DNA of 37,905 nt from Planctomycetota bacterium (lineage in GTDB: Bacteria; Planctomycetota; Phycisphaerae; SM23-33), in NCBI GenBank assembly GCA_026693065.1, contig JAPLNA010000259.1, positions 1-37,905 of the forward strand, written 5' to 3'. The notes beneath the pieces are model-generated. The model was given only the letters and a program-made list of their open reading frames with translations. It did no database searches and was not told the origin of the DNA. Below are positions 1 through 37,905 of this stretch, in pieces (the stretch's first letter is position 1; the number at the start of each line of letters is the position of its first letter). A program made the translations under genes and the position numbers.

Positions 1-2393
1 CTTGCCGTCGATGGTCAGCGCGGCGACGGTCAGGACGCCGCCGGTTTTCTCATCATCGGTGACGATCCGGGTGTGCGGGGCCATCGCCAGGCGGACGAAG
101 GTTTCGGTGCACCCGTTGAGGTTCAGGGTCGCGCCGCCCTTGGGCGAATCGAGCAGTTCGACGAGGGCCTCGTCATTGACCTGGTCGCTGTTGGCCCAGT
201 AGAGGCAGTCGTTGTCGCCCTGCCCTCCGACGACGATTCGCCCGCCGACGGCGTCGAGGCCGGCATCCTTGGCCAGGGTCAGTCGCCCGGCCTTGACCAG
301 CCAGTCGCCCTTCATGGTGTTGGGGGCCTTGCCGGCCAGGACCATCGGGCTGTTCGCGGCCCGTCCGCCGGCCTGGCCCTGGAGGATCTGCACCGTGCCG
401 CTGCCGCCGATGGGCCCGCCGTAGCCGCTCGCCCGGCCGCCGTTGTCGAACGTCAGCACGTGGTCCTTGTTGGTCAGGGGGTTGAGGCACCCCTGACCCG
501 CGCCGCGGAAGGTCGCGTCGCCCTTGAGCACGCCCACGTTGCTCTGGCCCAGGGCTCGCCCCGGGTCGGAGACCACGCCGCTGACCTCCACCATCAACTG
601 CAACTTGATCTCACGGACGACCATCGGGTCGCTCTGGGCCGAGCCGCACAACAGCCGCACGCTCTTGACGGCGTTGTCGCTCAGGACCGCCCGGGCGGCG
701 CCGCTGGCGAGCTTGGCGACGGTGACGAACTTGCTCCCGTCGGCCGAGGTCTGCAACTCCGCGCCGTCCATCAGCCCTTTGCCGTTGGCGCCCGTCAGGA
801 CGTCGACGGCGTAGACGAGGGCGGGCTTGGCGAATTCGAGGGTGAAGGAATCGCCGGCCTTGGGGGCCTTGGCGGATTGATAGAACGTCGTGTCCTTGCC
901 GTCGAAGGCGAAGACGGGTTCCAGCAGGTCCCGCGTGCCGGCGGTGGGGGCGAAGGAGGCTTCCATCACGGGTTTGGGGGTCAGGCCGATGAGCCGCCCG
1001 ACGGCCGCGTCCTGAGCCTGGAAGCGAGCGGAGAACCCCGCCTCCGTCACGGTGTTGTCGGGCCCCCAGGTGCGTTCCTGGCGTCCGGCGACGGCCCGGG
1101 CGCGGACGAGGTTGCCCTCGGGCCCCATCTCCCACGCCACCGCCGTCGCCCCGATCACCGCGTCACCCTTCTTGAGCTTGCTGTTGTTGCACTCGTACAT
1201 GCTCCACTGCGACCAGGGCACTTCCAGGTCCCACGGGCAGGTGATGGTGGCGTATCCGCGATCGATGAGCCCGCGGGCGGCGTTGCTCCGGCTGATCCAG
1301 GTCATGATGATCATGTCCTTGGCCGCCCCCGTGCCCAGGCCCTCCCACTTGACGGTCTTGCGACCGTGCTTCTTGATGCTCTCGTTGACGCGGGCGATGA
1401 AGTAGTTCGCCAGGTCGCCGTCGGTCTTCAGCTCGTGCCGGGCCATGAAGGCCTTGTAGCCGCTGTAAAGCTGGATCCGCCCCATGGACACCTCGTCGCT
1501 GCCGATGTGAACGAAGGGGCTGGACTTGAACACCTCGCACATCTCCCCGATGATCGTGTCCAGGGCGGGGTAGATGGCCTCGTTGGCCATGTTCATGCAA
1601 CCCAGGCCGATGGGCTGTTTCGTCTCGGGGTTGATCGCGTCGAAGATCTCGGGCAGGCAGTTCAGGGCGGCCCCGCTGTGCCCGGGCATTTCCAGTTCGG
1701 GCACGATGGCGATGCCGCGGGCGTCGGCGTAGGCGACGAGGTCCTTGAGCTCCTCGAGCGTGAAGAGCTTGGGGCTCTGGGGCTTGGCGCCCAGTTGCGG
1801 GTACTTGGTCGAGGGGAACGTCCAGCCCTGGTCGTCCGTCAGGTGCAGGTGCAGGTAGCGAACCTTGTACATGCGGCAGGCCTCGACCATCTTCTTGAGC
1901 CACTCGACCGGCTGGTTCTGTCGGCCGCAGTCGATCATCAGCCCGCCGTAATCGGAGTGGGGCCAGTCCTTGACGGCGAGCCGGGGCAGCGTCACGTCCC
2001 CGCCGGCCTGGCCGAGGGCCTGGAGGAGGGTGGCCGTACCTTCGACGGCCGCCCGGTAGTCGAAGGCCTCCACGATCGCCTGCTCGCCGACGGCCAGCGT
2101 GTACGCCCCGTCGGTGGTTCGGACCAGCTCCGGCGGCCGGACGACGAGGATGGGCTCGTCGGCCTTGAGGGCCTTGTTGAGTTTCAGCACGATGTCGCCC
2201 GCCCGGGCCGGGCCGGCCGTGACGGACAGTTGCAGCCCCGTCAGCAGGTGGATCTCCCCGGCGGCGCGGGGGTTTTCATTCCGCCGTTGAAGGGGGAGTC
2301 GCGGTCGTAGACGTCGTCGGCCCGGGCGGGGGCCAGGGCTGCCAACGCCGCCAAGAACAGGCACAGGGCCGCCAGGGAAATCGTTCGCTTCAT
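1..2393 (-). CDS. GH20 family beta-N-acetylhexosaminidase with C-terminal beta-strand-repeat-like region; 3' end beyond left window edge; apparent frameshift near 2268-2272
   Basis: Own translation of the minus strand: signal peptide MKRTISLAALCLFLAALAALAPARA from 2393; after a frame change at the G/C5 run, ...AAGEIHLLTGLQLSV...VKDWPHSDYGGLMIDCGRQ...MYKVRYLHLHLTDDQGWTFPSTKYPQL...VPELEMPGHSGAALN...HIGSDEVSMG (GH20 D-E pair). The frame is open to position 1, so it is absent from the ORF track. Confidence 0.85.
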
Positions 2394-2552
2394 GTGTTTT
2401 CGCTCCTCGACGGGGCCGGATGGATCCAACATGCGGTGCAACCGCCGGGGAGTATAGCCGGGCCGGGCGGATGCGGCCGCTTTATTTTCCTCGCCCGGGC
2501 CGCGTAAGAATTCTTCTTGGCAGGCGAACAGGCGGCGGGGAGAATCGTCGCC

Positions 2553-5500
2553 ATGGCAAATCTAGCAATATCGTGGCCCCTCGCTTTCGCGGGGCGCCGG
2601 GTGGCGGCGGCGTTGTTGGCCTTCTTTGCGGGCGTGCTGGCCGCCGGAGCGGCGCAGCCGCCGGCGTTCTCCCCCTGGCCCAAGGAGTACAAGCCCGGCC
2701 CGGGCGAGTGCGTCATCGGCGAGGGTAAGCGGATCGTGTACGACGACGCGTCGATTGCGCCCCTGGCGGGCATCGTCGCCAAGGACATCCGCATGGCGAC
2801 GGCCGTCGCGCTGACGACGGCGCAGGGCAAGGCTGCCGCCGGCGACGTCGCGCTGAGCCTCGACCCCAAACTCCCCAAGGAGAGTTACGTCGTCACGGTG
2901 ACCGGCGAGGGCGTCTCGGTCGTCGGGCAGAACTACAACGGCCTGGCGATGGGCACGGCGACGCTGGTGCAGAGCGTGGGCAGGAACGACAAGGGCGAGG
3001 TCGTCGTGCCCGTGTACGTCGTCAAGGACTGGTCCACCGCCGAGTACAGCGGCGTGATGCTGGACATCGCCCGCCAGGAACACACGATGGAGGTCCTGCG
3101 GGATGTGATCGATCTGTGCCGGTTCTACAAGATCCGGTTCTTCCGGCTGCACTTTTCCGACGACTGCAATTTCCTGTTCCCGTTCAAGGCTTTCCCTCAG
3201 GTGAACACCGGCGGGGCGTGGAAGCGGCAGGACATTCTGGACCTCGTCCGCTACGCTGACGAGCGTGGGGTGACGCTGGTGCCCGAGCTGGAGACGCCCG
3301 GGCACTGCACCTTCCTGTGCCATCGCATGCCGGAGGTGTTCGGCAAGGGCCCGGGCATGGACGTGACGGGTCCGAAGATCTACGAGACGCTGGACGTCAT
3401 GGTCAAGGAGCTGTGCGAGGTTTTCGCCAGCTCACCGTACATCCACATCGGCTGCGACGAGGCCCGCGTTCACACCGACAACCAGCAGTTCATGAAGGAG
3501 CACAACCTCAAGGACGACGGCGATCTGTTCGCGTATCACGTGAAGAAGATGAACGAGATCGTCAAGAAGTACGGCAAGCGGACGATGGCGTGGGAGTGCC
3601 CCAGCTTCGACAAGGACGTGATCAGCACGGTCTGGAACATCACGAGCAAGTTCGGGGAGGACAAGCACGGCGAGACAGCCAATACGCTCAAGGCCGGCCG
3701 GCCCGTCGTCCAGGTCACCTGGGTGCCCAGTATCGGCGACCCGATCGCGGTCCTGTACGACTGGCGGCCCTGCGGCAAGCAGAATCAGTTCGCCGTTCCG
3801 GGCATGCTCGGGTCGGAACTGGTGTTCTGGCAGAACCACGGCAACATCGCGCTGCGGGTGCTGCGGTTCAAGATCCCGGTGCGGAACGAAGTGACGTACA
3901 ACCCGGGCGTCCCGGACTCGTATCCCCAGTTCGCCGCCCGCTACGCCCGCAGCCAGGACCAGTTCGACCGCGTGGCCACGGGGCTGGAGCTCAAGGTCGG
4001 CGCCAACGTCCGCACGCTGGAAGACTGGATGCTCGAGGGCGGCGCGGGGTTCATCGGGCCCGTCTACGAATACACCGGCGATCTGGAGGCCGAGTTGGTC
4101 TGCAACGTAAAGGACGCCGTCATTCATTATCTTCTGGAAAACGGCGAAGGCTGGGATTACCCGCACGCGAACGCCCCGGTGTTCACCCCGGCCGTGCTGA
4201 AGAACCTCAAGACCGAGGTGGGCGGCACGACGATCTTCAAGGCGCGTCTCTACGACAAGAGCGGCCAGCCCGTCGGGCGGACGCTGATCCGCGAGTTTCA
4301 CAACAACCCCTACACCGTCCGGACGGTCGGGGCGGTGCGCGAGGGCGACCCGCGATTCGCCAACACGATGGCCTTCGAGCTCAAGCAGCACATCAAGACG
4401 GGGCTCGTGCGGTATCAGATCAACGGGCCCGTCACGACGCACTCCCCGGCCTATACGAAACCCTTCCGCATCGTCGACGACGCCACCGTCACGTTCCAGT
4501 ACTTCAACGAGGCCGGGCAGGCCAAGGGTGTGCCCTGGCGGATGCTCGCGCGGAAAGTGGACTTCGACCCCTTCAGCCTGACCTACAAGAAGGAAGTCAC
4601 CGCCACGCGCGGTCCGAAGGAATTCGTCGATCTGACGGTGGACGGGCTGGTCGACCGGAACGAATGCCTCAATGAAACCAACCTGAAGCAGGAACTCACC
4701 GTCGACCTGGGCCGGGCGCTGGACGTCAACCGCGTGGTTCTCTACACCTTCTGGAACCCCGACGACAACCGGGCGTACCAGTACACCATCGCCCTGTCGG
4801 CCGACAACAAGACGTGGGCCGTCGTCGCCGACGCGGCCAAGAACGCCGCCGCCGCGACGGAGAAGGGATACACCCACACGTTCACGGCGCAGAAGGCCCG
4901 GTACATCCGGGCCACCGTGCTGGACAACAGCCGGACGCGCGGGGTGGAGATCGCGGAGCTTCGCGCCTTCGGCCCGGACCAGAAGGCGGGCGTGCCCACG
5001 ACCCCGAGCACGCAGGACAAGCTCAATCCCCAGTTGCAGGCGGACCTGAAGTTCCTGGCCGGCACGGACCTGGCCGACGTCAAGCCGACGGAGATCAGCG
5101 GCACCTGGGACCAGATCGGCCAGACGTTCGGCCCCAACTTCAACTGCAAGCTGGTGGGCGATACGAAGTTCGACTGGCAGTGCGGCTCGGCCTCGGGCAC
5201 GCTGGACATCAACGGCAAGACGCTCAACTGGACCACCGGCGGCGGGAACGGCACGGTGGTCAGCGTGAACCTCGTCGGCAACGGCGGGCGGATCAAGTGG
5301 GACGGCGGCTATAGCGGCGGGTGGGTGACGTATCCCTCGGTCATACGCAACAAGAAGCCCAACACGTTCAGCGGCGTCTTCCAGATTCGCCACGGGCTGA
5401 TGCGGCTGGAGATGCCCCCGGGCATGGCGGCCCTGTCGGGCGACATTGAGATGGGCGGGATCGACGGGTGGAACGAATCGTTCCTGGTCTGGATCCAGCC

Positions 5501-5864
5501 GGACCAGTTGCCCGACACCTCGTCGATCATCACGCTGCCGCTGTATAAGGACACCAAGAACCATCGGGCGACCCTTATGCTGTCGGGCAACTCGGACACC
5601 ATCGGCACGCTCACCGTCCAGACGGAGACCGTGATCGACCTGGGCGGCAAGAAGGGGAGCACCAACGGCATCTCCTTCGCCGACTCGTCCAAGAAGGAGT
5701 GGGACGCGACCAAGACCCTCACCATCAAGGGCGAGGGCGTGGTGCGGTTCGGCACGTCGGCGGCGGGCCTGACGGCCAAGCAACTGGGCATGGTGAGTTT
5801 TGAGACGCCCGCGGGGAAGGTCAAAGCGAAGATCAACGCGGACGGCACGTTGTCGCCGCAGTAG
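2553..5864 (+). CDS. GH20 family beta-N-acetylhexosaminidase-like, multidomain (F5/8C-like and C-terminal beta-strand repeat region)
   Basis: MANLAISWPLAFAGRRVAAALLAFFAGVLAAGAAQ signal; DWSTAEYSGVMLDIARQEH, FYKIRFFRLHFSDD, LVPELETPGHC, HIGCDEARVH; F5/8C-like ELTVDLGRALDVNRVVLYTFWNPDDN...KARYIRATVLDNS; autotransporter-associated-repeat-like C-terminus ending VRFGTSAAGLTAKQLGMVSFETPAGKVKAKINADGTLSPQ. Confidence 0.9.
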   Translation: MANLAISWPLAFAGRRVAAALLAFFAGVLAAGAAQPPAFSPWPKEYKPGPGECVIGEGKRIVYDDASIAPLAGIVAKDIRMATAVALTTAQGKAAAGDVALSLDPKLPKESYVVTVTGEGVSVVGQNYNGLAMGTATLVQSVGRNDKGEVVVPVYVVKDWSTAEYSGVMLDIARQEHTMEVLRDVIDLCRFYKIRFFRLHFSDDCNFLFPFKAFPQVNTGGAWKRQDILDLVRYADERGVTLVPELETPGHCTFLCHRMPEVFGKGPGMDVTGPKIYETLDVMVKELCEVFASSPYIHIGCDEARVHTDNQQFMKEHNLKDDGDLFAYHVKKMNEIVKKYGKRTMAWECPSFDKDVISTVWNITSKFGEDKHGETANTLKAGRPVVQVTWVPSIGDPIAVLYDWRPCGKQNQFAVPGMLGSELVFWQNHGNIALRVLRFKIPVRNEVTYNPGVPDSYPQFAARYARSQDQFDRVATGLELKVGANVRTLEDWMLEGGAGFIGPVYEYTGDLEAELVCNVKDAVIHYLLENGEGWDYPHANAPVFTPAVLKNLKTEVGGTTIFKARLYDKSGQPVGRTLIREFHNNPYTVRTVGAVREGDPRFANTMAFELKQHIKTGLVRYQINGPVTTHSPAYTKPFRIVDDATVTFQYFNEAGQAKGVPWRMLARKVDFDPFSLTYKKEVTATRGPKEFVDLTVDGLVDRNECLNETNLKQELTVDLGRALDVNRVVLYTFWNPDDNRAYQYTIALSADNKTWAVVADAAKNAAAATEKGYTHTFTAQKARYIRATVLDNSRTRGVEIAELRAFGPDQKAGVPTTPSTQDKLNPQLQADLKFLAGTDLADVKPTEISGTWDQIGQTFGPNFNCKLVGDTKFDWQCGSASGTLDINGKTLNWTTGGGNGTVVSVNLVGNGGRIKWDGGYSGGWVTYPSVIRNKKPNTFSGVFQIRHGLMRLEMPPGMAALSGDIEMGGIDGWNESFLVWIQPDQLPDTSSIITLPLYKDTKNHRATLMLSGNSDTIGTLTVQTETVIDLGGKKGSTNGISFADSSKKEWDATKTLTIKGEGVVRFGTSAAGLTAKQLGMVSFETPAGKVKAKINADGTLSPQ

Positions 5865-5918
5865 AAACCCCCGCCCCGCCCAGGGCGGGCGTGAAGAGAG
5901 AAGATCGGAAGGACTGCG

Positions 5919-7367
5919 ATGCCGCGAATGGTATGGGCCGGCCGGATTGTCGTCGTGATCGGAGTGGTTGTCGCGTTGGGTTCGGCGGCGTTGGGGCAGA
6001 GCGCCCCGGCGGCGACGGGGGCCGACCCCGCGGCCGTGGAGCGGGCCGCCGCCGTCAAGGCCGAGCAGGCCAAAGACTGGGACGCGGCCCTGCTGCACTA
6101 CGAGACGATCTACGATTCCACCCCGACCACGCCCGAGCAGCGGGTTGAACTTCGTCACAAGTTCGAGGAGCTGCGGCCGAAGGTCAAGCCCAACGGCGAT
6201 CTGGCCAAGGCTTCGCTATACAAGGCCCGGACGTATGTTTTCCGCAAGACGGAGATCGGGGCCGTCAAACACCAGTACACCGACAAGCAGATCGAGGATA
6301 TAAGGAACGCCACGAGAGCCTGGGCGCGGGAGATCGTGCTCGCGTCGATGGGCAACATCCGGGTCATGTCGGACGTGGTGGTGATCGACAAGCCGCTGAC
6401 GAAGATGGAAGGCTGCCCCGACCCGGACAACTGCGTACCCCACTTTACGGACCTCGAGCCCGGCGATTTGGACTTCGTGATGGGTTACGCGTTGACGGGC
6501 GGGTTGCCGACCTCCTGCTGGGCCGCCACGTGGGGGGTCGCCTGCAAGGGGGCGATCTACTCGGGCTTCAACGACGGCGGCGACGGGCGGACCGGCGGCG
6601 ACGGCGAGGTGCAGGTCCACGAGTGGATGCACGGGCTCCAGACGATGATCGACGAGCACCAGATGTACCCGCGAGGGCTGGTGGTGAACCCCGACAGCGG
6701 CATCGGCAACTGCGGCAAGAACTGCTGGCAGCCCAAGGAGGGCAAGGGCAGCCTGTACGACTGGTATCGCCACATGCTGTGCGCCCACGTGACGCGGAAG
6801 ATGTGGCGGGGGGTGACCGTGCTCCGCGGGCCCGACAACGTGTGGTTCAACGCCCTGAACCTTTGCCCGCGATACCTGGTGGTCGGGGGCTTCGAGGCCG
6901 CCGGCAGGGCCAATCATGGGTTGGACTACGCCTACGTGGACGAACCGACCGTCAAGCCCGTCGACAGAGCCAAGGCAGGCCCCTACCGGTGGCGGAAAGG
7001 CCAGGCGACGGGGCGCGACCTGAACTTCGGCGACCTCTACACCGACACGCGTGACAAGGTCGCCTACGCGGCGGCCCTGGTCCGCTCGCCCGTCGCCCAG
7101 GCCGCCCAGATCCGCGTCGGCAGCGACGACTCGTGCAAGGTCTGGCTCAACGGGGCGCTCATTATCAGCGAGCCGGCCCCTCGCGAGTGCGGCCTGGACC
7201 AGAACGTCGCCGACGTGCAACTCCGACAGGGCGACAACCTCGTGCTGCTGAAAGTCGCCAACGGCGGGGGGGACTGGCTGACGAACTTCCGCGTCACCGG
7301 GCCCAAAGGCGCCGCCCTGCCGGGGGTGACCTACGCCCTGCCGGGCGAAACCCCCGCCGTCAAATGA
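5919..7367 (+). CDS. Secreted protein of unknown function with HExxH (HEWMH) motif and C-terminal ligand-binding-like beta domain
   Basis: SD-like GGAAGGA at ~5908-5913; N-terminal signal-like segment; EVQVHEWMHGLQTMID; C-terminal IRVGSDDSCKVWLNGALI...QLRQGDNLVLLKVANGGGDW resembling PA14/jelly-roll modules. Confidence 0.75.
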   Translation: MPRMVWAGRIVVVIGVVVALGSAALGQSAPAATGADPAAVERAAAVKAEQAKDWDAALLHYETIYDSTPTTPEQRVELRHKFEELRPKVKPNGDLAKASLYKARTYVFRKTEIGAVKHQYTDKQIEDIRNATRAWAREIVLASMGNIRVMSDVVVIDKPLTKMEGCPDPDNCVPHFTDLEPGDLDFVMGYALTGGLPTSCWAATWGVACKGAIYSGFNDGGDGRTGGDGEVQVHEWMHGLQTMIDEHQMYPRGLVVNPDSGIGNCGKNCWQPKEGKGSLYDWYRHMLCAHVTRKMWRGVTVLRGPDNVWFNALNLCPRYLVVGGFEAAGRANHGLDYAYVDEPTVKPVDRAKAGPYRWRKGQATGRDLNFGDLYTDTRDKVAYAAALVRSPVAQAAQIRVGSDDSCKVWLNGALIISEPAPRECGLDQNVADVQLRQGDNLVLLKVANGGGDWLTNFRVTGPKGAALPGVTYALPGETPAVK

Positions 7368-8526
7368 ACCGGTTCGGGCGGATGGGATAGACGCCCCACG
7401 TGTCGCGGAGGCGCTTCATCTCGAGGATGTTCTCTCGCTTGGCGTCGACGGCGAGGGAGTGGCTCGAGCCCATGATATAGCCCCCGCCCGGGGCGGCGCC
7501 GGCGAAGGCGTGCCGGGCGTCGGCCCGGATGTCGTCCACGCCGCCCAGGATGATGTGCTCGTGCCAGATGCCCCCCCAGAGGCACAGGCGGTCGCCGACG
7601 GCCTGCTTGAGCTTCGCGACGTCCATCCCCGCCGTGCCCTGGATGCCCTCGTACGCGTCGTACAGGTCGGCGATCTCCTGAATCACCGGCCAGATGTGCC
7701 CGCAGCAGTGCTTGAGCACCTTGAGCCCGCACGCGCGGGCGGCGGCGACGTGCCGCTGGTGGAAGGGGTACACCATCTCGCGATAGACGGCCGGACTGGC
7801 CATCAGGCCCGTGCTGGAGCCCAGGTCGCCGCAGGGCATGATCGCGTCGACGCCCAGGGCGGTGTAGACGGGCAGTTCGCGGAGAAGCCAGGCCGTCGTC
7901 AACTCTTGTTGCTTGCGGCAGAGCTCGGGCTTCTCCAGGATGCTCATCCACCGGTCTTCTTCCGTCGCCCCGATGCCCGGGAACACGATGTCGCCGACGA
8001 GGAGCATGACGAAGTGCGTCTTCTTCTTCGTGGCCACCATGTGCCGCACGAACTCCCACTCGCTGCCGGTCGGGTCGAGCGGCGGGGCCTTCACCACATC
8101 GTCGAGCTGCCGCTCGAGGTCCGCCATCGTCGGCTCGACGTAGCCGGCCGTGGCGAGCTTGTAGGGCATCAGGTCGTGCGTAGTCGCCGAGACGCGGAAG
8201 AGGTTGCCGCCGGAGTCCCGGTAGGTCTGCTCGTCGAGTTTCTCCATCGGCTCGGGGCGGAAGCCCCGCTCGAGCACGCGGCTGGTATAGACGATGTCCA
8301 TCTCGAGGGCGTCGATCAGGTCGCTGACGTCCCGCTTCATGCTCTCGACGACCTCGTCCCGCCGCCCGTCCCAGAAGGCCTGCGTCGTCCGCATCTTCGC
8401 CTGGGTGAGGGTGGGGCGGCCGAGGATGTCCTCGAAGACGTTGTAATCGATGGAATGCTCGCCCCAGGGAATCCGATCGCCCTCGCGGTGTTCCAGGGCG
8501 GCGATAACGCGTTCGCGTGGCAGCAT
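7360..8526 (-). CDS. Uroporphyrinogen decarboxylase (URO-D/MtaA-like) family protein
   Basis: MLPRERVIAALEHREGDRIPWGEHSIDYNVFEDILGRP...DAIMPCGDLGSSTGLMASPAVYREMVYPFHQRHVAAARACGLKVLKHCCGHIWPVIQEIADLYDAYEGIQGTAGMDVAKLKQAVGDRLCLWGGI: typical URO-D-fold pattern. Confidence 0.85.
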   Translation of the reverse strand: MLPRERVIAALEHREGDRIPWGEHSIDYNVFEDILGRPTLTQAKMRTTQAFWDGRRDEVVESMKRDVSDLIDALEMDIVYTSRVLERGFRPEPMEKLDEQTYRDSGGNLFRVSATTHDLMPYKLATAGYVEPTMADLERQLDDVVKAPPLDPTGSEWEFVRHMVATKKKTHFVMLLVGDIVFPGIGATEEDRWMSILEKPELCRKQQELTTAWLLRELPVYTALGVDAIMPCGDLGSSTGLMASPAVYREMVYPFHQRHVAAARACGLKVLKHCCGHIWPVIQEIADLYDAYEGIQGTAGMDVAKLKQAVGDRLCLWGGIWHEHIILGGVDDIRADARHAFAGAAPGGGYIMGSSHSLAVDAKRENILEMKRLRDTWGVYPIRPNRFI

Positions 8527-8545
8527 GATATCTCCCGGGCCTGTT

Positions 8546-11500
8546 TCAGGCCGTTCCGGTTTCCGCGGCGACAAGCAACCAGCCTTTGCCCGGCTGGACA
8601 GGGATGGAATCCTCCGGGCCGAAGGCGGTCGCCTCCTGGAACCCCGGGATTGCCGCCGCGTGCAGCGTCGTTTTCTTTGGGTCCAGCCCCAGCGCCGCCC
8701 AGTCGATCGCGAGGCGGACGGCGGCGGGCTGGGAGGCCCAACTGGCCAGGGCGATCAGCGACCGCTCGGCCCGCCGGTACACGGTGGCCAGCACGTCGTC
8801 GCGCCCGGTGCGAACGGGGCAGGACGGATCCCAGTAGCCGATCATGTCGGCCTGGTCGATGCCGAAGTCGTCCCACGCCTTCCAGACGGCCCGCGGGTCG
8901 CCCTGGCACCAGGTCAACCGGCAGGCCATCCCGTAGAGCATCCCGCGCCAGCCGTTGCCCGCGCCCAGCATTTCGCTGAAGAGCCCGCCGGGGATTCCGG
9001 AGATCTCCACCAGCCAGTAGTCCGGCCCGGCCGCTTCGTAGTCGAATCCCTCGCCGAACCACAGGCTGTCGAGGTATGGAAAATGTTCCATATTACGACC
9101 GGCCGTGCTGCACATCCCGAAATCCGGAAAGAACTCGTTCCCGCCGTGGAAGTCCACCAGCGAGCCGGGGCGGGTTCGTTGGAGCACCTTGCGGACCCGC
9201 TTCATCACCTCGCGGTCGTACCCGATGCCGTCGAGGTACAGCCCGTCGATGCCCACCCGGGCCAGCAGGAACCGCAGCCCCTCGAGGTAGTAGTTGTGCC
9301 ACCGTGACAGGCCGACGGTCTCGAGGGCCCCGTCGCTTCGCCCGTTCCACTTGGGGCTGTCGATCGAGACGCCGCCGGTGTCGTCGATCGGGCAGGCGTT
9401 GTCGGCCCCGAGCGGCTGGTGCCAGGCCGCCCGGTAGCCCCCGACCAGGTGCTCGCAGAACCACGCGTCGCCGGTGTGGTTGCGGTAGAGTTCCTGCCGG
9501 GCGAGGCGTTCGGGATCGGCGAACCCGGCCCCGTCGGTGAAGACCTCATCCCCCAGCGACCGCAGGAGCCAGAGTTCCGCGGCCCGGTTGCTGAGCTCCC
9601 GGAGCGTGTAGTAGATCTTCAGCCGCATCCGGCGGGCGTGAACGGCGTCGGCGTAGTCTTTGAGTTCCCCGACGGTCAGGAAAGGGTAGTTGATGTAGGG
9701 GTTCAGGCTGTTGCCCTGGTGCACGGTGACGATCTTCGCGCCGGTGGCGGCCTCCTCCTCGGGGGGGCGCTGGTAGTCACCGCGATGCACGATCCGCCAC
9801 TGCCAGTGCCTCCGGTCGAGCGTCTTGACGGGGGTGATGAGCAGGCTGAAGTTGAAATGCAGTTCCTCGCCCGCCGCGACGGTTCGCTCGCCGGTGAAGG
9901 CGTGCACGCCGAACGAGCCGTCGGGCTCTTGGCCCATGCGGACCCCGCCGCGCCCGCCGTTGCTCCAGTCGCGGTAGACGCCGGTGCGTTTCAGGTGCAT
10001 GATGGGCCAGTCGGGCTGGGCGTGTTTGAGGCGGCACTGGAGGCCCGCGTGTACGTCGCCGGCCCAGAACCAGTTGTTGTTGGCCTTCTCGTCCCACGTC
10101 CAGTCCAGCGCGAGCGGGCGGGCCCCGCCGCGATGCCCCATGCCCATCAGATACCGCGACGCGCCGGGCGTCAGGTGCACGTCGAGGCCCACTTCCTGGA
10201 CGTGCTGGTCGCGATGGGCCTTCAGGGCCAGGCGGTAATCCACGTGTCCGTCGCATTCCATGCGGGCCTGGCAGGAGAGCGACCAGCCGTCGGCCTGGCC
10301 GAGGGCTTCCCACGCCGCCGCCCCCGGCGCCTGGAGAACCACGCGAGGCCCGTTGCCGCGGAATTCGACGGGCCCCGCGTCGGTGCGGACGGTGAACCGG
10401 ATCGGGCGGGCCAGCAGCTCCACGGGCGGGTTGTCGATCCGGTCCACGCTGGGGGAGAAGCGGCTGACCAGGCTCTCGGGAAGCCCGTCGCCGCCGAATC
10501 GCAGTTCGCGGCCGAGCACCTGCACGGTTCGGCCGGTGAGTTGGACGGGGACGTAGGGTTCGACCACGTCGTCGTCGACGCCGATGCGGGAGTCGAGCCA
10601 TTCCAGGCGGGCCTGGCGCCACAGATCGCCCTCGCCGCCGTCCTCGAGGACGGCCTCGGCGACGTTCAGGCGGATGCGGATCTCGTGCGCGGGGGCGTTC
10701 GCCGCTGTCAGAACCGCCGACGCCTCGTAGAGGCCCGCCCGCGCATCCCGGGGCACTTTCACGCCGCACCACAAGGGCTGGACGCGGCCGATGGGGACCG
10801 AGACGGACTTCTCGAAACGCCTGCCCAGCCAGTCGAAGCCCCCCAGGTTGACGCAACGGAACGCGGCGGCGGGGATCACGCTCGAGCCGGGCCCGCGGGC
10901 GTCGCCGAACGTCAGGGCCAGCGAGGCCACCTCCCGCCGGGCCGCGTACACGCCGATCTGGAACGCATAGAACTCATTCCGGCAGGCGTCGCCCTCGAAG
11001 AGCAGGCTCGGCCCGCGCTGGATCCATCGCTGCGGCAGGTCGTCCGGCATGCGGATGGGGAAGGTGCGGTCCTCGGGGAAGACCAGGTACGCCTCGCCGG
11101 GGTGGGCCTTGAGCAACGCCTCGGTTTCGGCCCGCGTGGCGATCACTTCCATGGGGTAGAAGCTGTCGAACTCGGTGACGGCCTGGATGGCCACGGCCTG
11201 GGCCTCCGGAAGCGCGTCGGCCCGGGCCAGCACGTCGGTCGACCAGCCCGCTTCGGCGGTGGCCTCGGGCGCGGCGTACTCGATGTGAGGGAACGCCAGC
11301 CACACGCCCATCTTCGCCACCGGCGCGTGACGCCAGGGCAGGTAGTACACGAAGTAGTCGCCGGGCGTGTCGGCCTGGAAGATCAGGTCGCCGGCTTCGC
11401 GGGTGACGCTCACGCGGACGAGGTTCGTCACTCGTCGCCCGTCGGCCTGCGAGAACACCAGGATGTTCTTGCGATCCGGGTGGGCGTCTCGCCGCCGCCA

Positions 11501-11602
11501 GGGGATCCGCACGCGGACGGCCTTCGCGGCCCGGCTCACGCGGACCACCGCCCGGTGATTGCCCAGCGTCTTGGCGTTCCAGTCGCCGATTCCGTATTCC
11601 AT
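8546..11602 (-). CDS. Large glycoside-hydrolase-like protein (DUF6067 / GH123-N-like TIM barrel)
   Basis: 1018-aa frame; RNEFYAFQIGVYAARREVASLALTFGDARG...; TIM-barrel-like KIYYTLRELSNRAAELWLLRSLGDEVF, VGIDGLYLDGIGYDREVMKRVRKVL, VDFHGGNEFFPDFG. Family assignment from pattern memory only. Confidence 0.7.
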   Translation of the reverse strand: MEYGIGDWNAKTLGNHRAVVRVSRAAKAVRVRIPWRRRDAHPDRKNILVFSQADGRRVTNLVRVSVTREAGDLIFQADTPGDYFVYYLPWRHAPVAKMGVWLAFPHIEYAAPEATAEAGWSTDVLARADALPEAQAVAIQAVTEFDSFYPMEVIATRAETEALLKAHPGEAYLVFPEDRTFPIRMPDDLPQRWIQRGPSLLFEGDACRNEFYAFQIGVYAARREVASLALTFGDARGPGSSVIPAAAFRCVNLGGFDWLGRRFEKSVSVPIGRVQPLWCGVKVPRDARAGLYEASAVLTAANAPAHEIRIRLNVAEAVLEDGGEGDLWRQARLEWLDSRIGVDDDVVEPYVPVQLTGRTVQVLGRELRFGGDGLPESLVSRFSPSVDRIDNPPVELLARPIRFTVRTDAGPVEFRGNGPRVVLQAPGAAAWEALGQADGWSLSCQARMECDGHVDYRLALKAHRDQHVQEVGLDVHLTPGASRYLMGMGHRGGARPLALDWTWDEKANNNWFWAGDVHAGLQCRLKHAQPDWPIMHLKRTGVYRDWSNGGRGGVRMGQEPDGSFGVHAFTGERTVAAGEELHFNFSLLITPVKTLDRRHWQWRIVHRGDYQRPPEEEAATGAKIVTVHQGNSLNPYINYPFLTVGELKDYADAVHARRMRLKIYYTLRELSNRAAELWLLRSLGDEVFTDGAGFADPERLARQELYRNHTGDAWFCEHLVGGYRAAWHQPLGADNACPIDDTGGVSIDSPKWNGRSDGALETVGLSRWHNYYLEGLRFLLARVGIDGLYLDGIGYDREVMKRVRKVLQRTRPGSLVDFHGGNEFFPDFGMCSTAGRNMEHFPYLDSLWFGEGFDYEAAGPDYWLVEISGIPGGLFSEMLGAGNGWRGMLYGMACRLTWCQGDPRAVWKAWDDFGIDQADMIGYWDPSCPVRTGRDDVLATVYRRAERSLIALASWASQPAAVRLAIDWAALGLDPKKTTLHAAAIPGFQEATAFGPEDSIPVQPGKGWLLVAAETGTA

Positions 11603-11614
11603 TGTGGCCTCCGA

Positions 11615-12880
11615 TCAGTATCCGTCGTGGATGCTCCGGGTGAGCACCTGGACGGGTTTGCCGACGAAGTTGATCTTGAGCATGCCGATCTGGACGGCCT
11701 TGTCGGGGCAGGTGCGAGGCAGGCCGCGCACCAGCAGCCGCCGGTGCTCCTGCTTGAACCGCAGCGCCCGCCCCTCGGGCAGGAGCTGGACGCTCTTGAC
11801 CTTCGAGTGCAGCCCGCCGATGGCGAGCGTCTCGCCCGGCCAGTAGTACACCCAGAAGTAGCAGTCCTTGCCCTTCCTCGTCCACGTGCCGCACCCACTC
11901 CAGGTGTCCAGCCCCACGGCGCGGTCGACCTGGCCGTAGACGACCTGCCCGTACGTGCTCATCCACTTGCCCACGGCCGTCAGTCGCTCGACGGCCTCGG
12001 GCGGGACCGAGCCGTCAGGCCTCGGGCCGATGTTCAGCAGCAGGTTGCCCTGCCCGGCCGTGACCCGCTTGAGCATCTGCACCACGCCGCGGGCGGAGTG
12101 CCAGTCTTCCGGCGGGGTGGGGCGCCAGCCCCACGAGCCGTTGAAGGTCATGCAGGCCTCCCACGACCGCCCGGCCCGGGCGGGGGCGATCTGCTCCTCG
12201 GGCGTGTCGAAGTCTTCGGGCAGCAGCGAGCGGTCGTTGACAACGATGTCCGGCTGCAGCCGACGGACCATCGCGTTGCGGTCGGTGACCTCCCACTTTT
12301 CCGGCGTGTCGAGCGGCATGGCCGCGTCGTACCAGAGAATGTCGATCTTGCCGTAGTTGCTCATCAGCTCCCGCACGAGGGCGGTGGTGTAGTCGCAGAA
12401 TCGCCGCCGGGCCTTCTCGTCGTTGAAGCAGCGGAACCCGTCGGGGTGATGCCAGTCCATGTGCGAGTAATAGAAGCCGCACTTGAGCCCGAACTCCCGG
12501 CAGGCGGCGACGTATTCGGCGACGAGGTCGCGGCCCGGCCCTCGCTGGACCGCGTTGTAGTCGGTCTGCTTCGTGTCCCAGAGGCAAAACCCCTCGCAGT
12601 GCTTGGTGGTGAGCACCATGTACTTCATGCCGGCCTTCTTCGCCAGCCGGGCCCACTCCCTCGGACTCCCGGGCCTGGGGTTGAACGTCCGCGCGAGCTT
12701 CTCGTATTCCTTGACGGGGATTCGCTCGCGGTTCATCACCCACTCGTGCCTCCCCAACTGGGAGTAGAGCCCGAAGTGCACGAACATGCCGAACCGCGCC
12801 TCGGTCCACCACCGCATCCGCCGCACCCGGTCGGCGACAACCTCCGGAGATTCTTCCGCCTGCCTCGGTTTCCTGGCCAT
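11615..12880 (-). CDS. GH29 family alpha-L-fucosidase
   Basis: WWTEARFGMFVHFGLYSQLGRHEWVMNRERI, AGMKYMVLTTKHCEGFCLWDTKQTDYNAV, GFYYSHMDWHHPDG, YGKIDILWYDAAMP, GQGNLLLNIGPRPDGSVPPEAVERL. Confidence 0.95.
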   Translation of the reverse strand: MARKPRQAEESPEVVADRVRRMRWWTEARFGMFVHFGLYSQLGRHEWVMNRERIPVKEYEKLARTFNPRPGSPREWARLAKKAGMKYMVLTTKHCEGFCLWDTKQTDYNAVQRGPGRDLVAEYVAACREFGLKCGFYYSHMDWHHPDGFRCFNDEKARRRFCDYTTALVRELMSNYGKIDILWYDAAMPLDTPEKWEVTDRNAMVRRLQPDIVVNDRSLLPEDFDTPEEQIAPARAGRSWEACMTFNGSWGWRPTPPEDWHSARGVVQMLKRVTAGQGNLLLNIGPRPDGSVPPEAVERLTAVGKWMSTYGQVVYGQVDRAVGLDTWSGCGTWTRKGKDCYFWVYYWPGETLAIGGLHSKVKSVQLLPEGRALRFKQEHRRLLVRGLPRTCPDKAVQIGMLKINFVGKPVQVLTRSIHDGY

Positions 12881-13006
12881 CGGATGTGTTCCTTGTATTA
12901 GCGCGCCGGGCCGCTAGGATCTTGCGTCTCGTCCGAGCGGGCGATTCTATCGGCCGCGGACGCCTTGACAATCAAATTCGCGCCCCGGCCGGGCCGAACC
13001 CGCGGG

Positions 13007-15373
13007 CTACTTGCCGGCCTGGCGGAAGTGGTCTTCGGTCAGCGGGCCGATCTGTCGGCCGGCGGGGTCGAACAGCCCCGCCCGCACGAACGTGGGCTTG
13101 TCGATCACGAGGGGGGCGACGTACGCCGGCGATTGGGCCGTCGGGGCCTTGCCGTCGAGCGTATAGTGGCAGGTCCAGTGCACGGTGTGGACCAGCCGTT
13201 CCAGAACCGCGTCGGCGCCGGCCAGGCGCTTCTGGAAGTTCGCCCAGCTCTTGCCGGCCTGGGAGTTCCAGACGCGTTCGCTCATGGCCGCCAGGGGCCA
13301 GCGCAGGTTGGCGATCTCGATGGCCTGGGGCTGTTCCCACGAGCAGATCTGCGAGCCGCTCACCCGGGGGTTCGGGGCGATCTGTCGCCAACTGGTCTTG
13401 GCGTAATCCTGCGTGAATTCTCCGAACAGATCGACGTTCCAGTCGTAGATTTTCGGCGTGTACTCGGGCAACACGCGCAAGACGTACAGCGGCGTCCATG
13501 AGGCGTTGATGATCGTGTAGCCGTCCTCCACCAGATGGTGGGGGGCGTAGAACCGGTTCTCGTAGAGCATCACGATCACGTCCTTAGGAATGGGGAACCG
13601 CCCCCCCGATTCACGTCCGAAGCCCTCCCACACGATCGTTCGCTTCCCGTTCTTCTTGACGGCCGCGTCCATCCGGATCAGGAAGCGGCGGTACAACTGA
13701 TGCGTGTCTTTCGGGCCCAGGCCCAGCTTCTTGAGGGTCTCCTGAAAGTGGACGTTCTGGTCGGCGTAGACATAGTCGGCCTCGTCGGCGCCGATGTGGA
13801 AATAGGGGGAGCTCTGGAAGACCCCGCACATCTCGCCGATGATCGTCTCGCAGGCCCGGATCACCTCGTCGCGGGCGAAGTTGATGCTGGCGTGGTGCTC
13901 GTAGGGCTTCGTGCCGCGAATCATCCAGAAGTCCGGGTCCGAACGGTTCAGGGCGGCGCTGTGCCCGGGGATGTCGAACTCGGGCACGATCGTCACGCCG
14001 CGGGCGTCGGCGTAGGCGACCAGGGCGGTCAGTTGCTCGGCCGTGTAGAGCACGCCGCCGTCCCGGTTCTGCAAGAGCACCTTGGGAAACGCCCGGGTGG
14101 GAAACGTGAAGCCCTGGTCGTCGGTCAGGTGCAGTTGCAGGAAGCGGATCTTGTAGAAGCGGCACAGGACCACGATCTGCTCGAGGTTGGCGATCGAGTG
14201 TTCTTTCCGGGCCAGGTCGATCATCAACCCCCGGTAGGCCTTGTCGGGACTGTCTTCGACGGTCATCCGCGGCAGGGCGGCGGCCTGGCCCTGCCCGCCG
14301 ATGGCCTGGAGCAGGCTGACCGTGCCCGCGGCGACCGCGCCGTAGGTGCCGCCGGCCACCGTGGCCCGATCGCCCACGGCCAGGCGGTAGGCCTCGCCCT
14401 TGAGGGCCTTCTCCAGCGTCAGCCCGACGTCGCCGTCCCGGCCCGGGCCGGCGGCCACCCGCAGCGCCAGCCCCGTCGAGGCGGCGATCTCCTCGGCCAG
14501 CACCGCCGCCAGGGGCGCCAGCCCCGGCTCGCCCGCGACGATCCGCGCCGACGACAGACTCATCCGTCCGCTCTCGAGCGTGACCTTCTTCGGCCAGGGG
14601 ATCCACGCGGGGCTGCTCCGGTCGTCGGCCCCGACGAAAGGCTTCCTGGGCGTCGGCGAGACCAGAGGCTCCTGCACCTGGGTCGGGCCCGTGCCCTCGC
14701 CGGGCGCCAGGCCCAGGGCCTCGGCCGCCGTCGTGGCCACCGCCAGGCGGGTGAATGTCACCTGGCCGGCCTTGATGCCGAAGGCGTTGAACAGCCCGCC
14801 TACCCGGGCATCGCCCTTGCCCTGGAGGGCCTGCACCCGGCGGGGAGAAGCCGTGATCTGGCCGGAGGCGTTCATCAATTCGGCCCCGTTGCCCTTGCCC
14901 GCCCACACGGTGAACGCCAGACGTTTATTGACGGCCTCGACCTTGACCAGGAACGTCTGCTGGGCGGTACGAACGACGCCCGAGCTCTCGCCGGCCGCGA
15001 CGCCCGTCAGGTCTTCGTCCCGGAAGCCCACGCCGTCCATCTGGCCGTGGTCCGTGCCGTCGGTGGCGTTGAGGAAGCAGTAGCCTTTGAAGTCGGCCGA
15101 GGCCATCCCTGTGATGGCCACCCAGACGGGGGCCTGGGCCGCGTCCAGCGGCGCCGCCAGCGGGCGGAAGATCCACTGCCCGCCGCTCTTGGCGCGGAAC
15201 CCGCCGCCGTCCTGCGTGTTGCCCCCTGACAGCCACGGATCGTCCCCCGCAAAGCCGGTGGCCTGGCCGTCGAAACGGTCCAGCGCCACCACCGCCCCGC
15301 CGGCCGACCCGGCCAACCCCGCCGCCCAAAACACCCCGCCCGCCAGGGCCACCATCCACGTGAATCGGTTCAT
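13007..15373 (-). CDS. GH20 family beta-N-acetylhexosaminidase with N-terminal beta-sandwich-like domain
   Basis: Signal peptide MNRFTWMVALAGGVFWAAGLAGSAGG; N-terminal RFDGQATGFAGDDPWLSGG... domain; MIDLARKEHSI, FYKIRFLQLHLTDDQGFTFPTRAFP, IVPEFDIPGHSAALN, HIGADEADYV; C-terminal CHYTLDGKAPTAQSPAY. Confidence 0.92.
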   Translation of the reverse strand: MNRFTWMVALAGGVFWAAGLAGSAGGAVVALDRFDGQATGFAGDDPWLSGGNTQDGGGFRAKSGGQWIFRPLAAPLDAAQAPVWVAITGMASADFKGYCFLNATDGTDHGQMDGVGFRDEDLTGVAAGESSGVVRTAQQTFLVKVEAVNKRLAFTVWAGKGNGAELMNASGQITASPRRVQALQGKGDARVGGLFNAFGIKAGQVTFTRLAVATTAAEALGLAPGEGTGPTQVQEPLVSPTPRKPFVGADDRSSPAWIPWPKKVTLESGRMSLSSARIVAGEPGLAPLAAVLAEEIAASTGLALRVAAGPGRDGDVGLTLEKALKGEAYRLAVGDRATVAGGTYGAVAAGTVSLLQAIGGQGQAAALPRMTVEDSPDKAYRGLMIDLARKEHSIANLEQIVVLCRFYKIRFLQLHLTDDQGFTFPTRAFPKVLLQNRDGGVLYTAEQLTALVAYADARGVTIVPEFDIPGHSAALNRSDPDFWMIRGTKPYEHHASINFARDEVIRACETIIGEMCGVFQSSPYFHIGADEADYVYADQNVHFQETLKKLGLGPKDTHQLYRRFLIRMDAAVKKNGKRTIVWEGFGRESGGRFPIPKDVIVMLYENRFYAPHHLVEDGYTIINASWTPLYVLRVLPEYTPKIYDWNVDLFGEFTQDYAKTSWRQIAPNPRVSGSQICSWEQPQAIEIANLRWPLAAMSERVWNSQAGKSWANFQKRLAGADAVLERLVHTVHWTCHYTLDGKAPTAQSPAYVAPLVIDKPTFVRAGLFDPAGRQIGPLTEDHFRQAGK

Positions 15374-15476
15374 CGTGACGACTCCTGTCCGGCCGTTCGC
15401 CGCCGGGCCGCTGTGCCGAGCGTACATCGGGCGAGGGCGAGAAGCAACGGCCTCCGGCCCGGGCGAAGGGGACAGA

Positions 15477-16964
15477 TCACTCGGCCATCGGCGCCGACAG
15501 GATCGCGGCGCGAATCGTCTGGCCTTCATAGCCGTACCAATACACTTCGGTAATCTCCCCGGCGCTGGCCTCCTGCTGCATGGGATCGAACACCAGCCCG
15601 GTGGACGTCCCGTCTTCGCCCCCGCCGGTCTCCTGGCGATGGGCGCCGGCCGCGTCGGACTTTCGATAGCCCGTGATGATCGGATAGCCGTACCGGCCCA
15701 TGTCGAGTGGCCGGCCGACCTGGGGGTCCTTCAAGTCGACGGCCCAGTAGACCCAGTGCGTCTTGGTCTTGGAATAGCGATTGGCGCCGCCGCTCTTGCC
15801 GGCGTCAAACCAGATCCCGACCGACTCGCCCGGGCCCTTTGTCAGGGGCCTGGCGAGCTTGAACCACCCGAACCCCGTCGAGCTGACGCGGATCGGACCG
15901 CTGAGGCTCTTGACGGTCCGCCGCACCGACTCGGGGGGCAACTGCTCGCCGGGTTTGGGTTCAACGGCCGGGGCCTTGAGATCCGTCCGTCCGGACCACT
16001 GGAGATATTCCTTCAGAATGTCGGCGGCGCCGGCGTACGGCTTGTAGAGGCAACGGGCGCGCCAGGAAAAGGCCTGGTCCACCTTGAACGGGCGAACGAC
16101 CACGTGAAAATCCCACGCGGGGTTCAGGTCGCCCCCGCCCACCGGCGACTGGCTGAAACGGAGCGTCTGGGTTTCGCAGATGCACTGTCTGTCGAACATG
16201 TAGACCCAGGCCATCTCGCGGCAGCGGCCGAAATAAAACGGCGCGTCGAACTCGTAGTCCGAAACGTTTGCCGCCAGACCGGGCCATTTCCGCGAGTCCA
16301 CGGTCTTCCAGACCTTGGGCTCGAAACGGGCCACGTGCGTGGAGCGGACATCGTGCGCCGGCGACAGGGCGGTGATCCATCGGGCGGGGGATGATTCGTC
16401 GCCCTTGTCGCGGCCCAGGAAGCAGATCGATCGGTCGCGAGGCCCGTTGATGTAGGACGCCCAAAACATGCCGATGTAGTCCCCGGCGTAGGACGCCTTG
16501 CGGGGCACGGCGGTGAATTCCAGGTCGATGTAGTGCGGGGCGACCAGCGTGATGCGGGTCATGCTCTCCAGCCCCCAGGGGCTCTGGTCCGGCGGACAAT
16601 AAATGCCCACCGATTGCGGGCCGAACCGCCATAGCGTAAGTCGCCCGCCCCGAGGGGCGAACCCCGCGTCCCGGCCGTCGAAAATGTGCTCGAAATTGAT
16701 CCCCGAATAGAACGGAATGAACAGCGGCCGCCCCTCACGCTTGTGGACCAGCTTGGCGATGCCGTTGTAGCCGCCCCCATGCCCATCGAGAGTGTCGTTG
16801 CCGACGACAACGGCCTCCAGATCGCCGGCCTGGAGGGTGACGCTCTTTTCCGCCAGCGGCTGGGCGCTTCCCGTCAGGGCGGGGGCCTTGTCCTGGGCCG
16901 CCGCCGGAGCGAACGCCAAAGCCAGAAGCAGTATCACAGCGCCAACGGAACCGAGGGTCGTCAT
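15477..16964 (-). CDS. Secreted protein of unknown function
   Basis: Signal peptide MTTLGSVGAVILLLALAFAPAAAQ with SD-like AAAGGTG upstream; GDLEAVVVGNDTLDGHGGGYNGIAKLVHKREGRPLFIPFYSGINFEHIFDGR. No family recognised. Confidence 0.7.
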   Translation of the reverse strand: MTTLGSVGAVILLLALAFAPAAAQDKAPALTGSAQPLAEKSVTLQAGDLEAVVVGNDTLDGHGGGYNGIAKLVHKREGRPLFIPFYSGINFEHIFDGRDAGFAPRGGRLTLWRFGPQSVGIYCPPDQSPWGLESMTRITLVAPHYIDLEFTAVPRKASYAGDYIGMFWASYINGPRDRSICFLGRDKGDESSPARWITALSPAHDVRSTHVARFEPKVWKTVDSRKWPGLAANVSDYEFDAPFYFGRCREMAWVYMFDRQCICETQTLRFSQSPVGGGDLNPAWDFHVVVRPFKVDQAFSWRARCLYKPYAGAADILKEYLQWSGRTDLKAPAVEPKPGEQLPPESVRRTVKSLSGPIRVSSTGFGWFKLARPLTKGPGESVGIWFDAGKSGGANRYSKTKTHWVYWAVDLKDPQVGRPLDMGRYGYPIITGYRKSDAAGAHRQETGGGEDGTSTGLVFDPMQQEASAGEITEVYWYGYEGQTIRAAILSAPMAE

Positions 16965-17163
16965 GATCGCACCTTTCGTTCCAGCCGACATCTCCGATGA
17001 TTCTATCTCGCTGTCGGGTTGCGATGGGCAAATTTCCGACGCCCCCACCGACGTCCGCGTCGGATCCGGCAGCCGCCCGGGGCCCGGACGCGGGGATTTG
17101 TCTTGTCGTAGCGGCCCGCGAGAGGTAAACGCACAACCACGGCGCATCAACAGGAGCCCGAAC

Positions 17164-18420
17164 GTGACGAGCACAGAGCAGCCGGTTATCAGCCCCGAGG
17201 ACCGCCGGGTTCTCCGCGACCTGGCCCACCGCGTGGCCGAAATCGGCCGCGGGGACGAAATGGCCCGGCGCCGCCGGCGGTGGAAACGCCACACCGCGAT
17301 GGACCGGTCGGTCCGACCGGTGGTCTACATCGACCCGCAGGGCTCCTGGGACGAACTGATCCCCCCCGGCCTTCTCCGCTGCCGCGAGGGCTGGGGGCGG
17401 ACCGTCGAGCGGGAACTGAGGCAGCGGATCTACTTGGCCGAACACTTCCTCTCCGACAACGTCATCGAGGCCGAGTGGATCGTGCACAAGGTCATCCGCA
17501 GCACCGGTTGGGGGCTGACGCCCCGTCGCAAGCCCAGTGCGGCCGAGAGGGGGGCCTTCGCGTTCGATCCGGTCGTCACGGACGCCCGCGATCTGAAGAA
17601 GCTTCGCTATCCCGAGGTCGCTCACGACGAAGCCGCTACCGGCCGCGAGTACGAGCGGGCCGCCGACCTGCTGGGCGACATTCTGGACGTCCGCGTCAAG
17701 GGCACGTGGCAGAGCATTCACCTGATGAACGAGTGGACGGCCCTGCGGGGATACGACCAGGTGCTGGCGGACATGTATGAGAGCCCCGCCCTGCTGCACG
17801 AGGCGATGGCCTTCCTGGCCGAAGGGCACCACCGCCTCCGGAGGCAGTACGTCGAGCAGGCCCTGCTGGGGCTCAACAACGACAACTCGCCGATCTACAC
17901 CAGCGGGCACGGCTACACCGACGAACTGCCCCGCGCCGGCGCCGACCCGGCCCGCCCCGCGCCCGCGGACCTGTGGGCCTGGGCCGAGGCCCAGGAAATG
18001 GCCGTCGTCTCCCCCGAGCAACATGAGGAATTCGTCTTCCAGTACGAGCGCCCACTGCTGGCGCCATACGGGCTGACCGGCTACGGCTGCTGCGAGGACC
18101 TCACGCGGAAACTGCACTTCGTGCTGACGATTCCCCGCCTGCGCCGGGTGTCGATCTGTCCCTGGGCCGACGTGGACGCCTGCGCCACCCAACTCGGGCC
18201 CGCCGGCGTGATCTTCATGTGGAAGCCCCAGCCGGCCCACCTGGTGGGAACCTTCGACGATGATCGCATCCGCACCTACATCCGCCACGGCGTGACCGCC
18301 GCGAAATCGCACGGCTGTGTTCTGGAACTGGCCCTGTTGGACACCCACACCTGTGAAGGCCGCCCCGAACGTTTCGACCAGTGGAGCCGGATCGTCCGCG
18401 AGGAGGTCGAACAGTGGTAG
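17164..18420 (+). CDS. URO-D-like (uroporphyrinogen-III decarboxylase-like) protein, GTG start
   Basis: Frame from GTG at 17164 (VTSTEQPVISPEDRRVLRDLAHRVAEIG); LTGYGCCEDLTRKLHFVLTIPRLRRVSICPWADVDACATQLGPAGVIFMWKPQPAHL. Confidence 0.75.
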   Translation: MTSTEQPVISPEDRRVLRDLAHRVAEIGRGDEMARRRRRWKRHTAMDRSVRPVVYIDPQGSWDELIPPGLLRCREGWGRTVERELRQRIYLAEHFLSDNVIEAEWIVHKVIRSTGWGLTPRRKPSAAERGAFAFDPVVTDARDLKKLRYPEVAHDEAATGREYERAADLLGDILDVRVKGTWQSIHLMNEWTALRGYDQVLADMYESPALLHEAMAFLAEGHHRLRRQYVEQALLGLNNDNSPIYTSGHGYTDELPRAGADPARPAPADLWAWAEAQEMAVVSPEQHEEFVFQYERPLLAPYGLTGYGCCEDLTRKLHFVLTIPRLRRVSICPWADVDACATQLGPAGVIFMWKPQPAHLVGTFDDDRIRTYIRHGVTAAKSHGCVLELALLDTHTCEGRPERFDQWSRIVREEVEQW

Positions 18421-18435
18421 CACCTGGTTTCCGCG

Positions 18436-18464
18436 TTGAGGTCGCCCCATAGCTACGGTATGCT
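18436..18464 (+). promoter_or_regulatory. Putative sigma70-like promoter: TTGAGG - 17 bp - TATGCT
   Basis: Sequence match only; lies 20 bp upstream of the likely ATG (18484) of the NERD gene. Confidence 0.35.
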
Positions 18465-18483
18465 CTCCCGCGGGAGCGACAAC

Positions 18484-19479
18484 ATGATCAGAAAGAACGT
18501 CAATTACGGCATGGCGATGCATGAGTGGGGCAACCTTCTGGATAGTGGTGCTCTGCCTGGTGACCAGGAGGCGATGGCAAAGTCACATCTGGCTGGCCTG
18601 AAGGCCGAGAAGAACATGGCCTATTACCTGGACGCCAGCTTCGGCCAGGACCCGGACCTGATGGTCTTCAACAACCTCCAGTTCGCACACGGAGGTCAGA
18701 CGGCCCAGATCGATCATCTGGTGCTGTCCCGCTGGAGCGCCTATTTCATCGAGACCAAGAGCGCCGCCCACAAGATCAACATCAATCCTCATGGCGAATG
18801 GGCGCGAGTGTATGGCCGCCGGTATATAAACTTCGAGTCGCCGGTGGAGCAGAGTAAGCGGCACGAGGAGCTCCTCTTTAGCCTGTTGGCCTCGCGCCTT
18901 CCGGAGTTCATGGGCAAGATGCTGGGGATGCAACTTACCTTCCGCACGGTCATTGACACTCACCATCTGGTGGCCGTCTCGGTCGAGACGGCCATCCAGG
19001 GGCGCGGCAGAAAGGCCATGGAGCCCCACCTGCGAAAACTGGACCAGATTCCGTCCATGATCGGCGAGAACCACAAGGCCGTGCGGTCCAGCCTGTTGGG
19101 CAGCGTGTTCGCCGAGATGCGGGACGGCAAGACCAAGAAACGTCAACCGGCCTTCTCCGAGAAGGAACTGGAGGGTTGCTGCCAGATCCTCCTTCAGGCC
19201 GACATCAGCCAGACGCCCCTGGAGAAGGTCCACGCCTTCATCGAATCTCTCCCGCGGGAGGCCGCCGCGCTCCGCGATGCGGAACCCGAGCCCGAGGTCG
19301 AGTCCTCGCCGGCGATTGGTTCGCCCGCTACGGTCGCAAAGGCGCCCACGCCGCCCGCATGCCCGAAATGCGGCAGCCCCATGGCCCTGCGAACCGCTGC
19401 CCGCGGCGACCGAGCCGGAAAACAATTCTTCGGATGCACGAAATACCCCAAGTGCAAGAGTATCATCAATCTGGACTGA
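18484..19479 (+). CDS. NERD (nuclease-related) domain protein with C-terminal topoisomerase-type C4 zinc finger
   Basis: FNNLQFAHGGQTAQIDHLVLSRWSAYFIETKSAAHKI...NFESPVEQSKRHEELL (NERD pattern); CPKCGSPMALRTAARGDRAGKQFFGCTKYPKCKSIINLD (C4 zinc finger). Confidence 0.85.
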   Translation: MIRKNVNYGMAMHEWGNLLDSGALPGDQEAMAKSHLAGLKAEKNMAYYLDASFGQDPDLMVFNNLQFAHGGQTAQIDHLVLSRWSAYFIETKSAAHKININPHGEWARVYGRRYINFESPVEQSKRHEELLFSLLASRLPEFMGKMLGMQLTFRTVIDTHHLVAVSVETAIQGRGRKAMEPHLRKLDQIPSMIGENHKAVRSSLLGSVFAEMRDGKTKKRQPAFSEKELEGCCQILLQADISQTPLEKVHAFIESLPREAAALRDAEPEPEVESSPAIGSPATVAKAPTPPACPKCGSPMALRTAARGDRAGKQFFGCTKYPKCKSIINLD

Positions 19480-19542
19480 CAAGGCTGTTCCGCCCGATGG
19501 CGGGCGGGTGGCCGAGCCGATGGCCAGAGGAGTGTTTGCCGA

Positions 19543-20493
19543 ATGAGTGGCAAGAGATACGTGGACGTGTTTCACCCGCGGCGGGAATTGGGGCGGACGG
19601 GGTTCAGGGCGACTGCCGTGGGGATTGGGGATATTGCCGACCGGGCTGTGCCGCTGGAGGCGTGCGTGGCGACGCTGCGGAGGGCGCTGGAGGCGGGGAT
19701 GAACGTGATCGACACGGCCCCAGGGTATGAGGCCGGGTATGGCGAGCAGATGGTGGGCCAGGCCGTCCGGGAACACGGGCGGGAGAAGGTGTTCGTGATC
19801 GACAAGGTCGACCACCTGCACGAGCCGGTGGCTCCGCAGGTGGAGGCGAGCCTGCGGACGCTGGGGCTGGAGGCGGCCGACGGGTTCTTGTTTCACGCGG
19901 TTTCGCAGGTGGCCGACTGGCGGAGGATCGCCTCCCCGGGCGGGGGGATGGAGCAGTTGGACGCCTGCCGGCGGCAGGGGCGATGCCGGTTCGTGGGGCT
20001 TTCCACCCACCATCCCGACGTCGCCCGCGAGGCCGTCGAGTCGGGCCTGTGCGATCTGATCCTGCTCCCGATCGGCCCGTGGGTGGACCGGCGGTACACC
20101 GACGAGGTTCTTCCGCTGGCGAAGGCCCGCGGGATCGGCACGTTTACGATGAAGACATTCGCGGCAGGCAAGCTGATCTGCGACACGAGCGGGTACGGCA
20201 AGCCGCTGGCCCATCGTCCGCGGGGGAAACTCTCCTCCGGCGGGTCCGACGAGGCCGGCGCCCCGGCCCTGCCGCGGCTGAGCGTCCGCGAGTGCGTGCA
20301 CTACACCCTCAGTTGGGACGCCGACGTGTCGCTGCTGGGCATGAGTTTCCCCAACGAGCAGGATCCGGCCTTTGAGGCCGTGCTGGACTTCCCCGGCCCG
20401 CTGCCGGCGGTGGCGATGGCGGACATCCGCACCCGTGCCCTGGCGGCGGTGGAGGGCAAGGGCACCAGCTGGTGGGACCCGCCGCGGGACTGA
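19543..20493 (+). CDS. Aldo/keto reductase family protein
   Basis: RRELGRTGFRATAVGIGDIADR...LRRALEAGMNVIDTAPGYEAGYGEQMVGQAVREHGREKVFVIDKVDHLHEPVAPQVEASLRTLGLEAADGFLFHAV. Confidence 0.9.
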   Translation: MSGKRYVDVFHPRRELGRTGFRATAVGIGDIADRAVPLEACVATLRRALEAGMNVIDTAPGYEAGYGEQMVGQAVREHGREKVFVIDKVDHLHEPVAPQVEASLRTLGLEAADGFLFHAVSQVADWRRIASPGGGMEQLDACRRQGRCRFVGLSTHHPDVAREAVESGLCDLILLPIGPWVDRRYTDEVLPLAKARGIGTFTMKTFAAGKLICDTSGYGKPLAHRPRGKLSSGGSDEAGAPALPRLSVRECVHYTLSWDADVSLLGMSFPNEQDPAFEAVLDFPGPLPAVAMADIRTRALAAVEGKGTSWWDPPRD

Positions 20494-20564
20494 CCTTGCG
20501 CAGGGGGCGATCTGGACGCGGTAGACGGCTTCCTGGCCGTTCCAGCCGCGGCCGAAACCGTCCT

Positions 20565-22235
20565 TCAGGATGCCGATCGTACGGCGATACGCCCCGTCTC
20601 GCCGGGCAGAGGGCGGTTGTGCCTGGCTCCGGGGCGGGCGTACCAGAACGTGCCGGCCGCGTACGTCGTCGGGATATTCCCGTTCTCGGAGGCCTCCATG
20701 TCCATCTTCAGCGCCGTCCGGAACGGGATCGCGTCCAGCAGGCGCTCGCGGGAGACCGTCTGATGCCCGGCCCAGTTGGCTTTTCCTCGCCCATCGCGGC
20801 CGGGGGCGGACAGGAAGGGCGAATTCCAGAAATTGGCCATCCCCCACGCATAGCCGTAGTAATCCTCCGTCCCCGTGCCCAGGTGCGAGGGGAACGCCTC
20901 GCCGTCGACGTACACCCGCTCGTCCCCCTCGCCGTACCAGCACGCGCCGGCGTTGAAGACGCTCAGCGTGTCGGCCACGTACACCCCGTCGCCGGCGATC
21001 TCGATGTAGTTCCAGTCGCTGGGCCGCTCGGGCGAGCCCAGCCGCCAGTTGGCGTGGAACAGCATGGAGCGATCGTCCCACGTCCAGTGGCCGGCCCGGG
21101 CCGTCATGGCGGCCTGCACATCGGTCTTCCCCGTGTTCCAGAGCTGCACGCGGGCGCCGGACTGGTAGGGCATCACGAAGTAGCAGGAGAATCGCCCGTT
21201 GGCTTCCACCTGGCGATTGCGATTCCAGTGCGGGCGGATGAACACGCCGTCGGCGACCGGCTTGGCCGGATGAGCGTCCTTGTCGAAGTACCCGCCGCCG
21301 AAGAACTCTGACACCGGGCACCAGACGGTATCCTCGCCGTCGAACGTCATCGCGACGAAGAGACGGCGAAGGGCCTCCGGCTCGACGGTCGGGGGCAGCT
21401 CCACGACGAACTCGCGGATCGCGCCCGGCCCGGCGGGCAGATCGACGGCCAGCGACTGTCCCGGCTTGACGGCGCCGGTGGCCTTCTCTTCCCGCCCTCC
21501 CTGGACGCTCGAGGGGGGGTTCGAGAGAACTTCGCCGGCGGCCTTCCGTTCCGCCCGCACGGCGTCATACCGGGCTTGCGTGAACGACTCCACCGCCGTG
21601 CCCGGTTCGTAGCTCCGGTAGTTGATGATGTAGTAGAACACGGTGTACCCGGGCGGAGTCGTGGCCGTCGCGTGCGTTTCGATGGTGATCTTGCAGCCTT
21701 TGGCATACGGGATGGGGAAGTACAGGTCGCCGGCCATCTGGCGGTAGCCTTCGGGCAGTCCGATCTGATGTCCCTGCGGGCGGCCGTCCTTGTCGACGGT
21801 GTCCTTTTCGTCGGAGGCGATGAACGAGAAGGGTTCCTCGAAAATCCCCCGCCCGCTGACCAGGTTCGAGAAGTCTCCCTGAAGGGCGGGCGTATCGGCC
21901 CCGTCGAGGTAGAAGCGGATCGTCATCTTGGGGGTTTCGTTGCCGAAATCCAGCGGCTTCCAGATCCGGGTGACGCACCCCGGGCCGGCGTCTTCCATGA
22001 TGACGTACTCGGTCCGCCCGCCGACCTTCTCCTCCCGCAGGTAGTGGTTGTAATCGTGGTTGTTCCACCAGGAGGGCGTGCCCAGCACCTGGGTTCGGTC
22101 CCAACTGCTGGCCTGCTTGCAGAGGTAGGGCGGGCTGGGCCTGCGGGCCAGGGCGTCGCGGTCGACCATCTCCGCCAGGAGCGACCGCATGCTCACCGGC
22201 CGATTCTCGGGCGACAGGTTTCGCGAAATCCGCAT
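20565..22235 (-). CDS. DUF2961 / GH172-type protein; possible frameshift near its 3' end
   Basis: WWNNHDYNHYLREEKVGGRTEYVIMEDAGPGCVTRIWKP, KMTIRFYLDGADTPALQGDF, GHWTWDDRSMLFHANWRLG, DYYGYAWGMANFWNSPF, GTFWYARPGARHNRP. Start chosen at 22235 (22259 also possible). Confidence 0.85.
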   Translation of the reverse strand: MRISRNLSPENRPVSMRSLLAEMVDRDALARRPSPPYLCKQASSWDRTQVLGTPSWWNNHDYNHYLREEKVGGRTEYVIMEDAGPGCVTRIWKPLDFGNETPKMTIRFYLDGADTPALQGDFSNLVSGRGIFEEPFSFIASDEKDTVDKDGRPQGHQIGLPEGYRQMAGDLYFPIPYAKGCKITIETHATATTPPGYTVFYYIINYRSYEPGTAVESFTQARYDAVRAERKAAGEVLSNPPSSVQGGREEKATGAVKPGQSLAVDLPAGPGAIREFVVELPPTVEPEALRRLFVAMTFDGEDTVWCPVSEFFGGGYFDKDAHPAKPVADGVFIRPHWNRNRQVEANGRFSCYFVMPYQSGARVQLWNTGKTDVQAAMTARAGHWTWDDRSMLFHANWRLGSPERPSDWNYIEIAGDGVYVADTLSVFNAGACWYGEGDERVYVDGEAFPSHLGTGTEDYYGYAWGMANFWNSPFLSAPGRDGRGKANWAGHQTVSRERLLDAIPFRTALKMDMEASENGNIPTTYAAGTFWYARPGARHNRPLPGETGRIAVRSAS

Positions 22236-22321
22236 TCTGCCATTCTCCCTTGCCTCCATGGCCGGGCAAGTGTTTTCTTGGGGCATGACCGTGTTCGCGG
22301 AGCGAGGGAGGCTGAATTCGC

Positions 22322-22349
22322 TTGTTGAAACCCCCCGGCCCGGTAGAAT
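22322..22349 (+). promoter_or_regulatory. Putative sigma70-like promoter: TTGTTG - 16 bp - TAGAAT
   Basis: Sequence match only, in the divergent intergenic region upstream of the lipoprotein gene at 22386. Confidence 0.25.
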
Positions 22350-22385
22350 CGTGAACGTCGCCGACGACCGGACTCCATCGGCGCA

Positions 22386-23888
22386 TTGAAGGCGTGGGTC
22401 GTGAAGAACCTGTCGCATAACCTCATCGTTGCTGTTGCCTGCATGGCGATGCCCGGCTGCCTCAGCCGGCAGGAGGAACGCGGGATGGACACCGGAAGCG
22501 AGATTTCCTCGGAGATCCAGGCCGGATTCTATACGCCCGGCAGAACGGGCGGGTTGTGGGACACCTGGGCCTGTTACCATGAAGGGAAGTATTATCTCTT
22601 CTATGTGGCCGGGCCCCCGGGCAAAAACGATCCGAGGATCCCGCCAGGCTACTTGAAGGAATGGAACAGTTTCGAGTTGGCCACGTCGGACGACGGCGTT
22701 CATTGGAAGCAATACGGAACGGTCGCCCGGTGCAGGAAGAACACCTCGATGGGCTCCGGCCACATCTGGAAATCCCCGGACTTTGCCCGGGATCGCACCT
22801 GGATCATGAACTACTCCGAATTCTTCGGCGAGGGCGAGGACTACTGGAGCCACGTTAAGCACTTCCACGGCCAGGATATCATCTTCCTCACGTCGACCGA
22901 TCTTCTTCACTGGACGAAAGTCGACGACGCGTTCCGTTTCGGTGCAGACGGCCGCTGGTATAAGGAAAAGGGGCGATGGGATTCCATGGACGTTCTTCCG
23001 CGCCCGGACGGTTCGCTCTACGCCTACTTCACGGCCGAGCCGGTGCCCGAGACGCTCAACTACAAGGCCTGCTGTGCCGTGGGATTTGCCCAGAGCAAGG
23101 ACGGGCTGAAGTGGGAGGCCCTGCCTCCCTTGCCGGGTGAAACCCATGGAGAGCTCGGCGGCATCGAGACGATCGGAACCAGGTACTACATGACCATTGG
23201 CGCGGGCGAGATATTTGTCGCCGACAAGCCGGAGGGCCCCTTCCTGCGCCAGAAGAAGAATCCGAACATGCTCGGGGACAGTGCCGCCTATTATTCACGG
23301 TTCTTCCACACTGCCCCCGGCGGCCCGCTGGTCCACAGCTTCTACATGCAGGGAGTTTCCTATTCTACCCCCTTCAAGGCGGTCGACGTCGATGCCGAGG
23401 GAATACTGCGGCTCACATGGTGGAAAGGGAATGACAAGCTCAAGGAGCGAGAGGTCCCCGCCCCGTTTGCCGCCGAGTCGTCCGGGTCTCGGTTCGTTCG
23501 ATTCCTGCAGCCGACGCTCCATCTGGACGCCGCCTGGGTCGTTGAAGCTTCGCTGGCCCTGCCCGAAGACAACACGCCGACGGGCTTCTATCTCGACAGC
23601 GGCGACGGCGCCGGACAAGTCGTGCTGTTCACGCGGCAGGGGACAACCTTCGGCAGCGTCGCCCTGGATGGCTCGGGGAGAAGTGACGGAGCCCTGCTGA
23701 CCCGCGACCTGGATTGGGGCCCCCAGGTGAAGGTGCGTCTGCTCATGAAGAAGGACATCATTGAAATCTACGTTAACGATTACCTGATGAACAGCAAACG
23801 GATGAAATGTAACGGCAGGATCGGCGTGGTCGGCAAGGCTGACCCGGCCGCCGTAAGGGATATCAAGGTGTGGACGGAAAAGCGATGA
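22386..23888 (+). CDS. Lipoprotein with GH43/GH32-like five-bladed beta-propeller and C-terminal beta-sandwich
   Basis: Lipobox-like VAVACMAMPGC; GLWDTWACYHEGKYYLFYVAG, FELATSDDGVHWKQYG, GSGHIWKSPDFARDRTWIMNYSE, FLTSTDLLHWTKVD; C-terminal EIYVNDYLMNSKRMKCNGRIGVVG (GH32C-like). Confidence 0.75.
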   Translation: MKAWVVKNLSHNLIVAVACMAMPGCLSRQEERGMDTGSEISSEIQAGFYTPGRTGGLWDTWACYHEGKYYLFYVAGPPGKNDPRIPPGYLKEWNSFELATSDDGVHWKQYGTVARCRKNTSMGSGHIWKSPDFARDRTWIMNYSEFFGEGEDYWSHVKHFHGQDIIFLTSTDLLHWTKVDDAFRFGADGRWYKEKGRWDSMDVLPRPDGSLYAYFTAEPVPETLNYKACCAVGFAQSKDGLKWEALPPLPGETHGELGGIETIGTRYYMTIGAGEIFVADKPEGPFLRQKKNPNMLGDSAAYYSRFFHTAPGGPLVHSFYMQGVSYSTPFKAVDVDAEGILRLTWWKGNDKLKEREVPAPFAAESSGSRFVRFLQPTLHLDAAWVVEASLALPEDNTPTGFYLDSGDGAGQVVLFTRQGTTFGSVALDGSGRSDGALLTRDLDWGPQVKVRLLMKKDIIEIYVNDYLMNSKRMKCNGRIGVVGKADPAAVRDIKVWTEKR

Positions 23889-23903
23889 GGCGGTGTACGT
23901 TTT

Positions 23904-23917
23904 CCGACTGACGCCCG
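23904..23917 (+). repeat. Direct repeat copy 1: CCGACTGACGCCCG
   Basis: 13/14 match to 28114-28127, same strand. Confidence 0.6.
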
Positions 23918-24020
23918 TTGAGAAGCCACAGGCTGGCCCTCCGCTTCAGATCGGGGTAGTTGGGCCTGCCGCAGGCAAGACCATCGCACCTCGTTCAGCA
24001 ACCTTGGGCTGGTCGCCGGA

Positions 24021-25742
24021 CTAATGGAAATTGAACGGTAGAACCGCCTCAAGCAGTCCCAACGGGTTTCCGACTTGATTGCAGGCGGCCCTGAGGGCGG
24101 ATACTTGGGTCGCGGCTAGAGGCAATTCCCGTTCCAGCGCGTCCAATTCGGCGGCCAGGTTATCCCACGTGCGTCCCCACCACCGGCCGACAACCCCGAG
24201 GGTCGCCCCGATCAGGCGGACGGTCGGGCCCTGGTCCTGGGCGAAGGCCAATTGCCACGCGTTATCCAATCGCTCGGCTGCCGATACGGAGTCGGTCGGC
24301 CGCAACAACAAGGCTCGGTAGGCTTCAATGAGTTCCCACGGATGCCCCTCGCCGCAATCCCACTGTGCAGCGGTCGCCAGATAGCGTTTCCGGTCGTCGG
24401 GCGTCCCTCTTTTGAGCAGGAATCGCAGGAGGAGATGATGGGCGTATTTGTCCTTGTTGTCGGCATGTGGGGCCAGAGACGCCAGGGCCTGGTCCATCGG
24501 CCCCGTCACCGCCTCCAGACAGGCACGTGCCGATTCCGTCGTACAGTTCTCGTCGTCCATGGCCGCAATCGCCAGGTAGGCGCCTGTCTGTTTCCGCTCG
24601 GCCGCGGCCAGGGCCGGATCGGACAACTCCCCAAAAGCCTCCATTGCCTTGCGAAACCTGGTCTGCGATTCCGCCGCATCGCCCAGAAACGCCGACACTT
24701 GCCCAAGTGAGCTTTGCGCCCTGGCGTACATCTGCAGGCCCGGCACGTATCTTGGCACTTCGGCCCAGCGGCCCAGCGTGGCGGCGGCCCCTGCAAAGTC
24801 AAAGCGATTCATGGCGGCCACCGCCAGGTGCAGATCGACATAACACACCATCGCCGGATCCTCATCGAAGAGACGATCCGAGAGCTGGCGGATATCCGCC
24901 TGCCAGGCCGGCTCGACGGCCCCCCGATGATTGGCGGCCGCCAACTGGCTGGTCAGAAATGCCAGCCGGACCTTCGGGGGCAAGACTTGGCCGGCGGGCT
25001 GGCAGCTTGCCAGCCAGGACAGTTCCCGCCCCAGCACGTCCAGGTCGACGGCCTTGCTTTCCAGATGCTCCCGCGCCGCCGCCAGGTATCCCTGCCACAA
25101 AGTCCCATCGTGCAGGCAGGCCTGGCGGACCTGGTCCAGCAAGGCTGCCGCGACGCTCCCGGGTTCACTGAATTCCCCAGAGGTCACGACGTCTCGCCAC
25201 GGCGCCGGCGCCAACCGGCCTCGCAGGCCCAGAACGTCCCATGCGGATCGTAGGGTTCGGCTGTCGGTATCCATGAGGCAACGGCCCGGAAGCCCGCTCC
25301 GCTTGAGCCGCTCCCGGGATGTGGCAGTCGGACTTCCCCACGAATACGCCACCAGATCGGCGTATCCGATAACGGGGTGTCCCCCTTTGCTGACCGGGTG
25401 AATGGCCATTGCGATCCGGGAAGCCCGGGCCGGGTCAACCTCGGCCAATTGCCGCAGAATCTCGCTTCGGACCGGTTCCCAGTGATGACTGAACGTGGGT
25501 TGGCCTCGGCATTCCAGGAACACATCGATCGACGTGGCCCCGTCCAGCGGCAGTAACCGAAGCACCCAGTGAACCAGTTCGATGACCCCGGCCGTCCACC
25601 GGTCGCCAGGGACTGGAGCGAGGCTGTCCACGGTGATTCCGAGAACTCCCGTGCCGCTGTCCAGCAGCGACTGCAGGGCTTTGTCCACCTTGTCGGCGGA
25701 ACTCACATCCACGCAGTGAAAGCCCGTCCCCATGTCCGACAA
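24021..25742 (-). CDS. TPR-like helical-repeat protein with RNase-H-like (DUF3800-reminiscent) N-terminal region; TTG start or ATG at 25733
   Basis: 573-aa frame; N-terminal GVLGITVDSLAP...SIDVFLECRGQ...RIAMAIHPVSKGGHPVIGYADLVAYSWGS; C-terminal TPR-like LQMYARAQSSLGQVSAFLGDAAESQTRFRKAMEAFGEL. Confidence 0.7.
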   Translation of the reverse strand: MSDMGTGFHCVDVSSADKVDKALQSLLDSGTGVLGITVDSLAPVPGDRWTAGVIELVHWVLRLLPLDGATSIDVFLECRGQPTFSHHWEPVRSEILRQLAEVDPARASRIAMAIHPVSKGGHPVIGYADLVAYSWGSPTATSRERLKRSGLPGRCLMDTDSRTLRSAWDVLGLRGRLAPAPWRDVVTSGEFSEPGSVAAALLDQVRQACLHDGTLWQGYLAAAREHLESKAVDLDVLGRELSWLASCQPAGQVLPPKVRLAFLTSQLAAANHRGAVEPAWQADIRQLSDRLFDEDPAMVCYVDLHLAVAAMNRFDFAGAAATLGRWAEVPRYVPGLQMYARAQSSLGQVSAFLGDAAESQTRFRKAMEAFGELSDPALAAAERKQTGAYLAIAAMDDENCTTESARACLEAVTGPMDQALASLAPHADNKDKYAHHLLLRFLLKRGTPDDRKRYLATAAQWDCGEGHPWELIEAYRALLLRPTDSVSAAERLDNAWQLAFAQDQGPTVRLIGATLGVVGRWWGRTWDNLAAELDALERELPLAATQVSALRAACNQVGNPLGLLEAVLPFNFH

Positions 25743-25766
25743 CGCCTCGATGAGGATTGGCGGATC

Positions 25767-25970
25767 GTGATCGATTTGAAGGCTGGGGATGGCGGGACTC
25801 TATCGGTCGAGTCCGTGCGGGTCGGGCTCCTGCCGGCCCCCCAGAACCCCGATTACCCCGGGCGATGGGTCCTGGACCTGGCTGACTACGCTCCCAGCCT
25901 ACGCCTGCGGACCCTCGATGAGGCGGTGGTTGTCCAGTTCCACGACGGGCCGAGGGTGAAACTACTGTGA
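25767..25970 (+). CDS. Small (67 aa) uncharacterised beta-rich protein, GTG start
   Basis: IDLKAGDGGTLSVESVRVGLLPAPQNPDYPGRWVLDLADYAPSLRLRTLDEAVVVQFHDGPRVKLL; stop overlaps the next GTG start (GTGA at 25967-25970), suggesting translational coupling. Confidence 0.5.
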   Translation: MIDLKAGDGGTLSVESVRVGLLPAPQNPDYPGRWVLDLADYAPSLRLRTLDEAVVVQFHDGPRVKLL

Positions 25971-27859
25971 GTGTTGCTGCCGGTTCAACTTCTGATCCCT
26001 GCGATACCGGCGCGTGCCAGTGGAAGGGAATCGGGACGCATGCTCCGCCCCAGCCCTGCTGGGGGTGGTTGGGACAACTGTCGATCGAGGCCTTCGCCAG
26101 GAACGGCGCATCGTCGATCGAGCCCCGTTGGATTCAGGGCGCGTATGCGTGGCTCTACGGGCGCCTGGAAGGGGACCGCCTGTCCGGCCTACCCAAACCG
26201 ATCGCCCCTCCGCTGTCCCCACCGGCGAACGGCTGCCCGTTGCTGCTGGCCGACGCCGGCGGCGCAGGGCTCATCGGTTGGGCCAGCGTCGATTTCCTGA
26301 ACTATCCTCATGCTCCCGGCGACACAGAATCCCTCCGGGCCGCCCAGAACGCCTCATCCTTCGTTTGCGACTGGTTTCGTCAATTGGATCTCCGGGACGC
26401 CTGGCCGTTCATCACGTTCCGTTCATGTCGGGAATTCGACGGCGCCAGCACCGCCCTGGCGGTCTTTGCCCTCACCCTTGCCCGCAAAGCCGGGCTCCCT
26501 CTGCCCGAAGACGTGTGCGCCACGGGCTGCTGGGATCTGCAGCGGTCATGCCTGGCCCCCGTTGCGGCTGAAACGTTGGCCGCCAAACTCCGCAAGGCTG
26601 CCGACTGGGGTTATCGGCGGATCCTGCTGGTGGAGGGACAGGCCGGTTGGCAGGAAATGCCCGGTTTGACGCCGATCTACCTTCCAGCGGCTCCGGCATA
26701 CGCGGCCCTGCACATTCTTTCGCACGTGCTGGGGAACGTGGGCGACGAAATCGCCGCGGGAATCCTGGCAGTCTTTGATCAGGCGGCGGTGTGGAATCCG
26801 CAGACCCCCATCGGTGTGGACCAGGTCTGCCGCGCGACCGAGCCCTTCATCGAGTCCAGGGGCCTCGTTCTTTCGCGCCACATGGCCCACGACATGCGTT
26901 CGCGGGCGATGCTGCACGCGGGGCGTACCGCTCAGGCCGCCCGGGAAGCAACCTGTGCTTCCCAGGCCCTACCGGAGGTCCTGCCGGAAGGTTGGCTCGG
27001 CGACTACCTGATCTGGCACGAGCCGGCCCACCGCGCCGTGATTGCCATTGATCAGGGACGCTGGCAGGACGATGAGGCGGAGCATGCAACGGTCGACCGT
27101 CGCATCGCTCGCCTGGAATCCGAGACGCCGCGGCGAAGCATCCTGCTGGCCGGCGTTCGGCTGCACAACACCCGCGGGAGGCGATACGAATATCTGGGGC
27201 GACTCAATGAAGACTCGGGTTTACTGAGGAAGTCCTGGGACGACCGCCTGCGGTTTCGCGAGTCCTGGCCGACGATCGACGAGTATGCCAGCCGCCTGGG
27301 CTTGCGCGATGGTGGGATCCGGCGTCAGCACAACCAGTGTATCGATGTTCTCACCAGTTATTGGATGGTGGAACGAAGGCTTCCGGCCGATTGGGGTTTT
27401 GATGCGATCGGGCTCTGGCCGGAACCACTTGACCGACCGCAACGGAACTGGTCCATGTTCGATCTCGCTGCTTTTCTGAAATGGAAAGCAATCGCTGCCC
27501 AGCCTCCCGACGACGTGGTTCTGGAAGAAGTGCTGTTGGCCACGGAGGACGCCGCCGCAAGATTCGCCGGGCGGTATCCGTCGTACGTGCCATTCGAAGT
27601 GATCCTTCAGTTGGATCTGGGCGATGAGTCGCTCCGGAAGAGAGCGGCGATCAACCTTGTCAGGTCGGTCCTCTTCAGTTCTGATCTGCCCGCTGACAGT
27701 ATTCTAGCCGTGACGGCAATTCGAGCCGAGAATCTGGCGAGCAAGTACCTCGATCGTATGCCACGCCCCATACGCCCTCGATGCGGCACTGTATTGAGCG
27801 ACCTTGCACAGGAGTTGCTGGCCAGGCCTGAGAGAATCGCGAGTCGTTGTCCGTATTGA
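25967..27859 (+). CDS. 630-aa protein with diverged Lon/S16-like Ser-Lys protease domain and helical C-terminus
   Basis: FDGASTALAVFALTLARKAGLPLPEDVCATGCWDLQ...LAPVAAETLAAKLRKAADWGYRRILLVEGQ aligns by eye with the Lon pattern GPSAGx..ALLSALTGRPV..DLAMTGELTLxG.VLPIGGLKEKLLAARRAGI..VIFPEEN. Putative Ser161 (26447-26449) and Lys207 (26585-26587). Confidence 0.7.
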   Translation: MSVAAGSTSDPCDTGACQWKGIGTHAPPQPCWGWLGQLSIEAFARNGASSIEPRWIQGAYAWLYGRLEGDRLSGLPKPIAPPLSPPANGCPLLLADAGGAGLIGWASVDFLNYPHAPGDTESLRAAQNASSFVCDWFRQLDLRDAWPFITFRSCREFDGASTALAVFALTLARKAGLPLPEDVCATGCWDLQRSCLAPVAAETLAAKLRKAADWGYRRILLVEGQAGWQEMPGLTPIYLPAAPAYAALHILSHVLGNVGDEIAAGILAVFDQAAVWNPQTPIGVDQVCRATEPFIESRGLVLSRHMAHDMRSRAMLHAGRTAQAAREATCASQALPEVLPEGWLGDYLIWHEPAHRAVIAIDQGRWQDDEAEHATVDRRIARLESETPRRSILLAGVRLHNTRGRRYEYLGRLNEDSGLLRKSWDDRLRFRESWPTIDEYASRLGLRDGGIRRQHNQCIDVLTSYWMVERRLPADWGFDAIGLWPEPLDRPQRNWSMFDLAAFLKWKAIAAQPPDDVVLEEVLLATEDAAARFAGRYPSYVPFEVILQLDLGDESLRKRAAINLVRSVLFSSDLPADSILAVTAIRAENLASKYLDRMPRPIRPRCGTVLSDLAQELLARPERIASRCPY

Positions 27860-28113
27860 CACGTACCACGACACCCGGCCTTGGCTATCATCGCGATATG
27901 ACGCCTGCATTTTGGACATTTCCTGGCCGAAGCCGACATTCGCCCTTCTGCCGCCCGTTTGTGTCAATGCCGGCATGAAGCAGTGGCCATGTGAAGAGGG
28001 GTATTCTCAGACGTCCATTCGGGAAGATGTGTTCTCCGGAACGTCCCCGCATTCCCCGATCGGGCAGAGAACCGGCTTTCCGTCACATATGCAAGAATGT
28101 AAAAGAGATTGCG

Positions 28114-28139
28114 CCGACTGACGTCCGGACTGACGCCTG
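28114..28139 (+). repeat. Tandem 12-bp-period repeat pair containing direct repeat copy 2 (CCGACTGACGTCCG + GACTGACGCCTG)
   Basis: Direct reading of sequence. Confidence 0.6.
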
Positions 28140-28266
28140 CGGCGCTTCCGGAAAGCTCCGCGAACCGCGTAGGCCATCCTGAAACGCCCAGTCGCCGGCG
28201 CGAAACAAGGCCCGTCGGAAACGGCGGAAAGCGTCTTGCCCCATATTCCGATGGGCTGGTCCGCAC

Positions 28267-28312
28267 TACACCCGAGAGGACTCGAACCTCTAACCCTCGG
28301 TTCCGAAGACCG
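28267..28312 (-). tRNA. Partial tRNA-Arg (anticodon TCG): 3' portion only (anticodon arm, variable loop, T arm, 3' acceptor strand)
   Basis: Minus strand CGGT-CTTCGGA-ACCG, GAGGGTT, AGAGG-TTCGAGT-CCTCT, CGGGTGT-A. No D arm and no 5' acceptor (ACACCCG) found upstream. Confidence 0.75.
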
Positions 28313-28338
28313 CCGTATATAGCACACAACCGCATACG

Positions 28339-28907
28339 TTACCGTGCCTTATGAGTGTGGTTATTCAGACTGACGCCCGGGTTGACGCCCGCCAAGGAGC
28401 CCCGATTGCGGTAGCGCTCCAGCAATTCCCACGCCGAGCGGGTCCGGGCCGACCAGTTGGTCACCGGGAAGAAGTGGCGGGGGAACAGTTCCCGGAGGCC
28501 CGTCTTGGCATCCGACAGGTCGACCACCAGCACCATCCGGTACGACCGGGTCCAACTCTCGGCCCGGTAGTAGTCTCTCAGGTCCACGGCGAACTTGGCG
28601 CCCTCCTTCGTCGGTCGCCCCGGAGCGCGTGATAGGTATGGCCGGGCCAGCACGTCCGGCATGGCGTTGTTCTCGATCCGACCGACGAAGCTCACAAACT
28701 CCTCGTCGACGGTATCCATTGCAGGGCCCTCGACTAGGCCAGCGTCGATTCGGACGTCCAGATGCGTGGCCAACGCCCGGGCCTTCCGGATGGTCTCCCG
28801 CGTGAATCTCGCCATTTCTTCGGGCCTGCCCGCGTTGCCCCGCCGGAGGGTCGCATGGATGAACTCTTCGCCCAGGCGAGAGGACTCGTGGCTGTCAGAT
28901 GCCCCAT
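28339..28907 (-). pseudogene. Hypothetical protein; apparent frameshift just after the start codon (track ORF begins internally at 28815)
   Basis: SD GGGAGG (28915-28920) and ATG at 28907. Adding one G to the G4 run (28902-28905) yields MGASDSHESSRLGEEFIHATLRRGNAGRPEEMARFTRETIRKARALATHLDVRI..., in frame with the 158-aa ORF. Confidence 0.55.
28368..28391 (+). repeat. 12-bp-period repeat pair (GACTGACGCCCGG / GTTGACGCCCG)
   Basis: TGACGCCCG at 28371 and 28383; same motif as at 23904 and 28114. Confidence 0.55.
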
Positions 28908-28920
28908 TCTGGTGCCTCCC

Positions 28921-31353
28921 TCACTTCCCATCCGTATCCGTCAATTCAATCTGGCCGATCCACATGATGTTGGGTCGATCTACCGGGCCGCCGCCTGGAA
29001 GCTGGTAGATTCGCAGGTAGCGTATCTCCTCATCAGACAACGGGTAACTGCCAACCGCGGTTTGGTTATTCTTCACCGTAACGACTGTTTTCCAGGCGTC
29101 GCCGGCTTTTGCCTTGGTCTGAACGGCGTAATCGCGAGAGATCCACCACTTGCCGTGCGCTTCGTTGTAGACGTCGTAGGCCCACGTCACCTGCAAGCGG
29201 CCGCCCCGGCGGGGCTTGGCGAGGGCAATCTCGATGCCGTGCGCCGCGTCCTTTTCCTCGGACGCCCAGGAGCATTCCTTCCAGCCCAGGTCCTTGCGAT
29301 TCCTGATCCCGTCAACAATCGGCGCCAGCGAGTAGTCATGAAAGCTGGCTGTCGAAATCAACCGGGTCCCGGCGGGCATGCCGTTGACGTTCCTGTCGAG
29401 CGTCACCAACGTGCTGGAATCCAGTTGGAACTCGAATTGGCCGCCGACGAGGTCGGGCGTGGCACTGACTACGGGATCGACCGCGAAACGTGCGATAAAC
29501 TCCTGAGGTGTGCCCCCCCCCTCGTTCACATGCGTCATCGGAGTCCAGCCCTCCGGCCCCGGTCCCGTGGCGACGGCTAGCCACTCGTCCGCGACCGCCT
29601 TCCGTGACGACGGGAGCGGCCATTCTGCCCCCGCCCGAAAACACTCCCGCCACAGCGCAACCCAGTTGGAAAGGAAGGCGTAGCGGGCGGCAAGATGTCC
29701 CTGGCGGACGCGCCAAAGCAAGTCTGGGTCGTCCTTAACCGCCTGCTCCGCCTGTGTCCAGAGGATCTCGGCCTGGCGCAAGGTGTCGAACTTCAGGTAC
29801 CGGCTGTCGGGGGCGGCGGTGCATTTCATGTAAAAGCCCTGAGCCGCCTTGTGCAGCAGGTCCATGTACCGGCGGATGTACCCGGCGGCGGATTCTCCGT
29901 AGTAACCGCCAAGGAACTCGTCGATCAGCTTGCGATCGTCCTGGTCGGGATTCCAGAGAAGCTGTGCCAGCAACCAGGCTCGCAGTTCGGACATCTCCGA
30001 GCCGTACGACTGATAGGCGCCCTGTTCGAAGAGCCCCTTCACGTTGTGCTGGTGGAAGAATCGCACGTTCGGACCGAGCGAGAACCAGTTGGGGTAAGGG
30101 AGAACGTAGTGAGCAAAGTCGGTCGTATAGTCCCAAACGTAAAGCCGCTTGCTTATCTTGCTCCAGCCGACGATGTCTTCCGCGAACGACTTGTTGCTTG
30201 CATCTTCCATCGGAGCCGCGAAGTTGCATCCGCTGGCACAGAGACGGACGATCACGTTGGACGCGGGCCTCACGGTCTTCGGAGGAGTGCGGCTGTACTG
30301 GTATGCAAGCGTGTCAAAGGCGACGCCCGGGAACTCGGGCCCGAGTCTTCCCGCGACGTAGTTCAACAACTCGATAATGGTGCCGGCGTGGCTGCCTTCC
30401 CGCTCATCCACTGCCTTGCAGCCGGGACACTCGCACGCGCCGGACCAGTTCTCAAACGTGTCGTCTTGAGAGATGGATACTATGCTTGCCTCCGGCGATT
30501 CCTTCAGCCACTGCCGCACCCGCTCGACCAGGAAGTCGCGCAGCTGCGGGTTCGTGGTGCACAGTTGCGACCTGTGTCTGTCGCCTTCCGGATGTGTGCG
30601 CCGCCCGTCGATCAGACTGAACCACTCGGGGTGCTTGTCGAAGTACTCGCCTGGCGGAACCAGCCCGAAGAAGGTGTGGACAAAACCTTTGTAGACGATC
30701 TTCCCGCCGTGCTTCTCGTCGAGCCTGCTGTTGAACCCGTTGCAGGCGTTGCGGGCGGACCAGTCGGCGTCGAAAGCCTGGAACCAGTACGGATCGCGCG
30801 ATTCGAAGGCGGGGGTTTCGTCCACGGCGAGGTTGCCGATCGCCAGGTCCGGATGCTTCGGGATCCGCGTCGCCCAGGGCGCCCACCACCGCACGCCGCA
30901 CTGCTCCTGCAGAAAGCGGTAGACGGCGTAGAGCGTGCCGCGGGGCCGGCCGCCGGCCAGCAGCATCCGGCCTTCCTTCACCCGCATCGTCAACTGCTCG
31001 CCTCCGAATGACGCCAACTTGACTTCCGGAAAGAGCTTCTGCGCCAGGGGACCTGGCCCAATGATGATGACCGAGGCGGGCGTGTTGTCGCCGCCTTCCC
31101 GCACATCGAACGGCGCGCCGGTGATCTGCTTCAAATGGCTCGCCAGCTCATCCGCCGCACGTCGCTCTGCGGCTGTAGCCCCGGGCTGCGTCAGAATCAC
31201 GCACGCCGCCTTGCCCTGCAACGCGATCTTGAAGTCACCTTGTGTCATACACCCCTCCATTACCATGGCGGCGACACACAGCACGGCGAATGTGCCTGCG
31301 GACCGAAGGGCCGCTTCCGTGGGAAAGTAACTCGTGTCACCTGGCTTCTTCAC
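28921..31353 (-). CDS. DUF4838-containing lipoprotein (GH67-N-like N-terminal domain), GTG start
   Basis: Lipobox-like VAAMVMEGC; ILTQPGATAAERRAADELASHLKQITGAPFDV, GTLYAVYRFLQEQCGVRWWAPWATRIPKHPDLAI, FFGLVPPGEYFDKHPEWFSLIDGRR, QDDTFENWSGACECPGCKAVDEREGSHAGTIIELLNYVAGRL. Confidence 0.88.
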   Translation of the reverse strand: MKKPGDTSYFPTEAALRSAGTFAVLCVAAMVMEGCMTQGDFKIALQGKAACVILTQPGATAAERRAADELASHLKQITGAPFDVREGGDNTPASVIIIGPGPLAQKLFPEVKLASFGGEQLTMRVKEGRMLLAGGRPRGTLYAVYRFLQEQCGVRWWAPWATRIPKHPDLAIGNLAVDETPAFESRDPYWFQAFDADWSARNACNGFNSRLDEKHGGKIVYKGFVHTFFGLVPPGEYFDKHPEWFSLIDGRRTHPEGDRHRSQLCTTNPQLRDFLVERVRQWLKESPEASIVSISQDDTFENWSGACECPGCKAVDEREGSHAGTIIELLNYVAGRLGPEFPGVAFDTLAYQYSRTPPKTVRPASNVIVRLCASGCNFAAPMEDASNKSFAEDIVGWSKISKRLYVWDYTTDFAHYVLPYPNWFSLGPNVRFFHQHNVKGLFEQGAYQSYGSEMSELRAWLLAQLLWNPDQDDRKLIDEFLGGYYGESAAGYIRRYMDLLHKAAQGFYMKCTAAPDSRYLKFDTLRQAEILWTQAEQAVKDDPDLLWRVRQGHLAARYAFLSNWVALWRECFRAGAEWPLPSSRKAVADEWLAVATGPGPEGWTPMTHVNEGGGTPQEFIARFAVDPVVSATPDLVGGQFEFQLDSSTLVTLDRNVNGMPAGTRLISTASFHDYSLAPIVDGIRNRKDLGWKECSWASEEKDAAHGIEIALAKPRRGGRLQVTWAYDVYNEAHGKWWISRDYAVQTKAKAGDAWKTVVTVKNNQTAVGSYPLSDEEIRYLRIYQLPGGGPVDRPNIMWIGQIELTDTDGK

Positions 31354-31673
31354 GCTGCGATGGTCACTTGATGTCAAACCTCCCCAAAGGCCCTCGACTC
31401 CGATCCAAAACGCCATGAACGCGGGCAACTTCCGGGGCGGAGGGACGGACATGGGAACCGCCGCCGTATCGGCCTCTACGGGCCGTAAGTCGCTCGGTGG
31501 GGTAGGGGCGGAGCCAATATGCCATCACACCAGGGACCTGTCAAGCGAAGAGGCGGGAAAACGGCGAGATCTCCGGATCCGACCTCCGGACCGCGTCCAG
31601 ACTGATCCGGGATTCCTCAGATAGCCTCGTGCCACATGTGGCTGGGCTACTCAGACCCACCTCTGGAAACCCG

Positions 31674-31702
31674 TTTACCGATGTGGCCGGACGTGCTATA
31701 GT
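31674..31702 (+). promoter_or_regulatory. Putative sigma70-like promoter: TTTACC - 17 bp - TATAGT
   Basis: 4/6 and 5/6 matches with 17-bp spacing, 65 bp upstream of the deacetylase ATG. Confidence 0.4.
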
Positions 31703-31766
31703 CGCGGCGAGTCATGAGATTGTTTGTCGTGGCATTATTCGTGCTGGACTGACGGGAGAGGCCGTC

Positions 31767-32534
31767 ATGAAGAGATCATCATCGTCGTCCGATGCGGCGT
31801 TCCGCTGGCCCGAGGGCCGGCGGGCGGCACTGAGTTTCAGTTTCGACGACGCCCGCGCCAGCCAAGTGGACGTGGGAATCCCCATCCTCGATCGCCACGG
31901 CGTCAAGGCCACTTTCTACGTGATGCTTTATAACGTCGAGCCGCGATTGGCCCAGTGGAAGGCGGCTCTGGCGGCCGGGCACGAGATCGGCAACCACTCC
32001 CTGCGCCACCCGTGCAGCGCCAACTTCGGCTTCGCGCGAGACAGCGCCCTGGAAGACTATACCCTGGCGGACATCGAGGCCGAGATCGTCGAAGCCAACG
32101 CCCGCCTTCAGGAACTCCTGGGCCAGACGCCCCGCACGTTCGCCTATCCGTGCGGCCAGACGTTTGTGGGCCGCGGCGCCGGCTGCGCCAGCTATGTCCC
32201 CGTCGTCGCCAGGCACTTCCTGGCCGGGCGAGGGTTCCTGAGCGAGCCGTTCAACAACCCCGCCCTCTGCGACCTGGCGCAGCTGTGCGGAGCGCCCAGC
32301 GACGATCTATCCTTTGCCGAGTTGCGGCGCCGGACGGAAGCGATCCTGGCCGAGGGCGGATGGCTGATTTTCTGTGGGCATGAGGTGGGGCAAACCGGCG
32401 GGCAGACCACGCGCAGCGAGGCCCTGGAGGAGTTCTGCGCCTATGTTACCGACCCGGCCCGCGGGCTGTGGGTGGACACCGTCGCCGCCGTCGCGGAGTA
32501 CGTGCGCGACCAGCGAGGCAAGGCGAACGATTGA
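31767..32534 (+). CDS. Polysaccharide deacetylase family protein (CE4/NodB-like)
   Basis: SD-like GGGAGAGG; ALSFSFDDARASQ, GVKATFYVML, AGHEIGNHSLRHP, QTPRTFAYPCGQ. Confidence 0.9.
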   Translation: MKRSSSSSDAAFRWPEGRRAALSFSFDDARASQVDVGIPILDRHGVKATFYVMLYNVEPRLAQWKAALAAGHEIGNHSLRHPCSANFGFARDSALEDYTLADIEAEIVEANARLQELLGQTPRTFAYPCGQTFVGRGAGCASYVPVVARHFLAGRGFLSEPFNNPALCDLAQLCGAPSDDLSFAELRRRTEAILAEGGWLIFCGHEVGQTGGQTTRSEALEEFCAYVTDPARGLWVDTVAAVAEYVRDQRGKAND

Positions 32535-32549
32535 ACGAGGAGATCGACC

Positions 32550-33710
32550 ATGTTCTCAGCAGGACAGCCGGAGATTGACGCGATTGCCAAGGTGATCCGG
32601 AGCGGGAGGCTTTTCCGCTACAACGACCAGTCGGAGTGCGTCCGGTTCGAGCAGCGGTACGCCCGCTATCTGGGCGTGAAGCACGCGACGATGACCGCCA
32701 GCGGGACGACGGCGCTGACGGCGGCCCTGGGCGGACTGGGGATCGGCCCGGGCGACGAGGTGCTCGTGCCGGCCTGCACCTACATGGCCACGGCCGTGGC
32801 CGTGCTGGCCGTCGGGGCGATCCCGGTGATTGTGGACGTCGACGAGTCGATCACGATCGACCCGGCGGCGGTGGAAGCGGCGATCGGCCCGCGGACGCGG
32901 GCGGTCATGCCCGTCCACATGTGGGGCCTGCCCTGCGACATGGGTGCCCTCATGCGGATCGCCCGGCGCCGGAAGCTGCTGGTGATCGAGGACGCCTGCC
33001 AGGGCGTCGGCGGCGGGTACGAGGGGCGCAAGCTAGGCGCCATCGGGCACGCGGGGGCGTTCAGCTTCAACTACTTCAAGAACATGACGTGCGGGGAGGG
33101 CGGAGCCGTCGTGACCAACGACAAGCGGGCCGCCGATCGCGCGTTCTGCCTGGTGGACTGCTGCTCGTTCTACTGGAAGGGCCGCCAGAGGGACGTGAAA
33201 CCCTTCGCCGCCAGCGGGGCGCGGGCCTCCGAGATCGAAGGGGCCATGATGAACGTGCAACTGGACCGGATCGACGGCTGGATCGCCGCCGCGCGTCGGC
33301 GGAAGAACCGCATCCTGCGTCAGACGGCCGCGACCGAGCTGAAACCCATCCGCTCCAACAGTCCGGACTACGAGTGCGGCACGCACGTGATGTATATCCT
33401 GCCCACCGAGAAACAGGCCGATACGTTCGCCGGACTGGTCGGCGGCACGGTGGCGGGCAAGACGGGACGACACGTCTACACGGAGTGGCACCCCATTCTC
33501 GAAGGGCGCGGGGCCCACCACCGGGCGGTCGATCCGTTCCTTCTCCCGCAGAACCGGCGGTGTCGGCGGACCTACTCCCGCGACATGTGCGCCCGATCGC
33601 TGGATATTCTGAATCGGACGGTCATGGTGGGCACGCACCCCGACACAAAAGCCGACCCGGTCGCCGAGCGGATCCGGAAGATCAAGGCCGCCGCGGCGAA
33701 GGTGCTGTAA
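32550..33710 (+). CDS. DegT/DnrJ/EryC1/StrS family PLP-dependent aminotransferase
   Basis: MFSAGQPEIDAIAKVIRSGRLFRYN, GVKHATMTASGTTALTAALGGLGIGPGDEVLVPACTYMATAVAVLAVGAIPVIVDVDE, VIEDACQGVGGGYEGRKLGAIGHAGAFSFNYFKNMTCGEGGAVVTND (PLP lysine). Confidence 0.95.
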   Translation: MFSAGQPEIDAIAKVIRSGRLFRYNDQSECVRFEQRYARYLGVKHATMTASGTTALTAALGGLGIGPGDEVLVPACTYMATAVAVLAVGAIPVIVDVDESITIDPAAVEAAIGPRTRAVMPVHMWGLPCDMGALMRIARRRKLLVIEDACQGVGGGYEGRKLGAIGHAGAFSFNYFKNMTCGEGGAVVTNDKRAADRAFCLVDCCSFYWKGRQRDVKPFAASGARASEIEGAMMNVQLDRIDGWIAAARRRKNRILRQTAATELKPIRSNSPDYECGTHVMYILPTEKQADTFAGLVGGTVAGKTGRHVYTEWHPILEGRGAHHRAVDPFLLPQNRRCRRTYSRDMCARSLDILNRTVMVGTHPDTKADPVAERIRKIKAAAAKVL

Positions 33711-33963
33711 CGCCCCCGGCCGCCACATCGAGAGCACCGACTGCGGTATCTTCGACAGCGGGCGGGCGTTCGAACTGGCTGTCGTGGTACGGCCCGATGT
33801 TCGACAACGAGATCGAGGTTCCTGCAAGACGAGCACTGATTCTTGCGTTTGTAAGGTAGGCGAGAAGACGGTGACCGCAGGCGTCCCAACGGCCTTGCCG
33901 TTGCTCCACCTGTGCCAGACTCGGATTCGTGAGAAGATCAGCAGCTACACAGGAAGGTGCCCA

Positions 33964-36175
33964 ATGACAATTCGACGTCGAAACAATGCAGTGATCGTTC
34001 TCTGTGTCGCCCTGACGGCCGCACTCCTCGCGAACGCGGCCTGGGCGGCCGAACTGAAACTCTGTCCGACTCCCAAGTCGCTCAAGCTGACCGGCGGCGA
34101 TATGCCCCTGACCGCCCAGGGGCGGATCGTCGCGACCGACCCGAAGCTCAAACCCTTCGCCGTGATCTTCTCCAACGAACTCCTCGCGATGACGCAGATC
34201 CGCATGGAAGTCGTCGAGGGCGAAGGCAAGCCCGGCGACATCGTCCTGAAGATCAATCCGCAACTGCGCGCTGACCTGGACATCCTTACCGTCCAGAACC
34301 GCGAGGTGAAGAAGGTCCGCGACTACGCCCACACGATCGACATCGGCGACATGTGCGTCGTCGAGGGCTGGGATTACCGCTCGGTGTGCGAAGGCACGGC
34401 CACGCTGCTCCAGGCGATTCAGATCGCCGACGGCAAGGCCTCGCTGCCGAAGATGGCCGTCAAGGACTGGCCCTTCGCGGACTACTGCGGGTTCATGATC
34501 GACTGCGCCCGCCAGGACGTCTCCCTGCACGCCCTCAAGAGCTGCGTGATCGCCATGCGGTTCTATAAGGTTCGCTACCTGCACCTGCACCTCTCCGACG
34601 AGAGCGCCATGATGTTCCCGCTGCGGAAGTACCCCAACGCCGGGATGCACAACGGCGCGATCAACAACGGCGACACCCCGAAGGTCTGGGACCGGGCCGA
34701 ACTCATCAAGCTCGTCGCCTTCGCCGACGCCCGCGGCGTGACGCTCGTGCCCGAACTCGAGACGCCCGGGCACTGCGGTAGCTATCAGGCGGCCCTGCAG
34801 CCCGCGTTGGGCGATTGCGGCCTGCGGATGATGGACATCGCCAACGACAGCATCTACCCGCATCTGGAGGAGATCATCAACGACATGTGCGAGGTCTTCA
34901 AGAGCACGCCGTACTTCCACATCGGCGGCGATGAGATCGAGCTGGACCGCTTCAAGGCCGCCCCGCACGTGGCGAAGTACCTCAAAGACCACAACATGAG
35001 GCCCATCGACAAGGGCGGCATCGACGACCTGCTCAAGCAGCACGTCCTGCGGCTGAACGAGTTCATCAAGAAGAACGGCAAGAAGACGATTTACTGGGGC
35101 GGCTACCAAGGCCCGCCGCAGGACCCGGAGATGAAGGACTGCATCGTCTATTCCTGGTACACCGGCGCGAGGGATGCGCTGGACAAGGGCATGACGATCA
35201 TTACCGTGCCGTGGGAAATCCGCGGACCGCGGTGGAAGTGGAATATCTTCAACAGCAACAGCGACGACCTCAAACGCACCGACAACGTGCTGGGCGGTTC
35301 TCGCGTGGCCTGGGAACAGGACGCCGAGGGCTACGTGAATGCCCATGTCTACGGGATCGATCGCCAGGAGGGCACGTGGAACGTGGACCCGGGCCCCAAG
35401 AGCGAGGCGGATCTGAGGGAGCGAATCGCCGCCTGCAACGTGAAGCTGGCGATGATCCTCCGCCCGGTCACGTTCCAGCTCGACGGCAAGTTCGACAAGG
35501 GCATCTACACCGGCCCGCTGACCGTCAGCCTGCCGGGCCCGGTCGCCTCCGGGTGCAGCGTACACTACGTGATGGACAGTTCCGAGCCGACGCCGAACTC
35601 CCCCCGCTACAACGGGCCCTTCCAGGTCACCGGGACGCTGCGTCCGCGGGCGGCGATTTTCGACGACAAGACGGGCGAACTGGTCGGCGGGTACGTGTTC
35701 GGCCCGAAGACGGCCTACCGCGGGTTCGAGCAGAGCCTGAGCACGGGCAAGCCGGTCGAGGCCAGCGGGCCCAAGAACTCCGAGGAGGCCGCCGAACTGG
35801 CCGCCGACGGCTGGGTGGACGCCTCCAAGTTCTGGGGCTCCATCCCCGGGCCGCAGTCGTGGAAGGTTGACCTTCAGAAGGAATACCAGATCGACCGCGT
35901 GCACGTGTTCACCTACTGGGACAATAACCGCTACTACCAGTACACCGTCGAGGGCCCCACCGACGGCAAGGACTGGAAGCAGGTGGTCGACGCCAGCAAG
36001 AACACCACGCCCGGCACGGAGAAGGGGTACCTGCACAAGTTCGAGGCCACCCCGGCCCGGTACGTGCGGGTCAACATGATCAAGAAGTGGGCCGGTAAAG
36101 GCTCCCACGGTCGGCGGGGCCCTGGCGCGGTCCAACAACTTCGTGAACGCCCGCGCGGAGGCCGGAACGGTCTGA
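33964..36175 (+). CDS. GH20 family beta-N-acetylhexosaminidase with C-terminal F5/8C-like domain; apparent frame change near 36091-36103, restored end at 36175
   Basis: SD-like AGGAAGG; ELKLCPTPKSLKLTGGDMPLTAQGRIVA, VKDWPFADYCGFMIDCARQDVSL, FYKVRYLHLHLSDESAMMFPL, LVPELETPGHCGSY, HIGGDEIELD; F5/8C-like WKVDLQKEYQIDRVHVFTYWDNNRYYQYTVEGPTDGKDW...ARYVRVNMIK. The track frame runs on into the next gene as R-rich sequence. Confidence 0.9.
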
Positions 36176-36214
36176 CCGCCTTTCTCCGGGGTTGCGGACC
36201 CCCACAGGAGCACG

Positions 36215-37905
36215 ATGATGACAACCCTGTACGGCGTATACCCCGAACCCCACGAGCTCGCCGAGGACGGCGAGGCACGCACGATCGTCGTCCGCAATCA
36301 ATACTATGAAATCGCCCACAGCCTGGATCACGGCGGGGCGATCTCCTCGATTCGCCTGCTGAAGGCCGGGGGCAGGAACCTGCTGAGCGGGCCGTGCGGC
36401 TGCGAACTCGGTCTGGTGGGGGCGCCCAAGCCCTTCTCCTCGGGCCGGCAGACGAGCGTCGAGGTTCGCCGCGGGGAGGAGCCCGTGCTCGTCTTTCAGT
36501 CGCCGATGAAAGACGCCGACGGGCGCGACAGCGGGGCCGTGCTGAAGGTCACGTACCAGCACCGCTGGGGGCACGTCAAGATCCGCCAGGAGCTGGTTCT
36601 CCCCAAGGAAGGCGTCGAGGCCAATCGCCTGCTGCTTCACAGTTGGGTCCTGCCGCCGGAGTTGACGCACTTCGGGTTCCGCCCCGGGGCGGCGGCGGAG
36701 GCCGCTTCCTACCCGCCGTGGGCCATGGGGCTGTGCCAGTGGGGGCGTTTCAGCCCCGGCAACGGGTTCGGCTGCCCCTACGAGAGCCGGTACGTGCCCC
36801 GCTACGTCTGTTTCGCCCAGCCCGGGCGGCAGGGCATCGAGTGGTTCGTCGGGTCGGAGCTGGCCCAGTGGGATTACCAACTGACCGGGCGCCCGGGCCA
36901 CGGGAATCTGCGGATCGAGCCGCGGGGCAACCCCCCGTCGGTTGCCCTGAGCGTCTGCGCGCTGGAGCTTCCCATGGGGTCGGTGAAGCTCAGGGGCTCG
37001 TACGCGTTCGACTCGTATATCGGCGTTCCGATCATCACCGGCCGGGCGCATCAGCCGTTCCTCAACAAGTCGTTCCAGCGCTGCGCCTGGCCGACGAACG
37101 AATTGGTGGAGCGCTGGGCGCGGGAGGGCGTGCGGACGGCGCATTTCCACCACGACGGCGATAGCGGGCGTGACGGGCTTTTCTGGCGTGACGGGGCGTA
37201 CCCGCCCTTCGAGCTGGCGGACATGAAGGAGTTCGACCGGGTGATCGCCGCCTGCCACCGGCACGGAATCCGCGTGGCGACGTATTTCTCGAACAAGGAA
37301 CTGCACCCGAGCGTCCAGGCGTACAAGGACCACGCCTTGCAGTGGGCGCGGCTGCCGGAAGACCGCCGCCGAGTGTTTCACAACGACGCCGCCGGCAATC
37401 AATACGGGGTGCAGATGTGCTTGCGGTCGGGCTGGATGGACTGCCTGAAGGAATACGTCGACACGGTGCTTTCCCGGCACGATCTGGACGGCACGTACTA
37501 CGACTGGAACGTCGGGATGTACTGCCACAACCTCGGGCACGACGGCAGGCCGTACGCGACGGCCGAAATCCCGCCCGGGACGTTCGGCACGTGGGAGTTC
37601 TCCCCCGGCGGTCACTGGGACATCGACGAGCTGCTGGAGCTGATGCAGTGGACCCGCCGTCGGGTGGGCCCGGGCGGGCTGTCCATCGTCCACACCACCA
37701 TGTGCCCGATGGCGGCCACGGAAAACTTCGCCGACTACGTGGTCGCCATGGAATGGGGCTACTCGAAGCTCTCGACCGGCGCGCCCGCGCTGGGCGAACT
37801 GCCCCTGGAGTGGAACTTCATGGGGGCCCGCTCGCGCGGGGTGATCGGGTATGGCTGCCTGGAGGCCACCGCTCCGGAACGGGTTCATCGCCAGATGACA
37901 CTGCG
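36215..37905 (+). CDS. Large glycoside-hydrolase-like TIM-barrel protein, truncated by right window edge
   Basis: SD AGGAG (36206-36210); own translation MMTTLYGVYPEPHELAEDGEARTIVVRNQYYEIAHSLDHGGAISSIRLLKAGGRNLLSG...FHHDGDSGRDGLFWRDGAYPPFELADMKEFDRVIAACHRHGIRVATYFSNKELHP...DLDGTYYDWNVGMYCHNLG; open to window end, hence absent from the track. Confidence 0.8.
   Translation, partial: MMTTLYGVYPEPHELAEDGEARTIVVRNQYYEIAHSLDHGGAISSIRLLKAGGRNLLSGPCGCELGLVGAPKPFSSGRQTSVEVRRGEEPVLVFQSPMKDADGRDSGAVLKVTYQHRWGHVKIRQELVLPKEGVEANRLLLHSWVLPPELTHFGFRPGAAAEAASYPPWAMGLCQWGRFSPGNGFGCPYESRYVPRYVCFAQPGRQGIEWFVGSELAQWDYQLTGRPGHGNLRIEPRGNPPSVALSVCALELPMGSVKLRGSYAFDSYIGVPIITGRAHQPFLNKSFQRCAWPTNELVERWAREGVRTAHFHHDGDSGRDGLFWRDGAYPPFELADMKEFDRVIAACHRHGIRVATYFSNKELHPSVQAYKDHALQWARLPEDRRRVFHNDAAGNQYGVQMCLRSGWMDCLKEYVDTVLSRHDLDGTYYDWNVGMYCHNLGHDGRPYATAEIPPGTFGTWEFSPGGHWDIDELLELMQWTRRRVGPGGLSIVHTTMCPMAATENFADYVVAMEWGYSKLSTGAPALGELPLEWNFMGARSRGVIGYGCLEATAPERVHRQMTL

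Follow-up and report, generated by a model that had tools for sequence, protein, structure and literature searches.

Genes and flanking sequences at the locus

The window, by which we mean the whole 37,905-nucleotide stretch of planctomycete DNA under study, contains one intact member of a previously undescribed protease family, here called S16-TPR, in which a Lon-type (S16) domain without an ATPase is fused to TPR-like helices, together with two shortened neighbouring frames, flanking repeats, a degraded tRNA-like sequence and a transposase fragment (Table 1). A sequence-only reading had delimited a divergent module here, with a 573-aa protein on the minus strand facing a 67-aa frame and a 630-aa protein on the plus strand. 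The coordinates of the 573-aa and 630-aa frames were reproduced, as were the open 67-aa frame (25767-25970, +) and its 4-bp GTGA overlap with the 630-aa ORF. The suspicion that this was no named system proved right: an S16-type Ser-Lys protease is joined to a helical-repeat domain in a family that has not been described.

Table 1. Features of the S16-TPR locus, with positions in the window or, where indicated, residues of the protease
Feature	Position	Strand	Basis or content
Flanking repeat, left copy	23904-23917	+	CCGACTGACGCCCG
573-aa frame, 5'-truncated, C-terminal half of a larger protein	24021-25742	-	Homology to G060:C89
Partner B, 5'-truncated, C-terminal domain only	25716-25970	+	84 aa if begun at GTG 25716
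Putative truncation junction, homologies of the divergent frames meeting head to head	25730-25734		Homology limits
S16-TPR protease gene, intact	25967-27859	+	630 aa
S16-TPR protease, N-terminus	Residues 1-27		Disordered
S16-TPR protease, Lon-type S16 domain	Residues about 89-240		Ser161/Lys207
S16-TPR protease, TPR-like helices	Residues 243-627		
S16-TPR protease, C-terminal end			Arg-Cys-Pro-Tyr
Flanking repeat, right copies	28114-28139	+	CCGACTGACGTCCG, then CGGACTGACGCCTG
Degraded tRNA-like sequence	28267-28339	-	RF00005, 28.4 bits (cut-off 29), model positions 1-71 of 71
IS1380-family transposase fragment, both ends truncated	28339-28815	-	NF033539, 7.6e-11; PF13701, 4.4e-6
Flanking repeat, further copy	28366-28379		

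The S16-like Ser-Lys domain claimed for the 630-aa protein was borne out by PADLOC, in which residues 154-223 matched CARF_LON (1.3e-6), by profile comparison and alignment with Lon 1xhk (1.5e-9), and by an AlphaFold model (pLDDT 81.8) that Foldseek matched to Lon proteolytic domains (1z0w; E 3.3e-4, TM (target) 0.70). The Ser-Lys dyad is present within the S16 fold, and S161 and K207, along with T186, G187 and G215, are invariant across 13 aligned proteins. Whereas Lon proteases (LonA/LonB) have their AAA+ ATPase and proteolytic domains on one polypeptide, Pfam and NCBIfam searches found no AAA+ domain in the 630-aa protein, which is covered by no model of either collection and whose predicted structure consists of the S16 domain and TPR-like helices only. 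With CARF-Lon (PADLOC PDLC01981, CARF_m2--CARF_LON) it shares an ATPase-less Lon-type S16 domain, but the match is to the Lon part, at profile positions 123-187 of 408 only, and TPR-like helices with no CARF match stand where CARF-Lon has its CARF domain.

The near-identical 14-bp repeats reported at the outer ends of the module held up, the left copy and that at 28114-28127 agreeing at 13 of 14 positions; allowing at most 2 mismatches, the window holds 9 copies of the motif where 2.4 would be expected, a count reached by no shuffle. All three copies of GACTGACGCC in the window lie at the module flanks, and a search of roughly 200 kb from further contigs of this genome found one more. The adjacent tRNA fragment also stood, as a full-length but degraded match falling just short of the covariance model's cut-off, and ARAGORN calls none. 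The transposase fragment covers positions 190-333 of the 419 in NF033539.

Truncated frames and the junction between them

Residues 5-572 of the 573-aa protein are 42% identical to G060:C89, a protein of 1195 aa that consists of a CARF4 domain, a PD-(D/E)XK domain and a region homologous to the window protein, and whose N-terminal part matches CARF4-PDDEXK (1.1e-25). By this comparison the window frame is only the C-terminal half of a CARF-nuclease fusion, an architecture seen in one relative, G060, and the missing N-terminus is absent from the upstream minus-strand frames. The C-terminus gave a weak TPR match in Pfam, below the cut-off (PF13424, E 0.043). The RNase-H-like fold proposed for the N-terminus is unconfirmed, because it has no Pfam match and no DUF3800 profile match, the hhalign probability being 0.06% in a comparison of low power with 4 sequences per side; on this profile comparison the DUF3800/RNase-H identity was dropped. 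Cas12a2 and VI-F loci encode accessory TPR-DUF3800 proteins (PMC10910872; PMC12669027), to which the likeness would lie in helical repeats, a possible nuclease-like domain and a CRISPR setting; homology of the 573-aa protein to DUF3800 was not found, within the power of that test. By eye, the G060 homologue carries a DUF3800-like strand, "RWRLLLDETGERF".

The 67-aa ORF begins inside a longer frame, which corresponds to partner B, a protein of about 300 aa encoded beside the protease in relatives. A partner B profile built from 12 homologues outside the window found this frame at 2.5e-10, with the next of the 304 window frames at 0.29, and the match covers profile positions 227-298 of 306. The start codon chosen for the 67-aa ORF could not be confirmed, because homology to partner B reaches upstream of that GTG, to about 25734; an invariant Trp of partner B is likewise encoded upstream of it. 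By these limits the ORF represents the C-terminal domain only of partner B, so that of the small-partner claim the position directly upstream of the protease gene stands, while the 67-aa protein itself is a fragment.

In the 573-aa frame, homology sets in at residue 5, or about 25730, and thus abuts that of partner B at 25,730-25,734. Because of this, the region previously taken for 24 bp separating two divergent starts is either a junction left by truncation or a chimera introduced in assembly. A divergent promoter was considered and set aside, since both homologies abut at the start region and no promoter-like site was found there. The window copy looks like a remnant, as the neighbours of the protease gene are cut short, and the view of a self-contained divergent module gives way, the 573-aa and 67-aa frames being fragments of larger proteins and a third operon gene, that of partner A, being missing from the window.

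That the three proteins would nevertheless cooperate as found, in a compact divergent conflict cassette, is favoured by three open frames, by a small frame overlapping the protease start (GTGA), and by G060, where a 573-aa homologue and an S16-TPR gene lie on one contig. This was, however, the only other genome in which the predicted co-occurrence appeared, with the genes about 13 kb apart, and among the other 391 genomes one or more shared genomes would arise by chance with a probability of 0.05. Moreover, each divergent frame is missing 5' sequence that its aligned full-length homologues have, the homologies abut, and the frames start with TTG and GTG without a promoter-like site, and we regard such a cassette as very improbable. 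An assembly artefact at about 25,732 joining two loci, from the same or different organisms, would bear on the truncation only and not on the protease family. The window genome is a fragmented draft in 441 contigs with 3.6% contamination, and a single point cuts off both frames, as an artefact would have it; G+C is nonetheless alike on the two sides of the junction (0.648 and 0.638), and the transposase remnant, repeats and degraded tRNA suggest a real rearrangement, so that we think an artefact unlikely.

The operon and its CRISPR neighbours in relatives

The intact gene order in relatives is A - (C) - B - S16-TPR, in which partner A is a helical protein of 319-415 aa, partner C an optional protein of about 200 aa, and partner B has a small domain at its C-terminus, preceded by an N-terminal region. 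The small partner was expected to co-occur with the protease and does so: in every one of the 11 other S16-TPR loci a homologous B gene precedes the protease gene, and the two genes overlap or abut in L017 and in the window. Partner A lies upstream in all 10 loci whose contig reaches far enough. The family A profile recovered left-out members from L016 (2.2e-17), L004 (1.5e-14) and L017 (8e-4), and the family C profile recovered that of L004 (3.7e-19). Matches in G045 and G570 were left out of the S16-TPR family, of which full-length carriers number 6 in 392 genomes of the phylum; none was found in the sampled relatives from the window's own family, nor were relatives found in plasmid collections, phage collections or viral contigs.

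Links to CRISPR systems differ among the carriers. At L004 in G392, a cas13d gene (PADLOC, 7.6e-205) follows the protease gene on the same strand after a gap of 39 bp; no CRISPR repeats were found in L004, whose contig ends about 165 bp past cas13d, and G392 has a second Cas13d with Cas1, Cas2 and CRISPR arrays. Both S16-TPR modules of G060 share contigs with cas genes. Cas1 is present in G060, G037, G288 and G392, and was not found in the window genome G000 (93% complete), G380 or G338. For the partners tested, PADLOC gave no match.

Five genomes of one family, f8, carry the operon without nearby cas genes, in chromosomal neighbourhoods that are syntenic among G929, G947 and G1054 (one genus) and between G953 and G380, and a non-defence role is therefore possible. 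The protease would then control the A/B regulatory pair on a cellular signal as part of a chromosomal stress-signalling operon, with CRISPR neighbours incidental, a reading to which the absence of matches in the plasmid, phage and viral collections also lends itself. Its distribution is patchy for such an operon, however, and both the Cas13d gene directly downstream in G392 and the cas genes on the contigs of the G060 modules speak against it; we judge it possible but somewhat unlikely. The earlier proposal of a conflict or defence system is thus strengthened by the Cas13d neighbour in one genome and the cas genes in another and weakened by the ordinary neighbourhoods in f8, and a defence function of the operon is plausible.

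A proposed signalling protease and its known counterparts

Switchable ATPase-less Lon-type signalling proteases are known mainly from the SAVED-Lon and CARF-Lon proteins of type III CRISPR systems. In S16-TPR a TPR domain replaces the cyclic-nucleotide sensor within a conserved three- to four-gene operon, and protease signalling would gain a new type of sensor. Our preferred reading, to which we assign a probability of roughly 0.55, is that a signal-activated S16-TPR protease cleaves B and frees A, and that the intact protease gene of the window lies next to truncated remains of two genes, which meet head-on around position 25,732. B would bind A and hold it in check until a signal at the TPR region turned on the Ser161/Lys207 protease; cleavage of B would then release A, whose action would probably be transcriptional. 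The signal may, in one lineage at least, be the recognition of target RNA by the Cas13d of the same operon. The pathway is probably broken in the window copy, because A and most of B are lost. Set against this reading are the sigma comparisons of partner A, insignificant or weak with respect to a transcription-factor role, the Cas13d adjacency, which is a single case, the lack of Cas1 in G000, G380 and G338, the f8 operons without nearby cas genes, and the junction, which may be chimeric. Expression of the partners is within reach, given their small size, and cleavage of B is directly testable.

The proposed cleavage-and-release logic resembles that of CalpL/CalpT/CalpS and Craspase. The former comprises a type III SAVED-Lon protease, an anti-sigma and a sigma factor (PMC11417357), and the likeness consists in a Lon-family protease with two partner genes and in the putative cleavage of an inhibitor that would free a regulator. 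CalpL, however, has a SAVED domain that binds cA4, whereas the window protein has no SAVED/CARF match in PADLOC, Pfam or Foldseek, and CalpL is absent from its PDB profile matches up to E 10. CalpS is an ECF sigma factor whose gene accompanies that of the protease. For partner A, weak sigma matches came from the G338 member only (E 0.0019); profile comparison (hhalign) of partner A with E. coli RpoE/FecI was insignificant, and an AlphaFold model of the L004 member (pTM 0.50) had no PDB match in Foldseek. Craspase (type III-E) combines Cas7-11, the TPR-CHAT protein Csx29, Csx30, Csx31 and CASP-sigma (PMC10028731) and similarly brings together a protease fused to TPRs, an RNA-guided RNase made of a single protein and a number of small partners, but its protease is of the CHAT/caspase type whereas S16-TPR is Lon/S16, and the RNA-guided enzyme here is Cas13d, at one locus only.

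A bolder version, which we consider quite unlikely, is that S16-TPR is a signalling-protease module coupled to Cas13d in at least some lineages, yielding an RNA-guided, RNA-activated Lon-type protease. It would be to type VI what Craspase is to type III-E, with components of unrelated origin, and the window would hold a decayed copy. The Cas13d gene in one S16-TPR operon would possibly extend protease-based signalling to type VI CRISPR; as in type VI-D systems, Cas13d is in the locus at L004/G392, whereas none was found in the window genome. The 2025 CRISPR classification mentions Lon once, among type III effectors, and names WYL and csx27 as type VI accessory genes (PMC12669027), and our literature search found no paper that connects Cas13d with a Lon protease.

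G577 encodes a related Lon protein with a CARF_LON match at 4e-65 (profile positions 35-406). An ECF sigma factor was also considered as the identity of partner A in L004, L017 and L076; sigma identity holds for G577, but this is a CARF-Lon locus whose upstream protein has sigma factors as 22 of its 22 NCBIfam matches and is missed by the A-family profile. A G577 frame with an "HVxxHV" motif, resembling partner C by eye, was not counted because the C-family profile missed it. The CARF-Lon gene itself has the ECF-type sigma factor upstream and Cas6 22 bp later, on a contig that also carries Cas1, Cas2 and a CRISPR array.

The S16 protease domain

The 630-aa protein of the window had no match in Pfam or NCBIfam, and a PDB search with its single sequence returned only the Lon proteolytic domain 1xhk (E 0.013). 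PADLOC's CARF_LON model matched it in the Lon portion (1.3e-6), and the family profile found 1xhk at 1.5e-9, followed by more Lon domains. Alignment of 13 proteins, the members being 17-31% identical to the window protein, revealed that the catalytic Ser161 and Lys207 were invariant, as were Thr186, Gly187 and Gly215. The AlphaFold model (pLDDT 81.8, pTM 0.80) consisted of a disordered segment (residues 1-27), a mixed α/β domain at about residues 89-240, and helices from residue 243 to the end. When this model was compared with the PDB by Foldseek, proteolytic domains of Lon ranked first (1z0w, target-length TM 0.70); the Lon-like domains of RadA and BrxL were also among the matches, and TPR proteins came after them. 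Based on the active site and the fold, this is a real Lon-type S16 protease domain, in agreement with the S16-like Ser-Lys domain of the sequence-only reading. Every full-length TPR-type member ended in Pro-Tyr, mostly as Arg-Cys-Pro-Tyr (A8 family alignment).

An AAA+ domain was absent from the 630-aa protein, and the family (S16-TPR) differs from Lon in this respect, from CARF-Lon in having no CARF domain, from CalpL in having no SAVED domain, and from TPR-CHAT in that its protease is S16 rather than CHAT. S16-TPR is therefore best placed among the ATPase-less Lon-type signalling proteases, as a new variant.

A conserved operon and a proposed pathway

Of 392 genomes drawn from across the phylum, 6 had full-length S16-TPR relatives, as did four further genomes within the same class (G929, G947, G953 and G1054); another full-length relative was found in a Planctomycetia MAG (JAUNBK010000126.1; locus L004, genome G392). 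The window's own family yielded no other carriers among the members sampled, so the distribution is patchy. Partner B (~300 AA) was encoded directly upstream of S16-TPR in all 11 other TPR-type loci, which bears out the co-occurrence of the small partner with the 630-aa homologues. Partner A (319-415 AA) lay upstream of B in 10/10 loci whose contigs reached far enough, and partner C (~200 AA) lay between A and B in six. The family A profile regained the left-out members L016 (2.2e-17), L004 (1.5e-14) and L017 (8e-4), and the family C profile regained L004 (3.7e-19). The operon was syntenic in three genomes of one genus and also in G953 and G380, with no cas genes in these neighbourhoods.

In the CalpL-CalpT-CalpS system a Lon protease cuts an anti-sigma factor (PMC11417357), and in Craspase a TPR-fused protease cuts Csx30, a sigma-factor inhibitor (PMC10028731). 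By analogy with both, and starting from the observed S16 active site and gene order, we propose that S16-TPR would be turned on via its TPR region and would then cleave B, and that this cleavage would free A, with binding of the partners likewise presumed. For partner A as a sigma factor there was a weak NCBIfam match of one member (E 0.0019), and neither hhalign nor Foldseek supported this identity.

Genome G577 encodes a bona fide CARF-Lon, on a contig with a CRISPR array, Cas1 and Cas2. This protein has the S16 domain in common with the window protein; it nevertheless belongs to a different, known kind, and its locus is a natural comparison for CalpL-type signalling.

Truncation of the window copy

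All three frames described by the sequence-only reading were found in the window, including the GTGA overlap of the 67-aa and 630-aa frames (see table); its view of a self-contained divergent module did not hold. When the 304 frames of the window were searched with a profile built from 12 B proteins of other loci, the small frame matched at 2.5e-10 (runner-up 0.29); one of the 12, encoded in G577's CARF-Lon locus, had been taken in by position and not by proven homology. The match was confined to the C-terminal domain (positions 227-298 of 306) and included the sole invariant Trp of the family alignment. It began at ~25734, upstream of the GTG previously taken as the start. On the other strand, the homology of the 573-aa frame begins at residue 5 (~25730): G060 encodes a 1195-aa protein whose C-terminal part shares 42% identity with it, and two more homologues (1173-1247 AA) likewise extend upstream. 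The missing N-terminal sequence was not found upstream of the window frame, nor was a promoter-like site found between the divergent frames. Because both homologies start at this point with their N-terminal parts gone, the two divergent frames are 5'-truncated genes abutting head to head within ~4 bp.

Coordinates of the window frames and of related loci
Feature	Location	Position	Strand
573-aa frame	window	24021-25742	-
67-aa frame	window	25767-25970	+
630-aa frame	window	25967-27859	+
CARF-Lon (4e-65); Cas6 22 bp downstream, ECF-type sigma factor upstream	L076 (G577)	8530-13808	
RT-PrimPol (reverse transcriptase + archaeo-eukaryotic primase-polymerase), 1052 aa, adjoining Cas1	L056 (G060:C89)	9424-12582	
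CARF4 + PD-(D/E)XK nuclease, 1195 aa, long C-terminal region homologous to 573-aa window protein	L056 (G060:C89)	14441-18028	
Type VI-D locus: Cas13d, Cas1, Cas2 between two same-repeat CRISPR arrays in opposite orientations	L079 (G392:C45)	1714-10300	

This junction is most simply explained by a deletion or rearrangement, though it might instead be an assembly chimera; the window is a complete contig (C259, 37,905 bp) of a draft genome in 441 contigs, 93% complete. The window lacks partner A and the greater part of B, so that the pathway copy, judged from its gene content, is probably non-functional although the protease gene is whole.

The near-identical 14-bp repeats reported outside the module were confirmed at 13/14 identity. 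With up to two mismatches, the motif occurred nine times in the window against 2.4 expected, and none of 100 shuffles reached nine. The form GACTGACGCC occurred three times in the window, always flanking the module, and once in ~200 kb of other contigs sampled. Motifs of this type, at 23904, 28114, 28126 and 28366, lie at both module borders and near the truncated end of an IS1380-family transposase fragment to the right, and are scarce elsewhere in the sampled genome. As for the adjacent tRNA fragment, a degraded tRNA-like sequence does lie right of the module, scoring 28.4 bits against RF00005, below the cut-off of 29.

CRISPR associations among relatives

At L004, a cas13d gene (PADLOC 7.6e-205) has the same orientation as the protease gene and starts 39 bp past it; its translation shows both RxxxxH motifs. 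The same genome carries a type VI-D system, since another of its contigs encodes a second Cas13d together with Cas1, Cas2 and CRISPR arrays. In the 2025 CRISPR classification (PMC12669027), Lon is mentioned solely with the type III effectors, and no paper linking a Lon protease to Cas13d was found within the literature collection searched.

Cas1 was not found in the window genome, G380 or G338. Both S16-TPR modules of G060 were on contigs with cas genes, several kb apart: one contig (C70) carries a Cas7-like RAMP (9.6e-34), and the other (C89) combines Cas1 and an RT-PrimPol fusion with the CARF nuclease whose C-terminus is homologous to the 573-aa window protein. For these two rare families, the probability of sharing one or more of the remaining 391 genomes was 0.05. 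The first 400 residues of the CARF nuclease, the 1195-aa protein, comprise the CARF4 and PD-(D/E)XK nuclease regions (PADLOC 1.1e-25), and it appears to be a type III ancillary nuclease of an unusual, fused kind. Alongside its two S16-TPR operons, the small G060 genome (2.3 Mb) has type III RAMP genes and yielded four matches to Cas1.
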